DNA of 58,426 bases from Geminicoccaceae bacterium (GTDB lineage: Bacteria; Pseudomonadota; Alphaproteobacteria; Geminicoccales; Geminicoccaceae): assembly GCA_025062095.1 (NCBI GenBank), contig JANXAZ010000022.1, positions 1 through 58,426 on the forward strand. Direction: 5' to 3'. Position numbers and translations under genes: made by a program. The notes beneath the pieces are model-generated. The model was not told where the DNA came from and did no database searches. It saw nothing but the letters and a program-made list of their open reading frames with translations. This document shows positions 1-58,426 of the stretch, piece after piece (the stretch's first letter is position 1; each line of letters opens with the position of its first letter).

Positions 1-2
1 TC

Positions 3-719
3 GTCGAGGGCACCAAATATTACGGCTCTCACCTCGGCCCTTTTAAAACACCTGCCAAGGAAAGCGATCCACCGCACATGCTCCCCAACTTCTATTACAC
101 ACAGGAGACGTGGCTGCGCCGGTTCCGCCAGGGCAAACCGTGGAGCTTCTCCGCTCTGAGACCGCAAACGGTGTGCGGCATCGCTTTCGGCAACCCCATG
201 AACCTGGTCGTAGGCCTCGCCGTTTATTGCGCGATCTCGAAAGAGCTCGGCTTGCCTTTGCGCTACCCGGGGACCGAAAAAGCCTTCCGCTCGCTCTATC
301 AGGTCACCGACGCGGAGCTGTTGGCGGCATGCATGTACTGGTGCGCGACGAGCCCGGCGGCCCGCGACGAGGTCTTCAACATCACGAATACCGATTATTT
401 CCGCTGGGAGCACCTGTGGCCCGGCTTCGCCAAGTTCTTCGGCATGGAACCCGGAGGCGTGCAGACCATTCGCCTTTCCGAATTCATGGCCGACAAGGGA
501 GCTTTGTGGGCCGAGATGCAGAAGAAATACGATCTCCTGCCGATCCCTTGGGACCAACTCGTGTCGTGGCCCTTCGTGGATTATTGCCTCACGCGCGATT
601 ACGACGTGATGACCGATACGATCAAGATCCGCAAGGCCGGTTTCCATCTTTGCGAGGACAGCGAGGCGATGTTCCATCGTCTGTTCTCGCAATTGCGCGC
701 GATGCGCGTGATCCCTTGA
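3..719 (+). CDS. PRISE-like NAD(P)-dependent SDR reductase, 3' part
   Basis: The reading frame is already open at the window edge, so only the C-terminal 238 codons are present and the true start lies upstream. The product resembles the atypical short-chain reductases of the progesterone 5-beta-reductase/iridoid synthase (PRISE) group, which reduce activated C=C bonds with NADPH. Visible support is the early segment GTKYYGSHLGPFKTP, which carries the family's catalytic-tyrosine region, the motif FNITNTDYFRWEHLWP, and a C-terminal end typical of the group. The N-terminal Rossmann dinucleotide site is outside the window. The substrate cannot be told. It lies 413 bases before the TRAP transporter genes and may or may not share their function. 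Confidence 0.75.
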   Translation, partial: VEGTKYYGSHLGPFKTPAKESDPPHMLPNFYYTQETWLRRFRQGKPWSFSALRPQTVCGIAFGNPMNLVVGLAVYCAISKELGLPLRYPGTEKAFRSLYQVTDAELLAACMYWCATSPAARDEVFNITNTDYFRWEHLWPGFAKFFGMEPGGVQTIRLSEFMADKGALWAEMQKKYDLLPIPWDQLVSWPFVDYCLTRDYDVMTDTIKIRKAGFHLCEDSEAMFHRLFSQLRAMRVIP

Positions 720-1132
720 AAGGCGAGGTCGGCTTTCGTTCGGCTCGAATTCGTCCTGGCTCGTTTTCGCCCCCTTTCGCGCGGGCCCGCGCACCCGAGG
801 TGGCGGCTCCTCGCTCGCGCCGTCGCGACCCGAGGGCTCTCCGCCCGGGGAGCCGCGCTCTCGCGCGGCCGCGCGGCCCGCGCGGGGCGAAGGGTGACGG
901 GAAGGGACGCGCGCGGGATCAAGGCGACGCCGGCCCACGCGAAAGCCGCAGCCCGGCGCGTTCCCGGCCGCACCGTCCCCGGAAGTCCGAAGACGAAGGC
1001 CGGTTTCGTTGCGGGCGCGAGCGCGCCGGGCCGTTGCGCCGCCCCGTGCTCGGGCCCGCCGACCGTCGCCCCTCGACCGCCGCGAGGCGCCTCGGTAAGA
1101 GCGTGGCAGAAAGGGGATCGGGGAGACGATCG
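720..1132. other. 413-base gap without a supported gene
   Basis: This stretch is extremely GC-rich and every frame is open only for lack of AT-rich stop codons. The translations are arginine/proline-rich and look like nothing known. It holds one good hairpin (835-854). The TAXI receptor's ribosome site, a GGGGAGA-like run, is at its right end. I see no recognisable promoter. Confidence 0.5.
835..854. terminator. Possible hairpin terminator after the reductase gene
   Basis: GGCTCTCC (835-842) and GGGGAGCC (847-854) pair with one G-T wobble around a four-base loop, about 115 bases after the reductase stop. No T-tract follows, so intrinsic termination is only a possibility. Confidence 0.3.
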
Positions 1133-2083
1133 ATGCTCGCGCGCCGTCGTATCTTCGTCGGGTTGGCGTTGGCCTCGCTGGCGTTCGCTCTGCCGGCGCG
1201 GGCCCAGCAGTTCGTGAACGTGCTCACCGGCGGCACCGCCGGCGTGTATTATCCTCTGGGCGTCGCCCTTTCCAAAATCTACGGCGACAAGATCCCGAAC
1301 ATCCGTGCTTCCGTGCAGTCGACCAAGGCTTCGGTCGAAAATCTCAACCTGTTGCAAGCGGGCAAAGGCGAGATCGCGTTCACCCTCGGCGATTCCCTGA
1401 TCGCGGCCTGGAAGGGTGACGCGGAGGCGGGTTTCAAGGCTCCGCTCGACAAACTCCGCGGGATCGCCGCCATCTATCCCAACTACGTCCAGATCGTGGC
1501 GAGCAGGGAATCCGGGATCCGCACGCTGCAGGATCTCAAGGGCAAGCGCCTTTCGGTGGGCGCTCCGCGCTCGGGTACCGAGCTCAACGCGCGCGCGGTC
1601 CTCGCCGCGGCGGGTCTCTCTTATGCGGATCTCGGCAAGGTCGAATATCTGCCGTTCGCCGAATCCGTCGAGCTCATGAAGAACCGGCAGCTCGACGCCA
1701 GCTTGCAGTCCGCGGGCCTGGGCGTGGCCTCGATCCGCGACCTCGCGACGGCGATCCCGATCCAGATGGTGCCCATCCCGCCGGAAATCGTCGCCAAGAT
1801 CGGCGATCCGTTCCGACCCGGCGTGATCCCGGCGGGAACCTACACCGGGCAAGACGGGGACGTGCCGACCGCGACGATCCCCAACTATCTCGTCACCCAC
1901 AGCGGCGTTTCCGACGAGCTGGCCTATGCGATGACCAAAGAGCTCTTCGCCAATCTCGACCAGCTCGCCGCGGCGCACGCGGAAGGGCGCAAGATCCGGC
2001 TCGAGACGGCGCTCGAAGGCATGCCGGTGCCGCTTCATCCCGGTGCCGAGCGCTTCTATCGCGAAAAGGGCCTGATTCGCTGA
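1133..2083 (+). CDS. TAXI-family TRAP transporter solute receptor
   Basis: This is a periplasmic substrate-binding protein of 316 residues that delivers its ligand to the TRAP permease encoded next. The start ATG at 1133 gives a clean signal peptide: basic MLARRRIF, a hydrophobic stretch, then cleavage after ARAQQ near residue 24. The mature protein begins with the TAXI hallmark TGGTAGVYYPLG (about residues 30-41). TAXI receptors typically bind small carboxylates such as glutamate or 2-oxoglutarate, but the ligand cannot be read from the sequence. The gene is 19 bases upstream of the permease, so the two form one unit with the DUF1850 gene. Length is normal for the family. Confidence 0.9.
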   Translation: MLARRRIFVGLALASLAFALPARAQQFVNVLTGGTAGVYYPLGVALSKIYGDKIPNIRASVQSTKASVENLNLLQAGKGEIAFTLGDSLIAAWKGDAEAGFKAPLDKLRGIAAIYPNYVQIVASRESGIRTLQDLKGKRLSVGAPRSGTELNARAVLAAAGLSYADLGKVEYLPFAESVELMKNRQLDASLQSAGLGVASIRDLATAIPIQMVPIPPEIVAKIGDPFRPGVIPAGTYTGQDGDVPTATIPNYLVTHSGVSDELAYAMTKELFANLDQLAAAHAEGRKIRLETALEGMPVPLHPGAERFYREKGLIR

Positions 2084-2102
2084 CGGTTCCGGAGAGGAGC
2101 CC

Positions 2103-4187
2103 GTGCGCGCGGGCGAGGAGCGGGCCCCGAGCGCGGAAGAAACGACCTGGGGCCCGGGGATCCGCGGTCGGCTCGTCTACGCGATCGCCGTCGCCTTTTC
2201 CGCGTTTCAGATCTGGACCGCGACCTACGGGCTCCTTCCGAGCCAGATCGTGCGTTCCGTCCACGTCGGATTTCTCCTGCTCTTGACCTTCGCGCTCCTC
2301 GCCAACCGAAGCTCGCGGAACGGAGCGGGGGTGCTTTCGGGCTGGGTGTTGGGCCTTTCGGGGTTCGTCCTCGGTCTGTATCATTGGGTGTTTTATCGCG
2401 AACTGATCCTCCGCGCCGGCGAACCCGAACTCCAGGATATCGTCGTCGGCGTCGTCGTCGTCGCTCTCGTCTTCGAGGCCGCGCGGCGGCTCATGGGCCC
2501 GGCCTTGCCGATCATCTGTGCTCTCTTTTTGGCTTACGCGCTCTTCGGGCACTTGTTGCCCGCACCACTCGGCCATCGCGGCTACGATCTCGGCCAAGTC
2601 GTCGATCAGATGTTCCTGGGCACCGAAGGCATCTACGGTGTGCCCACCTACGTCTCCTCGACTTATATCTTTTTGTTCATTTTGTTCGGCGCGTTCCTCG
2701 AGCGAGCCGGGATGATCCGGCTCTTCAACGACGTGGCACTCGGCACGGTCGGCCACACCCGCGGCGGGCCGGCCAAGGTCGCGGTCGTCTCCTCGGCGCT
2801 CATGGGCACGATCAACGGCAGCGGTGTCGCCAACGTCGTCACCACCGGACAGTTCACCATCCCGCTCATGAAGCGCTTCGGCTATCCCGCCCGTTTCGCG
2901 GGCGCGGTCGAGGCCACGGCCTCCATGGGCGGCCAGATCATGCCGCCCGTCATGGGTGCCGTGGCTTTCATCATGGCCGAAACGCTCGGGGTACCGTACG
3001 TCGAGATCTGTATCGCCGCGGCGATCCCCGCGCTTTTGTATTTCCTCACCGCTTTCCTCACCGTCCATTTCGAAGCCGGCAAGCGCCGCCTCGTCGGTCT
3101 GCCGCGCACCGAATGTCCGAGCGCCCTCGCGGCGTTGCGCCGCGACTGGTACCTCTTGTTGCCGCTCGTCGCCCTCGTGTGGCTCTTGTTCAGCGGCTAC
3201 ACACCGCTTTTCGCCGGCTCGATCGGTCTGGGTCTCACCGCCCTCGTGGTGCTCGGACGGCCCCTGGCCGCGGTTCTGCCGTTCACCGCCTCGCGGGTCG
3301 TCTTCTGGGTCGTCCTCGGCCTGGCGGCGGCGAGTTTCCTCCGCTTGGGGCCGAATGCGCTTTTGGCCACGATCGGCCTTCTCGTGCTCGGCTGCCTTTT
3401 CGTTCGCGGCGGGCGGGAGACGCTGCGTCTGGCGCGCGACAGCCTCGCCGATGGCGCCCGGAACGCCCTGCCCGTGGGTATCGCCTGCGCGCTCGTGGGC
3501 ACGATCATCGGCACGCTCACGCTCACCGGTGCCGCGACGACCTTCGCCGGCGCGGTCGTGGACATCGGAAAAGAGAGCTTGTTCTTCAGCCTCTTTCTCA
3601 CGATGCTCACCTGCCTCGTGCTCGGCACCGGCATTCCCACCATTCCCAACTACATCATCACCTCCGCGATCGCCGGTCCGGCCCTGCTCGAGCTCGGCGT
3701 GCCGCTCATCGTCTCGCACATGTTCGTGTTCTACTTCGGGATCATGGCCGATCTCACCCCGCCCGTGGCGCTCGCCGCTCTCGCCGCCTCGCCGATCGCG
3801 GGCGCCTCGCATCTCGCCATCGGCGTCACCGCGACCCGCATCGCGATCGCGGGCTATGTCGTCCCCTTCATGGCCGTCTATTCGCCCTCCCTTCTCCTCC
3901 AGCCGGGCGATCCGATGGCGGAGGTTCTCGGCTTCTGGCCGGCCGTGCTCTACGTCGTGGCCAAAGCGGTGCTCGGCGTCACGCTCTGGGCCGCGGCCAC
4001 GACCGGCTTTCTCAAGGTCCCGCTGTCGTGGCCCGAGCGGATCTGGTGCCTGGGCGCCGCGGGGCTGCTCGTCGTCGCCTTGCCGGTGACGGACGAACTC
4101 GGTCTCGGCGCTGCCGCGGCCTTCTTCCTCTTCCACCTCGGATGGCGGGCGCGCGCCGTGCGCGCGGCTGCGGCTGCCGTGCGATGA
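2103..4187 (+). CDS. TRAP transporter permease, fused small and large subunits
   Basis: This 694-residue integral membrane protein combines the DctQ-like and DctM-like parts of a TRAP transporter in one chain, as is usual with TAXI receptors. It drives ion-coupled uptake of the ligand brought by the preceding receptor. The start is GTG at 2103 behind GGAGAGGAG. Many hydrophobic segments are visible from residue 20 on. The two halves of the DctM-like domain carry the glycine-rich loops INGSGVANVVTTGQF (about residue 238) and GTGIPTIPNYIIT (about residue 508). The 3' end overlaps the next gene by ATGA, implying translational coupling. The first roughly 20 residues are hydrophilic and cytoplasmic. 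Confidence 0.92.
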   Translation: MRAGEERAPSAEETTWGPGIRGRLVYAIAVAFSAFQIWTATYGLLPSQIVRSVHVGFLLLLTFALLANRSSRNGAGVLSGWVLGLSGFVLGLYHWVFYRELILRAGEPELQDIVVGVVVVALVFEAARRLMGPALPIICALFLAYALFGHLLPAPLGHRGYDLGQVVDQMFLGTEGIYGVPTYVSSTYIFLFILFGAFLERAGMIRLFNDVALGTVGHTRGGPAKVAVVSSALMGTINGSGVANVVTTGQFTIPLMKRFGYPARFAGAVEATASMGGQIMPPVMGAVAFIMAETLGVPYVEICIAAAIPALLYFLTAFLTVHFEAGKRRLVGLPRTECPSALAALRRDWYLLLPLVALVWLLFSGYTPLFAGSIGLGLTALVVLGRPLAAVLPFTASRVVFWVVLGLAAASFLRLGPNALLATIGLLVLGCLFVRGGRETLRLARDSLADGARNALPVGIACALVGTIIGTLTLTGAATTFAGAVVDIGKESLFFSLFLTMLTCLVLGTGIPTIPNYIITSAIAGPALLELGVPLIVSHMFVFYFGIMADLTPPVALAALAASPIAGASHLAIGVTATRIAIAGYVVPFMAVYSPSLLLQPGDPMAEVLGFWPAVLYVVAKAVLGVTLWAAATTGFLKVPLSWPERIWCLGAAGLLVVALPVTDELGLGAAAAFFLFHLGWRARAVRAAAAAVR

Positions 4188-4594
4188 TCTGCGTGCACGC
4201 GGGCGCTCTCATGTTCGCACTCGAAATCCAGGCCTTCACGCTGTCCTGGGTCCATTCGGTCGAAAAGACGCGATGGGAAGAAGACTGGCGGGCCGAAGGC
4301 GACGCGCTCGTGCTCGTCGAAAGCCGCGTTCAGACGAGCGGCGCGGGTATGGAGCCGGGACCGGAAGCGCGTCTCGAGCAGGGCTCCTGGCGTTTCCGAC
4401 CGTCTCTGCCGCCGCAGCGCGAACTCGTTCTCGCGCGTTCTCCTTTCGCGGAAGAGTGGAGGCTTTGTGCCGAGCCGCGAGGTTGCTTTTCGGTCGAGGA
4501 GCTCCTGCCCGGAGCCGAAGCGTTCGCCCCGTTGGTGTTCCGTCCTTGTACCAGCGCTCAGGGGACGGGTTCGAACCAGAGCGGGCAGTTGTAG
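4184..4594 (+). CDS. DUF1850 protein of the TAXI-TRAP operon
   Basis: This protein of 136 residues starts at the ATGA overlap with the permease stop. Genes for DUF1850 proteins are commonly found directly downstream of TAXI-type fused permeases, and the family's opening pattern FTLSWVHSVEKTRWEEDW is visible at about residues 16-33. It has a hydrophobic N-terminus that could anchor or export it, and two cysteines near the middle and end. Its biochemical role is unknown; an accessory part in transport is inferred only from position. The last 37 bases overlap the 3' end of the convergent SET-domain gene on the other strand. Confidence 0.8.
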   Translation: MICVHAGALMFALEIQAFTLSWVHSVEKTRWEEDWRAEGDALVLVESRVQTSGAGMEPGPEARLEQGSWRFRPSLPPQRELVLARSPFAEEWRLCAEPRGCFSVEELLPGAEAFAPLVFRPCTSAQGTGSNQSGQL

Positions 4595-4935
4595 TCGATC
4601 GTGAGCTCCTCCCCGGCCGCGATGTCGCGCCGTGCGCGCGGGATCACCATCCAGCCGACGCGCGCATCGCGCTGCCAGTCGAGTTCCAGACTGGGAGGGA
4701 CGGCGTGGTTCACGAAGGTGAGCCAGCCGAGCACGATCACGCCCTGCCCGTCCCGCTCGGGATGGGCGAAATAATGGTGACGAAATCGAGTGGCCTCGAT
4801 CCGCGGCACGTCCTCGGGGTCGAGCTCGAAGACGGGCTGAGGCTCGAAGCACTCGCCGCGAGCGATGGGGTCGAGAGCGAACACGCCGAGCCCCTTCGCT
4901 CCCGCCGGTCGGATCTCGATCCGCCCGATCCTCAC
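4558..4935 (-). CDS. Short SET-domain protein, possible lysine methyltransferase
   Basis: This 125-residue protein is essentially a bare SET domain, the fold of S-adenosylmethionine-dependent lysine methyltransferases. Visible motifs are GAKGLGVFAL near the N-terminus, TFVNHAVPP in the position of the canonical NHxxxPN motif, and AGEELTIDYN near the C-terminus with the conserved tyrosine. The pre-SET and post-SET cysteines of eukaryotic enzymes are absent, as in other bacterial short forms. The GTG at 4935 was chosen because it overlaps the stop of the acetyltransferase gene (GTGA) and the protein homology starts there. It is the last gene of the KamA/ATP-grasp operon. The substrate is unknown; it may be a protein or the operon's own lysine-derived product. 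Confidence 0.8.
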   Translation of the reverse strand: MRIGRIEIRPAGAKGLGVFALDPIARGECFEPQPVFELDPEDVPRIEATRFRHHYFAHPERDGQGVIVLGWLTFVNHAVPPSLELDWQRDARVGWMVIPRARRDIAAGEELTIDYNCPLWFEPVP

Positions 4936-5471
4936 CGCGCTTGCTCCCGAGACGACAGCTCTTTGACGAAGAACGCTTTGCCGTCGCCCGGAGCGTAGAA
5001 ATCCGCGAGCACCGCTTCGCAGCGGTAGCCGCAGGCGGAATAGAAAGCGCGGGTGGGGGCGTAGCGTTCGCTCGTCGAGGTCTCGACGTAGATCCGGCTC
5101 CCCCCCATGGCCGCGATCCGTGCTTCGGCCGCGGCGAGCAGGGCACGTCCCAGCCCTCGGCGCTGACGATGCGGGCACACCGCGATCCAATAGAGATCGA
5201 AGCTCGAGAGCGTGCCGGCGATGGGACCGAAGCAGACGAAGCCGACGAGATCCTTCTCGTCTTCGGCGAGGAGGAAATGGTAACCCGAGGCTTCGGCGCC
5301 GCGCTCGAGGCTCTCCTCGACGAGTTCGCGGGCGATCGCGACCTCGCTCGGCCTGAAAAAACCGGTCGCCGCCACGAGCCGTTCGACCGCGCCCGCATCG
5401 TCCGGGTGCAGACGCGCGCGAAAGCGCGAGACATCGTGCTCGCGATCGCTCTCCGCCCGGGCCGTGCTCAT
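4932..5471 (-). CDS. GNAT-family N-acetyltransferase
   Basis: The product is a 179-residue acetyl-CoA-dependent transferase. The acetyl-CoA pyrophosphate loop reads RQRRGLGRALL at about residues 109-119, preceded by the strand segment YWIAVCP. The following RAFYSACGYR is the usual C-terminal GNAT strand-helix region. The start ATG at 5471 overlaps the stop of the upstream ATP-grasp gene (ATGA), and the stop overlaps the SET gene start (GTGA). Position suggests it acetylates an amine made by the operon, for example beta-lysine or a peptide containing it. This is inference. It is shorter than the AblB beta-lysine acetyltransferases and not obviously the same subfamily. Confidence 0.85.
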   Translation of the reverse strand: MSTARAESDREHDVSRFRARLHPDDAGAVERLVAATGFFRPSEVAIARELVEESLERGAEASGYHFLLAEDEKDLVGFVCFGPIAGTLSSFDLYWIAVCPHRQRRGLGRALLAAAEARIAAMGGSRIYVETSTSERYAPTRAFYSACGYRCEAVLADFYAPGDGKAFFVKELSSREQAR

Positions 5472-6469
5472 CGAGCGACGCCGCGCGTCGTTCTCGCGGC
5501 GGGTGCCGTCCGCAACGCCGCGCTCAGGATCCGCTCGATCGCGCAGCGCTGGTCGAGCCCCGCCTCCTCGAGCGCCGCCACGAAGCCGGCATCCGCCGAA
5601 AGACAAGGATTGGCGTTGACCTCGAGGATCCACGGCCGTCCCTCGCGATCGAGGCGGATGTCGATGCGCGCGTATCCGCGCAACGCGAAGAGATCCCAGG
5701 CTTCGAGCGCGAGCCGCGCCAAGCGCGCGCGCAGATCTCCGTCCGCCGGGCGGGGGGCGAAGATCCGAGGCGTGGTTTCCCAGGTGATCGAGCCGGGTCG
5801 CCATTTGGCGTCGTAGTCGACGATCGCCGGACGGTCGCGCGGATATTCGCTGAAGTCGATCTCGCCGATGGGCATCACTTCCACGCCGTCCGGGCCTTCG
5901 AGGAGGGGAACGTTGAACTCGCGCCCCTCGACGAAGGCTTCGGCGAACCACCGCCCGCCCCATGCGGCGCGCATCGCCGCCATCCGCTTCTTCACCGCGT
6001 CGCCCGGCACCACCGCTTCGGCATCGAGGCCCAAGGAAGCGTCCTCGTCCACCGCCTTGACGATCCACAGGCGGTCGGGATCGGCGCGTTCGGGGTCCTC
6101 GCACCAGTCCGGGGTGGGCAGACCCGCACGCCGCATCAGCCTTTTGGCGGCGAGTTTGTCGGTGGTGAGGGCGAGCGCCGCCGCCGGCGCGCCGGTGAAG
6201 GGTATGCCCAGGACTTCGAGCACCCCCGCCGGCAGGTGCTGCAGACCCGCTCGACCCTCGAGCGCTTCGACGAGATAGAAGACGAGCGCCGGGGGGTCGC
6301 GGGCGAGGGCGCGCAGCGCGCTCAGATCCAGGCCGATGCCGAGGATTTCGGTGCGCAGGCCGAGTCCCGCGAGGACGGCCGCGACCTCGTGCACCTGAAC
6401 GAGCGTGTCGAGCTCGTCCGGGCGATCGCCGGGGTCGAGGGCGCCGTGCAAGACGACGATCCGGTCCAT
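5468..6469 (-). CDS. ATP-grasp ligase, D-Ala-D-Ala ligase-like (second in operon)
   Basis: This 333-residue protein has the ATP-grasp fold of the D-alanine-D-alanine ligase superfamily, which joins a carboxylate and an amine through an acyl-phosphate. Signs are the pre-ATP segment TTDKLAAKRLMRRAGLPTP, the strand WIVKAVDEDASLG, and the magnesium-binding end RPWILEVNANPCLS with its E-x-N. The N-terminal domain differs from true Ddl and lacks the serine/glutamate signature of the D-Ala site. A second, different ATP-grasp gene precedes it with a TGATG overlap. It is therefore unlikely to be the housekeeping Ddl. A role in ligating lysine-derived or other amino acids is inferred from the cluster. 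Confidence 0.85.
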   Translation of the reverse strand: MDRIVVLHGALDPGDRPDELDTLVQVHEVAAVLAGLGLRTEILGIGLDLSALRALARDPPALVFYLVEALEGRAGLQHLPAGVLEVLGIPFTGAPAAALALTTDKLAAKRLMRRAGLPTPDWCEDPERADPDRLWIVKAVDEDASLGLDAEAVVPGDAVKKRMAAMRAAWGGRWFAEAFVEGREFNVPLLEGPDGVEVMPIGEIDFSEYPRDRPAIVDYDAKWRPGSITWETTPRIFAPRPADGDLRARLARLALEAWDLFALRGYARIDIRLDREGRPWILEVNANPCLSADAGFVAALEEAGLDQRCAIERILSAALRTAPAARTTRGVAR

Positions 6470-7476
6470 CAACGACCCGCCCGTCGCAGGCTCGTACCGA
6501 CCAACCCCGCCCGCTCGGCCGCCGATTCGACGATCGCCCCGATCAGGGCGTCGTAACTCAGGCCCGCTTTGCGCGCGAGGATCGGGAGATCCGAATGGGT
6601 CGGATGGAGACCCGCGAGCGGGTTGACTTCCAGGAACTGGGGTCGTCCGGAAGCGTCGCTCCTGAGATCCACGCGGCCGGCGTCGCGACACTCGAGGGCG
6701 CGGTAACAGGCCAGGGCGAGTTCCGCGGCCGCCCGCGCCTCGTCGTCGTCGACGAGGACGTAGCGCACGAATTCTTCGCAGCGCTCTTTGTTCGCATACG
6801 AATAAACGCCGGGCTCCGCTCCGGGCAGGAGCTCGATCTCGAGCGTGCCGAGCACGCGCGCCCGCGCGCCCGTCCCGAGGATCCCGACGGTGAATTCGCG
6901 ACCGGGCAGAAAGCTCTCGACCAAGACGGGTTGCGCGAAACGCAGAAGAAGGGCCGCGCAGGCGCGCTCGAGTTCGCGGCGGGAGCGCACGAGCGAGGCG
7001 GGGGAGACCCCCTTTCCCGTCCCCTCGGCGACGGGCTTGACGAAGAGCGGGAAGGGCAGATCGACGCGGGCGATGTCGGAAGGATGGGCCACGAGCGCGA
7101 ACGGCGCGGTGGGCAGGCCGTGATCGCGCACCAGACGCTTGGCCACCGCCTTGTCGAGCGTCGCCGCCATGACGAGCGGGTCGGCGAAGGTATAGGGTTG
7201 ACCGAAGGCCTCGAGCAGTGCGGGCACCTGCGCTTCGCGCGAGCGCCCGCTCAGCCCCTCGCAGATGTTGAAGACGAGATCCCAACGGTCCCCGGCGACG
7301 AGCCGCTCGGCCAGGCGACGCACGTTCCCGATCCGGTCGACGCGGTGACCGAGGCGCGACAGCGCCGCCTCGAGCTCGGCGATGGTCTCGGGACTGTCGA
7401 ACTCCGCGAGCTGCTCTTCGGGCAAGCCCAAGGCGCGATAATCGTCGCGCAAATCGTACGCGAGACCGATCAACAC
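6469..7476 (-). CDS. ATP-grasp ligase, D-Ala-D-Ala ligase-like (first in operon)
   Basis: This 335-residue ATP-grasp protein also belongs to the D-Ala-D-Ala ligase superfamily but differs clearly from its neighbour. It carries FNICEGLSGRSREAQVP at about residues 78-94 (the place of the HGxxGEDG region in Ddl), ATLDKAVAKRLVRDHGLPT, LFVKPVAEGTGKGV in the ATP-binding loop, and PQFLEVNPLAGL at the metal site. The preferred start is GTG at 7476 with GGAGG nine bases upstream, which overlaps the aminomutase stop by seven bases; TTG at 7473 is an alternative. Two dissimilar ligases in one operon suggest two successive amide bonds. Substrates are unknown. Confidence 0.85.
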   Translation of the reverse strand: MLIGLAYDLRDDYRALGLPEEQLAEFDSPETIAELEAALSRLGHRVDRIGNVRRLAERLVAGDRWDLVFNICEGLSGRSREAQVPALLEAFGQPYTFADPLVMAATLDKAVAKRLVRDHGLPTAPFALVAHPSDIARVDLPFPLFVKPVAEGTGKGVSPASLVRSRRELERACAALLLRFAQPVLVESFLPGREFTVGILGTGARARVLGTLEIELLPGAEPGVYSYANKERCEEFVRYVLVDDDEARAAAELALACYRALECRDAGRVDLRSDASGRPQFLEVNPLAGLHPTHSDLPILARKAGLSYDALIGAIVESAAERAGLVGTSLRRAGR

Positions 7477-8792
7477 GGCTCGCCTCCGGCACCGATCGGC
7501 CGGCCGAGGCGGCCTCGCGGGTCGTGGTAACGGAAGAGACGACCTTCGAAGTTGCGAAAAACGAGCTCGTCGCCGTCGCGGCCCACGAGATATTCCGGAA
7601 CGAGGGGAACCTTGCCGCCGCCGCCCGGAAGATCGACGACGAAGTGCGGGATAGCATAACCGGTCGTGTGGCCCCGCAAGCCTTCGAGGAGCTCGATCCC
7701 CTTCTCGACCGGCGTGCGGAAATGCGCCGAGCCGCGGATCGGATCGCACTGGAAAAGGTAGTAGGGCCGCACGCGCAACCGCAAAAGTCCGCAAAAGAGA
7801 GTTTTGAGCGTGACGAGGTCGTCGTTGACTCCCTTGAGCAAGACCGTCTGCGAACCCAGAGGCACGCCGGCGTCGGCGAGCCGATTGCAGGCTTCCTCGA
7901 CTTCTCGGGTGAGCTCCTTGGGATGCGTGGCGTGCAGGCTCAACCAAACCGGCCGGTGCCGGCGCAAGACGCGCACGAGGCCGCGGGTGATCCGCTGCGG
8001 CAAGACCATCGGGACTTTGGTGCCGAGGCGCACGAACTCGACGTGCCGGATCCGTTTGAGCCGTCCCAGGAGCCAGTCGAGCCTGTCGTCGCCCAAGGTG
8101 AGGGGATCGCCCCCGGAAACGAGCACGTCGCGGACGGTGGGCGTCGCTTCGATGTAAGCGAGCGCTCGCTCCCATTGACGATAAGAGAAGCGGTGGTCGC
8201 CGCCCACGTCCCCCACCATGCGCGAGCGCGTGCAATAGCGGCAGTAGGTCGAGCAGAAGGCGGTGGCGAGAAACAACACGCGATCGGGGTAGCGGTGAAC
8301 GAGGCCGGGAACGACCATATGGGCGTCCTCGCCGAGCGGATCCTCGGCCTCGCCCGGGCTCGACAGATATTCTGCACCGACCGGAATGTGGGTCCGACGC
8401 AGAGGCTCGGCGGGATCCTCGCGGTCCATGAGCGCGGCGTAATAGGGCGTGATTCCCACCGGGAGCGCGCCCTCGTGCCGCCGGATCGCCGCCCGCTCGT
8501 CCTCGTCGAGGGTGAAAATACGCTCGAGTTGTGCGAGGCTGCGCAAGCGATTGCGGAGCTGCCAGCGCCAGTCGTCCCATTCGGCGCGCTGGACGTCGGG
8601 AAAGAAGCGTCGTTTGAAAGCCCGCACCTGCGGGCTCATGGGGAAATGCTCGCGGCGACGAGCAGATTCTCCCGAAGAGATCGACACGGTCGCGGAGCGG
8701 GCACCGCCGACGCGGACGAACCCGCGATCGACCGGTGCCGGCTCCTCGGTACTGGGAGGGCGAAGGGACTCTGCGGTTTCCAGATCCGACAT
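7470..8792 (-). CDS. kamA: Lysine 2,3-aminomutase family radical SAM enzyme
   Basis: This 440-residue radical S-adenosylmethionine/PLP enzyme is predicted to convert L-lysine to L-beta-lysine. The 4Fe-4S cysteines are C180, C184 and C187 in CSTYCRYC. The PLP lysine is K394 in PGGGGKVP. The aspartates that hold the lysine side-chain amine in characterised aminomutases are retained in FQCDPIRGSAHFRTP and VVDLPGGGGK, so lysine is the likely substrate rather than glutamate. The ATG at 8792 has GAGGGAG upstream; longer in-frame starts would run into the promoter. It is the first gene of a five-gene overlapping operon driven from about position 8835. The usual partner for acetyl-beta-lysine synthesis (AblB) is not adjacent. 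Confidence 0.9.
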   Translation of the reverse strand: MSDLETAESLRPPSTEEPAPVDRGFVRVGGARSATVSISSGESARRREHFPMSPQVRAFKRRFFPDVQRAEWDDWRWQLRNRLRSLAQLERIFTLDEDERAAIRRHEGALPVGITPYYAALMDREDPAEPLRRTHIPVGAEYLSSPGEAEDPLGEDAHMVVPGLVHRYPDRVLFLATAFCSTYCRYCTRSRMVGDVGGDHRFSYRQWERALAYIEATPTVRDVLVSGGDPLTLGDDRLDWLLGRLKRIRHVEFVRLGTKVPMVLPQRITRGLVRVLRRHRPVWLSLHATHPKELTREVEEACNRLADAGVPLGSQTVLLKGVNDDLVTLKTLFCGLLRLRVRPYYLFQCDPIRGSAHFRTPVEKGIELLEGLRGHTTGYAIPHFVVDLPGGGGKVPLVPEYLVGRDGDELVFRNFEGRLFRYHDPRGRLGRPIGAGGEPC

Positions 8793-9158
8793 GCGGCTCC
8801 CTCGGAACTCGGTCGACGCCACCAAGCGCCGATCCGCCGGGGTTATATAGCTACCAAGAGAACTTGCAAGAGACGACCGACGACACCCCGGGCGAATTCT
8901 GGCACGCGGCAATGGATCGCGAAGGAATATTAGGGAAATCGAGCCGTTACCACCAAAAGCGCCCTGCGGATAAAGAAAATCTCACGCTCGGCCACGACGC
9001 GCGATCGGCAAACCAAGCAAAATCTCTTGAATGATCAGCGTTCTTCCGACCACTCGCACCATCGCGCCGGAAGAGCGCCAATATCCGTCGCGCGCCCAGA
9101 AAAAGATCACGCCGTTGCGAGGCCATTGGGCAAAGTCTTGCGCGCTTCCCGCGCACAC
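8793..9158. other. 366-base intergenic region, locally AT-rich
   Basis: The region lies between the amidohydrolase stop and kamA, both on the minus strand. It has visibly lower GC than its surroundings, especially 8840-9050. It holds the kamA promoter. One minus-strand frame immediately after the amidohydrolase stop (TGAGTG) encodes a possible 58-residue peptide (9158-8982) with a hydrophobic centre, VIFFWARDGYW and TLIIQEILLGLP. Other frames are equally open, so I do not call it a gene. Confidence 0.4.
8842..8870 (-). promoter_or_regulatory. Predicted sigma-70 promoter of the kamA operon
   Basis: On the minus strand, CTTGCA (8870-8865) is followed after exactly 17 bases by TATAAC (8847-8842). 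Transcription would start near 8835, giving a leader of about 40 bases before the kamA ATG. It lies in a locally AT-richer stretch. Confidence 0.5.
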
Positions 9159-9992
9159 TCAGCCGAAGCGATAGAGCCGCGCGGGGTTCTCCACCAGAAT
9201 GCGATGCCGCACTCCCTCGTCCGGCGCCCAATCGAGCAAGAGGTCGAGAAGCGCCGCCTCGTCCTGGGGCGCTCTGCCCGGGTGCGGCCAGTTCGTGGCC
9301 CACAGCATGCGCTCCGGGGCCTGGCGGACGAGGGCTCGGGCGAGAGGAGCCACGTCGTCCCATCCGGGGGGCCCGACCCGCGAGCTCTCGTAAGGGGCCG
9401 AGAGCTTGACATAGGCACCGCGATCGACGAGCCGCTGCAACGCGCGAAAGGCCTCGTGCTCGACCGGGACGGGGTCCATGAAGCGACCGATGTGATCGAT
9501 CACGAGCTGCACGTCGAGCCGCTCGAGCAGATCCAGCCGTTCGGCGAGCAGCCATCCGTTGCACTGCAGCTGCAGATGCCAACCCGCTGCCCGCGCCATC
9601 GCGGCGAGCTCCGGTAGTTGCTCCCAGTGGAAGATCCCGCCCGGCAAGAGAAACACTCTCAACCCCACGGCACCGGCGCGCGCGAGCCGCTCGAGCTCGG
9701 CGTCCCCGGTACCCAGAGGAACGACGACCACGGCGCGAGCGCGTGCTCCGAACTCGGCGACCGCGGCGAGCGTGCAACGGTTGTCGCAGCCGTAGCCCGC
9801 GGGTTGGACGACCACGACCCGCTCGAGCCCCAGCCGAGCCTGGACCGCCCGATATTCGGCCACCGACGCCTCGGGCGGAGCGTTGGGGCTCGTAGGCCAA
9901 AGAGGCCAGCGGTCGTAGGGACCGTAGACATGCATATGGGTATCGGCCGCCCCCGGCGGGCAGCGCAAGCGCGGACGCGGCGCCTCGCTCAT
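9159..9992 (-). CDS. Amidohydrolase of the LigI / 2-pyrone-4,6-dicarboxylate lactonase type
   Basis: This 277-residue TIM-barrel hydrolase belongs to the amidohydrolase-2 group, whose members include 2-pyrone-4,6-dicarboxylate lactonase and related lactonases or decarboxylases. The N-terminal metal-type motif is DTHMHVYGP (about residues 17-25). LVIDHIGRFMDP follows at the sixth strand, and LWATNWPHP near the C-terminus carries the conserved aspartate-region equivalent, here with Asn-Trp-Pro-His. The start ATG at 9992 has GAGGACAG upstream. It stands alone: divergent from the diguanylate cyclase and 366 bases from kamA. The exact substrate is not recognisable; aromatic ring-cleavage products are plausible. 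Confidence 0.8.
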   Translation of the reverse strand: MSEAPRPRLRCPPGAADTHMHVYGPYDRWPLWPTSPNAPPEASVAEYRAVQARLGLERVVVVQPAGYGCDNRCTLAAVAEFGARARAVVVVPLGTGDAELERLARAGAVGLRVFLLPGGIFHWEQLPELAAMARAAGWHLQLQCNGWLLAERLDLLERLDVQLVIDHIGRFMDPVPVEHEAFRALQRLVDRGAYVKLSAPYESSRVGPPGWDDVAPLARALVRQAPERMLWATNWPHPGRAPQDEAALLDLLLDWAPDEGVRHRILVENPARLYRFG

Positions 9993-10139
9993 CGGCTGTC
10001 CTCCCCGCGACGAGACTAACGCGGGTCGCTGCGACCGCACAGTTCCCGACGACGACCGGCGCCCGCGTTCGGCGCGCGATGCTGTCGTGAAAGGTCGGCA
10101 ACGATTCCGCCGTCCTCGCGACACGGTTGCGCCGAGAGA

Positions 10140-10169
10140 TTGTGGTCGGTCGCCCGTTCGCGCTATAGT
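10140..10169 (+). promoter_or_regulatory. Predicted promoter of the diguanylate cyclase gene
   Basis: TTGTGG (10140-10145), an 18-base spacer and TATAGT (10164-10169) lie 34 bases before the cyclase ATG. The -10 element is a near-consensus match; the -35 is weak. Confidence 0.45.
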
Positions 10170-10203
10170 GTCAAAAGAAACGACCCTCGGGCGGGAACGG
10201 TCG

Positions 10204-10965
10204 ATGCTCGTCCGGCGCCGACGCGACGTGGTGCTCGGAGCGGTGATCGCGAGCGGGCTGTCCTCGCTCGTCTCGATGGGCCTTTTCGCCGGCGTAGCCC
10301 ATTGGCGCGGGGACGCGATCGATCCTTTCTGGCTGGCCTTCGCGGGGGCGGCGCCGATCGCCATGGCCGGCCCGACGGTCGCCTATCTCTTGGAGCTCTT
10401 GCGTCGGCTCGCGGGGGCCAAGCTCGAGCTCGAGGAGCTCGCGCGGCGCGACTCGATGACCGGGCTTCTCAATCGCGGCGCTTTCTTCGAGGCGGCCGAG
10501 GCGGCGATTCGCAGGGCACGAGGCAACGGCCGGCCGCTCACTCTGCTCGTCCTGGACGTCGACCATTTCAAGGCCGTCAACGACAGCTACGGGCACGCCG
10601 CCGGCGACGAGGCGTTGCGGCTCATCGCTCGCACGCTGCTCGCCGCCACCCGCCGCTCCGACGTCGTGGGGCGGCTCGGAGGCGAAGAGTTCGGGGTGCT
10701 GCTCGAGGGCGCGGCTCCGGACGAAGCGGCCCTGGTCGCGGATCGGATCCTCTCCGCCGTGCGGTTGTTGGACTTCGAGCAGGGCGGCGAGCGCGTGCCG
10801 CTCAGCGCGAGCGCGGGGCTCGCCGCGCTCGAGCCCGGCCTCGACCTGGACGGTCTCTTCGCGCGGGCGGATGCGGCGCTCTACGCTGCGAAGCGCGCCG
10901 GCCGCGGGCGCGCGCGGCACGCCGATCCGTCGAGCGGCCTTTTCGTCGCGCGCCGGCGCGCCTGA
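10204..10965 (+). CDS. Membrane-bound GGDEF diguanylate cyclase
   Basis: This 253-residue protein has two N-terminal transmembrane segments (about residues 9-30 and 40-65), a short linker, and a C-terminal GGDEF domain making cyclic-di-GMP from two GTP. The active-site motif is GGEEF at residues 159-163, an accepted active variant. LVLDVDHFKAVNDSYGHAAGD supplies the metal aspartate and the substrate-binding Asn and Asp. RxxD-type inhibitory residues are not evident in the expected position. The ATG at 10204 was chosen over an upstream in-frame start at 10087 because the latter would cover the predicted promoter. The gene is followed 27 bases later by pyrF. Confidence 0.88.
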   Translation: MLVRRRRDVVLGAVIASGLSSLVSMGLFAGVAHWRGDAIDPFWLAFAGAAPIAMAGPTVAYLLELLRRLAGAKLELEELARRDSMTGLLNRGAFFEAAEAAIRRARGNGRPLTLLVLDVDHFKAVNDSYGHAAGDEALRLIARTLLAATRRSDVVGRLGGEEFGVLLEGAAPDEAALVADRILSAVRLLDFEQGGERVPLSASAGLAALEPGLDLDGLFARADAALYAAKRAGRGRARHADPSSGLFVARRRA

Positions 10966-10992
10966 GCGGGCGCCTCCGAGGAGCCGAAAGCC

Positions 10993-11715
10993 GTGCCGCT
11001 GCCCGCGGGTTTCTCCAACCCCCTTCTCGTGGCGATCGATCGCCCCGATCTCGCGAGCGCGCTCGCCCTCGCCGAACCGCTTCGCGCGATCGCCGGAGGC
11101 TTCAAGCTCGGCCTCGAGCTCTTCGTCGCCGAAGGCCCGCGCGCGGTCGACGCCTTTTCCCGACTCGGCCCGCCGGTCTTTTTGGACCTCAAGCTCCACG
11201 ACATCCCGAACACCGTCGCAGCCGCCGTGCGCAGCGCCGCGCGCCTGGGTCCGGCCCTTTTGACCCTGCACGCCGCGGGAGGACCCGCGATGCTGCGCGC
11301 GGCGGCCGAGGCGGCGCGCGCCGCCGGATGCGGTCTGCGCCTGCTCGCGGTCACCGTGCTCACGAGCCTCGACCGCGACGACCTCGAGGCGATCGGGGTC
11401 CGGGCCGCGCCCCTCGAGCAGGTCGTCCGGCTCGCCCGGCTCGCGGTCGCGTGCGGGATCGACGGCATCGTCTGTTCCCCCTCGGAGGTCGCCGCCGTCC
11501 GGGGGGCGCTCGGCCCCGCGCCGATCCTGGTCGTGCCCGGGATCCGTCCCGAAGGCGTCGCGACGGCGGATCAGAAACGCACCGCCGATCCGCGCGTGGC
11601 GACCGCCGCCGGCGCCGATCTCTTGGTCGTCGGTCGGCCGATCACCGCCGCAGCCGATCCCCTCGCCGCCGCGCGAGCGATTCTGCGCGAGCTCGGGATC
11701 GCCTCCGGGTCTTGA
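10993..11715 (+). CDS. pyrF: Orotidine 5'-phosphate decarboxylase
   Basis: This cytoplasmic enzyme catalyses the last step of UMP synthesis, decarboxylating OMP. The product has 240 residues and the compact bacterial type-1 form. The catalytic Asp-Lys-Asp array is seen in [13 protein letters not shown] (about residues 61-73). The phosphate-binding end is VVPGIRP followed by [10 protein letters not shown]. The start is GTG at 10993. The gene follows the diguanylate cyclase closely and could share its transcript. In many alphaproteobacteria pyrF is next to dnaJ-related or other housekeeping genes; here its neighbours are unrelated. Confidence 0.93.
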
Positions 11716-11912
11716 CCCTCGGCCCGCGCCGCTCGGCCTTCCGGGGTCGGAGCCGGTGCCACCTCCGATCCGGTCGTTCGCGCGTGCTTCTCCCGCGCGC
11801 GCTTCGGCGCGGTCGGCCGGGACCGTTCGGAGCCGCGAACCGCGGGCCCGTTCGCCCTCGGCGCGGCGGGTGGAGGGTGGTCGAGCTCGGTGGGCCGCGC
11901 TAGGCTGCACCC

Positions 11913-14642
11913 ATGACGGAAAGGAAGCCGAGGCTCATTCTCGTCGACGGCTCGGGTTATATTTACCGAGCCTTCTTCGCTCTCCCGCCGCTCACGCGTC
12001 CCGACGGCACCCCCGTCAACGCCGTGTTCGGCTTCACCAATATGCTCTGGAAACTGCTCCAAGAGCATCCCGACGAGCCGATCGTCGTCGTCTTCGACGC
12101 CGGCAAGAGGAGCTTCCGCAACGACATCTACGAAGCCTACAAAGCCAACCGGGAAGAAGCCCCGCGCGAGCTCGTCGCTCAGTTCCCGCTCGTGCGCGAG
12201 GCGGCGCGCGCCTTCGGATTGCCCGTGGTCGAACTCGAGGGCTACGAGGCCGACGACGTCATCGCCAGCTTCGCCCGGGCCGCGCGCGAAAAGGGCGAAG
12301 AGGTTCTCATCGTATCCTCCGACAAGGACCTCATGCAGCTCCTGGGCCCCGGCATCGAGATGTGGGACCCCCTCAAACAGAAGCCGATCGACCGCGCCGC
12401 GGTGATCGAGCGCTACGGGGTCCCGCCGGAACGGCTGCGCGATCTCTTGGCGCTCACCGGGGACAGTTCGGACAACGTTCCCGGCGTACCGGGCATCGGT
12501 CCCAAGACGGCCGCACAACTGCTCGAACGTTTCGGCTCGCTCGAGGCGCTGTTGGGCAACCTCGATCGCATCGAACAACCCAAGCGCCGCGAAGCGCTCG
12601 CGCGGCACGCCGCCGACGCCAGGCTCTCCTATCGGCTCGTGGGGCTCGAAGACAGAGTGCCCTTGCCGTTCTCGGTCGAGGAGACCCGCCGCCGCCCCTT
12701 CGATCCGGAAACTCTCTTGGCCTTTTGTCGGGCGAACGGCTTCCGTTCGCTCGTCGGGCGGATCGAAGAGCTCGCCGAGGCCGCCGAGGCGGAGCGCCGC
12801 AAGGCCCGGGCGCAGGCGAGCGAGCGGCGCCGGATCGCCATCACCTCGCTTCCCGCGCTCGAAGCCGTGCTCGAGCGCGCCCGCGAAGTCGGACGATTGG
12901 CGATCGACACCGAGACGACTTCGCTCGACGTGATGAAAGCCGAACTCGTGGGCTTGGCCTTGGCGGTGGACCCGGAGCGGGCCTTTTACGTACCGCTCGC
13001 GCATCGCGACGCTTTCGGGGCGCGGCTTCCGGGCCAGCTCGAGGCGGAGGCGGTCTTCGCGCGCCTGCGCCCGGTGCTCGAAGATCCCTCGGTCCTCAAG
13101 ATCGGACACAATATCAAATACGATCTCACCGTGCTCGCCCGCGCCGGCTGCCCTCGAGTGGCGCCCTTCGACGACACGATGCTCATCTCTTACGTCCTCG
13201 ACGGCGGCCGCCACGGACACGGTCTCGACGAACTCGCCAAGCGCTGGCTCGATCACGACACGATCCCTTACGAGGCGGTGTGCGGCAAGGGCGCCCAACA
13301 GATCGGCTTCGAACGGGTCTCGATCGAGCGCGCGACCGAATACGCGGCCGAGGACGCGGAAGTGACCCTGCGGCTGTGGCTCGCCATGCGTCCGCGGCTC
13401 TTCGAAGAGCGTCTGCTCACCCTTTACGAGCGGATCGAACGGCCGCTGCCGCCGATCATCGCGGCCATGGAACGAGCCGGTGTCAAGGTCGACGGGGCGC
13501 GGCTGCGCGCGCTCTCGAGCGAGTTCGGCCAAGAGATGCAGGACCTCGAGGCACGAGCCGTGCGCCTCGCCGGGCGCCCCTTCAATCTCGGCTCCCCCAA
13601 GCAGCTCGGGGAAGTGTTGTTCGAAGAACTGGGCCTGGGCGGCCCCGGCCGCAAGACGAAAACCGGGGCTTATGCCACGAGCGCCGAAGTCCTCGAAGAG
13701 CTCGCCGCTCAGGGACACGAGCTCCCCAGAGTGATCCTCGAGTGGCGGCAGCTGCAGAAACTCACGCGCACTTATACGGATGCGCTCTTGGAGCAGATCG
13801 ATCCCAAGACCGGGCGCGTGCATACGGCCTATATGCTCGCTGCCACCAATACGGGTCGGCTCTCGTCTTCGGAGCCGAACCTCCAGAACATTCCGATCCG
13901 CACCCCGGAAGGCCGCCGCATCCGCGAAGCCTTCGTCGCCGAACCCGGTCATCTCTTGGTCTCGGCCGACTATTCCCAGATCGAGCTCAGGATCCTGGCG
14001 CACATCGCCGACATCGAGCCCCTCAAACGGGCCTTCGCGGAGAACCTCGACATCCACGCGCTCACGGCCTCGCAGATGTTCAAAGTGCCGATCGCGCAAG
14101 TCAGCCCCGAGCTCAGGCGGTCGGCCAAGACGATCAACTACGGGATCGTTTACGGGATCGGTGCGTACGGCCTTTCGCAACGCCTCGGCATCCCCCAGGC
14201 CGAGGCCAAGGCGTACATCGACCGCTATTTCGAACAGTATCCGGGCATCCGCGATTACATGGAGCGGGCGAAGACGCAAGCCCGGGAGAAGGGTTACGTG
14301 ACGACCCTGTTCGGCCGCCGATGCTGGATCCCGGACATCAACAGCCGCCTCCCCTCGCGGCGGGGCTACGCCGAACGCCAGGCGATCAACGCCCCCATCC
14401 AAGGCACCGCCGCCGACATCATGAAACGGGCGATGATCCGCGTTTTCCGCGCGCTCGAGCGCACGGGCTCGAAGGCGCGGATGCTCCTTCAGGTCCACGA
14501 CGAGTTGCTGTTCGAGGTCCCAGAAGCCGAAGTGCCGGCCCTCAGCGCCCTGGTCAAACGCGTCATGGAAGGGGCCGCCCAGCTCTCGGTGCCTCTCGTG
14601 GTGGAAACCGGTGTGGGCAAGAACTGGGGCGAGGCGCATTGA
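11913..14642 (+). CDS. polA: DNA polymerase I with proofreading
   Basis: This 909-residue protein carries all three classical activities. The 5'-nuclease domain fills about residues 1-290 (YIYRAFFALPPLTRPDG, YEADDVIAS, GDSSDNVPGVPGIGPKTA). The 3'-5' exonuclease domain (about 310-510) is intact, with DTETTSLD at residue 332, HNIKYDLTVL, and YAAEDAEVTL, so proofreading should be active, unlike in some bacterial PolA proteins. The polymerase domain has DYSQIELRILAHI at about residue 686, RRSAKTINYGIVYGIGAYG, and the catalytic QVHDELLFEVP at about residue 860. The enzyme removes primers and fills gaps in replication and repair. The next gene overlaps its end. Confidence 0.97.
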   Translation: MTERKPRLILVDGSGYIYRAFFALPPLTRPDGTPVNAVFGFTNMLWKLLQEHPDEPIVVVFDAGKRSFRNDIYEAYKANREEAPRELVAQFPLVREAARAFGLPVVELEGYEADDVIASFARAAREKGEEVLIVSSDKDLMQLLGPGIEMWDPLKQKPIDRAAVIERYGVPPERLRDLLALTGDSSDNVPGVPGIGPKTAAQLLERFGSLEALLGNLDRIEQPKRREALARHAADARLSYRLVGLEDRVPLPFSVEETRRRPFDPETLLAFCRANGFRSLVGRIEELAEAAEAERRKARAQASERRRIAITSLPALEAVLERAREVGRLAIDTETTSLDVMKAELVGLALAVDPERAFYVPLAHRDAFGARLPGQLEAEAVFARLRPVLEDPSVLKIGHNIKYDLTVLARAGCPRVAPFDDTMLISYVLDGGRHGHGLDELAKRWLDHDTIPYEAVCGKGAQQIGFERVSIERATEYAAEDAEVTLRLWLAMRPRLFEERLLTLYERIERPLPPIIAAMERAGVKVDGARLRALSSEFGQEMQDLEARAVRLAGRPFNLGSPKQLGEVLFEELGLGGPGRKTKTGAYATSAEVLEELAAQGHELPRVILEWRQLQKLTRTYTDALLEQIDPKTGRVHTAYMLAATNTGRLSSSEPNLQNIPIRTPEGRRIREAFVAEPGHLLVSADYSQIELRILAHIADIEPLKRAFAENLDIHALTASQMFKVPIAQVSPELRRSAKTINYGIVYGIGAYGLSQRLGIPQAEAKAYIDRYFEQYPGIRDYMERAKTQAREKGYVTTLFGRRCWIPDINSRLPSRRGYAERQAINAPIQGTAADIMKRAMIRVFRALERTGSKARMLLQVHDELLFEVPEAEVPALSALVKRVMEGAAQLSVPLVVETGVGKNWGEAH

Positions 14643-15129
14643 GCGCGCTCGTGGCGCGGCGGCGCTCCTCGCGTTCGTCGCGATCGCCCGGCTCGCCTTC
14701 GCCGCCGGACCGATCGACATCACCGAGCGCGTCAAGGCCCGCCCCGATCTCGTAGGCAAGCTCGAAGCGGCTTGCGCCCGCTGGTGTCGCGGCAACCGGC
14801 GCGAGGCGGCGCTGCGTCGCGTGACCGCGCTGCCGCTGGGCGGAGATCGGTTCCGGATCGAAGGCGAGGCGAGCCTGCGCAGCCGTCACGTCCAGCTCGT
14901 GCCGGCCGGTCTCGGCGGGCTCTTGGGCCCGGAGGTCACGTTTTTCGATCACACCGTGCTCGTCCGCGGGCGCGGCACGCTCGATGCCGCGAGCTGCCGG
15001 CTCCGGGTCGAGGCGGTGACGCTCGAGGGCGACCGTCTGGGCCTCGGCCGGTTGTTGGAGAGCGCCGTGGGACGCAGCGAGCGGATCGAGCGCTGCCGCG
15101 AACTCTTGCCGAAGAGCAACCGCCCGTGA
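14611..15129 (+). CDS. Exported protein of unknown function after polA
   Basis: This predicted protein of 172 residues has a Sec-type signal peptide: basic start with paired arginines, a hydrophobic core AALLAFVAIARLAFA, and cleavage near residue 32. The mature part contains four cysteines, two of them in CARWC, which may form disulfides. Strand-rich segments such as FRIEGEASLRSRHVQLVP and LLGPEVTFFDHTVLVRG suggest a beta-sheet periplasmic fold. GTG at 14611 is the only reasonable start in this frame and overlaps polA by 32 bases, so translation is probably coupled. I do not recognise the family. A terminator-like hairpin follows at 15259. Confidence 0.6.
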   Translation: MWARTGARRIERARGAAALLAFVAIARLAFAAGPIDITERVKARPDLVGKLEAACARWCRGNRREAALRRVTALPLGGDRFRIEGEASLRSRHVQLVPAGLGGLLGPEVTFFDHTVLVRGRGTLDAASCRLRVEAVTLEGDRLGLGRLLESAVGRSERIERCRELLPKSNRP

Positions 15130-15447
15130 CACCGCCGCGATCGTTGTGCGCGCCCGACTTCGGGCCGCTGGCTTCGATCACTTCCGGCACGTCTCGCGAC
15201 CGCGCGTTCCCGGGCCGCTCGCGACCCCGCACCGGGACGCGATCGGGCGATGTCCGAAGGCGCGCCCGAGGCGCCAGAAATTTTTTTGGACGCGCGGTTC
15301 ATCGGAGATTCGACCCGTGCGGACCGCGAACCGTGGTTCGCGATCACGATGCGCGGTGCGGGGCCGGCGGGCCGCGGGCTCTTGGCCTTTCCCCGACTTC
15401 GTTTCGGTCTATCTTCGATCGCGGGCGGCCGGGACAGGAGGCGTGCG
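15130..15447. other. 318-base gap without a supported gene
   Basis: It separates the exported protein from the intradiol dioxygenase. A frame in phase with the dioxygenase is open from 15250, but the proposed extension has no conserved character and would bury the Tat signal. The region holds a terminator-like hairpin with a T-tract and the dioxygenase's GGAGG ribosome site. Confidence 0.5.
15259..15287 (+). terminator. Probable rho-independent terminator of the polA unit
   Basis: GGCGC (15259-15263) and GCGCC (15271-15275) form a five-pair stem with a seven-base loop. Five bases later comes a run of seven T (15281-15287), which is conspicuous in such GC-rich DNA. Confidence 0.5.
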
Positions 15448-16104
15448 ATGATCCGGACGACCGATGTCGCGCGGCGCGACCTGCTCGGGTTCGGTGCCGC
15501 TACGATGCTTTCGACCCTGCTTCCGAGCGCGTGGGTCTCGGCGGCCGCACCGCTCAGGCCGACCCCGGCTCAGACCGAAGGGCCGTTCTATCCGGTCGTG
15601 CCGCCGGCCGAGCACGACAACGACCTCGTGCGCGTGAGCGGCAGGGCAGTCGAAGCCGTGGGCACGATCCTGCATCTGGAAGGCCGGGTGGTCGATCGCT
15701 GGGGGCGGCCGATCCCGGAGGCGCTCGTCGAGATCTGGCAGTGCGACGCGCACGGGATTTACCGCCATCCGCGCGCACCGCTGCAGGAGATGGCCGATCC
15801 CGGTTTCCAGGGTTACGGCCGAACGCTCGTGGACCGGCAAGGCGGCTACCGCTTCCGGACGATCCGGCCGGTCCCCTACCCCGGCCGCACCCCGCACATC
15901 CACGTCGCCGTGCTCGTGCCGCGCCGCATGCGCTTCGTGACGCAGATGTACGTAGCGGGCGAGCCCTTGAACGAGCGGGACTTCCTCTACCGTGCGTTGC
16001 GCGATCCGGCCGACCGCGCGGCGGTCACGGTTCCGCTTCTCCCCGCCGATGCGATCGAGCCGGGGGCTCTTCGCGCGCGCTTCGATCTGGTGCTCGATCT
16101 GTGA
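15448..16104 (+). CDS. Exported intradiol ring-cleavage dioxygenase-like protein
   Basis: The product has 218 residues and a twin-arginine type leader: ARRDLLGFGAATML followed by a hydrophobic stretch and cleavage near VSAAA. The mature part has the beta-sandwich of intradiol dioxygenases (protocatechuate 3,4-dioxygenase family), which open catechol rings using non-haem Fe(III). The four iron ligands appear complete: tyrosine in HGIYRHP, tyrosine in VPYPGRTP, and the two histidines of PHIHV. The early motif TPAQTEGPFYP is also typical. Periplasmic Tat-exported members are known but poorly characterised. ATG at 15448 follows GGAGG. A P450 gene follows 97 bases later. Confidence 0.88.
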   Translation: MIRTTDVARRDLLGFGAATMLSTLLPSAWVSAAAPLRPTPAQTEGPFYPVVPPAEHDNDLVRVSGRAVEAVGTILHLEGRVVDRWGRPIPEALVEIWQCDAHGIYRHPRAPLQEMADPGFQGYGRTLVDRQGGYRFRTIRPVPYPGRTPHIHVAVLVPRRMRFVTQMYVAGEPLNERDFLYRALRDPADRAAVTVPLLPADAIEPGALRARFDLVLDL

Positions 16105-16201
16105 AGGCTCCGCATCTCCGTCTGCGCTCGCGGTGCGACGATCGTCGGGGGCGAGCGCGAGCACGGGTCGCTCCCGGGGTTCGGACGTGCAGCAGGGATT
16201 G

Positions 16202-17593
16202 ATGGTCGAACCGGCGAGCCGCGCTCTCAAGCCGGGAGCCGACTGGGTCCTGCCGCGCCCGCCGCGGCCGCGGCCGCAGCCCGTACCGCGACCGCAGTGG
16301 CGCACGCTGTTGCAGTTGCGTCGCAACGCGCTCGCGAGCTGGGGCGAGCCGGCCTATCGGGAACGCGTCATCGCGGGGCCGTTTCTCGGTCGTCTGAGCC
16401 TGTTGCTCAACGAGCCCGCTGCGATCCGTCGCCTGTTGGTCGACGACGCCGAGGCTTACGGCCGCACGGCGACGACGCTGCGGATCCTGCATCCCATGAT
16501 CGGCGACGGCTTGTTCCTCGCCGAGGGCGACGCCTGGCGCTGGCAGAGACGGACCGTGGCCCCGGTCTTCGCGCCGCGCCAGCTCGGGCTTCTGGCCGCG
16601 ATCGCCGCCCGGCGCACCGCATCCGCCCTCGACCGGCTCGCGCGCGAACGCCGCTCGGTCGTCGATCTTTTGGGGTTCTTCCAGAACCTCGCCCTGGAGA
16701 TCGCGGGCGAGGCGCTGTTCTCCTTGTCGCTCGAACCTCATGCGCGGCGCTTGCGCGAGCACGTGCAGCGCTACGGCGAAAGGCTGGCCCGACCGTCGCC
16801 GCTCGATCTGCTCCTGCCTTCCGGTTGGACCACCCCCGCCGAGCTCCTGCGCCGGCGTTTCGCGCGGTCCTGGTTCGCGCTTCTGCGAGAAATCGTGGAC
16901 GAGCGCCGCGAACGCGGGATCCACGAACCGCCGCGCGATCTCTTCGACGCCCTCGTCCTCGCCCGCGATCCCGAGACCGGCCGCGGCTTCTCGCCGCGGG
17001 AACTCCTCGATCAGATCGCGACCTTCATCCTCGCCGGCCACGAGACGACCGCTCTGGCGCTTTTCTGGTCGGCCTATCTGCTCGCACTCGCCCCCGAGCT
17101 TCAGGAAGCGGCCGCGGCCGAAGCCCTCGCCCGCGATCTTTCCGTCGAAGCGCCGTCGCCGGCTTCGGCGCCTCTGCTGCGCGCCGTGGTCCACGAGGCG
17201 TTGCGCCTCTACCCGCCGGCCTTCGCGATCGTCCGCGAGGCCAAGCGACCGGTGGAGATCGCGGGACAGCGGCTGGCCCCCGGGGACATCGTCGTCGTCG
17301 CCCCCTGGGTCCTGCACCGCCACCTCGGGCTCTGGGAGGAACCGGATCGGTTCGACCCGCGGCGCTTCCTCCCCGGGGCCCCGCCGATCGATCGCTTCGC
17401 CTATTTGCCGTTCGGTGCGGGACCGCGGGTCTGTATCGGGGCTCAGTTCGCGCTCGTCGAGGCGGTCACGGTGCTCGCGGTGCTCCTCGCGCGCCATCGG
17501 CTCGCGTTCGCCGGTCCCCGACGGGTCCTGCCGGTAGCGGTCGTCACGACGCATCCCGATCGCCCCGTGCCCTTCCGGCTCCTGCCGCGCTGA
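16202..17593 (+). CDS. Cytochrome P450 monooxygenase
   Basis: This soluble-type cytochrome P450 of 463 residues has no membrane anchor. The I-helix oxygen-activation motif is AGHETTA (from residue 278). The K-helix is HEALRLYPP, and the haem loop is [10 protein letters not shown] with the thiolate ligand C411. These resemble the CYP102/CYP4-like or fatty-acid/terpenoid-hydroxylating bacterial groups, but the substrate is not determinable. It would need ferredoxin and reductase partners, which are not nearby. ATG at 16202 follows CAGGGATT. Adjacent to the intradiol dioxygenase, it may belong to an oxidative catabolic set. A GC-rich hairpin lies seven bases past the stop. Confidence 0.92.
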
Positions 17594-17599
17594 ACCGAA

Positions 17600-17627
17600 C
17601 CGCGCGTCTCGGCCGAGCGCAGCGCGG
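17600..17627. terminator. Hairpin after the P450 gene
   Basis: CCGCGC (17600-17605) pairs with GCGCGG (17622-17627), and the centre is the perfect palindrome CTCGGCCGAG. It separates the P450 gene from the rpsB promoter. No T-tract is present, so termination is inferred from shape and place only. Confidence 0.35.
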
Positions 17628-17657
17628 CACCGCGGATCGCCCGGGACGGCGGCGGCC

Positions 17658-17686
17658 TTGTCAGCGATCGGGGCCGACCGTAAATA
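17658..17686 (+). promoter_or_regulatory. Predicted promoter of the rpsB-tsf cluster
   Basis: TTGTCA (17658-17663), a 17-base spacer and TAAATA (17681-17686) stand out in GC-rich DNA. The leader to rpsB would be about 110 bases, long enough for autoregulation by S2, as seen in other bacteria. Confidence 0.45.
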
Positions 17687-17802
17687 CCGGCGGACCTCAC
17701 ACGCGGGTGCGGGCGGGCTCCGTGCGCGCCCTGTTTCCGGTGCCCGGCCGAGGCCGGGTGCTCGCCCGCGGCGGATCAACCGGAAAAACGGATCGAGCGA
17801 CG

Positions 17803-18603
17803 ATGGCCTTCCCGACCTTCACCATGCGCCAGCTCCTCGAAGCTGGCGTGCACTTCGGACATCAGACGCGGCGCTGGAACCCGCGCATGGCTCCGTACAT
17901 CTGGGGCGTGCGCAACGGGGTGCACATCATCGACCTCACCCAGACCGTGCCGATGCTGCACCGGGCCCTGCTCGCCCTGCGCGACACGGTGGCGGGCGGC
18001 GGTCGGGTGCTGTTCGTCGGCACGAAACGGCAAGCGCAGGAGCCGATCGCCGAGGCGGCGCGGCGCTCCGGCCAGTACTACGTCAACCACCGCTGGCTCG
18101 GCGGCACGCTCACGAATTGGAAGACGATCAGCCAGTCGATCCGGCGTCTGCGCGAGCTCGAAGCGATGACCGCGGAAGCGCAGGTCGGCCGGACCAAGAA
18201 AGAGATGCTGCATCTCCAGCGCGAGCGCGAGAAGCTCGAACGCGCGCTGGGGGGCATCAAGGACATGGGCGGCCTTCCCGACATCCTGTTCGTGATCGAC
18301 ACGATCAAGGAGGCGATCGCGATCAAGGAGGCCAACAAGCTCGGCATCCCGGTGGTGGCGATCTGCGATACGAACAGCGATCCGCGCGGCATCCGTTATC
18401 CCGTGCCGGGCAACGACGACGCCACGCGCGCGATTCACCTCTATTGCGACCTCGCGGTGGCGGCGGTCCTGGACGGCATCCAGGCCGAGATGGCTTCGAG
18501 CGGCATCGACATCGGCGCGATCGCCGAGCCGATCGAGGAGTTCGTGCCCGAGGAGGTCCCGCCGCCGATCGAGGAAACCGAGGGCGCGAGTTCGCCTTCG
18601 TGA
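17803..18603 (+). CDS. rpsB: 30S ribosomal protein S2
   Basis: The protein is a 266-residue component of the small ribosomal subunit that bridges head and body and recruits S1. Conserved landmarks are [19 protein letters not shown] at the N-terminus, [12 protein letters not shown], and [11 protein letters not shown] toward the C-terminus. The tail is a proline- and glutamate-rich extension ([17 protein letters not shown]), as is common in alphaproteobacterial S2. ATG at 17803 matches the family start. It heads the long cluster that includes tsf, pyrH and frr, with a predicted promoter at 17658. Confidence 0.97.
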
Positions 18604-18679
18604 CGCACGAGGAGATGCGACACCCCACCGCGTCCGCGCCCTGCGGCACGGGCTCGGTGCGAGCGAGAGCGGATCGATC

Positions 18680-19606
18680 ATGAACGCGATCACACCTTCC
18701 CTCGTCAAGCAGCTGCGCGAGCGGACCGGCGCCGGGATGATGGATTGCAAGCGCGCCCTCGAGGAAACCAATGGCGACCTCGAGGCGGCTTCCGACTGGC
18801 TTCGCAAGAAGGGCCTCGCCACCGCCGCCAAGAAGGCCGGCCGGGTGGCGGCGGAAGGCCTCATCGGCATGCGGCTCGAGGGGACGCTCGGCGCCCTCGT
18901 CGAGGTCAATTCGGAGACCGACTTCGTCGCGCGCAACGAGACCTTCCAGGCTCTCGTCCGGCACATCGCGGGCCTTGCGCTCGGTGCCCGCGGCGACGTC
19001 GAAGCCCTCAAACGCATGGTGATCTCGGCCACCGGTCGCACCGTGGCCGACGAGCTCGCGCAGGCGGTGGCGATCATCGGCGAGAACCTGGTCTTGCGCC
19101 GGACCGCTTTCCTCGAGGTCGAGCGCGGCCTGGTCGCCGGTTATCTCCACAATCAGGTCGCCGTCGGGCTCGGGAAACTGGGCGTGCTCGTAGCGCTCGT
19201 TTCCGAGGCCGAGCCCGCCGGCCTCGTCGAGCTCGGCAAGCAGCTCGCCATGCACATCGCCGCCACCAATCCGCTCGCGGTCGAGATCGCCGGCCTCGAT
19301 CCCGCCGTCGTGGCGCGGGAGCGCGCGATCTTCCTGGAGCAGGCGCGCGCTTCGGGCAAACCCGAGAACATCGTCGAAAAGATGGTCGAGGGTCGCCTCA
19401 AGAAATTCTACGAAGAGGCCGTGCTCATGGAGCAGGCCTTCGTCATCGACCCCAACAAGCGCATCCGCGAGGTCGTCGCGGCGGCGGCCAGAGCCGCGGG
19501 CGCGCCGATCACGGTCGCGGGCTTCGTGCGCATGCAGCTCGGCGAGGGTCTCGAAAAAGAGAGCAGCGACCTCGCCTCCGAGGTCGCCAAGCTCACGGGC
19601 GCCTGA
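18680..19606 (+). CDS. tsf: Elongation factor Ts
   Basis: This 308-residue guanine-nucleotide exchange factor reloads EF-Tu during translation. The N-terminal UBA-like domain begins [19 protein letters not shown]. The core [14 protein letters not shown] contains the TDFVAR motif that contacts the EF-Tu magnesium site region. Length and ends are as expected. It lies 76 bases after rpsB, the near-universal arrangement, and 21 bases before pyrH. Confidence 0.97.
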
Positions 19607-19627
19607 GAGCTTCGGGAGCGCTCGCCC

Positions 19628-20383
19628 ATGGCTCTCGGGGAGACCGGCTCGGCACCGCGCGGTGTCCGTTTCCGGCGCGTTCTTCTCAAGATGTCAGGCG
19701 AAGCGCTCCTGGGCGAGCGCGAGTACGGCCACGACCGCGAAGTCCTGCAGCAATTGGCACACGACGTCGCCGCGGTCCAGGCTCTGGGAGTACAAGTCTG
19801 CCTGGTGATCGGTGGCGGCAACATCGTTCGCGGCAACACGCTCGCCGCCGCCGGAGTCGAGCGGGCGACCGCCGATTACATGGGCATGCTGGCCACGGTC
19901 ATCAACGCTCTCGCCGTGCAGAGCGTGATCGAGCAGCAGACCGGGATCCCGACCCGCGTCATGTCCGCCATTCCGATGGCCGCGGTGTGCGAGCCCTACA
20001 TCCGCCGTCGCGCCGTGCGCCACATGGAAAAAGGCCGGATCGTGATCTTCGCGGCCGGCACCGGCAATCCCTTCTTCACCACCGACACCGCGGCCGCGCT
20101 CCGGGCGGCGGAAACCGGATGCGACTGTATCCTCAAGGGCACCCAGGTCGACGGGGTCTATTCGGCCGACCCCAAGCGCGACCCGACGGCGCGCCGCTAC
20201 GATCGCCTCACCTATCTCGAGGTCCTCGCACGGGACCTCAAGGTGATGGACGCCTCGGCGATCGCCCTGGCGCGCGAGAGCCGGATCCCGATCATCGTGT
20301 TCAAGGTGCGGACTCCCGGAGCGTTCCGGCGCGTTCTCCAGGGCGAAGGACCGCACACGATCATCACGGAGGAGGCTGCATGA
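19628..20383 (+). CDS. pyrH: UMP kinase
   Basis: This 251-residue bacterial UMP kinase of the amino-acid-kinase fold phosphorylates UMP to UDP and is normally a GTP-activated hexamer. Visible motifs are [12 protein letters not shown] at the nucleotide loop, [10 protein letters not shown] for phosphate binding, and [19 protein letters not shown] for UMP/ATP contact. The N-terminus before the first strand is slightly long (about 18 residues). Its end overlaps frr by ATGA behind a strong GGAGGAGG. Together with pyrF it covers two pyrimidine steps in this window. Confidence 0.97.
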
Positions 20384-20943
20384 GCGCCGCCCCACCCGAC
20401 CTCAAAGAACTCGCCCGCCGCATGGACGGCGCCGTGGAGGTGCTGCGAAAAGAGCTGCAAGGGCTGCGGACCGGACGCGCGAACGCCGCGCTCCTGGAGC
20501 CGATCCAGGTCGAGGCCTACGGTGGCCACATGCCGCTCAAGGAGCTGGCCTCGATCAGCGCGCCCGAGCCGCGACTGCTCGTCGTGAGCGTCTGGGACAA
20601 GAGCCTGGTCAAGGCGGTCGAGAAAGCGATCCGCAACGCCGGGCTCGGTCTCAACCCGGTGACCGAGGGCGCCACCCTGCGGGTCCCTCTGCCCGAACTC
20701 ACGCAAGAGCGCCGCAACGAGCTCGTCAAGGCGGCCCACAAATATGCCGAACAGGCGCGGGTCGCGGTCCGCAACCTGCGCCACGAAGGGCTCAACCAGC
20801 TCAAACGCGCCGACCGCGAAGCGCATCTTTCGGACGACGAGTTCAAGAGGATCAGCGACGAGATCCAGAAGCTCACCGATCGCCACATCGAGGCGATCAA
20901 CAAACTGCTCGAGCAGAAAGAAAAGGACATCCGGCAGTTCTGA
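20380..20943 (+). CDS. frr: Ribosome recycling factor
   Basis: This 187-residue factor, with EF-G, splits the post-termination ribosome. The typical features are [21 protein letters not shown]-like sequence at residues 27-47 and the terminal helix with [13 protein letters not shown]. The start ATG at 20380 overlaps the pyrH stop (ATGA), and GGAGGAGG is placed ideally. Its stop TGA shares its last base with the uppS start (TGATG), so frr and uppS are also coupled. Confidence 0.97.
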
Positions 20944-21689
20944 TGAGCCTGCTCGCCGCGGTCCCAACGCCGGAGCCGGCGCCGGAGCGCGTGCCGGTCC
21001 ACGTGGCGATCATCATGGACGGCAACCGGCGCTGGGCGCGCGCCCGCGGGTTGCCCACGGCCGCCGGCCACCGCCAGGGAGCCCAAGCGGTCCGTCGCGC
21101 CGTGGAGGGCTGCGCGCGCCGCGGCATCCGCTACCTCACGCTCTTCGCCTTCTCGAGCGAGAACTGGCGGCGCCCTCAAGCCGAGATCGGCGAGCTCATG
21201 CGGCTGTTGCGCTTCTACCTCGAGCGCGAGGTGGACGCGCTCGACGAGAACCGGGTGCGGTTGCGGGTGATCGGCGAACGCTCGCGCATCGATCCCGACA
21301 TCGTCCGTCTCATCGAGCAGGCCGAGGCCAGGACCCGCCACCACGAGCGCATGGACCTCGTCATCGCGCTCGACTACGGCGGTCGCCAGGAAATCTTGCG
21401 CGCTGTTCGCACCATCGCCCGCATGGCGCGCGAACGGCTGGTCGAGCCCGAAGAAATCGACGAGAAGATCTTCAGCCGTGCACTTTACGCGGCCGACATT
21501 CCCGATCCCGACCTCTTAATCCGCACGAGCGGCGAACAGCGTATTTCCAACTTTCTTCTGTGGCAGCTGGCCTATACCGAGCTCGTCTTCCTGCCGATCG
21601 GCTGGCCCGATTTCGACGAGCAGCATCTCGACGCTGCGATCGCCGAATACGCCCGTCGCGAGCGGCGCTATGGCGCTCGCCCCGGCTGA
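20943..21689 (+). CDS. uppS: Undecaprenyl diphosphate synthase (cis-prenyltransferase)
   Basis: The enzyme, of 248 residues, condenses isopentenyl units into the C55 lipid carrier for peptidoglycan and surface polysaccharides. The N-terminal diphosphate site is IIMDGNRRWAR with the catalytic aspartate. FSSENWRRP is the flexible-loop motif, and LLIRTSGEQRISNFLLWQLAY-like sequence near residue 190 binds the second diphosphate. The start lies on the frr stop (TGATG). It overlaps cdsA by 20 bases. The cluster with dxr places isoprenoid precursor and carrier synthesis together. Confidence 0.96.
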   Translation: MSLLAAVPTPEPAPERVPVHVAIIMDGNRRWARARGLPTAAGHRQGAQAVRRAVEGCARRGIRYLTLFAFSSENWRRPQAEIGELMRLLRFYLEREVDALDENRVRLRVIGERSRIDPDIVRLIEQAEARTRHHERMDLVIALDYGGRQEILRAVRTIARMARERLVEPEEIDEKIFSRALYAADIPDPDLLIRTSGEQRISNFLLWQLAYTELVFLPIGWPDFDEQHLDAAIAEYARRERRYGARPG

Positions 21690-22485
21690 AACCCGCGATC
21701 CCGCGCTCGGCCAGCGGATCGCCTCGGGTCTCGTGCTCGCGATCCTCGCCTGTGCCTCGGTCCTGGCGGGCGGGATCTGGCTGGCCGGCGCGCTCTTCCT
21801 CGTCCTGGTCCTCGCCGCGCGGGAATGGGCCCGGCTCGCCGGGCCGCTTTCGGAAGCGGCGCGCGCTTGTCTCCTCCTCGCCCCGGTGCTCGCGGGCGGC
21901 GCGGCGTTGGCGGCGCTGACCGAAGGCCACGCCGGCCTCGCCCTGCTCGTGCTGGTGACCGCCCCGCTTCTCGCCGCCGGCATCGCCGCCTTGGTTCCTC
22001 ACGGCCGTCCGCACCGCACCGCTGCCGGAATCCCGTACCTCGCGGCACCTTGTGCGAGCCTTCTCTGGTTGCGCGAGGATCCGCGCTTCGGGGCCGAGGT
22101 GGTCCTGTGGCTCCTGCTCGTGGTCGCCGCGACCGATACCGCGGCTTACGCCGTCGGGCGGCTGATCGGAGGGGCGCGGCTCGCCCCGCGCATCAGTCCG
22201 GGCAAGACCTGGGCGGGGTTCGCGGGCGGAACCGCGCTCGCGATCCTCCTCGGGGGCGCGGGCGGCGTCGCGCTGGGCTGGTCCTTTCCGCTCGCGGCTC
22301 TTCTCGCTTGTATGCTCGCGCTTTCGGCTCAGGGCGGCGATCTCTTCGAAAGCTGGCTCAAGCGGCGGATCGGCGTGAAGGACAGCGGTGCGCTCCTGCC
22401 GGGCCACGGCGGGATCCTGGATCGCATCGACGGGCTTCTCGTCGCGGCGCTCTTGCTCGCCCTTCTCCTCGCGATCTCGGCATGA
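21670..22485 (+). CDS. cdsA: Phosphatidate cytidylyltransferase (CDP-diglyceride synthase)
   Basis: This multi-spanning inner-membrane enzyme of 271 residues makes CDP-diacylglycerol from phosphatidate and CTP. The family signature is clear near the C-terminus: SPGKTWAGFAGG and then KDSGALLPGHGGILDRIDG, containing the catalytic aspartates. Hydrophobic segments run through the first 180 residues. The start ATG at 21670 lies 20 bases inside uppS, and its end overlaps dxr by ATGA, so the chain uppS-cdsA-dxr is translationally coupled. Confidence 0.95.
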   Translation: MALAPAETRDPALGQRIASGLVLAILACASVLAGGIWLAGALFLVLVLAAREWARLAGPLSEAARACLLLAPVLAGGAALAALTEGHAGLALLVLVTAPLLAAGIAALVPHGRPHRTAAGIPYLAAPCASLLWLREDPRFGAEVVLWLLLVVAATDTAAYAVGRLIGGARLAPRISPGKTWAGFAGGTALAILLGGAGGVALGWSFPLAALLACMLALSAQGGDLFESWLKRRIGVKDSGALLPGHGGILDRIDGLLVAALLLALLLAISA

Positions 22486-23684
22486 GTGTCGAGCGACCGC
22501 CCCCGAGCGCCGAACGCCCGCGTTCGCTCACCATCCTCGGGGCGACCGGCTCGATCGGCCGCAGCACCCTCGCCCTCGTCGCCGAGCGACCGGAACTCTA
22601 CCGCGTCGAAGCGCTCGTCGCCGGTCGCGACGTGCACCTGCTCGCCGAACTCGCCGTCCGCCATCGCGCCCGCCTCGCCGTCGTCGCCGAGCCGCGCGCC
22701 TATCTCGCTCTCAAGGAACGGCTCGCCGGCACGGGGATCGACGTCGCGGCCGGCGCCGAGGCGATCGTCGATGCGGCGCGTCTGCCCACCGACTGGGTGA
22801 TGGCGGCGATCGTCGGCATGGCCGGCCTCGCCCCGACCCTGGCCGCGCTCGAACGCGGCGCGATCGTCGCGATCGCCAACAAGGAATCCCTCGTTTCGGC
22901 GGGCGAGCTGATCCTCGCCGCGGCGCGACGCGGGGGCGCCGTGCTCCTTCCGGTGGATTCCGAGCACAACGCCATCTTCCAAGCGCTCGGCGACACGCCC
23001 CGCGAGGCGATCGAGCGGCTGATCCTCACCGCTTCGGGCGGGCCTTTCCGGACCTGGTCGCTCGAAGAGATGGCGCAAGCGACACCGGCGCAGGCGGTGG
23101 CCCACCCCAACTGGCGAATGGGGGCCAAGATCAGCGTCGACAGCGCGACGATGATGAACAAAGGCCTCGAGATCATCGAGGCGCACAGGCTCTTCGGCGT
23201 TCCCGAAGCGCGCATCGAGGTGGTGTTGCACCCGCAATCGATCGTCCACGGCCTCGTCGCGCTCACCGACGGCTCGCTGCTCGCTCAGCTCGCGACGCCG
23301 GACATGCGGATCCCGATCGCGCATACGCTCGGCTGGCCGGCGCGCCTGTCGACGACCGCCCCGCGTCTCGACCTCGCGACGATCGGTCGGCTCGATTTCG
23401 AGCCGCCTTCCGAGCACCGTTTCCCGGCGTTGGGGCTCGCGCGCCGCGCCTTGCGACGCGGGGGGGCCGCCCCTACTATCCTCAACGCCGCCAACGAGGT
23501 GGCGGTCGCGGCGTTCCTCGCCGGGCGCATCGGCTTCCTCGACATCGTGCGCACGGTCGAGAGCGTGCTCGAAAGCCTGCCGGACGGCCCGACCGGATCG
23601 CTCGAGGAGGTGCTCGGCCGCGACCGCGAGGCACGGGCGAAAGCCGAAGCCGTCATCGCCCGTGGTTTCTCGCGCAGTCGGTGA
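22482..23684 (+). CDS. dxr: 1-deoxy-D-xylulose 5-phosphate reductoisomerase
   Basis: This enzyme of the MEP isoprenoid pathway converts DXP to MEP with NADPH and a divalent metal; it is the target of fosmidomycin. The 400-residue product has the nucleotide motif ILGATGSIGRSTL near residue 20. It also has AIANKESLVSAGE, the metal-binding DSEHNA, and the flexible-loop segment HPNWRMGAKISVDSATMMNKG. The start overlaps the cdsA stop (ATGA). Presence of dxr shows isoprenoids are made by the MEP rather than the mevalonate route. Confidence 0.97.
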   Translation: MSVERPPPSAERPRSLTILGATGSIGRSTLALVAERPELYRVEALVAGRDVHLLAELAVRHRARLAVVAEPRAYLALKERLAGTGIDVAAGAEAIVDAARLPTDWVMAAIVGMAGLAPTLAALERGAIVAIANKESLVSAGELILAAARRGGAVLLPVDSEHNAIFQALGDTPREAIERLILTASGGPFRTWSLEEMAQATPAQAVAHPNWRMGAKISVDSATMMNKGLEIIEAHRLFGVPEARIEVVLHPQSIVHGLVALTDGSLLAQLATPDMRIPIAHTLGWPARLSTTAPRLDLATIGRLDFEPPSEHRFPALGLARRALRRGGAAPTILNAANEVAVAAFLAGRIGFLDIVRTVESVLESLPDGPTGSLEEVLGRDREARAKAEAVIARGFSRSR

Positions 23685-23694
23685 GGGGGACGCG

Positions 23695-24816
23695 ATGGAT
23701 CTGTTGGGCCTCGTCGGGCAGTATCTGATCCCGTTCTTGATCATCCTTTCGATCGTGGTCTTCGTCCACGAGTGGGGCCACTATCGCGTCGCCCGCGCGT
23801 TCGGCGTCCGGGTCGAAGTGTTCTCGATCGGCTTCGGTCCCGAGCTCTTCGGCTTCACCGATCGTCGCGGCACCCGCTGGAAGATCTCGGCGATCCCCTT
23901 GGGCGGCTACGTCAAGATGCTCGGCGACGCCGATGCGACGAGTTCGACGATCGACGTCGCCGCGATCGGCGATCCCGAGAGCTTCCCCGCCCAGACCGTC
24001 GGACGGCGGGCGGCGATCGTGGCCGCGGGGCCGCTCGCCAATTTCCTCTTCGCCGTGCTCTTGCTCGCCGTTCTCTTCGTGGTGAGCGGACGTCCTTTCA
24101 CCCCGGCCGAGATCGGCGCCGTCCAACCCGAGAGCCCGGCCGCGTCCGCCGGACTGCGGCCGGGCGACAGGGTGCTCGCGGTCGACGGTCGAACCATCGA
24201 GAGCTTCGAGGAGCTGCAGACGATCGTCCGGGCCTCGCCGGGGATCCCGCTCGTCTTCACGATCCTGCGCGAGGGGCGGACCTTCGAGCGCACCGTGACC
24301 CCCGCGCCGAGCGAGTTCCAGGATCGCTTCGGGAACGTCCACCGCATCGGTCTCATCGGGGTGAGCCGGGCGGGGATCGAGTTCAAGCGCAGCGGTCCCG
24401 GCGAGGCGCTGTGGGAGGCGACGGCCGAAACCGCGCGGATGATCGGGGCGACCTTGAAAGGCCTCGCCGAGATGCTCGTGGGCGCGCGCGGCACGCAAGA
24501 GCTCGGCGGCCCCTTGCGGATCGCCCAGATGTCGGGCGAGATCGCGCGCGACGGGCTCGTGCCGGCGCTCTGGTTCACCGCGGTGCTCTCGATCAACCTC
24601 GGGCTCATCAACCTCTTCCCGATCCCCATGCTCGACGGTGGGCACCTCGCGTTGTACGCGGTCGAAGCGGTGCGCGGTCGGCCGCTCACCGAGCGCAGCC
24701 AAGAAATCGCCTTCCGGCTCGGGCTCGCCATGGTGTTGAGCTTGATGTTGTTCGCGACCTGGAACGACATCGTCCACCTCAAGATCGTCGAGTTCATCAC
24801 CGGCCTGATTTCGTGA
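23695..24816 (+). CDS. rseP: RIP zinc metalloprotease (site-2 protease)
   Basis: This 373-residue intramembrane protease cleaves membrane-bound anti-sigma factors or leftover signal peptides. The zinc site VHEWGHY lies in the first transmembrane segment (H25 and H29). A periplasmic PDZ domain covers about residues 105-200 (VQPESPAASAGLRPGDRVLAVDG is its start, split across strands). The second active-site motif is LFPIPMLDGGH near residue 308. ATG at 23695 follows GAGGGGGA and is preferred to the in-frame start at 23662, which lies in dxr. Only one PDZ domain is evident, as in many alphaproteobacterial forms. Confidence 0.94.
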   Translation: MDLLGLVGQYLIPFLIILSIVVFVHEWGHYRVARAFGVRVEVFSIGFGPELFGFTDRRGTRWKISAIPLGGYVKMLGDADATSSTIDVAAIGDPESFPAQTVGRRAAIVAAGPLANFLFAVLLLAVLFVVSGRPFTPAEIGAVQPESPAASAGLRPGDRVLAVDGRTIESFEELQTIVRASPGIPLVFTILREGRTFERTVTPAPSEFQDRFGNVHRIGLIGVSRAGIEFKRSGPGEALWEATAETARMIGATLKGLAEMLVGARGTQELGGPLRIAQMSGEIARDGLVPALWFTAVLSINLGLINLFPIPMLDGGHLALYAVEAVRGRPLTERSQEIAFRLGLAMVLSLMLFATWNDIVHLKIVEFITGLIS

Positions 24817-24865
24817 CATCGATCATCAGGGTTCGGCGCTTGCCCCGACGAGAAGGACCCGAAGG

Positions 24866-27151
24866 ATGTTCGAGAGTTGGCGTCGTGTCGTGACCGGTTT
24901 GACCTTGGCGAGCGGTCTCTGGCTGGGGCCGTCCGGTCCCGCGGCGCCGCAGGAGGGCGGCCGGATCCGCGAGATCGTGGTGCTCGGCAATCAGCGCGTC
25001 GAGCAGGCGACGATCGAGAGCTACCTCGCGGTCCGTCGCGGCGAGCCGTTCAGCCCCGCGGCCCTCGACGAATCGCTCAAGGCGCTGTTCCAAACCGGCC
25101 TTTTCGAGGACGTCCGGATCCGCCGCGAGGGCGAGCGGCTGATCGTCGAGGTGGTCGAAAATCCAATCATCAACCGCATCGCCTTCGAGGGCAACCGAGC
25201 CTTGCAGGACTCCGTCCTCGAGGCCGAAGTGGCCCTCAGACCGCGCCAGATCTTCAGCCGCGCCCGCGTGCAAGAGGCGGTCCAGCGGATCCTCGACCTC
25301 TACCGGCGCGGCGGTCGTTTCTCGGCCCGCGTCGAACCCAAGGTGATCGAGCTCGACCAGAATCGCGTCGATCTCGTCTTCGAGATCGACGAGGGCCCGG
25401 TGACCAAAGTCCGCGGCATCAGCTTCATCGGCAACGAGGCGTTCTCGGATGCGACGCTCCGCGGCGCTATCCAGACGGTCGAGACCGCCTGGTGGCGCTT
25501 GTTCACCGCCGACGACACCTACGATCCGGATCGCCTCGAAGTCGACAAGGAGCTTTTGCGGCGGTTCTATCTCGCCCGCGGCTACGCCGAGATGCAGGTG
25601 GTCTCGGCGGTGGCCGAGCTCACCCCCGACGGCCGCGAGTTCTACATCACCTTCACGGTGGACGAAGGCCCGCGTTACCGGTTCGGCAAGATCGACGTAC
25701 GCTCGACCGTCCCCGACCTGCCGCCCGAACAGCTGCGCGCCGTGCTCACCGTGCGCGAGGGCGCGGTCTACAACGCCGACGAAATCGAGACCTCGATCCA
25801 GAGGCTCACGGAACGGCTGGGTGCTCTCGGCTACGCCTTCACGCGGATCGACCCGGTCCAGCGCCTCGATCGCGAGGCGCTCACGGCGGACGTGGTCTTC
25901 GAGGTGAGCGAGGGGCCGCGGGTCTACGTCGAACGGATCGACATCCGGGGCAACGTCCGCACCCTGGATTCCGTGATCCGGCGCGAATTCCGCCTGGCCG
26001 AAGGCGACGCCTTCAACGCCGCGCTTCTGCGCCGCTCGCGTCAGCGGCTCATCAACCTCGGCTTCTTCGAGACCGTCGAGATCACGACCGAGCCGGGCAG
26101 CGCCCCGGACAAGACGGTGATCAAGGTCCGCGTCTCCGAACGCTCGACGGGCGAGCTCTCGTTCGGTGCCGGCTTTTCGACCGTGGACGGCCCCCTGGCC
26201 GATGTGCGCTTCCGCGAGCGCAACCTCCTCGGTCGCGGACAGGAAGTGATCGCCAATCTCACGATCTCGAGCCGGCGGCAGAACGCCCAGTTCAGCTTCA
26301 CCGAGCCCTGGTTCCTCGATCGCGAGCTCGCCGCCGGCTTCGATCTCTTCCGGACCACGACCAACTACCAGACCGAGGCGAACTTCGACGAGGCGGTGGC
26401 CGGGGGCACGGTGCGGGGCTCTTACGCCTTGACCGAAGATCTGCGCCACGGGCTCCGTTACAGCCTGCGGCGCACTCAGATCCAAGACGTCGACGACGAC
26501 GCCTCGCCCTTCATCCGCCGCGAAGAGGGTGCGCGGTGGACCTCCGCGGTCGGGCAGACCTTCACCTACGACCGCCGCGATCAGCGTTTCCTGCCGAGCG
26601 AAGGCTATGTGATCCGGATCGACCAGGAGATCGCGGGGCTCGGTGGCGATAGTCGCTATTTGCGGCACGAGGGACGCGCCGACTGGTATTACAGTTTCGC
26701 CCCCGACTGGGTGCTCAACCTCGGCCTTTCGGCCGGCTACATCTTCGGCTTCGGGGGCGAAAAGGTCACCTTGACCGAGCGCTTCTTCGTCGGTGGCACG
26801 AACTTCCGCGGGTTCGCCTTCGCCGGCATCGGACCTCGCGACCGCAGGACCGAAGACGCCTTGGGCGGCAATCTTTATTACATCGGCACGGCCGAACTCC
26901 GCTTCCCCTTGGGTCTGCCCAAGGAGCTGCGGATCTTCGGCCGCACCTTCGTGGACGCGGGTACGCTCACCGACATCGACATCGACGACCCGCAGATCGA
27001 GGATACCGGTGATCTGCGCGCCTCGGCGGGCTTCGGCCTTTCCTGGCTGTCGCCTCTGGGGCCGCTTTCGATCGATTTCGGCTTCGCCTTCCTCAAGGAG
27101 CGGGGAGACGAGACCGAGACGTTCCGCCTCTCCTTCGGCACTCGGTTCTGA
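24866..27151 (+). CDS. bamA: Outer membrane protein assembly factor BamA
   Basis: This 761-residue Omp85 protein inserts beta-barrel proteins into the outer membrane. A short signal peptide ends near LWLGPSGPAAPQ. Five POTRA repeats follow (about residues 32-425), recognisable by repeated IxGNxxxxxxxI-type starts such as VVLGNQRVEQATIESYL and ISFIGNEAFSDATL. The 16-strand barrel fills 430-761, with the lid-loop motif VGGTNFRGFAF (the VRGF/Y-type motif) near residue 645. It ends in phenylalanine, as outer-membrane barrels should. Its presence shows a true outer membrane, which matters for the missing lpx genes noted elsewhere. Confidence 0.96.
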   Translation: MFESWRRVVTGLTLASGLWLGPSGPAAPQEGGRIREIVVLGNQRVEQATIESYLAVRRGEPFSPAALDESLKALFQTGLFEDVRIRREGERLIVEVVENPIINRIAFEGNRALQDSVLEAEVALRPRQIFSRARVQEAVQRILDLYRRGGRFSARVEPKVIELDQNRVDLVFEIDEGPVTKVRGISFIGNEAFSDATLRGAIQTVETAWWRLFTADDTYDPDRLEVDKELLRRFYLARGYAEMQVVSAVAELTPDGREFYITFTVDEGPRYRFGKIDVRSTVPDLPPEQLRAVLTVREGAVYNADEIETSIQRLTERLGALGYAFTRIDPVQRLDREALTADVVFEVSEGPRVYVERIDIRGNVRTLDSVIRREFRLAEGDAFNAALLRRSRQRLINLGFFETVEITTEPGSAPDKTVIKVRVSERSTGELSFGAGFSTVDGPLADVRFRERNLLGRGQEVIANLTISSRRQNAQFSFTEPWFLDRELAAGFDLFRTTTNYQTEANFDEAVAGGTVRGSYALTEDLRHGLRYSLRRTQIQDVDDDASPFIRREEGARWTSAVGQTFTYDRRDQRFLPSEGYVIRIDQEIAGLGGDSRYLRHEGRADWYYSFAPDWVLNLGLSAGYIFGFGGEKVTLTERFFVGGTNFRGFAFAGIGPRDRRTEDALGGNLYYIGTAELRFPLGLPKELRIFGRTFVDAGTLTDIDIDDPQIEDTGDLRASAGFGLSWLSPLGPLSIDFGFAFLKERGDETETFRLSFGTRF

Positions 27152-27161
27152 GGGAGCGAGC

Positions 27162-27761
27162 TTGCGGTCGCGGCGCGTACGAGGCGGGATCGAGCGGCGG
27201 ACCACGATCTTGGGATCGGCCGCCCTTCTCGCCGTCGCGACCTTGAGGCCCGCGCGCTCGCCGGCGGTGGCGCAGCCGTTGCCGCCCGCGGTCGCCGCGG
27301 TCGTCGACCATCAGCGGATCTTGCGCGAATCCAAAGCCGCCAAAAGCATCCAACAGCAGCTCGAGGTCCGACGGAAACTCTATCTCGATCAGCTCGCGAA
27401 GGAGGAGCAACGGCTCAACGAAGTCGGCAAAGAACTCGCGCGCCAGCGGGGGGTGCTCTCGGCCGAGGCCTTCGCTCAGAAACGCAAGGAATACGAAGAG
27501 GCCGTGCAGGCCCTGCAGCGAGCCTCCAACGAGAGGCGGCGTCAGCTGGACGAGGCCCTGGCGGCGGCCAATAACGTCGTGCGCCAGGCGCTCAAGGAAA
27601 TCGTCGACGAGCTCGCCGAGAGCCGGGGCTTCAATCTCGTGCTGCCGGCTTCCGGTGTGCTCCTCTATTCGCCCAAGATCGACATCACCGACGAAGTCCT
27701 CGCGCGGCTCGATCGCAAGCTACCGACCGTGAAAGTGCCGGAGATCGCGAGCAACGAGTGA
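27162..27761 (+). CDS. skp: Periplasmic OmpH/Skp-family chaperone
   Basis: This 199-residue exported protein resembles Skp/OmpH, the trimeric chaperone that carries unfolded outer-membrane proteins to BamA. A long basic leader with hydrophobic core ILGSAALLAVATL ends near AVAQP. AAVVDHQRILRESKAAK is the family's first strand and helix. The centre is a charged helical coiled coil (about residues 65-150), the tentacle region. The C-terminus returns to the core with VDITDEVLARLDRKLP-like sequence. The only suitable start is TTG at 27162, ten bases after bamA and behind AGGGAG. Order bamA-skp is the usual one, but lpxD does not follow. Confidence 0.88.
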   Translation: MRSRRVRGGIERRTTILGSAALLAVATLRPARSPAVAQPLPPAVAAVVDHQRILRESKAAKSIQQQLEVRRKLYLDQLAKEEQRLNEVGKELARQRGVLSAEAFAQKRKEYEEAVQALQRASNERRRQLDEALAAANNVVRQALKEIVDELAESRGFNLVLPASGVLLYSPKIDITDEVLARLDRKLPTVKVPEIASNE

Positions 27762-27819
27762 GGCGCGTGCGCCGTCGGCCTTTCTCCCCCTTGGCACGAG
27801 CGTAGAGAGGACGAAGCTC

Positions 27820-28305
27820 ATGGGCAACGAGACCGTAGGGGTCGGCACGCGACTGCCGGATGTCGACCATCTCGGGATCCTGCGCGCTATACCCCATCGT
27901 TATCCGATGCTGCTCGTCGATCGCCTCACCGAGGTCGAAGCCTTCAAGCGCGCGGTCGGGATCAAGAACGTCACCTTCAACGAGCCCTTCTTCCCGGGCC
28001 ATTTTCCCAACGACCCGATCATGCCGGGCGTGCTCGTCGTCGAGGCCCTGGCGCAGGCCGCAGCCGTGCTCGCGGTGACGAGCCTGGGCCCGAGCGCGGA
28101 GGGCACCATGGTCTATTTCACGACCGTCGAGGAAGCGCGCTTCCGCCGTCCGGTACGGCCGGGCGACACCTTGCTGCTCGAGGTCGAGCTGTTGCGGCAG
28201 CGGCTCGGGATCTGGAAATTCCGCGGCCGCGCGCGGGTGGGAGACGAGGTCGCCACCGAGTGCAGCTTCAGCGCCAAGGTGATGGCCGGGCGCGCCTCCG
28301 GCTGA
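27820..28305 (+). CDS. fabZ: 3-hydroxyacyl-ACP dehydratase FabZ
   Basis: This hot-dog-fold enzyme of 161 residues dehydrates beta-hydroxyacyl-ACP in fatty acid synthesis. The active-site histidine and glutamate are in [20 protein letters not shown] (about residues 60-79). [16 protein letters not shown] precedes it, as in all FabZ proteins. In most Gram-negative bacteria fabZ sits between lpxD and lpxA; here skp is directly upstream (58 bases) and convergent gltA directly downstream (15 bases). Its stop codon is part of a bidirectional hairpin. The enzyme itself looks complete. Confidence 0.95.
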
Positions 28306-28326
28306 GGCCCGCACCGGCCCTCAGCC
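28300..28326. terminator. Bidirectional terminator between fabZ and gltA
   Basis: GGCTGAGG (28300-28307) and CCTCAGCC (28319-28326) are a perfect eight-base inverted repeat with an 11-base loop. It spans the stop codons of both convergent genes. The TGA of fabZ lies in one arm and the TGA of gltA in the other. Confidence 0.55.
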
Positions 28327-29628
28327 TCGTGCTTCGATGGGCACGAACGGCCGCTCGCGCTCGCCCGTATACAGCTGGCGCGGCCGCCCGATCTTCTGTT
28401 GCGGATCCTCGATCATCTCGTTCCACTGGGCGATCCAGCCGACCGTGCGCGCAGCCGCGAAGATCGCGGTGAACATCCGCGTCGGAATACCGAGCGCTTC
28501 GAGAATGATACCCGAATAGAAATCGACGTTCGGGAACAGCTTTCTTTTAATGAAATATTCGTCTTCGAGCGCAATCTTCTCCAACTCTTTGGCGATCTCC
28601 AGCAAAGGATTGTGCTTTTTCCCCAGTTCGGCCAGAACCTCGTCTGCGCTCTTTTTCAAGACCGCCGCGCGCGGATCGTAGTTCTTGTATACGCGGTGAC
28701 CGAAGCCCATCAGGCGCGTGTGCGAGTCCTTGTCTTTGACTTTTTCGAGGAAGGATTTGATGTTCGAGACCGAGCCGATCTGCTTGAGCATGTTGAGCAC
28801 GGCCTCGTTCGCGCCTCCGTGCGCGGGTCCCCACAGCGCCGCGATCCCCGCGGCGATGGCGGCATAGGGACTGGCGCCGGTGGATCCGACGAGGCGGACG
28901 GTCGAGGTCGAGGCGTTCTGCTCGTGATCCGCGTGGAGGATGAGGATCTTGTCGAGCGCCCGCGCCATCACCGGATTGACCTTGTAGGGCTCGCAGGGCA
29001 CCGCGAACATCATGTACAGGAAATTCGATGCGTAATCGAGATCGTTGCGCGGATACATGAACGGCTGGCCGATCGAGTATTTATAAGCCATCGCCGCGAT
29101 CGTCGGCACCTTGGCGATCAAGCGATGGGTCACGATCATCCGCTGGTGCGGATCCTCGACGTCGAGATCCTCGTAATAGAAGGCCGAGAGCGCGCCCACC
29201 ACTCCGATCATGACCGCCATGGGGTGCGAGTCGCGCCTGAACCCGCGGAACAAATAGCTGATCTGTTCGTGCACCATGGTGTGATAAGTGATGTTGTGCA
29301 CGAACTCGTCGAGCTGGGCGCGCGTGGGCAGCTCACCGTGCAGAAGCAGATAACAAACTTCCAGATAATTGCACTTCTCGGCCAGGTCCTCGATGCGATA
29401 GCCGCGGTGCAACAAGATCCCTTTTTCGCCGTCGATGAAGGTGATCTTGGACTGACAGCTCGCGGTCGAAGTGTAGCCGGGATCGTAAGTGAACAGCCCC
29501 GTCGCGTTGTAAAGACCGCGCACGTCGACCACGCTCGGGCCCATCGTTCCCTCGAGGATCGGCAACTCGACCGGCTCCCGGCCGGGAACCGAGATGCGCA
29601 CGGTCCGCGGGCTCGTGGCGTCGTTCAT
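28321..29628 (-). CDS. gltA: Citrate synthase, type II
   Basis: This 435-residue enzyme opens the citric acid cycle by condensing acetyl-CoA with oxaloacetate. The N-terminal [20 protein letters not shown] and the active-site histidines in [11 protein letters not shown] and [11 protein letters not shown] are present. [15 protein letters not shown] holds the third histidine and the arginine contacts, and the catalytic aspartate is in NVDFYSGI. The length fits the hexameric, NADH-sensitive type. ATG at 29628 follows GGGAGA; a longer frame start at 29676 has no family support. It lies 87 bases after gltX on the same strand and can be co-transcribed, though TTGAAG at the gltX end may allow a separate promoter. 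Confidence 0.96.
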
Positions 29629-29715
29629 GCTTGATCTCCCACTCGCTCGCCCCGCTCGGCCTGTTTCGCGCTGCACAAGATCCGTCCGGGACGCTAGCAG
29701 CGCGGTGTTCCGCCT

Positions 29716-31143
29716 TCAATTCGCCCCTTCCGCCACGGGGTTGCGTCCCGCGGCCGCGTCCTCGAGGCGCCCGAGGACCTCTTCTTTGCCGAGCACGACC
29801 ATGACCTCGAACAGCCCCGGCGAGACCAGCGAACCGGTGAGCGCCGCGCGCATCGCCTGCGCGAGCGTGGCGAACTTGAGCCCGCGCGCCTCGGCGAAGC
29901 CGCGACAGCTCGCCTCGAGCGCCGCCTCCTCCCACCGCTCCTGCTCGCGCAACACCGGTACGAGCGCGGCGAGCGCCTCGCGCGTCGTCGGATCGAGCCG
30001 CTGCGCGGCTTCCGCCTGCACGGGCAGGGGTCGCGGACGCAGATAGAAAGCGGCGCCGCGGGCGAGCTCGACGAGCGTGCGGGCGCGCGCCTTGAGCCCG
30101 GCCATGCCGGCGGCGAGGCGGCGCGCGCCTTCGCCCTCGACCGCGAGGCCGAGGTCGGCCAGGAACGGCCGGACGAGCTCCAAAAGCTCGGCATCGCTCT
30201 TGAGCCGCAAGAAATGGGCGTTGACGTTCAAGAGCTTGGCCATGTCGAAGCGCGACGGCGAACGGCCGACACCGGAGAGATCGAACAGCGCGATCGCCTC
30301 TTCGTCGGTGAAGAATTCCTTGTCGCCGTAAGACCAGCCGAGGCGCAAGAGATAGCAGCGCATCGCCTCGGGCAAGAAGCCCATCGCCCGGTACTCGGTC
30401 ACCGAGAGGGCGCCGTGTCGCTTGGAGAGTTTGGTTCCGTCCGGCCCGTGGATGAGGGGAATGTGGGCGAAAGCCGGGCACGGCGCCCCGATGGCGTCGT
30501 ACAGCTGCTTCTGGCGGAAAGCGTTGGTCAGATGGTCGTGGCCGCGGATGATGTGGGTGATGCCCATGTCGATGTCGTCGACCACCACCGACAGCATGTA
30601 GGTGGGCGTGCCGTCCGAGCGCAAAAGCACCATGTCGTCGAGCTGCTCGTTGGCCACCCGCACCGTCCCCTGGACGAGATCCTCGATCACCGTCTCCCCC
30701 GTGCGGGGCGCCTTGAAGCGGATCACCGGCGGGACGCCCGGTGGCGCTTCCGAGGGATCGCGGTCGCGCCAGCGACCGTCGTAGCGCATCGGCCGACCCT
30801 CCGCGCGCGCCTTCTCACGCATCGCCTCGAGTTCCTCCGGGGTCGCGTAGCACCGGTACGCCTTCCCCTCCGCCAACAGGCGCAGCGCCACCTCGCGATG
30901 ACGCGCGAAGCGCGTGGACTGGAAGATCGGCGGCTCGTCGGGATCGAGCCCGAGCCAGTGCAGCCCGTCGAGGATCGCATCCACCGCCTCCTTGGTCGAA
31001 CGGAGGGGATCGGTGTCCTCGATCCGCAGCAGATACTTGCCCTTGTGGTGGCGGGCGAAGAGCCAGTTGAAGAGCGCTGTCCGCGCGCCGCCGATGTGCA
31101 GATAGCCTGTGGGCGAGGGGGCGAAGCGGACGACTACACTCAT
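29716..31143 (-). CDS. gltX: Glutamyl-tRNA synthetase
   Basis: This 475-residue class I aminoacyl-tRNA synthetase charges tRNA-Glu. The HIGH signature is [18 protein letters not shown] at residues 9-26, and the KMSKS equivalent is KLSKRHGA near residue 245. The non-discriminating or discriminating state cannot be judged by eye. The start ATG at 31143 is 65 bases from the divergent comEC start, so promoters for both must overlap in that short gap. Many alphaproteobacteria have two gltX genes; only one is in this window. Confidence 0.96.
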
Positions 31144-31174
31144 GGTTGAAAAACCCGGGCGTTCGGGCGAGAGT

Positions 31175-31189
31175 GAGGCGATCCGCCTC
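31175..31189. repeat. Short inverted repeat between gltX and comEC
   Basis: GAGGCG (31175-31180) and CGCCTC (31184-31189) form a perfect dyad separated by three bases in the 65-base divergent spacer. It could be an operator or an RNA hairpin in the comEC leader. No regulator can be assigned. Confidence 0.35.
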
Positions 31190-31208
31190 TAGCACGGACC
31201 GCAACGCC

Positions 31209-33344
31209 ATGCACGCCGCGGCCGCACCGCCCGGCCCGGACGGGATCGCCCACGCAGCCCTCCCGAGACCCCTGGCCCGTGCGGCCTCGATCTTGGGGCG
31301 AGCCTTGCTCGCCGAGGCCGACCGCTGGTTCCTCTGGCTGCCGGTGGGAATCGCCTTCGGCATCCTTCTCCCCTTCGCCGCCCCTTCGCCGCCGCCGAAC
31401 GCGGTCTACGCGCTCGCCGCTCTGATCGCTCCGAGCGCGGCCGTCCTCGCGCTCCTCCTCCGCCCGCACCGGCCTCTCGCGAGCCTGGCCCTCGGCACCG
31501 TCGCCGCGATCGGCCTGGGATCGGCGGCGTTCGGCCTGCGCCTCGCCACGGTGGCGGCCCCGGTCCTCGAGCGGGAAGGCGTGTACGCCCTCGAAGGGCG
31601 CGTCGTCGAACTCGAGCCGCGCGGCGAGGAGGGGGTGCGCATCCTGCTCGATCGCGTAGCGATCGCGGATCTTCCCGCCTCGCGCACGCCCGCGCGCGTG
31701 CGCCTGACCGTTCGCTCCGGATCCGAGATCCTCGCCGTCGGCCGGAGGATCGCTCTGCGCGCCCGGTTGAGCCCGCCCGACGGCCCGGTGGTCCCCGGCG
31801 ATTTTGATTTCGCGCGCCACGCGTGGTTCGAACGGATCGGCGCGGTCGGCTGGGCGCTCGGCCGCCCCGAGATCTCGGACGACGGCGAGCCCGGAAGTCT
31901 TTTCGTCGCCATCGCCGCGCTGCGGGCGACGATCGCTCGCAGGCTCGCGGAACTCCTGCCCGGACCGGAAGGCGCCGTCGCTGCGGCTTTGCTCGCCGGC
32001 GTCCGAGCCGGGCTCGACGAGAGCCTCTGGCGCGCCTTCCAAGCCTCGGGCCTGGCCCATCTCTTGTCGATCTCCGGCCTGCACATGACCCTCGTGGCGG
32101 GGACGGTGCTCTTCCTCGGGCGTTGGCTCTTCGCGCTGGTTCCCCCGATCGCCCTCAGGACCCCTGCGCGCAAGCCGGCGGCCGCTCTCGCGCTCGTCGC
32201 GGCCGCCTTTTATCTCGCGCTTTCCGGCGGTTCGGTTCCGACCCGGCGCGCCTTCCTCATGGTCGGCGCCGCTCTTCTCGCGATCCTGCTCGACCGCGAT
32301 CCCCTCTCGCTCCGGCTCCTCGCCTGGGCGGCGGTGCTCGTGCTCCTTTCCCAGCCCGAAGCCGTGCTCGGTCCCTCCTTTCAGCTGTCCTTCGCCGCCG
32401 TTCTCGCCCTGATCGTGGTCTGGGAGCGCTTCGGCCGCCGCGCCGCCGCCGGCGAACCCGGGCTTCTCGCGCGCGCGGCGCGCTACTTTCTCGTCCTCGC
32501 CGGAACCACCCTGGTCGCCGGCCTCGTCACCACCCCCCTCGCCGCCTTCCACTTCCACACGCTTCCCACCTGGAGCGTCTTCGCCAATCTCCTCGCCGTG
32601 CCGCTCACGAGCTTCTGGATCATGCCGAGCGGCCTTTTGGCTTTGCTCGCGATGCCCCTGGGCCTCGACGAACCCGTCGTCGCGCTCATGGGCGCCGGCA
32701 TCGCGCTCCTGCTCGCGATCGCGCGGACCGCCGCGGCTCTCCCGGGAGCCGTGCTCACCGTCCCGGTCTGGCCGGCGACCGCTCTGCTGTCGCTTTGGCT
32801 CGGCTTTCTTTGGCTCGCGCTCTGGCGGACCCGCCTGCGACTGCTCGGGGTTTTCCCGATCCTTTTCGCCGGGGTCGCGATCGCCCTCGACCGCCCCCCC
32901 GATCTGGCCGTCACGCCCTGGCTCGACCTCCTCGCCGCTCGCTCGCCCGCGGGGGCGCATCTTTCCGCCTTCGTCTCCGACCAGCGTCGCGCCGACGCCC
33001 TTCTTTCCGCTCTCGGCGGCGCCGCCCCGGTCGACGCGCCGAGCCCGCTGCGATGCGATCGCGCCGGCTGCCGGCTCGCCACCGCCACCGCCTCGATCCT
33101 TCTCGCGCGACGGATCGACGCCCTTCTCGAGGCCTGCCGCGAAGCCGGGCTCGTGATCGCGCGCCTCGGCCCCGAGCGCTGCCCGAACGGCCCGGCCGCG
33201 CTCGTCGGACCGCGCGCGCTCGCCCGCTCGGGCGGCTTGGTCTCGTGGCTCGAGGCGAACGGCACGGTCCGCTTCCTGAGCGTCGCGGAAACCCGCGGCC
33301 GTTGGCCCTGGGTCCGGGAGCACGGGAGCGCCGCCGACCGTTGA
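31209..33344 (+). CDS. comEC: ComEC/Rec2 DNA-uptake channel protein
   Basis: This inner-membrane protein of 711 residues is predicted to pass single-stranded DNA into the cell during natural transformation. An N-terminal membrane pair and a periplasmic OB-like segment (about residues 100-230) precede the competence domain. That domain has LAHLLSISGLHMTLVAG at about residue 290 and SGGSVPTRRAFLMVG, the two hallmark motifs. The C-terminal metallo-beta-lactamase-type domain is degenerate: it is short and lacks an HxHxDH metal site, as in many alphaproteobacterial homologues. ATG at 31209 was preferred to TTG at 31146. The lexA gene that often follows comEC is not here. Confidence 0.88.
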   Translation: MHAAAAPPGPDGIAHAALPRPLARAASILGRALLAEADRWFLWLPVGIAFGILLPFAAPSPPPNAVYALAALIAPSAAVLALLLRPHRPLASLALGTVAAIGLGSAAFGLRLATVAAPVLEREGVYALEGRVVELEPRGEEGVRILLDRVAIADLPASRTPARVRLTVRSGSEILAVGRRIALRARLSPPDGPVVPGDFDFARHAWFERIGAVGWALGRPEISDDGEPGSLFVAIAALRATIARRLAELLPGPEGAVAAALLAGVRAGLDESLWRAFQASGLAHLLSISGLHMTLVAGTVLFLGRWLFALVPPIALRTPARKPAAALALVAAAFYLALSGGSVPTRRAFLMVGAALLAILLDRDPLSLRLLAWAAVLVLLSQPEAVLGPSFQLSFAAVLALIVVWERFGRRAAAGEPGLLARAARYFLVLAGTTLVAGLVTTPLAAFHFHTLPTWSVFANLLAVPLTSFWIMPSGLLALLAMPLGLDEPVVALMGAGIALLLAIARTAAALPGAVLTVPVWPATALLSLWLGFLWLALWRTRLRLLGVFPILFAGVAIALDRPPDLAVTPWLDLLAARSPAGAHLSAFVSDQRRADALLSALGGAAPVDAPSPLRCDRAGCRLATATASILLARRIDALLEACREAGLVIARLGPERCPNGPAALVGPRALARSGGLVSWLEANGTVRFLSVAETRGRWPWVREHGSAADR

Positions 33345-33370
33345 GGCGTTCTCTCGCTATGGGTTATAAA
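33341..33370 (+). promoter_or_regulatory. Predicted promoter upstream of the Wzc-like gene
   Basis: TTGAGG (33341-33346), an 18-base spacer and TATAAA (33365-33370) form a good sigma-70 match that begins on the comEC stop codon. It would drive the small ORF at 33400 and the Wzc-like gene. Confidence 0.5.
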
Positions 33371-33399
33371 GCAGCCGTGGATCGCGCTTTGGTAGAACG

Positions 33400-33702
33400 A
33401 TGCGCGCCTCGCTCCTCCGCGTCTCGAGGACCGTCCTCACCGTCACGACGGTTCCGAGCCTGGCAGCGGCGATCGCCGCCGCGACGGCCGCGCTCGCCGC
33501 CGCTGGTCGGAGCCCGCGGGCGCTCCTGGAGCCCGAGGAACGAACAAGCGACGCGGTCGTCGATGTCCCGGCGCGCGCGAGCAAGCGAATCGCCGCGCCT
33601 TTTCGCGCCCCGCAGCGACATCGCGCCGATCGGCTCGCTCCTCGCGCGCACACGCCGGCCGAGCGCGGGCGAGACGGGTCCGAGGGACCGCCGGTGCCGT
33701 GA
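33400..33702 (+). CDS. Possible small exported or membrane protein, coupled to the Wzc-like gene
   Basis: This frame of 100 codons has an N-terminus like a signal peptide or membrane anchor (SRTVLTVTTVPSLAAAIAAA), followed by an arginine- and proline-rich polar tail. Three observations favour it: it begins 30 bases after a predicted promoter, its third codon positions are strongly GC-biased like real genes here, and its TGA overlaps the GTG start of the next gene (GTGA). Against it: no recognisable family and a low-complexity tail. The interval may instead be a long untranslated leader. I see no other gene in the 354 bases after comEC. Confidence 0.35.
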   Translation: MRASLLRVSRTVLTVTTVPSLAAAIAAATAALAAAGRSPRALLEPEERTSDAVVDVPARASKRIAAPFRAPQRHRADRLAPRAHTPAERGRDGSEGPPVP

Positions 33703-35861
33703 GCGATCGCGTTCCGCGCGAGCTCACCTTGCTCGAACTCTGGGCCGTGCTCCGGCGGCACCGCCTGTTCATCGCCACCGTGTTGATCGTCGGATGCGGG
33801 CTCACCACCGGTCTCGTCTCTCTCTTGCCGCCCGTGTACGAGGCGCGGGTCCTCTTGCTCGTCGAGCCCGAGCGGACCCGGGTCGGCGAGCCCGCGCAAC
33901 TGGGCCTCGGTGCGTTCGACAACGCCTTCGTCGACAATCAGGTCCAGGTGCTGACCTCGCGCTCGCTCGCACGCTCGATCGTGGTCGGCCTCGGGCTGGC
34001 CCGCGATCCCGAGTTCCTCGCCCCGCTTCCGACACCGGCCCAGGCCGTCGCCGCGCTCTCGACCTATCTCGGGCGCCGCGCTGGGAGGAACGCTTCGGAC
34101 GCCGCCTCGGAAGACGATCCCGCGGAACGGCTGGTGGATCGTTTCCTCGAACGGCTCGTGGTCGCGCGCGAGGGCCGCACCTCGGTGATCGCGATCGCCT
34201 TCCAGGCCCGCGATCCGAACAAAGCGGCGCGGATCGCCAACGCGATCGCCGAGCACTACCAACTCGCGCAGCTCGCGAGCAAAGCGGAAGCCGCCAAGCG
34301 CAATCGCGAATGGCTCGGTGCGCGACTGGCCGCCCTCGAGGAGCGCCACGAAGCGGATCGCGCCGCCCTCGCCGACTTTCGCGAGCGTTTTCTGCCCGAC
34401 GGTTCGGCGGAGGCGCGTCGCGACGCCGAACGGATCGCCCAGCTCGAACGCGAGCTCGTCGCCGCGTCGCTCGAGCGCAGCGCCAAGGAGGCCCGGCTCG
34501 TTCGCCTGCGCGAACTCCTGCGCAAGGGCGAGCCGCTGCCGCCTCTCGACGATCTCGGATCCTCCGCTCTGTTGCAGAACCTGGCGGCACTCAAGGCCCA
34601 GGCGCTGCGCCGCGAGGCCGAGCTCAAAGCGGATTACGGCGAACGCCATCCCAAGATCCTCGACGTGCGCAGAGAGCGCGCCGAACTCGAGGCCCGCATC
34701 GAGTTCGAGCAAGCGAGCCTGTTGCGCGAACAGGAAGCCGCGATCCAGACGCTCGAGAGCCGCGAGCAAACGCTCGCGCGCGAGCTCGACCGGCTCAAGA
34801 CCCGGGCGGCGGAGCGCGAACGCGCGGCACGCGAGCTCGAGGCGCTCGAACGACGCGTCGAGGCGAGCCGGCGCCTGTACGAAACCTATCAGGGCCTCGT
34901 CGAGCGCGCCGCGCAAGCAGAAGCGACCCAAGGGCCCGATGCGTGGGTCATCTCGGAAGCCGTGCCCCCCGACTCGCCCGTCTTCCCGCGCCCGAAAGTC
35001 GCCTTCACCGTCTCCGCGACGGTTTCTCTGCTCGTCGCCTTGTTCGCCGTCTATCTCCGAGAGGTCGCCGCGCACGGCTTTCGCACGGCGGAGGAGCTCG
35101 AAGTCGCGATCGGCTGCCCCTCCCTCGCGCTTCTACCGCGACTTTCGCGCCGAGCGGAGCCCGCTCCCGAAGCCGTCGTCCTCGCGCGGCCCTCGAGTCG
35201 TTTCACCGAAGGGATCCGGTCCGTGCTCGCGGCCCTGCTCGCCTGCCGCCAACCGGGGGTCGGCCTGGCGGTCGCGGTCGCCTCGGCGCTACCAGGCGAA
35301 GGCAAGACCACGCTCGCGCTGTGTCTGGGCAGGCTCGCCGCGCGCGAGGGGCTCAAGACCCTGCTGATCGACGCCGATCGCCGCCGACCGAGCGTGAACG
35401 AGCGCCTGGGGGCGAAAGAACGTCCCGGGTTGGCCGCCGTGTTGCGCGGGGAGGCCGGTTTGGATGCGGCTCTCGCGGTCGATCCCGAAAGCGGCCTCGT
35501 CGTGCTCTCGGGCAACGATCGCGGCCCGCTCTGCGCGCGCCTCCTCGGGACCGAGGGCCTCGGTCGGCTGCTCGCCGCGGCGCGCGCCCGCTTCGATCTC
35601 GTGCTCCTCGACACGCCCCCCGTGCTCGCGGTCGCCGATGCCCGGCTCGTCGCGCTCTCCGTCGACCGGGCGCTTCTCGTCGTCCATTGGCGCGCGACCG
35701 AGCGGGCGACGATCGAGGCCGCTCTCGCGCGCGCACCGGAACTCGCGGCCAAGCTCCTCGGTGCGATCCTGAACCGGGTCGATCTCGCGCGGCTGCACCG
35801 CTACGGCCCTTCTTCCGACCGCCGGACGCATCGCGCCCTCGCCCGGTATTACGCCGATTGA
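33699..35861 (+). CDS. Wzc-like polysaccharide co-polymerase with tyrosine-kinase domain
   Basis: This 720-residue inner-membrane protein controls chain length and export of surface polysaccharide. An N-terminal Wzz domain is bounded by membrane segments at about residues 23-45 and 425-450. Between them lies a long periplasmic coiled coil (about 190-400). The cytoplasmic BY-kinase domain has Walker A ALPGEGKTTLAL (about 530), Walker A' LLIDADRRRPS, and Walker B DLVLLDTPPV. The C-terminal tyrosine cluster is poor: essentially HRYG and ARYYAD, so autophosphorylation capacity is uncertain. GTG at 33699 overlaps the small ORF's stop. No glycosyltransferase, wza or wzx/wzy gene is nearby, so it is an orphan. 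Confidence 0.88.
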   Translation: MSDRVPRELTLLELWAVLRRHRLFIATVLIVGCGLTTGLVSLLPPVYEARVLLLVEPERTRVGEPAQLGLGAFDNAFVDNQVQVLTSRSLARSIVVGLGLARDPEFLAPLPTPAQAVAALSTYLGRRAGRNASDAASEDDPAERLVDRFLERLVVAREGRTSVIAIAFQARDPNKAARIANAIAEHYQLAQLASKAEAAKRNREWLGARLAALEERHEADRAALADFRERFLPDGSAEARRDAERIAQLERELVAASLERSAKEARLVRLRELLRKGEPLPPLDDLGSSALLQNLAALKAQALRREAELKADYGERHPKILDVRRERAELEARIEFEQASLLREQEAAIQTLESREQTLARELDRLKTRAAERERAARELEALERRVEASRRLYETYQGLVERAAQAEATQGPDAWVISEAVPPDSPVFPRPKVAFTVSATVSLLVALFAVYLREVAAHGFRTAEELEVAIGCPSLALLPRLSRRAEPAPEAVVLARPSSRFTEGIRSVLAALLACRQPGVGLAVAVASALPGEGKTTLALCLGRLAAREGLKTLLIDADRRRPSVNERLGAKERPGLAAVLRGEAGLDAALAVDPESGLVVLSGNDRGPLCARLLGTEGLGRLLAAARARFDLVLLDTPPVLAVADARLVALSVDRALLVVHWRATERATIEAALARAPELAAKLLGAILNRVDLARLHRYGPSSDRRTHRALARYYAD

Positions 35862-36042
35862 GCCCGTCGTCGCGGTCGCGCTCGGGGCGTGCGCGGAGCG
35901 AGACGATCGCGCGGCACCGGCGCCCGGTCCCGCTTCGCGTTCGACGGCCTCGGCTCTGTCGCGGCCACCGCGCACGCGGACCCGAGCGGGCGGCCGCATC
36001 GCGCGCTACGATCGTTCCGAGGGTGCGGGAAAGGATCGCGTC

Positions 36043-36825
36043 GTGAGCGAGAAACTCCCTTATCGAACGGCTCTCGTGACCGGAGCCTCGCGCGGGATCG
36101 GTGCCGCGATCGTCCGCGCGTTGTGCGCCGAGGGTTTGGAGGTGCACGCCGTGGCGCGCTCGGCCGAGCCGCTCCGCGCTCTCGCGCAAGCCACCGGCTG
36201 CAGACCCCTGGTCCTCGACGTGACCGACAGCGATGCGCTCGAAGCGAGCCTGGGTGCGCTCGCGATCGACCTGCTCGTCGTCAACGCCGGACGCGTCACC
36301 GCCGTCAAACCGGTGCACGCGTTGACCCGCTGGGAACTCGACGCCATGATCGACGTCAATCTGCGGGCGGCGATGCACTGCGCGCGTCTGGTGCTTCCGG
36401 GCATGATCGCGCGCGGTTTCGGGCATCTTGTCTTCGTCTCTTCGATCGCGGCCCATTACCCGTACCCGGAGATGGCGGTCTATTGCGCCTGCAAAGCCGC
36501 GCTTTCGATGTTCGCTCAGAACCTGCGCTTGGACCTTCTGGGCACGGGGATCCGGGTGACCGAGCTCAATCCGGGGCGCGTGCGTACGGACATCTATCTC
36601 GAGGCCCTGGGCGACCCCGCGCTTGTCGAGGAGCGGCTCTACCGAGACTTCCGCGCCCTCGAGCCGAACGATGTCGCGCGCGTCCTCGTCGATGCGCTGC
36701 GTCTTCCGCCGCACGCCGATCTCGCGCGCATCGATCTGCTTCCCACCGATCAAGCCCCGGGCGGGGTGGCGGTCGTCCGCCGGCCGCCGGAAACGGCGCG
36801 GACGCCCGACTCGGGCCGAGGATGA
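36043..36825 (+). CDS. Short-chain dehydrogenase, YdfG-like
   Basis: This classical SDR oxidoreductase has 260 residues. The cofactor loop is TGASRGIG (residues 14-21), LLVVNAGRV is the NNAG-type motif, and the catalytic triad is seen as VFVSSIA and YCACK (Y147 and K151). NPGRVRTDIY after the active site and the general layout resemble the YdfG serine/3-hydroxy-acid dehydrogenase group, which uses NADP. The start GTG at 36043 follows GGATCGC. It is a single gene, convergent with the glyoxalase-like gene across a 599-base gap. The substrate is unknown. Confidence 0.88.
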   Translation: MSEKLPYRTALVTGASRGIGAAIVRALCAEGLEVHAVARSAEPLRALAQATGCRPLVLDVTDSDALEASLGALAIDLLVVNAGRVTAVKPVHALTRWELDAMIDVNLRAAMHCARLVLPGMIARGFGHLVFVSSIAAHYPYPEMAVYCACKAALSMFAQNLRLDLLGTGIRVTELNPGRVRTDIYLEALGDPALVEERLYRDFRALEPNDVARVLVDALRLPPHADLARIDLLPTDQAPGGVAVVRRPPETARTPDSGRG

Positions 36826-37424
36826 TCCGAAGCCACGAGCCGGCCGGCGCGCGAGAAGCGCGAGGGGTTCGCGGATGTCCCCGGTGGGCGCCGAGCAACC
36901 CGGTCCCTAGTCCGGCTGCCGAGGCACTCGGCCGAACGATGCGGGTCGAGCGGAGGCGAGCTCGGTGCCGCGTCGCGCCCGTCGGTCCAAACGACCCGCG
37001 GCGATCCGCGCGGGCGATCCGGGCCGTGCGCCGGCCGGATCCAGCCATTCCGCGCCGCGTCGGAGGGGATGCCGAGGCGCCGGACCAAAAGAAGTGAACC
37101 CTACCGAACCGCGTGTGCGCAACGAACCGTTCCTCCGTTCGAAGCCCGGTCGCACGACGACGTCTTCGGGATCGAGCCCGGCCGGAGGCGGAACCACCCA
37201 TCCGGCGTCGCGGCCCGAGGCGCCGTGTCCGATTCGTCGGCTTCGCGCATCGCGACCGCGAGGCTCGGGGCGCGCTCGATCCGAGCGAAGCGACCTGGAA
37301 AGCCGCTCGAGCCGGCGCCTGTGATCCGCGAGATCGACGACGATGCTCTCCGAGAGCGCGCAGAGTTTCGCGTGCGGGCGGCGCGCTGGTCTCTCCGGCC
37401 GGCCGGACGCGGATCGAGATCGGT
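36826..37424. other. 599-base convergent gap without a supported gene
   Basis: It lies between the ends of the SDR gene and the glyoxalase-like gene. All frames translate to arginine-, serine- and proline-rich sequence without conserved motifs. I find no hairpin with a T-tract, no repeat and no RNA-gene shape. A short A-rich spot at 37088-37100 is the only compositional break. Confidence 0.5.
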
Positions 37425-38276
37425 TCACGGGAGCCGGAATTCGACGACCGCTCCGAACCCTTCGCTCGGAGCCACCAGATAACCGTGGGGACCGCGGTTG
37501 ACACGAACGCCCTGGTGCGACCACCACGCCTCGGCCGCTGTCGCCTCGCGCAGCGCCAGAGACGCCGCCACCAGCCTCGGCTCGTCGCCCGCGACCCGCT
37601 GCGCCAGCTCGCCGAGCCGTTCGGCGAGCGCTTCGGGAGAAAGGAAGGTGATCGGTGCGGTCGCGCTCCTCACGCGGAAGCCGCCCTCGGCCTTCTGCAC
37701 GCGCTCTCCGAACAGTCGCCGCCAAGCCGGCTCGATCGCCCCAGGATCGGGCGCCACGCCGACGATCTCGATCAGCGCGAGCGCGCCGTTGGGATGCTCG
37801 AGGAAATCCTCGCGCCAGACGAGCTCGGGCGTGTGGTGCTGACAGACGAAGCACCACGCTCCGGGCGTGGCCTCCGGGCGCGCGCGGGCGACCGTGAAGC
37901 GCGCCTCGCGCGAGCCGCTTTCGAGCGCGACCGGGCGGGAGAAATCGATCGCCGCCCCGTCGGCGACGCCGAGCCGAGCGAGTTCTTCCGCATCGGCGCG
38001 GGCATCGCGCCCCTTGAACGCGAGCCCGAACAGCCCTCCGCCCCGCTCGAGCCGCGCCCTTTGGACGCTGTTGGCCGAGGTCGGCCGCACGATGCCGAGC
38101 AGCTCCACGTAGGTCCGGCGATCCGGGAAGACGATCGTCGCGTTCGCCGTTCCCATCGCGGGGGAGTGCACGCCACGAGGGGTCGGGCGGAAACCGAGCC
38201 GCACCGCCGCGCGCTCGGCCTCGTCGAGATCGCGCACGAGGAACACCGCGTGATCGAGATCACCAGCGATCGGCAC
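37425..38276 (-). CDS. Glyoxalase-like (VOC superfamily) protein
   Basis: This 283-residue protein opens with IAGDLDHAVFLVRDLDEA, the first beta-alpha unit of a vicinal-oxygen-chelate fold, and continues with a glyoxalase-3-like domain (TYVELLGIV, CFVCQHHTPELVWR near residue 160). The second half, with VGVAPDPGAIEPAWRRLFG, looks like a degenerate second VOC repeat. His in DLDHA, Glu in YVELLG and the histidines at CQHHTPE are candidate metal ligands. The family is known mostly from genome annotation and the substrate is unclear. The GTG at 38276 follows GGGAGGGGG. It is divergent from the diaminopropionate lyase gene, 210 bases away. Confidence 0.82.
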   Translation of the reverse strand: MPIAGDLDHAVFLVRDLDEAERAAVRLGFRPTPRGVHSPAMGTANATIVFPDRRTYVELLGIVRPTSANSVQRARLERGGGLFGLAFKGRDARADAEELARLGVADGAAIDFSRPVALESGSREARFTVARARPEATPGAWCFVCQHHTPELVWREDFLEHPNGALALIEIVGVAPDPGAIEPAWRRLFGERVQKAEGGFRVRSATAPITFLSPEALAERLGELAQRVAGDEPRLVAASLALREATAAEAWWSHQGVRVNRGPHGYLVAPSEGFGAVVEFRLP

Positions 38277-38486
38277 GGCTCGCCCCCTCCCTTTCGCACT
38301 AGCACGAGAAGACGCGATCGAGTACGGCGACGGCGGGCTCCCTCCGTTGCTCGGCGCGAGGAGCGGGGCTTGCGCGCGAGAACCTTCCGCCGGACAAGAC
38401 GCGAGCGGTCGCGAGCCCTCCCGGCGCGCTCGTGCGCGACGCCAGCCGAGGGCCGCGCTCGGCCGCGGGAAAGAAGCGTCGGGTCC

Positions 38487-39644
38487 GTGCCGATTTCCTC
38501 GAGAGCCTTCCGCCCCGAAGCGGTGCGCGCGCTGTTCAACCCTCGCGCGCGGCGATCGCCGAGCCCGGCTGCGCGCGGCGTCCTCGACGCTCGGGCGATC
38601 CGCGAGGCCGCCCTCGGAATCCGAAGCTGGCCGGGTTACGCCCCCACCCCGCTCGTCCGCCTCGAAGAACTGGCCGACGAGCTCGGCCTGGGCGAGCTCT
38701 TGTACAAGGACGAGAGCAGCCGCTTCGGCCTCGGCAGTTTCAAGGCTCTGGGTGGTGCGTACGCGGTACGGCGCTTGGTCGAGACCTTCGGTGCCGGCCT
38801 GACGGTCGCCACGGCGACGGACGGCAACCACGGCCGAGCGGTCGCCTGGGCCGCTCGGCGTTTCGATTGCCGTTGTGTCGTCTTCGTTCACGAAAGGGTG
38901 AGCGAAGGGCGCAAGCGGGCCATCGCCGCCTTCGGCGCGGAGGTCCGGGTCGTGCCGGGCAGCTACGACGACGCGGTGCGGGCGTGTGCGGCCGAAGCGG
39001 CCGCGCGAGGCTGGTGGCTCGTGTCCGACACCGCTTGGCCGGGTCAGGAGGACGTTCCGCGCCGGGTGATGGAGGGCTACGCGCTCGTGGCCGAGGAAGC
39101 CGCACACGCTCTCGACGCCCCCCCGACCCATGTGTTCGTCCAGGCCGGGGTGGGGGCGTTCGCGGCCGCGATCGCGTGGACCTTCGCGTCGATCTACGGC
39201 GAGCGTCGCCCCCGCCTCGCGGTCGTCGAGCCCGAACGCGCCGCCTGCTGCTTCGCGAGCTGTGCCGCGGGTCGAAGGGTGGCGATCGGAGGCGATCTCT
39301 CGACCGTCATGGCCGGTCTCGCCTGTGGCGAGCCTTCTTCGCTCGCCTGGCCGATCCTCGACGAGCTCGCCGATGTCTTCCTCACCGTTCCCGACGAGGC
39401 GGCGATCGCGGCGATGCGTCTTCTCGCACGCGGTATGCGGGGCGATCCGCCGATCGTCGCCGGCGAGAGCGGCGTCGCCGGATTGGCGGCCGTCGTCGCG
39501 CTCGCGCACCATCCCGAGCTGCGCAGCCGGCTCGACCTCGGGCCGCACAGCCGCGTGTTGGTGTTCGGGACGGAAGGAGCCACCGATCCCGAGCTCTACG
39601 CTCGCCTGGTGGGCGCCACGAGCTCGGTGGATGCGGAGGAATAG
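38487..39644 (+). CDS. dpaL: Diaminopropionate ammonia-lyase
   Basis: This 385-residue fold-type II PLP enzyme is predicted to split 2,3-diaminopropionate into pyruvate and two ammonia. The PLP lysine is K86 in SFKALGGAYAV. The following TATDGNHGRAVAWAAR contacts the cofactor, and the WWLVSDTAWPG-VP segment is characteristic of YgeX/DpaL rather than threonine dehydratase. A glycine-rich loop VQAGVGAFAAA binds the phosphate. The start GTG at 38487 matches the family N-terminus, including the FNP segment. The next gene begins two bases after its stop, so the lyase, the carbamoylase and the urease genes probably form one operon that yields ammonia. Confidence 0.87.
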   Translation: MPISSRAFRPEAVRALFNPRARRSPSPAARGVLDARAIREAALGIRSWPGYAPTPLVRLEELADELGLGELLYKDESSRFGLGSFKALGGAYAVRRLVETFGAGLTVATATDGNHGRAVAWAARRFDCRCVVFVHERVSEGRKRAIAAFGAEVRVVPGSYDDAVRACAAEAAARGWWLVSDTAWPGQEDVPRRVMEGYALVAEEAAHALDAPPTHVFVQAGVGAFAAAIAWTFASIYGERRPRLAVVEPERAACCFASCAAGRRVAIGGDLSTVMAGLACGEPSSLAWPILDELADVFLTVPDEAAIAAMRLLARGMRGDPPIVAGESGVAGLAAVVALAHHPELRSRLDLGPHSRVLVFGTEGATDPELYARLVGATSSVDAEE

Positions 39645-39646
39645 CC

Positions 39647-40555
39647 GTGAGCCGGAAGTTCGTCGTCGCCGCGGCCCAGCTCGGACCGATCGCCCGGAAC
39701 GAAAGTCGCGACCGGGTCATCAGTCGCCTTCTCGCACTTTTCCATCGTGCAGCAGCGTGCGGAGCGCGTCTGGTCGTCTTTCCCGAGCTCGCACTCACCA
39801 CCTTCTTTCCGCGTTGGTACTTCGAGCGTGAAGAGGAGTTGCTCGCGTTTTTCGAGCGGTCGATGCCCGATACCGCCACTCGCCCCCTGTTCGAGGCCGC
39901 GGCCGCGCGTTCTTGCGGCTTCTACCTCGGCTACGCGGAGCTCACCCCGGAAGGTCGACGGTTCAACACCGCCATTCTGGTCGACGAACGCGCGCGCATC
40001 ATCGGCAAGTACCGCAAGGTCCACCTACCCGGACACCGCGAGCACGAGCCGTGGCGACCGTTCCAGCATCTAGAGAAGCGCTATTTCGAGCCGGGCGATC
40101 TCGGCTTTCCGGTCTTCGAGGCCTTCGGCGGCAAGGTCGGTATGCTCATCTGCAACGACCGGCGTTGGCCCGAGGCCTGGCGCGTCCTCGGACTGCAGGG
40201 CGTCGAGCTCGTGGCTGTCGGCTACAACACCCCGCAACATTATCCGCCGGTCCCGCAACACGACCATCTCCAGAACTTCCACAATCACCTCGTTCTTCAA
40301 GCCGGGGCCTACCAGAACGGCACCTGGGTGGTCGCCACCGCCAAGTGCGGCGTCGAAGAAGGTTGTCTTCTCATCGGTCAGAGCTGCATCGTGGCGCCCA
40401 CCGGCGAGATCGTGGCGATGTGCACGACGCTCGACGACGAACTCGCCCTCGCCGAGATCGACCTCGACCGCACCAAAGAGATTAAAAACCACATCTTCGA
40501 CTTCGCCCTGCATCGCCGCCCCGAATGTTACGGACCGATCTGCGCGATCCCCTGA
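39647..40555 (+). CDS. N-carbamoyl-D-amino acid hydrolase
   Basis: This nitrilase-superfamily enzyme of 302 residues hydrolyses N-carbamoyl-D-amino acids to D-amino acid, CO2 and ammonia. The catalytic Glu-Lys-Cys triad is E47 ([13 protein letters not shown]), K124 (KYRKVHLPG) and C169 ([12 protein letters not shown]). Long stretches match the well-known Agrobacterium D-carbamoylase pattern, including [26 protein letters not shown] and [12 protein letters not shown], so the specific assignment is justified. No hydantoinase gene is present in the window to feed it. The start is GTG at 39647, two bases after the lyase. Its end overlaps ureD by 31 bases, an unusual link to urease. Confidence 0.9.
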
Positions 40556-41421
40556 GCCGCGACGCGAGCGCGATCGAACGCGCTTCCCCGACTGTTCCGC
40601 GCCTCGAACGCGCGGAGGGCAGGCTCGTCCTCGAAGTCGGTCTGCGCGATGGACGCAGCGCGCTTCTCGTGCACCGCGAAAGCGGGTGCGCCAAGGCGCG
40701 GTTTCCGCAGCCCGCTCGCCCCGGCGTTCTCGAAGCCGTGCTCCTCAACACGGCGGGAGGCATCACCGGAGGCGATCGGATCCACCAGGAGTTGCGCGTG
40801 CGCGAAGGCGCGGCCCTGCTCGCCGCCGGCCAGGCCGCCGAGAAGATCTATCGGTCCACGGGCGCCGATGCGGAGGTCGTCACGCGTCTCGAGGTGAGCC
40901 GCGCATCCGCGCTCTTCTGGCTGCCCCAGGAGACCATTTTGTTCGACGGCGCGCGGTTGGTCCGCGAGCTCGCCGTCGAGCTTTCCCGCGATGCGCGGCT
41001 TTTGCTCGTCGAAGCGGTGGTGCTGGGAAGGACCGCCCGCGGCGAGGAGGTGCTCCGGGGTCGGCTCGTCGATCGGCGGGTTCTGCGCGTCGGCGGTGTT
41101 CCGCTCTTCGTCGACCCGCTGCGCCTCGAGGGGCCGATCGCCGAGCTCGCGCGCCGTCCGGCTCTGCTCGACGGGGCACGGGCCTTCGCCACCTTGCTCG
41201 CGCTCGGCCCGGCCGTCGACGAGCACGTCTGCGCGGCGTTGCGCGATCGGCTGCCGGACGGACCCGCGCGCGCGGCCTGCGGGCTGCGCGGGCCGTTGCT
41301 TCTGTGCCGCGTGCTCGCCGCCGACGGCCTCGCGTTGCGCCGTGCCCTCCTTCCCGCGCTCGCGTTCCTCCTCCCCCTTCTCGGGGGTCCCCCGGAGCTC
41401 CCGCGCATCTGGCGCTGTTGA
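40525..41421 (+). CDS. ureD: Urease accessory protein UreD
   Basis: This 298-residue protein forms the UreD-UreF-UreG chaperone that delivers nickel to urease. Family features are [14 protein letters not shown] (about residues 72-85), [10 protein letters not shown], and [19 protein letters not shown]. The start ATG at 40525 is inside the carbamoylase gene, giving a 31-base overlap and likely coupled translation. UreA follows after 171 bases, the largest gap in the urease cluster. That gap shows no clear promoter. Confidence 0.93.
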
Positions 41422-41592
41422 GGATCGTCGCGGCTGCGGTTGTGCTCGCGGGACGTGCAACGGCTGCTCGAATTCGCGGCAGGAACTCGGAAGCCGCACC
41501 TCGGGCGAACGCCCGTCTCGGATGGCCCGTCTTTTGCTCCACCGGTTCGAGCGAAGGCCGATCGGTCCGGACTCGAAGTCGGGGGAACAGGC

Positions 41593-41895
41593 GTGCAGCT
41601 CACACCGCGCGAGAAAGACAAGCTGTTGATCGCCGTTGCGGCGATGGTCGCGCGCCGGCGCCTCGAGCGGGGTCTCAAGCTCAACCATCCCGAGGCGGTC
41701 GCCCTCGTCACCGAAGCGGTCTTGGAAGGAGCGCGCGAGGGCAAATCGGTGGCCGAGCTCATGCAGCTCGGAGCCGAAGTGCTCACCCGCGATCAGGTCA
41801 TGGAAGGCGTGGCGGAGATGATCCACGAGGTCCAGGTGGAGGCGACCTTCCCGGACGGCACCAAGCTCGTCACCGTCCACCGGCCGATCCGCTGA
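41593..41895 (+). CDS. ureA: Urease gamma subunit
   Basis: The product is the 100-residue structural gamma subunit of urease. It begins [20 protein letters not shown] and has [13 protein letters not shown] and [18 protein letters not shown], all standard for UreA. The start GTG at 41593 behind GGGGGAACAGG gives the exact expected length of 100 residues. The separate ureA, ureB and ureC genes show the bacterial three-subunit type, not the fused Helicobacter form. Confidence 0.96.
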
Positions 41896-41903
41896 GGCGC
41901 CCC

Positions 41904-42215
41904 GTGATCCCCGGCGAGATCCTGGTTCGCGAAGGCGAACTCGAGCTCAACGCCGGTCGGCCTCGGATCGTCCTCGAGGTGGCGAACACCGGCGATCGAC
42001 CCGTCCAGGTCGGATCCCACTACCACTTCTTCGAAGTCAACGAAGCACTGGTCTTCGATCGAGAAAAGGCGCGCGGCATGCGCCTGGACATCCCGGCGGG
42101 CACCGCCGTTCGCTTCGAGCCCGGCCAGCGGCGCGAGGTCGCCCTCGTGCCGTTTTCCGGGGAGCGGCGGGTGTTCGGCTTCAACCGTGAGATCATGGGT
42201 CCGCTCGATCCCTGA
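41904..42215 (+). CDS. ureB: Urease beta subunit
   Basis: This structural beta subunit has 103 residues. It starts with [15 protein letters not shown] and contains [11 protein letters not shown], which packs against the active-site flap in known ureases, and [19 protein letters not shown]. The start GTG at 41904 lies eight bases after ureA. Length and order are those of typical alphaproteobacterial urease operons. Confidence 0.96.
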
Positions 42216-42236
42216 CGTCTCGGAGGTCTCGCGACC

Positions 42237-43946
<1,710 letters not shown>

Positions 43947-43964
43947 GATCGGGGGAGATCCGGG

Positions 43965-44432
43965 ATGATCCGGGCGGTCGCGGTCGCAGCCGAGGGCGAG
44001 GTCGCGGACAGCGTCACGCTCGCCTACGACGACCGCCACCGGCGGCGGATGACGCTGCGGACCGATGCCGGCCAAACGATCCTGCTCGACCTGCCTCGCG
44101 CGCGCCATCTCCGCGAGGGCGACCGCCTGGTCCTCGAAGACGGCCGGCGCGTCCTCGTGCGCGCCGCGCCCGAACCGGTCGTCGAGGCGGTCGCCGAGGA
44201 CGCAGCAGTGCTCGCACGGCTCGCCTGGCATCTCGGCAATCGACACGCCGCGGCGCAGATCCTGCCCGACCGGCTGCGCATCCGGCCCGACCCGGTGCTC
44301 GAAGACATGCTCGCGCGCTTGGGCGCCCGTCTCGAACACCGCCGTGCGCCCTTCGATCCGGAGCCGGGCGCTTACGAGCACGACGAGGGCGCGCATCCTC
44401 ATTCCCGCGCACACCCTCGTTCCCATGGATGA
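43965..44432 (+). CDS. ureE: Urease nickel metallochaperone UreE
   Basis: This 155-residue protein donates nickel to the UreG complex. The N-terminal peptide-binding domain is followed by the metal-binding domain, with LAWHLGNRHAAAQI (about residue 90) holding conserved histidines. The C-terminal tail [18 protein letters not shown] carries five histidines, the typical nickel-storage extension. ATG at 43965 follows GGGGGAGA. Its end overlaps ureF by eight bases. Confidence 0.94.
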   Translation: MIRAVAVAAEGEVADSVTLAYDDRHRRRMTLRTDAGQTILLDLPRARHLREGDRLVLEDGRRVLVRAAPEPVVEAVAEDAAVLARLAWHLGNRHAAAQILPDRLRIRPDPVLEDMLARLGARLEHRRAPFDPEPGAYEHDEGAHPHSRAHPRSHG

Positions 44433-45117
44433 AGCCGCGCTCTTCCGGCTCCTGAGCTGGCTCTCGCCGGCTTTTCCCGTGGGTGCTTTTTCCTACAGCC
44501 ACGGACTCGAATGGGCGATCGAGGTCGGCCTCGTGCGCGAGGAGGCGAGCCTTCGGGCGTGGCTCGAGGATCTGCTCGCGCACGGGACGCTCGCTCAGGA
44601 CGCATGTCTCGCGGCACTCGCCCATCGCGCCGTGGAATGCGACGATCGCGCGGGCTTCGCCGAACTGCGCGCCCTCGCCGCCGCTTTGCCCCCGACGGCC
44701 GAGCTCTTGCTCGAGACGACCGCCCAAGCCGGCGCCTTCGCGCGCACCGTGCTCGCCGCATGGCCCGACCGTGCGGAGCGCATCCGTTCGTATCTCGCCG
44801 AGCCCGAGGAACCGCCCGCACTCGTCTTCCCGCTCGCGGTCGCCGCCGCGACCGCGGCGCACGGCGTGCCGCGGCGCGCCGCGCTCCTCGCCCTGGTGCA
44901 CGCGAGCACGAGCAACCTGGTTTCGGCCGCGATGCGGCTCGTCCCGCTCGGTCAGAGCACGGGCCAACGCGTGCTCGCGGCGCTCGAGGGCGCGGTGCTC
45001 GATGCCGTCGCGCGCGCCGAGCGCGCCCGCCTCGAGGAGCTCGGAACGGGGAGCCTCGTGCTCGACTGGTGCTCGCTTCGCCACGAAACCCAGTACACGA
45101 GGTTGTTCCGCTCATGA
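44425..45117 (+). CDS. ureF: Urease accessory protein UreF
   Basis: This helical 230-residue protein of the UreDFG complex gates the GTPase UreG during nickel insertion. It has [25 protein letters not shown] at residues 9-33 (shown here in parts: [14 protein letters not shown]). The C-terminal half contains [18 protein letters not shown], a family landmark. The start ATG at 44425 overlaps the ureE end, and its TGA overlaps the ureG ATG (ATGA). Confidence 0.94.
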
Positions 45118-45779
45118 GCACCCACGGCCCTTTGCGCGTCGGCATCGGCGGACCCGTCGGATCGGGCAAGACCGCGCTCTGCGAAGCGCTGTGCAAGGCG
45201 CTGCGCGACTTCTACGACATGGCGGTGATCACCAACGACATCTACACCAAGGAAGATCAACGCATCCTCACCGAGGCGGGAGCGTTGCCGGCCGAGCGCA
45301 TCCTGGGCGTCGAGACCGGCGGTTGTCCGCACACCGCGATCCGCGAGGACGCCTCGATCAATCTCGCCGCCGTGGCCGAGATGCGGCGGCGCTTTCCCGC
45401 TCTCGAGCTGCTGTTGATCGAATCCGGCGGCGACAATCTCGCCGCCACCTTCAGCCCCGAGCTCGCCGATCTCACCATTTACGTCATCGACGTGGCCGAA
45501 GGAGAGAAGATCCCGCGCAAAGGCGGACCCGGGATCACCCGCTCGGATCTGCTCGTGATCAACAAGATCGACCTCGCCCCTTTCGTCGGCGCCCGGCTGG
45601 AGGTGATGGCGGCGGATGCCCGGCGCATGCGGGGCGAGCGACCTTTCGTGATGACCAATCTCAAAACCGGTGAAGGCCTCGACGAGATCATCGCCTTTTT
45701 GATCCGGGCCGGGGGTCTGCCCGATCGCGGCTGGCGGCCGGCCGCGAAGGACTTGCGAGCGGGGCCGCCGCGCGCTTAA
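45114..45779 (+). CDS. ureG: Urease accessory GTPase UreG
   Basis: This SIMIBI-class GTPase of 221 residues powers nickel delivery. The P-loop is [10 protein letters not shown] (about residues 13-22). The nickel-binding Cys-Pro-His is in [20 protein letters not shown] is the switch region, and VINKIDLAP is the guanine-specificity motif. It starts at the ATGA overlap with ureF. It completes a full urease set (D, A, B, C, E, F, G). No nickel or urea transporter is visible in the window. Confidence 0.96.
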
Positions 45780-45813
45780 CCGGCGGAGCGCGCTCGAAAA
45801 AAAGGATCGCTCC

Positions 45814-46596
45814 GTGCCGCGTTTCGCCGCCAATCTCTCGATGATGTTCACGGAAGTCCCGTTCCTCGAACGTTTCGGCCGCGCCGCCGCGGCCGGCTTC
45901 GAGGCCGTGGAGTTCCTGTTTCCGTACGAGTTCGCACCCGAGGCGATCGCCGCCGAGCTCTCCCGCCACGGTCTCGTCCAGGCGTTGTTCAATCTGCCGC
46001 CCGGGGACTGGGGGAAAGGCGAACGCGGGATCGCCGCGCTGCTCGGCCGCGAAGAGGAGTTCCGCACCGGGGTCGAGAAGGCTCTCGCTTACGCCGCCGC
46101 CACCGGCTGCACGACGCTGCACTGCATGGCGGGCGTGGTGGCGGACAGCGCCGACCGCAGCCGGCACGAACGAGCGTACGTCGACAATCTCCGCTACGCC
46201 GCGCGCCGCTGCGCGCGAGCCGGCATCACGCTGGTCATCGAGCCCATCAACACGCGCGACATCCCCGGATATTTTTTGAACTACCAAGCCCAGGCCCGCC
46301 AGATCATCGAGAAAGTCGGCGAGCCGAACCTCAAACTCCAACTCGATCTCTATCACTGTCAGATCATGGAGGGCGATCTCGCCCGTCACATCGAATCTTA
46401 CGCCGACATCATCGCCCACGTGCAGATCGCGGGCGTACCCGAGCGCCACGAGCCGGACGTGGGCGAGATCAACTATCCGTATCTCTTCGACGTTCTGGAT
46501 CGTGTCGGCTATTCGGGGTGGGTCGGTTGCGAGTATCGCCCGAAGGGACGTACCGAGGACGGGCTCGGTTGGTTCGCTCCGTACCGCCGACGCTGA
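45814..46596 (+). CDS. Hydroxypyruvate isomerase family protein, possible OtnI
   Basis: This TIM-barrel isomerase of 260 residues belongs to the Hyi/OtnI family. Conserved parts are NLSMMFTEVPFLERFG at the start, FNLPPGDWGKGERGIA, LVIEPINTRDIPGYFL (with a metal glutamate), and LQLDLYHCQIMEGD. Members isomerise hydroxypyruvate or 2-oxo-tetronate. The nearby genes for 3-oxo-tetronate kinase and its decarboxylase favour the OtnI (2-oxo-tetronate isomerase) role, though they are convergent and 504 bases away. The start is GTG at 45814, behind AAAAAAAGGA. It lies 34 bases after ureG and could be transcribed with the urease operon. Confidence 0.87.
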   Translation: MPRFAANLSMMFTEVPFLERFGRAAAAGFEAVEFLFPYEFAPEAIAAELSRHGLVQALFNLPPGDWGKGERGIAALLGREEEFRTGVEKALAYAAATGCTTLHCMAGVVADSADRSRHERAYVDNLRYAARRCARAGITLVIEPINTRDIPGYFLNYQAQARQIIEKVGEPNLKLQLDLYHCQIMEGDLARHIESYADIIAHVQIAGVPERHEPDVGEINYPYLFDVLDRVGYSGWVGCEYRPKGRTEDGLGWFAPYRRR

Positions 46597-47100
46597 CCGC
46601 GGCGGATCGCGGCTCGGGGCTCGGAGATCCGTGTTTCGGCCTCGCGCCACCGGAGCGGAACGACCCGGCGTTCGGAGCAGACGAGCCCGATTCCCCGAAC
46701 GCTCGGCAGGCTCTCGTCGTCATCGGGCGTGCGACCGTTCTCCTGGCGCGGGTGCTCGCCGAAAGCGCCTCGACGACGAAAAGCGGATCGCGCTCCCCCT
46801 GCGCGCGCGGGGCGCGCGCATCACGGGGACGTCGGCGACGCGACACGTGCCGTCGCCGATCGGGATCGCGGCTTCGACCCGCACACGGCAGGGCGAGCGC
46901 CCTTCCGACCGGCGGTCGATCTCCCCTACACTCGGCGATGGTCGTGCCGTGCTCGCCGCTGCCGGCCGCCGTCGTGCGACTACGACGCTCGACGTGTTCG
47001 CAACGGCCCTCCGCTTCTCTTTCGAAGCGGAGGAACGCCACCACGGTCATCCGTCGACGCGCACGGTTCGCGGCCGGGGAATCATGCTACGCTGCTTCGG
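46597..47100. other. 504-base convergent gap without a supported gene
   Basis: It lies between the isomerase gene and the class II aldolase gene. A minus-strand frame starting at 47050 (MTVVAFLRFEREAEG...) and a plus-strand frame are open, but both turn into arginine-rich low-complexity sequence and lack family features. I see no clear terminator, repeat or RNA gene. Confidence 0.45.
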
Positions 47101-47739
47101 TCACGCCGGAAACCGCCGGCGCAGCTCTTCGACTTGTTCGCGCGTGAGCGGCCGCAGAGGCCGGCCCCGGAGATGGACGAAGAGCTTGGCCGTCTCTTCG
47201 AGCTCCTCGATCGCATAGGTCGCGGCTTCCAACGAGGAGCCGGCGACCACGGGTCCGTGGTTCGCGAGCAAGATGGCGTGGTGGCGGTCGGCGACCGCCT
47301 CCACGGCGCGTCCGAGTTCCGGGTCGCCGGGAGGGATGTAGGGCAGGAGCTTGAGCCGGCCGACGCGCATCACGTAGTACGCGGTGAGCGGCGGGATGGG
47401 CTCGTCGGGGTCGAGCCCGTCGAGGAGACTCACCGCCACCGACCAGGTGGAATGGAGGTGGACGACCGCCCGCGCCGAGGGTCGCGCGCGATACATTCCG
47501 AGGTGCATGGGCACTTCTTTGGTCGGCGGATCCCCCGCGCGATGCCGTCCTTGCGCATCGAGGCGCGACAAGCGCGCGGGATCGAGATCGCCGAGACAGA
47601 CGTTGGTCGGCGTGGCGAGAAAGCCGCCGTCCTCGAGCCGGACCGAGAGGTTGCCGGAACTGCCGAAGGTGAGGCCGCGCGCGAACAACGAACGCCCGAT
47701 CCGGCAGATCGCCTCGCGCAGCCGCGTCTCCTCGCTCAC
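47101..47739 (-). CDS. otnC: Class II aldolase/adducin protein, probable OtnC decarboxylase
   Basis: This zinc-dependent aldolase-fold protein of 212 residues is predicted to decarboxylate 3-oxo-tetronate 4-phosphate to dihydroxyacetone phosphate. The N-terminal RGLTFGSSGNLSVRL and the zinc histidine pair in AVVHLHSTWS are present. The third metal histidine is in ILLANHGPVVAG, and a glutamate is at TKEVPMHLGMY. GTG at 47739 overlaps the stop of the kinase gene (GTGA), matching the kinase-decarboxylase order of known tetronate operons. The assignment to OtnC rests on that coupling; fuculose- or ribulose-phosphate aldolases share the fold. Confidence 0.85.
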   Translation of the reverse strand: MSEETRLREAICRIGRSLFARGLTFGSSGNLSVRLEDGGFLATPTNVCLGDLDPARLSRLDAQGRHRAGDPPTKEVPMHLGMYRARPSARAVVHLHSTWSVAVSLLDGLDPDEPIPPLTAYYVMRVGRLKLLPYIPPGDPELGRAVEAVADRHHAILLANHGPVVAGSSLEAATYAIEELEETAKLFVHLRGRPLRPLTREQVEELRRRFPA

Positions 47740-49004
47740 GGCATGACCTCCAGAGCGCGCAAGAAGAAATCGCGCTTGCCGAAATTGCCGCTCTTGAGCG
47801 CGAGCGCGAGCCGCGGCCCCTTGCCGATGCTCACCGTGGCCGGCACGCCGGGATCGATTTCGCGCCCGATCGCGAGACCTTCGATACCGAGTGCCTTGAC
47901 CACGGCTCCGCTCGTCTCGCCCCCGGCGACCACGAGCCGGCGCGCTCCCGCCGCCACGAGCTCGCGCGCGATCACCGCCATCGCTTCCTCGACCACCGCA
48001 CCCGCGCGCTCGCGCCCGAGCTCGCGTTGTACCGCGCGCACCTCCTCCGGTGGCGCGCTCGCGTAAACGAGGACGGGTCCCGAGGCCATGTGCTCGCGCG
48101 CCCAGGCGATCACCTCGTGCAGCTCCTCGCCGCGGGCGAGCGCGCGCGGATCGAGCTTGCGCGCCGGCCGCTCGGTGCGGAAGGCCTCGATCTGAGCGAG
48201 CGTGGCCGCCGAGCAGGAGCCCGCGAGCACGACGCCGGGACCGGGCACCGAGGGCAGGGCGGCGGCATCCGCGCGTCGCGGCAAGAGCCCCTTGCGCCGG
48301 AAGTTGGCCGGAAGTCCCATCGCCACCCCCGATCCCCCGCTCACCAGAGGGTGGTCGGCGACCGCTTCGCCGATGGCGCGCAGGTCCTCGTCCTCGAGAC
48401 AGTCGACGATCGCCCAGCGGCAGCCCTCGTGGCGGAGCTCGGTCAAGCGGTCGCGGATGAAGGCCGGCCCGCGGCGTACGGTGGGATAGGCGACGAGCCC
48501 GACCTTGCGTGTCGTCTGTCGCCCCAGGACGCGCACGAGGTCCGGATCGGTCATCGGGGTGAGCGGATGGTGGGCCATGTGGGTCTCGGAGAGCAACCGA
48601 TCGCCCACGAAAAGATGCCCCATGTACACCGTTCGCCCGTTTTCCGGGAAGGCGGGACAGGCGACGACGATCTCCGCTCCCAGCCGATCGGCGAGCGCAT
48701 CGCCCACCGGGCCGATGTTGCCTTGCGGCGTGCTGTCGAAGGTCGAGCAATACTTGAAGAAAATCTGGATCGCGCCGCGGCTGCGCAACCAGTCCAGGGC
48801 GAGCAGCGAATCCGCCACCGCTTCCTTCGGTGGCGCCGTGCGCGATTTGAGCGCGATCGTCACCGCGTCCGCCTCGTCGAGCTCGAGATCCGGACGCGGC
48901 ACCCCGATGAGCTGAACCGAACGCATGCCGTTGCGGACGAGCATCCCGCAGAGATCGGTGGCTCCCGTGAAATCGTCGGCGATCGCACCCAGAAGCAGCG
49001 CCAT
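47736..49004 (-). CDS. otnK: Four-carbon acid sugar kinase, probable 3-oxo-tetronate kinase
   Basis: This 422-residue kinase of the DUF1537/SBD family phosphorylates a 3-oxo-four-carbon acid at C4 in threonate or erythronate breakdown. The N-terminal substrate domain has GAIADDFTGATDLCGML and FKYCSTFDSTPQGNIGP. The C-terminal nucleotide domain has RLVVAGGETSGAVVKALG and FGKRDFFLRAL. The start ATG at 49004 is well placed. It is coupled to the decarboxylase gene. The usual dehydrogenase (LtnD) and a dedicated regulator are not in the window, so the module is incomplete here. Confidence 0.9.
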   Translation of the reverse strand: MALLLGAIADDFTGATDLCGMLVRNGMRSVQLIGVPRPDLELDEADAVTIALKSRTAPPKEAVADSLLALDWLRSRGAIQIFFKYCSTFDSTPQGNIGPVGDALADRLGAEIVVACPAFPENGRTVYMGHLFVGDRLLSETHMAHHPLTPMTDPDLVRVLGRQTTRKVGLVAYPTVRRGPAFIRDRLTELRHEGCRWAIVDCLEDEDLRAIGEAVADHPLVSGGSGVAMGLPANFRRKGLLPRRADAAALPSVPGPGVVLAGSCSAATLAQIEAFRTERPARKLDPRALARGEELHEVIAWAREHMASGPVLVYASAPPEEVRAVQRELGRERAGAVVEEAMAVIARELVAAGARRLVVAGGETSGAVVKALGIEGLAIGREIDPGVPATVSIGKGPRLALALKSGNFGKRDFFLRALEVMP

Positions 49005-49060
49005 GACCGGTCTCCCATTCCCTTCGGGCTCTAGCGCAGGAGCCCCGGGCTCGCGAGGCC

Positions 49061-49088
49061 CTTGATCGGATGGCCGCTCCTCCCATCT
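49061..49088 (+). promoter_or_regulatory. Predicted heat-shock (sigma-32/RpoH) promoter
   Basis: CTTGATC (49061-49067), a 14-base spacer and CCCATCT (49082-49088) fit the RpoH consensus CTTGAAA-N(11-16)-CCCATNT very well. It lies about 100 bases before hsp20, exactly the gene class expected. The leader of about 90 bases has room for an RNA thermometer. Confidence 0.55.
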
Positions 49089-49188
49089 CCAAGGCGGTCC
49101 GGATGCCGAAGACGGGTCCGGCCCGTTACGAAATCGGCGTGTCCTCTGCGGAGCGCCCCGAAGTCGCGATCGCTCGATGGAGGATCGG

Positions 49189-49629
49189 ATGACGACGATC
49201 GACCTGCGTCCTTTCTATCGTACCGTCCGCGAGTTCGACCGTCTCGCCAGCCGGCTCGTGGCGAGCGTGACGGCGGTCGACACCGGCCCGGCCTTCGACA
49301 TTCTGGAGACCGGTGCGGACCGTTACGCGGTGCATCTCGCGGTCCCCGGCTGGCGTCGAGACGAGCTCGCCATCACCGTCGAAAACGGCGTCCTCGTCGT
49401 GCGGGGCGAGCCCGCCCCCGAGAAGAGCGAGGCGCGGTGGATCCAGCGCGGAATCAGCCGCCAACCCTTCGAGCGGCGCTTCGCGCTCGCCGAGCACGTC
49501 GAGGTCAAGGGCGCGCGCCTGGAGAACGGCTTGCTCGTGATCGAGCTCGCGCGCGAGCTGCCCGAGGCCCTCAAGCCGCGGGTGATCCCGATCGCCACCG
49601 AGACGAGCGGGCTCGCCGCGGCGGCGTGA
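49189..49629 (+). CDS. hsp20: Small heat shock protein, Hsp20/alpha-crystallin family
   Basis: This ATP-independent holdase of 146 residues binds unfolding proteins under stress. The alpha-crystallin domain spans about residues 32-125, opening with FDILETGADRYAVHLAVPGW and including ENGVLVVRGE and ARLENGLLVIELAREL. The C-terminal IxI/V-type anchor is VIPI. The start ATG at 49189 is preferred to ATG 49177 because GGAGGA (49179-49184) precedes it. It resembles IbpA/HspH of alphaproteobacteria. It is followed by a dnaJ-like gene, and a sigma-32-like promoter precedes it. Confidence 0.93.
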   Translation: MTTIDLRPFYRTVREFDRLASRLVASVTAVDTGPAFDILETGADRYAVHLAVPGWRRDELAITVENGVLVVRGEPAPEKSEARWIQRGISRQPFERRFALAEHVEVKGARLENGLLVIELARELPEALKPRVIPIATETSGLAAAA

Positions 49630-49668
49630 GATCCACGATCGGCTTGATCGTCCGTCCGGCTCGTGAGA

Positions 49669-49707
49669 GGCACAGGGGCGACGGCCGCGGTCGTCGCCCC
49701 TCGTGCC
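49669..49707. repeat. Strong hairpin between hsp20 and the dnaJ-like gene
   Basis: GGCACAGGGGCGACG (49669-49683) pairs with CGTCGCCCCTCGTGCC (49692-49707) with one bulge and an eight-base loop. There is no T-tract, and it stops 16 bases before the dnaJ-like ATG. It may act as an mRNA processing or stability element, partial terminator, or translational control. Confidence 0.55.
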
Positions 49708-49723
49708 GTTCGGAGACTTGGCC

Positions 49724-50650
49724 ATGAGCCGCTCGCTCTACGACGAGCTCGGTGTGCCGCGGAACGCGAGCGAAGAAGAAATCGCTCGTGCCTTCCGGCG
49801 CCTCGCCAAGACCTGCCATCCCGATCTCCATCCCGGCGACAAGGCGGCCGAAGAGAAATTCAAGCGGATCTCGGCGGCCTACGAGATCCTTTCCGACAAG
49901 AACAAGCGCGCCCGCTACGATCGCGGCGAGATCGACGAGATGGGGCGCGAACGGGCGTTCGCCGGAGGCGGGTTCGAAGCCGGCGGCGGCTTCCGCCCCG
50001 GTGGCGGGGGCTTCCGGTTCGAGTTCGGCGGGGCCGGGCTCAACCTCGACGAAATCTTGGGCGACCTCTTCGGCCGTCGGCGCGGCCCGCGCAGCGGCGG
50101 TCCCTTCGGCGGTTTCACCGGCGGGTTCGGGGCGGGCTTCGAGGCCGAGGCCGGGGAGGACGTCCGGGTCGCGACCGAAGTGGATTTCCTCACCGCGGCG
50201 CGGGGCGGTACCCGTCGCGTCGTGCTGCCCGACGGCAGCGCCGTCGACGTCACGATCCCCGCCGGGACGAGCGACGGTACCGTGCTGCGTTTGAAAGGCA
50301 AGGGCAGACCGGGCCCGGGCGGGCCGGGCGACGCCCTGGTCGAGGTGAAAGTCGCGCCTCATCCCGTCTTCCGCCGCGAGGGCCTCGACATCCTCGTCGA
50401 CCAGCCGGTGCCGCTCGCGGTCGCGGTCAGGGGCGGCAAGGTACGCGTACCCACGTTGGACGGCGAGGTCGCTCTGACCGTTCCCCCGCGCACCAATTCC
50501 GGCACTCTGTTGCGCCTGAAGGGCAAGGGCATCAGGGACGCGCGCACCGGCCGACAGGGCGACCAACTCGTTCGCGTTATGATCGAATTGCCCAAAGAGC
50601 CCGATCTACTCGAGCTCGTCGAACGCTGGGCCGCGCATCGCGCGGGCTGA
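49724..50650 (+). CDS. DnaJ/CbpA-type J-domain co-chaperone
   Basis: This 308-residue protein is built like CbpA (DnaJ class II). It has an N-terminal J domain (residues 1-65) with the HPD motif in KTCHPDLHPGD, which stimulates DnaK ATPase. A glycine/phenylalanine-rich linker follows (about 80-140; GGGFRPGGGGFRFEFGG). Two C-terminal substrate-binding domains complete it, with repeated GxxxRLKGKG motifs (VLRLKGKGRPG and LLRLKGKGIRD). The zinc-finger domain of DnaJ is absent. ATG at 49724 behind CGGAGAC is preferred to 49703, whose extension would enter the hairpin. It probably shares the hsp20 transcript. Confidence 0.92.
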   Translation: MSRSLYDELGVPRNASEEEIARAFRRLAKTCHPDLHPGDKAAEEKFKRISAAYEILSDKNKRARYDRGEIDEMGRERAFAGGGFEAGGGFRPGGGGFRFEFGGAGLNLDEILGDLFGRRRGPRSGGPFGGFTGGFGAGFEAEAGEDVRVATEVDFLTAARGGTRRVVLPDGSAVDVTIPAGTSDGTVLRLKGKGRPGPGGPGDALVEVKVAPHPVFRREGLDILVDQPVPLAVAVRGGKVRVPTLDGEVALTVPPRTNSGTLLRLKGKGIRDARTGRQGDQLVRVMIELPKEPDLLELVERWAAHRAG

Positions 50651-50674
50651 CAACCGCACTCGGACAGCTACCGC

Positions 50675-51643
50675 TCACCGCTTGGCCAAGCCGAGCCGCT
50701 CGAGGACGTCTGCGGCTTTGTCGGCGAAGCTGCGCGCGAAGGCCGTGGCCGCCTCGGGCCCGTCCCAAATCGGCTGGACACCGCGCGCCTTCAACGCCTC
50801 TCGGACCTCGGGCGAGGCGTGCGCCTCGGCTCCGGCTTCGGCCAGCCGCCGGACGATTTCGGGCGGCAAGCCCCTGGGCCCGATGAAGGCGAACCAGTTC
50901 TCGTAAGTCCAATCCGAACCCACTGTCTCTTTCAGCGTCGGAACCTCGGGAAAGACGGGCGAGCGCTGCGGCGCCATGACCGCGAGCGCCCGCAGCTGGC
51001 CAGACTCGATGAGCGCCTTGCCCTCGATCGGCGAGCCCGTGAACATCGTGATCCCGCCCGCGACCAAATCCTTGAGCGCGGGGGCGCCACCGCGCGAGGG
51101 GATCCACTTGATGCGATCGGTCTCCATTCCTTGGCTGGCCAAGAGCCCGGCGATGGCCATGTGCCAGGAGCCGCCCTGACCCGAACCCGATGCGCTGAAG
51201 GTCCCCGCAGGCCGGCGGCGCACGTCTTCGAGCAATTCGGAAAGCGTCTTCCACGGAGCATCGGCGCGCACCGTGACCCCGGCGGGGATGATCGTGATCC
51301 GCGAGATGATGGTGAAGCTCTCCGGACCGATGTCGGCGAGGCCGACGGTGCGCAAAAAGGCGAGCTCGGGCGAGCCCACCCCGAGCGTGTATCCATCGGG
51401 GGTGGCGTTCGCGATCGCCGCATGGCCGACCACCCCGCTGCCACCCGAGCGGTTGACGACGTTGACCGGGACCTTGAGCTCTTTTTCGAGCCCGGCGGCG
51501 AAAATCCGGGCCGAGATGTCGGTGCCCCCGCCCGCGTCCCACGGGACGATCACCGTGATCGGCCGCTCGGGATAGGCGGCTTCGGCCATCCCCCAGAGCA
51601 GCGTGGACAAGAAAATCCCGTAACAAGCGTGGCGACGGCGCAT
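50675..51643 (-). CDS. Bug/TctC-family extracytoplasmic solute receptor
   Basis: This periplasmic binding protein of 322 residues belongs to the Bug (tripartite tricarboxylate transporter TctC) family, whose ligands are small carboxylates, amides or aromatic acids. A signal peptide ends near GMAEAAYP. ITVIVPWDAGGGTDISAR (about residues 30-47), VVNRSGGSGVVGH and PDGYTLGVGS are family hallmarks. No tctA or tctB membrane genes are near, as is common for orphan Bug receptors. It lies 75 bases after the sugar dehydrogenase gene on the same strand, possibly one unit. Confidence 0.92.
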   Translation of the reverse strand: MRRRHACYGIFLSTLLWGMAEAAYPERPITVIVPWDAGGGTDISARIFAAGLEKELKVPVNVVNRSGGSGVVGHAAIANATPDGYTLGVGSPELAFLRTVGLADIGPESFTIISRITIIPAGVTVRADAPWKTLSELLEDVRRRPAGTFSASGSGQGGSWHMAIAGLLASQGMETDRIKWIPSRGGAPALKDLVAGGITMFTGSPIEGKALIESGQLRALAVMAPQRSPVFPEVPTLKETVGSDWTYENWFAFIGPRGLPPEIVRRLAEAGAEAHASPEVREALKARGVQPIWDGPEAATAFARSFADKAADVLERLGLAKR

Positions 51644-51718
51644 CGAAGCCTCCCCTCCTGCCGCTCGGGAACGATCGAAGCCCGTGCGAGGCGGCGTGGG
51701 AAGCGCTCCGTGCGCGTA

Positions 51719-52903
51719 TTAGCTCCGCGTCGCGGGCGGGCCCAACCGCCACAGCGCGCCGCGCGCGCTGTCGTCGAGCAGATAGAGCGCACCGTCGGGG
51801 CCGACGCGGACGTCGCGGATGCGCCCGATCTCGCCTTCGAGCAAGCGGTGCTCGCGGATCACGCGACGACCGTCGAGTTCGAGGCGCACGAGCATCTGCG
51901 CGGCGAGCGCGCCTACGAAAAGACTTCCCTTCCACGCCGGGACGGCCTCCGCGTCGTAAAAGGTCATGCCCGAAGGTGCGATCGAGGGCACCCAGACCCA
52001 CAGGGGGTCCACGATCCCCGGCATCGTCTTGCCGTAACCGATCGGCAGACCGGTGTAGTCGACGCCGTGCGTGACGAGCGGCCAGCCGTAATTGGCGCCT
52101 TTTTCGATCACGTTGACCTCGTCTCCGCCCCGCGGCCCGTGCTCGTGCTCCCACAGCTCCCCCGTGCGCGGATGCAGAACCAGACCTTGGGCGTTGCGGA
52201 TCCCCATGGCCCAGATCTCGGGTCGGGCGCCCGGCCTTCCCACGAAGGGGTTGTCGGGCGGGATGCGACCGTCGCGCTCGATCCGGACGATCTTCCCGGC
52301 GAGGTCGTCGAGCTTTTGCGCGCGTTCCATCTCGCCGCGATCGCCGGTCGAGACGAAGAGCCTGCCATCGGGGGCGAAAACGAGACGCGAGCCGAAATGA
52401 CGGCCACCGGTTCCCGGCGGATCGCAGGTCAAAATCACCTCGAGATCGCGCAACCGCTGGCCGTCCAGCCGCCCGCGCGCTACCCGCGTCGCCGCCCCGC
52501 GCCCGATCGGTGCGGCGTAGGAAAGATAGACGAGGCGGTTGGTAACGAAGTCGGGATCGAGCGCGACGTCCAACAACCCGCCCTGGCCGCGCGCCCACAC
52601 CTCCGGGACGCCTTCGATCGGACGCGGATCGAGCCGGCCCGCAGGGTCGATCCGGCGCAACCGGCCCGGCCGCTCGGTCACGAGAGCGCCGCCCTCGGGA
52701 AGAAAGGCGATCGCCCAGGGATGCTCGAGCGGTCCCGCGATCCGCGCGAGCTCGAGCTCCACACCGTCGATCCGCACGAGCTCCCGGTCCCGAGCGGCGA
52801 GCGCACTCGCGCCGACGCCCACCTGCAGCCCTCCGCAGGTGGTCGCGAAACTGCCGAAGATCGCGAGCGTCGGCAGGGTCCGGATCAGGGCACGGCGATC
52901 CAT
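51719..52903 (-). CDS. PQQ-dependent aldose sugar dehydrogenase-like protein
   Basis: This exported six-bladed beta-propeller protein of 394 residues resembles soluble aldose sugar dehydrogenases (YliI/Asd), which oxidise sugars in the periplasm with PQQ. The leader has basic MDRRALIR and a hydrophobic core; a cysteine in TTCGG hints at a lipid anchor, but the lipobox is not standard. Typical motifs are LEHPWAIAFLPEGGALVTER near residue 58, the catalytic-type histidine in GTGGRHFGSRLVF, GIRNAQGLVLHP, and WEHEHGPRGGDEVN. The ATG at 52903 follows GGGAGA. Genes for PQQ synthesis are not in the window. Confidence 0.88.
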   Translation of the reverse strand: MDRRALIRTLPTLAIFGSFATTCGGLQVGVGASALAARDRELVRIDGVELELARIAGPLEHPWAIAFLPEGGALVTERPGRLRRIDPAGRLDPRPIEGVPEVWARGQGGLLDVALDPDFVTNRLVYLSYAAPIGRGAATRVARGRLDGQRLRDLEVILTCDPPGTGGRHFGSRLVFAPDGRLFVSTGDRGEMERAQKLDDLAGKIVRIERDGRIPPDNPFVGRPGARPEIWAMGIRNAQGLVLHPRTGELWEHEHGPRGGDEVNVIEKGANYGWPLVTHGVDYTGLPIGYGKTMPGIVDPLWVWVPSIAPSGMTFYDAEAVPAWKGSLFVGALAAQMLVRLELDGRRVIREHRLLEGEIGRIRDVRVGPDGALYLLDDSARGALWRLGPPATRS

Positions 52904-53013
52904 GGTCGCTCTCCCGAAAGCACGGAGCGTCCGCGGCTTTTCCGAAGCCAAGATAGACTTGTCGAGACGGGCGGGAACCTGCTTGATCGCGCGCGTTCGC
53001 GCCCGGAGGCTCC

Positions 53014-54546
53014 ATGATCGGTGAACCGCCCGCCACCATCCTCGATCTCCTCGCCCGCGGTCGAGACGAAGATCCGGCGATTCTGGCTCCCGATCGCCCG
53101 CCCCTGCGTTTCGCCCCTCTGCGCGCTCTGCTGTGCGAGGTCGCGGGCGTGCTCCGGGCGCGGGGCCTCGGGCCCGAGGACCGCGTCGCCCTCGTCCTGC
53201 CCAACGGCCCCGAAGCGGCGACCGCCTTTCTCGCGGTCGCCTGTGCCGCGGCGAGCGCACCCTTGAACCCGGCCTACCGCGAGGAGGAGCTCGACTTCTA
53301 TCTCGAGGACCTGAAAGCGAAGGCGATCGTGGTCTCGGATCGAGAACAGGGTCCGGCGGTGACGGTCGCGCAGCGTCGCGGCCTCGAGCTCTTGCGCCTT
53401 TCGGTGCCGGAAGGAGCGGAGGCCGGCCGGTTCACGCTCGGGGAAGCCCCCCCGATCGCACCGCGTCCCGCACCCGAAGCCACGGCGCTTCTCTTGCACA
53501 CCTCGGGGACGACCAGCCGCCCCAAGCTCGTGCCCCTGAGCCATGCCAATCTCGCCGCTTCCGCGCGGCACATCGTCGATACCCTCGCGCTCTCCCCGGC
53601 CGATCGCTGCCTCAACGTCATGCCGTTGTTCCACATCCACGGCCTCGTCGCCGGGGTGCTCGCCTCGCTCGCCGCGGGCGGATCGGTCTATTGCGCGCCC
53701 GGCTTCAACGCCCTGAGGTTCTTCGCCTGGCTCGAAGACGCCCGACCGAGCTGGTACACGGCCGTGCCGACCATGCACCAGGCGATCCTCGCCCGTGCCG
53801 AGCGCAATCCCGAGATCCTCGCGCGCTCCCGACTACGGCTGATCCGCTCGAGCTCGGCGTCGCTTCCGCCGCAGGTGATGCGCGCGCTCGAAGACGTTTT
53901 CCGCTGCCCGGTGATCGAGAGCTACGGGATGACCGAAGCCGCGCACCAGATGACGAGCAACCCCGTGCCGCCGCGACCGCGCAAGCCGGGCTCGGTGGGA
54001 CTGCCGGCGGGTCCGCTCGTGCGCATCGCCGATCCCGCGGCGCCCGTATTCCTCGAAGACGGGGCGGAAGGAGAAGTGGTCGTCTCGGGGCCGAACGTGA
54101 CCAGAGGTTACGAGGCCAATCCGGAGGCCAACGCGAAGGCCTTCTTCGAGGCCGAAGGGCGACGGTGGTTCCGCACCGGCGATCAGGGAAGGTTCGATAC
54201 CGACGGCTATTTGCGCATCACCGGTCGGCTCAAGGAGATCATCAACCGGGGCGGGGAGAAGGTGAGCCCGCTCGAGGTCGACGAAGTGCTCATGGACCAC
54301 CCCGCCGTGGCCCAGTGCGTCACCTTCGCCATCCCCCACGACAAGCTCGGAGAAGAGGTGGGCGCCGCGGTCGTGTTGCGGGAGGGTGCGAGCGCCACCG
54401 AACAGGAGATCCGCGCCTTCGCGGCCGAGCGGCTGGCGGATTTCAAAGTTCCCCGCAAAATCGTCATCGTACCGGAGATTCCCAAAGGGCCGACGGGCAA
54501 ATTGCAGCGGATCGGGCTCGCGCAACGCTTGGGGTTGGCCCGATGA
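53014..54546 (+). CDS. AMP-forming acyl-CoA ligase, oxalyl-CoA synthetase-like
   Basis: This 510-residue ANL-superfamily ligase activates a carboxylic acid as acyl-AMP and passes it to CoA. The P-loop is LLHTSGTTSRPKLVPLSH (about residues 163-180), the TSRPK form seen in the oxalate-CoA ligase (Pcs60/AAE3) subgroup. The A5 motif is ESYGMTEAAHQM, A7 is WFRTGDQGRFD, and the hinge is GRLKEIINRGGEKVSP. The catalytic lysine is in PTGKLQR. The substrate is not certain; oxalate or another short dicarboxylate is the best guess. It overlaps the next gene by ATGA and is divergent from the sugar dehydrogenase gene. Confidence 0.87.
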   Translation: MIGEPPATILDLLARGRDEDPAILAPDRPPLRFAPLRALLCEVAGVLRARGLGPEDRVALVLPNGPEAATAFLAVACAAASAPLNPAYREEELDFYLEDLKAKAIVVSDREQGPAVTVAQRRGLELLRLSVPEGAEAGRFTLGEAPPIAPRPAPEATALLLHTSGTTSRPKLVPLSHANLAASARHIVDTLALSPADRCLNVMPLFHIHGLVAGVLASLAAGGSVYCAPGFNALRFFAWLEDARPSWYTAVPTMHQAILARAERNPEILARSRLRLIRSSSASLPPQVMRALEDVFRCPVIESYGMTEAAHQMTSNPVPPRPRKPGSVGLPAGPLVRIADPAAPVFLEDGAEGEVVVSGPNVTRGYEANPEANAKAFFEAEGRRWFRTGDQGRFDTDGYLRITGRLKEIINRGGEKVSPLEVDEVLMDHPAVAQCVTFAIPHDKLGEEVGAAVVLREGASATEQEIRAFAAERLADFKVPRKIVIVPEIPKGPTGKLQRIGLAQRLGLAR

Positions 54547-55529
54547 GGATCTGTGTCTTCGGCGCCGGGGCGATCGGGGGCTATCTCGCCGCCAAGCTCG
54601 CGAGCCGGGAGGAAAACGAGGTCGGCATCGTCGCGCGCGGAGCCCATCTCGCCGCGATCCGCGAGCGCGGGCTCGTGCTCGTGGAAGGGGATCGCCGCAC
54701 GGTCACGCATCCCCGGGCGAGCGCGAACGCGGCCGAGCTCGGGGTGCAGGATTATGTCATCGTGACCTTGAAGGCCCATCAGATCCCGGCCGCGGTGCCG
54801 GCGATCGAGACCCTGCTCGGCCCCGAAACGGCGATCGTGTGGGCCGTCAACGGCGTTCCCTGGTGGTACTTCTACGGCCTGGAAGGGCCGTGGCGCGACC
54901 GCAGGCTCGAAAGCGTCGATCCGGGCGGGGTGATCTGGGATCGCTTGCGCCCCGAGCGCGCGATCGGCTGCGTCGTCTATCCCGCGGCCGAAGTGCACGA
55001 GCCCGGGGTGGTCACGCTCGTCGAAGGCGATCGTTTTTCCTTGGGCGAACCCGACGGCTCGCGGAGCGCGCGCGTCGAACGGCTCGCCAAGGCGCTCGTC
55101 GCGGCCGGTCTCAAGGCACCCGTGCGGCCCAAGATCCGCGACGAGATCTGGGTCAAGCTGTGGGGTAACCTGGCCTTCAATCCGATCAGCGCGCTCACCC
55201 GCGCGACCCTCGATGTCATCTGCGCCGATCAAGCCGTCCGTGCGGTCGCCCGCGCGATGATGCGCGAAGCCCAGGAAGTGGCGGAAAAGCTCGGCGTGCG
55301 CTTCGCGATCGACGTCGACAAGCGGATCGAGGGAGCGGCGGCGGTGGGCGCACACAAGACCTCGATGCTCCAGGACCTCGAGCGCGGCCGGCCGATGGAG
55401 ATCGACGCCCTCGTCACCGCCGTGCTCGAGCTCGCGCGGCTCGTCGAGGTGCCCACCCCGACGATCGCCACGGTGCACGCGCTGGTCACGCTCGAGGCCC
55501 GGGTCGCGGGCTGCTATCCGACGAGCTGA
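54543..55529 (+). CDS. Ketopantoate reductase family protein (2-dehydropantoate 2-reductase-like)
   Basis: This NADPH-dependent reductase has 328 residues. The Rossmann loop is FGAGAIGGYLAAKL, TLKAHQIP contains the conserved lysine-region of the first domain, and WVKLWGNLAFNPISALTRAT has the catalytic lysine. EIDALVTAVLELAR holds the conserved glutamate. WAVNGVPWWYFYG marks the subgroup common in catabolic clusters rather than strict PanE. Because it is translationally coupled (ATGA) to an acyl-CoA ligase, its natural substrate may be a 2-oxo acid other than ketopantoate. It is convergent with the regulator gene; only three bases separate the stops. Confidence 0.85.
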   Translation: MRICVFGAGAIGGYLAAKLASREENEVGIVARGAHLAAIRERGLVLVEGDRRTVTHPRASANAAELGVQDYVIVTLKAHQIPAAVPAIETLLGPETAIVWAVNGVPWWYFYGLEGPWRDRRLESVDPGGVIWDRLRPERAIGCVVYPAAEVHEPGVVTLVEGDRFSLGEPDGSRSARVERLAKALVAAGLKAPVRPKIRDEIWVKLWGNLAFNPISALTRATLDVICADQAVRAVARAMMREAQEVAEKLGVRFAIDVDKRIEGAAAVGAHKTSMLQDLERGRPMEIDALVTAVLELARLVEVPTPTIATVHALVTLEARVAGCYPTS

Positions 55530-55532
55530 GCC

Positions 55533-56258
55533 TCAGTCGAGGAGCCGTTCGACGCCCGAGGCGTAAGCCTCGAGCGCGGGGCGATCGCGCACCAGGAGCT
55601 CGCCGCGTCGCTTCTCGAGCACGCCGCGGCGGACGAGCTCGCTGACCACCCGCGACACCGCTTCGCGGTGGGTGACGAGCTTGGCGGCGAGATCGGCGTG
55701 GCGGGGGACGGGCGCGATGCGCGGCGGCCCGCCGTCGGCTTCGGTCTCGCGCGCCAGGCGCAAGAGTTCGGCGCAGATCCGCGCCGGCACCGGCGAGGCG
55801 AAGTCGTGGATCCGCTGGGAAAGAGCGCGCACGAGCCGGGCGAGCTTCACGAGCAGGGCTTCGTTGACCGCGGGTTCGCGTCGCACCAGCGCCCAGAAGT
55901 CGCCGGCACCGAGCACACCGAGCAGGCAATCGGTGAGGGCGAGCACGTCCGCCGAGCGCGGCTCGCCGTCGAGCGCGGCGATTTCTCCGAACGAGTCGCC
56001 GGGTCCGAGATCGCGGAAGGCGACCTCGCGCCCGTTCTCGGCGAAGGTGGTCACCCGCACCTTCCCGGACAGAACGAAGAAGACTTCGCGGCCCGGATCC
56101 GATCGACCGACGACGATCTGCCCGGCCTCGACGTGGCGGATCCGCACCGCCGGCAGAAGCGCCGCGAGCCCGCGCTCGTCGAGGCCGCGCAAGATGTCGA
56201 CGCTGCGCAGGCGCTCGGCGAGCGTGTTCGGCCCCGCCGCGCGCGCGCTCGTCGTCAT
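55533..56258 (-). CDS. Crp/Fnr-family transcriptional regulator
   Basis: This DNA-binding regulator has 241 residues. The N-terminal cyclic-nucleotide-type beta-barrel (about 20-140) keeps the phosphate-cassette pattern FGEIAALDGEPRSADVLA, so cNMP binding is possible. A dimer helix follows, then a winged helix-turn-helix with LAAKLVTHREAVSRVVSELVRRGVL. Fnr-type iron-sulfur cysteines are absent. The ATG at 56258 overlaps the thioredoxin stop (ATGA), so regulator and thioredoxin are co-expressed. Its targets are unknown; a link to redox state is inferred from that partner only. Confidence 0.9.
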   Translation of the reverse strand: MTTSARAAGPNTLAERLRSVDILRGLDERGLAALLPAVRIRHVEAGQIVVGRSDPGREVFFVLSGKVRVTTFAENGREVAFRDLGPGDSFGEIAALDGEPRSADVLALTDCLLGVLGAGDFWALVRREPAVNEALLVKLARLVRALSQRIHDFASPVPARICAELLRLARETEADGGPPRIAPVPRHADLAAKLVTHREAVSRVVSELVRRGVLEKRRGELLVRDRPALEAYASGVERLLD

Positions 56259-56701
56259 GCGCGCCCCCCGAGCGCGTCTTCGAGCCAGGCGAGGAGGCCC
56301 TCGAGGGGCACCGCCCCGCTCCTGCGCGCGATCTCGCGTCCGCGAGCGAACAACACGAAGGTCGGCACGGCGGCGATCCGGTGGCGCTGCGCGACTTCGG
56401 GAGCGCCGTCGACGTCGAGCTCGGCGACCCGGACGCGGGGCTCGAGACGCCGCGCCGCCTCCTCGACGACGGGAGCCATCGCCCGACACGGCCCGCACCA
56501 AGGCGCCCAGAAGTCGACGAGCACGGGGATGTCGGAGCGACCGACGTGCAGGTCGAAGTTCGCAGCCGCGAGCGCGACGGGACGTCCCTCGAACAGCCGG
56601 GCACGGCAGCGTCCGCACCGGGCGTGTTCCGGGGAACGTTCTCCGGGGATCCGGTTGACCGCTCCACAGGCGGGACAGACGACGTGCAGGGTCGCTGCCA
56701 T
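56255..56701 (-). CDS. trxC: Thioredoxin 2-like protein with N-terminal zinc ribbon
   Basis: This 148-residue thioredoxin of the TrxC type reduces protein disulfides and helps in oxidative stress. An N-terminal zinc ribbon has the two pairs CPAC and CGRC (residues about 9-12 and 29-32). The thioredoxin domain has VDFWAPWCGPCRAMAP with the active WCGPC, and VAAVPTFVLF-type cis-proline (here IAAVPTFVLFARG). The ATG at 56701 follows GGGGAGGATC. It is followed, with a four-base overlap, by a Crp-family regulator. A divergent lipoprotein gene starts 157 bases away. Confidence 0.92.
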   Translation of the reverse strand: MAATLHVVCPACGAVNRIPGERSPEHARCGRCRARLFEGRPVALAAANFDLHVGRSDIPVLVDFWAPWCGPCRAMAPVVEEAARRLEPRVRVAELDVDGAPEVAQRHRIAAVPTFVLFARGREIARRSGAVPLEGLLAWLEDALGGRA

Positions 56702-56858
56702 GCGCGATCCTCCCCGGCACCGCGTTTCGACGGATCGGGTCGACGCAACTTTACGGAAAAACGTCCGCCTCGTCATCGATCCCGAGTCGATCGCCTTGCT
56801 CTGCACGCTATCGCGGCCCATGGTCGTGTCCGGGGTGCACGGGTGGGGAGAGACCGCC

Positions 56859-57341
56859 ATGGTCGGTTCGCGCGCGCTCTTGTGGATCGCCGCCGCGGGC
56901 TTCGTCACGGGTTGCGTACCGGTACCGCCGCGGGTCGCCGAGCGCGCCGAAGAAGAATGCCGTGCCGAAGCGCGCGCCGAAGGATTCCGTCAGATCGAAA
57001 CCGAAGCCTCGGAGGTCGGGTTCGGGGACACGGTGGTCGTGCGGATGCGCGCTCGACGCGGCGACCGCGAGTACCGCGGAACCTGCACCTGGGACCGCGA
57101 CAAGCGGCGCGCTCGGCTCGACCTCGAGCGCGTCGAAGACCGCGACGATCGGTTCGAGGCGCGCGCCCGCGAAGCCTGTCGGGAAGAGGCCGTGGATCGC
57201 GGCTACGAGGTGCGCGGCACCAGTGATGCGCGCCGGATCGGCGACTCCTTCCGCCTCACCTTGGATCTGCGTCGGCGCGGACGATCCTACGAGGGTTACT
57301 GCCGCTACGAAGACGGCGAGGCGCGCCTGGAGATCCGCTGA
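56859..57341 (+). CDS. Predicted lipoprotein with a duplicated two-cysteine module
   Basis: This 160-residue protein starts with a short leader, MVGSRALLWIAAAGFVTGC, whose end fits a lipobox with the lipidated cysteine near residue 19. The rest is two similar modules. The first runs from EECRAEARAEGF to GTCTWD and RARLDLE. The second runs from EACREEAVDRGY to GYCRYE and EARLEIR. Each has one cysteine at its start and one in the YxGxC motif, so each may hold a disulfide. ATG at 56859 follows GGGGAGAG; ATG 56820 is an alternative without a good ribosome site. I do not recognise the family. It is divergent from trxC. Confidence 0.75.
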   Translation: MVGSRALLWIAAAGFVTGCVPVPPRVAERAEEECRAEARAEGFRQIETEASEVGFGDTVVVRMRARRGDREYRGTCTWDRDKRRARLDLERVEDRDDRFEARAREACREEAVDRGYEVRGTSDARRIGDSFRLTLDLRRRGRSYEGYCRYEDGEARLEIR

Positions 57342-58426
57342 CGCGCGCTCCGACCGAGCCCCGAAGACCTCGGGCCCGCTCGCTTCGGACTTTTGCGCTC
57401 GCCGGCGACGATCCGCAGCTCGGCGACGCTGGATCGTCGCGGGCACGGGAGCGGATGCCGGCCGCCGAGGGTTCGGATGCGAAGGCTCGGATCGTCGTTT
57501 CGGGGACCTCTTCCTCGTTCCCGAACAAAGGCTCGCCGCGAACGACCGGCTCGTCTCCGCTCCGGGCGAGGATCTCGTCGCGGGCGGTGCACGGATCGCG
57601 CGAAGGCTCTGCGCGGTGGTCACGATCGCCTCTCGGAAGAGTCAGGCTCCGGTTGTCTTGTCGACGACGGACGTTCCCTGTTCGGGCCGTGCGGAAGTCG
57701 GAAGGAGCCGGATCCGAAGCGGCGGCTCGGTCGACGTGCTCCTCGGGGACGCCGAGAAACCCGAGGGTTCGAGCCGCTGTCGCGACGATTGTTTGCAGGC
57801 GCTTTCGGTGACGCGCTCTGCGGCGATGCTCGAGAGACGAGCGAACGTTCGCGCGGCGGAGCGAACCGGCTCGCCGGCGGAAACCGCTTCGATTTCCTCC
57901 CGAGCGATGCGCTGCACGCGAGCGGGACCGCGGCCTCGGCCCGGATCGATCGGTGGGGGGAGACGGCCGCGACCTTCTCGTCGGCGATGCGGGCAGCACC
58001 GGAGGCACGGATGGTCTCCGGCGACGATCGCCTCGGTCGTGGGGCGGGTACTCGCCCGCCTTACGGCGATGCCGGCGATGTCGCGCCCGAAGCCTCGAGG
58101 CTTCGGCTCAGCGGCGCTCGGGCCCCCGGAAGCGGCCGCGAGACGGTTTTCGACGCCGAAATCGGCGTGGTCTTCTCCGAGTTCCGGCCTTCGGCGACGA
58201 TCCCGAAAACGCCCGGATCCGGGGTCGCGGAGGCTCTGTGATCACCGACCTCGACGGCGCCACGACCCCGATCCGGGAGGTTCGAAGGCTCGCGGTCGCT
58301 CTCGATGCCGTCCTGCGCGAGCCCGGCCGAACTGTTCTTGTCCGGCCCCGCGAACAGCCGCGACGGCCTTTCTCGAGCGCTTCTCTCGCGCCGCGATCCT
58401 CGGGCGACCGCCGGCGTCGTCCGCCT
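57342..58426 (+). pseudogene. About 1.1 kb without an intact gene; possible frame-shifted gene remnant
   Basis: No confident gene is seen to the window end. Coding-like sequence is nevertheless present in changing frames. From about 57480 to 57860 the frame beginning at 57481 reads like protein (for example GDLFLVPEQRLAANDRLVS). From about 57863 to 58241 the frame of 57393 takes over with strong GC bias at third positions (ETVFDAEIGVVFSEFRP), ending at TGA 58239-58241. A GTG at 58238 overlaps that stop (GTGA) and opens a frame running off the window (ITDLDGATTPIREVRRLAV). This pattern suits a decayed or mis-sequenced gene followed by another, but no family is recognised. Confidence 0.3.

What the first reader, a model, noticed from the sequence alone, without database searches (positions are those of the whole stretch)
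4558..8870. Five-gene overlapping operon joining a lysine aminomutase, two ATP-grasp ligases, a GNAT and a SET protein
Seen: each gene overlaps the next (7-base overlap, TGATG, ATGA, GTGA), behind one promoter. The aminomutase keeps its iron-sulfur cysteines, PLP lysine and lysine-specific aspartates. Known: KamA makes beta-lysine; ATP-grasp ligases form amides; GNATs acetylate amines; SET domains methylate lysine amines. Inference: the operon could build a small beta-lysine-containing peptide or amide and then acetylate and methylate it, or it could modify a protein with beta-lysine. Known acetyl-beta-lysine osmolyte synthesis needs only AblA and AblB, so the two ligases and SET domain are unexplained. 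This is my main candidate for an undescribed system.
Basis: partly seen in the sequence, partly recalled or inferred. Interest (0 to 1): 0.78.

Follow-up and report, generated by a model that had tools for sequence, protein, structure and literature searches.

The report
Widespread uncharacterised beta-lysine peptide operon
A lysine-rearranging enzyme, two peptide-bond-forming enzymes and an acetylating enzyme are kept together in this order in distantly related bacteria, so they probably make an unknown small molecule containing beta-lysine; here a lysine-methylating enzyme has been added.

Summary
The five overlapping minus-strand genes are real (4558-8792). The unit is not local. The core is KamA-ligase1-ligase2-GNAT; ligase1-ligase2 and ligase2-GNAT fusions occur. 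An acetylpolyamine-amidohydrolase-like (HDAC-fold) deacetylase is linked in 26 of 105 loci, SET in only 8: SET is an accessory. Elsewhere its slots hold a cysteine-cluster protein, weakly FliB-like; that swap is only suggestive (P of no overlap 0.30). KamA keeps lysine-type motifs. The ligases have the D-Ala-D-Ala ligase fold but miss every listed Ddl cut-off and lack its omega-loop tyrosine. EF-P modification is not the general role: G017 has the operon but no EpmA; G034 has a separate EpmA-KamA pair. Best reading: a pathway to a soluble acetylated beta-lysyl di- or tripeptide. Product and reactions are unproved. Ten literature searches did not show it; one likely earlier survey (Iyer 2009, recalled) could not be read.

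The parts
7470..8792 (-). kamA: radical-SAM/PLP lysine 2,3-aminomutase family, 440 aa
   Evidence: LAM_C E 1.8e-21; best NCBIfam AblA 457 bits (below its 525 cut-off), TIGR00238 KamA family over cut-off, profile of 8 rows matches 2a5h L-lysine 2,3-aminomutase E 6.8e-148
6469..7476 (-). AG1: D-Ala-D-Ala-ligase-like ATP-grasp amino-acid ligase 1, GTG start overlapping kamA by 7 bases
   Evidence: Dala_Dala_lig_C E 2.8e-28; AF2 model pLDDT 93.8, Foldseek top 50 all Ddl/Van ligases; homologs in many phyla
5468..6469 (-). AG2: D-Ala-D-Ala-ligase-like ATP-grasp amino-acid ligase 2
   Evidence: Dala_Dala_lig_C E 1.1e-16; AF2 model pLDDT 95.6, Foldseek top 50 all D-Ala-D-Ala or D-Ala-D-lactate ligases; within 7 kb of AG1 in 67 of 80 named loci
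4932..5471 (-). GNAT N-acetyltransferase, 179 aa
   Evidence: Acetyltransf_7 E 7.8e-14; closest solved chain by sequence 2r7h 'putative D-alanine N-acetyltransferase' E 1e-44
4558..4935 (-). minimal SET-domain protein (125 aa from the GTG), accessory
   Evidence: SET E 1.7e-10; only solved chain matched is 5h6z SET domain-containing protein 7, E 1.1e-10; NH and EELTIDY motifs present; the only SET match in this genome
8842..8869 (-). possible promoter TTGCAA-16-TATAAC upstream of kamA
   Evidence: by eye, 9 of 12 consensus bases; the tool's stricter scan reported none

Best explanation
The operon makes a soluble, amine-acetylated peptide-like metabolite that contains beta-lysine. KamA turns L-lysine into beta-lysine. 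AG1 and AG2, two diverged Ddl-type ligases, use ATP to form two amide bonds in sequence, joining beta-lysine with one or two other amino acids. The GNAT acetylates a free amine, probably the side-chain amine, masking charge. Where present, the APAH/HDAC-type deacetylase removes acetyl groups (maturation or recycling), and SET, or a FliB-like cysteine-cluster protein elsewhere, methylates an amine. SHOWN: the gene set, its order and conservation, the fusions, the predicted folds and the catalytic motifs. INFERRED: every reaction, the order of steps and the product; a protective or osmolyte-like role is only the most likely guess.
For: Conserved order across phyla: of 80 best named loci KAM lies within 7 kb of AG1 in 73, AG2 in 67, GNAT in 60 (52, 48 and 48 of the 54 loci not near a contig end). 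Of 24 alphaproteobacterial loci read from genomes: KAM 23, AG2 24, GNAT 18. Clustering of neighbouring ORFs of 80 aa or more in the named loci gave no further gene common to more than 16 of them, and those clusters were lineage-specific or antisense, so the pathway looks self-contained; ORFs under 80 aa were not clustered, so a short precursor peptide is not excluded. Fusions: AG1-AG2 in L057, AG2-GNAT in L055, L087, L161, L170, GNAT-HDAC-GNAT in L032. Of 8 genomes whose locus shows no AG2 beside AG1, 3 (G414, G416, G419) have an AG2 elsewhere at 44-45% identity. KamA motifs: CxxxCxxCxR 98 of 98, QCD 92 of 98, DxPGGGGK 94 of 98, all three 88 of 98 KamA rows. The linked deacetylase domain is nearest to acetylpolyamine amidohydrolases, small-molecule enzymes (6phr E 1.1e-72). 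Both ligases keep the Ddl fold.
Against: No substrate or product is known; Ddl-type ligases could act on other amino acids and KamA could feed several routes. No GNAT is linked in L033, L169, L176 and L167 (its contig ends soon after), nor in some Planctomycetota loci. In 5 of the 8 genomes without a linked AG2 no clear AG2 was found (G412, G415, G417, G418 weak hits only; G413 a 123-residue partial hit); two of these (L059, L070) have contigs that end just after AG1. An osmolyte role is not supported by any salt-linked context. In the window's genus KamA is the only KamA and EpmA is present, so part of its beta-lysine may go to EF-P. A peptidoglycan gene (MraY-like) lies about 560-570 bases upstream of the kamA reading frame in 3 related Planctomycetota loci and about 470 in a fourth.
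Confidence: 0.58

Rival explanations
1. The operon modifies a protein: KamA supplies beta-lysine for EF-P (with EpmA), or the ligases attach a beta-lysyl tag to a protein that GNAT and SET then modify.
For: EpmA is present over cut-off in all 6 genus members and each has just one KamA-family hit, the operon's. SET enzymes usually act on protein lysines (recalled).
Against: G017 has the operon but no EpmA match at E 1e-40 or better. G034 has EpmA beside its own second KamA on another contig, G034:C5, plus the operon KamA. KamA scores 253.6 against the EpmB cut-off of 369.3. The ligases have the Ddl (small amino acid) fold; the linked deacetylase is nearest to acetylpolyamine enzymes. EpmA also occurs without any KamA match in G010, G011, G021 and G022.
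Confidence: 0.13
2. The two Ddl relatives make altered peptidoglycan building blocks (a stem peptide or cross-bridge with beta-lysine).
For: Both ligases are closest to Ddl/Van ligases by sequence and fold. In 4 closely related Planctomycetota loci (L047, L051, L058, L062) a same-strand MraY-like gene (peptidoglycan lipid-carrier step; Pfam tested in L058 only) lies about 470-570 bases upstream of the kamA reading frame.
Against: That neighbour is confined to one clade; no other peptidoglycan gene was recognised by eye among the recurrent neighbours of the 80 named loci, though I did not search for mur or van families. The Ddl omega-loop Lys-Tyr is Lys-Trp in AG2 (61 of 61) and Lys-Glu in AG1 (Lys 47 of 47, Glu 41 of 47). 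A polyamine-type deacetylase and a lysine methylase do not fit easily.
Confidence: 0.12
3. It is only an N-epsilon-acetyl-beta-lysine osmolyte operon (AblA/AblB-like) with neighbours that do something else.
For: KamA and GNAT are the two activities of AblA/AblB, a known osmolyte route (PMC1224877, passages read).
Against: GNAT is not AblB: the own genome has no TIGR03827 hit and the GNAT matches no AblB model at E 1e-3 or better. The ligases are constant partners and are fused to each other or to the GNAT in 5 loci, so they belong to the path.
Confidence: 0.08
4. Lysine breakdown (beta-lysine fermentation) operon.
For: KamA opens that pathway (recalled).
Against: No cluster of recurrent neighbours in the 80 named loci looked like a later enzyme of that route (by eye; not searched by family); ligases and GNAT have no place in it.
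Confidence: 0.03

Closest known systems
AblA/AblB N-epsilon-acetyl-beta-lysine osmolyte pathway
   Same: KamA-family aminomutase plus a GNAT in one operon
   Different: GNAT is not AblB; two ATP-grasp ligases are added as constant partners; KamA is under the AblA equivalog cut-off (457 of 525)
N-acetylglutaminylglutamine amide (NAGGN) dipeptide osmolyte pathway
   Same: would work alike: ATP-grasp peptide bond plus GNAT acetylation giving a charge-masked dipeptide (NAGGN as osmolyte: PMC1224877 passages; its genes recalled)
   Different: has KamA and two Ddl-type ligases; no NAGGN-family hit among the families listed; no amidotransferase noticed among recurrent neighbours
EpmA/EpmB EF-P beta-lysylation
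   Same: KamA-family enzyme making beta-lysine
   Different: below EpmB cut-off; operon present without EpmA in G017 and beside a separate EpmA-KamA pair in G034
D-alanine-D-alanine ligase / Van ligases
   Same: fold and ATP-grasp core
   Different: every listed Ddl/Van cut-off is missed by 88 bits or more; omega-loop Tyr absent; another Ddl-like match exists in the genome at G000:C63
FliB flagellin lysine methylase ([4Fe-4S], PMC8598068, abstract and outline read)
   Same: the cysteine-cluster protein found in other loci in the SET slot shows weak similarity in 2 of 4 tested (E 3.3e-4 and 1e-3)
   Different: about 190 aa against a 373-position model, far below cut-off (20 and 19 of 85 bits); not in the window

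Membership tests
Lysine 2,3-aminomutase (KamA/AblA) | CxxxCxxC radical-SAM motif, PLP lysine, two aspartates that bind the lysine side chain (roles recalled) | tested here: met
   aligned with 2a5h; motifs in 98, 92 and 94 of 98 rows, all three in 88
Lysine 2,3-aminomutase (KamA/AblA) | score over NCBIfam AblA equivalog cut-off | tested here: not met
   457.4 against 525.4 bits; over the broader KamA-family cut-off TIGR00238
AblA/AblB osmolyte operon | GNAT of the AblB family | tested here: not met
   no TIGR03827 match in the whole genome
EpmB (EF-P) | EpmB equivalog score and EpmA partner in the same genomes | tested here: not met
   253.6 of 369.3 bits; G017 has the operon without EpmA; the genus does have EpmA
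D-Ala-D-Ala ligase | NCBIfam Ddl cut-off and omega-loop Lys-Tyr | tested here: not met
   AG1 154 and AG2 105 bits against 243 for the best Ddl model; Tyr replaced by Glu (41 of 47) and Trp (61 of 61)
ATP-grasp amino-acid ligase (general) | ATP-grasp fold with Mg-binding E/N residues | tested here: met
   AF2 and Foldseek; AG1 E282 and N284 47 of 47 (numbering of alignment A4), AG2 N285 61 of 61 and E283 57 of 61
NAGGN synthesis | dedicated GNAT/ATP-grasp protein and amidotransferase | tested here: inconclusive
   not among the families shown for the GNAT or the ligases (AG1 25 of 33 and AG2 25 of 27 listed)
SET lysine methyltransferase | SET domain with NH and ELxxDY motifs | tested here: met
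SET lysine methyltransferase | methylation of a protein lysine | not testable with these tools
   needs enzyme assay
Acetylpolyamine amidohydrolase (linked in other loci) | closest solved relatives are APAH | tested here: met
   6phr, 9gkz, 3men, 3q9b on top for the G017 protein
beta-lysine peptide synthesis | beta-lysine as ligase substrate | not testable with these tools
   no ligand docking or assay available

The most novel reading that the evidence does not exclude
A free metabolite, a beta-lysyl peptide, is acetylated, deacetylated and methylated by the enzyme types known from chromatin (GNAT, HDAC fold, SET), with SET replaced in other lineages by a FliB-like [4Fe-4S] methylase; that would be a SET-domain enzyme acting on a small molecule in a pathway spread over many bacterial phyla.
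Probability: 0.2. Interest if true: 0.82.

Novelty: new variant of a known kind. Interest (0 to 1): 0.62.

Why it matters
If right, a metabolite not yet named is made by about 7% of the sampled genomes of the window's class (26 of 385, own genome included) and perhaps by a large share of the phylum of G421, the genome of a Desulfobacterales locus (103 of 297 with AG1 at E 1e-60, 62 genomes with a match above 360 bits; neighbours not read there). It names cultured hosts in which to look (Rhodovulum marinum DSM 18063, L053; Pseudaestuariivita atlantica, L046; Desulfopila sp. IMCC35006, L090; titles). It may also give a role to 2r7h, a solved GNAT labelled a putative D-alanine N-acetyltransferase (its own gene neighbourhood was not checked), and would show lysine-modifying enzymes at work on a small molecule.

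Tried and rejected
EF-P modification as the general role: rejected on G017 and G034, kept open for the window's genus. Housekeeping Ddl: rejected on cut-offs and omega loop. Mutual exclusion of SET and the cysteine-cluster protein: 0 of 105 loci have both, but with 8 and 14 carriers chance gives 0 with P 0.30, so it is not evidence by itself. Their placement in the same two slots rests on few independent cases (at least 6 changes for SET and 5 for the cysteine protein on a quick AG1 tree with 40 of 103 inner branches under 80 support). Neighbour clustering gave mostly antisense ORFs and lineage-specific genes, a per-locus listing, was cut in part and I read what was shown. On re-reading I found the MraY-like neighbour in four Planctomycetota loci, which I had overlooked; searches confirmed it, and I moved the peptidoglycan rival from 0.10 to 0.12 and the best explanation from 0.60 to 0.58. 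Plasmid search: 70 records, all under 60% identity; those listed (25 of 70) were annotated, where at all, as ATP-grasp proteins or D-Ala-D-Ala ligases (some also over an ftsQ-type gene). RNA families: none near the operon in window 1-20000. From memory, Iyer, Abhiman, Burroughs and Aravind 2009 (Mol Biosyst, amidoligases with ATP-grasp) surveyed such neighbourhoods and may list this one; it is not held, so priority is open. My crude gene caller picked antisense ORFs in GC-rich loci; I relied on profile searches instead.

The 105-locus set (80 named, 24 alphaproteobacterial, window) holds one duplicate pair by identical AG1 (L048 and L164), and L042 and L043 match the genus genomes G002 and G001. 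L076's second ligase scored best with the AG1 profile, so AG2 is undercounted by one there.
Full report
THE OBSERVATION. The five genes are there as described: kamA 7470-8792, AG1 6469-7476, AG2 5468-6469, GNAT 4932-5471, SET 4558-4935, all on the minus strand, with junctions GTGTTGA, TGATG, ATGA and GTGA. Pfam and NCBIfam assign KamA/LAM, Ddl-like ATP-grasp twice and GNAT; SET is assigned by Pfam alone. No sigma-70 consensus was found by the scan; TTGCAA-16-TATAAC at 8842-8869 was seen by eye only.

CONSERVATION. All six genomes of the genus have AG2 at 72-100% identity, with kamA, AG1, GNAT and SET in order in 5 (the sixth contig ends). In one of the five, G002, the SET gene is broken by frameshifts while the other four genes are whole; two others, G004 and G005, carry two SET genes in tandem. 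Same-family and same-class genomes G017, G030 (a contig fragment) and G034 carry variants. With profiles built here, counted within 7 kb of AG1: KAM 73, AG2 67, GNAT 60, HDAC 21, cysteine-cluster protein 11, SET 6 of 80. In 24 alphaproteobacterial loci taken from genomes: KAM 23, AG2 24, GNAT 18, HDAC 5, cysteine protein 3, SET 1. The usual order is KAM-AG1-AG2, then GNAT or GNAT-HDAC, on one strand; exceptions are L179 and L180, where AG2 and GNAT face the other way, and L067, L103 and L105, where the HDAC lies before AG1 and no KAM is seen. In named records the carriers include Alphaproteobacteria, Syntrophaceae and Desulfobulbaceae, Planctomycetota, Bacteroidota, Acidobacteria, Neomarinimicrobiota and Sumerlaeota, and, with only KAM and AG1 side by side, a Spirochaetes and a WOR-3 genome (titles, genes). 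In the class of the window 26 of 385 sampled genomes have AG1 at E 1e-60 or better. In the phylum of G421, the genome of L055 (titled Desulfobacterales), 103 of 297 do, of which 62 genomes have a match above 360 bits; neighbours were not read there.

THE CORE AND ITS ADD-ONS. KamA, AG1, AG2 and mostly GNAT form the core. Fusions tie them together: AG1-AG2 in L057, AG2-GNAT in L055, L087, L161 and L170. The commonest add-on is a GNAT-HDAC protein (in G017 a GNAT-HDAC-GNAT fusion) whose deacetylase domain is nearest to acetylpolyamine amidohydrolases (6phr, E 1.1e-72). It is absent from the window's operon; the nearest relative in that genome is a distant one on another contig (41% identity, 115 bits). 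SET occurs in 8 and the cysteine-cluster protein in 14 of 105 loci, never together, but that absence has P 0.30 under independence. They use the same two places: after GNAT (SET in the window, cysteine protein in L119), and between KAM and AG1 (SET in L107, cysteine protein in Planctomycetota and L075); in L033, L169 and L176 the cysteine gene follows AG2 directly. Two of four cysteine proteins tested, both alphaproteobacterial, match the FliB lysine methylase model weakly; FliB uses a [4Fe-4S] cluster and SAM (PMC8598068, abstract read). So the idea that both methylate a lysine-type amine is a lead and not a result.

WHAT THE ENZYMES LOOK LIKE. KamA: best family AblA (457 bits, under its cut-off), then glutamate and arginine aminomutases, EpmB far lower; lysine-type motifs are kept in most rows (all three in 88 of 98). 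AG1 and AG2: AlphaFold models of pLDDT 93.8 and 95.6, Foldseek top 50 all Ddl-family, including one D-Ala-D-lactate ligase and ancient VanA. In the alignments to Ddl the omega-loop Lys stays, and Tyr becomes Trp in AG2 (61 of 61) and Glu in AG1 (41 of 47); so neither should be called Ddl. GNAT: closest solved chain is 2r7h, a putative D-alanine N-acetyltransferase (E 1e-44). SET: only solved chain matched is 5h6z, SET domain-containing protein 7 (E 1.1e-10).

EF-P. EpmA is present in all six genus members and KamA is single there. But G017 has the operon with no EpmA match at E 1e-40, G034 has EpmA next to a second KamA on another contig, and G010, G011, G021 and G022 have EpmA without any KamA match. 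The operon is therefore not an EF-P system in general, though it may also feed EpmA in the genus.

PEPTIDOGLYCAN. A same-strand MraY-like gene lies about 470-570 bases upstream of the kamA reading frame in four related Planctomycetota loci, L047, L051, L058 and L062 (Pfam for L058). It is the one hint from gene neighbours towards a cell-wall role and is confined to that clade in the loci read.

MECHANISM. Most likely L-lysine is turned to beta-lysine, two amide bonds are made by AG1 and AG2, and an amine is acetylated, giving a charge-masked beta-lysyl peptide; deacetylase and methylases tune it in some lineages. This resembles in logic the NAGGN dipeptide osmolyte and the AblA/AblB osmolyte (PMC1224877, passages read) without being shown to be a member of either. 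All reactions are inferred.

NOVELTY. No title or abstract start listed by ten searches shows the unit (three listings were partial), nor do the passages read in two papers with aminomutase hits (PMC3543383 and PMC12316311). A 2009 survey of ATP-grasp neighbourhoods, recalled, was not available. NCBIfam shows no model of its own for AG1 or AG2 among the matches listed (25 of 33 and 25 of 27). I therefore call it a new variant of a known kind, with real interest from its breadth and from the SET and deacetylase partners.

Noticed in passing
window 1100-4594 (+): TAXI-type TRAP transporter (Pfam): NMT1_3 receptor ending 2083, DctM permease 2103-4187, DUF1850 protein 4184-4594, which runs convergently into the SET gene with a 37-base overlap (4558-4594).
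   Followed up: partly
L034 8705-9495, L035 9646-10436: Two SET genes in tandem after GNAT in two genus members; the second is about 41-43% identical to the window's SET.
   Followed up: partly
L036 9618-9988 (same contig as L042): SET gene broken into three frames in one genus member while the other operon genes are intact, so SET looks dispensable there (or the assembly errs).
   Followed up: partly
G000:C121:95228-96196 (L183): EpmA (GenX) over cut-off with no separate KamA in all six genus genomes; its source of beta-lysine is open.
   Followed up: partly
L057 3401-5440; L055 10952-12508; L087 6630-8204; L161 6564-8030; L170 6620-8116: Gene fusions AG1-AG2 and AG2-GNAT.
   Followed up: yes
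L058 6241-7284, L051 6243-7274, L047 6165-7205, L062 5564-6586: MraY-like gene upstream of kamA in four related Planctomycetota loci.
   Followed up: partly
L169 downstream of the cysteine-cluster gene; L033 10006-11001: A threonine-dehydratase-like gene (by eye) follows the operon directly in L169, and in L033 after an opposite-strand gene; both lack the linked GNAT.
   Followed up: no
L072, L073, L076, L078, L091, L100, L111, L112, L113, L116, L118: In the Smithella-type clade a PhoU-like protein gene lies downstream (all 11), with a phosphate-permease-like gene in 10; six of these loci also have a diaminopimelate-decarboxylase-like gene nearby (names by eye).
   Followed up: no
window 17698-17797 (+): rpsB sRNA family match (RF01815), 43.4 bits, E 1.2e-05.
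   Followed up: no
L052, L062, L064, L075, L081 and L033, L119, L169, L176: The cysteine-cluster proteins come in two cysteine spacings, one in the first set (mostly Planctomycetota) and one in Alphaproteobacteria, so they may have been recruited more than once.
   Followed up: partly
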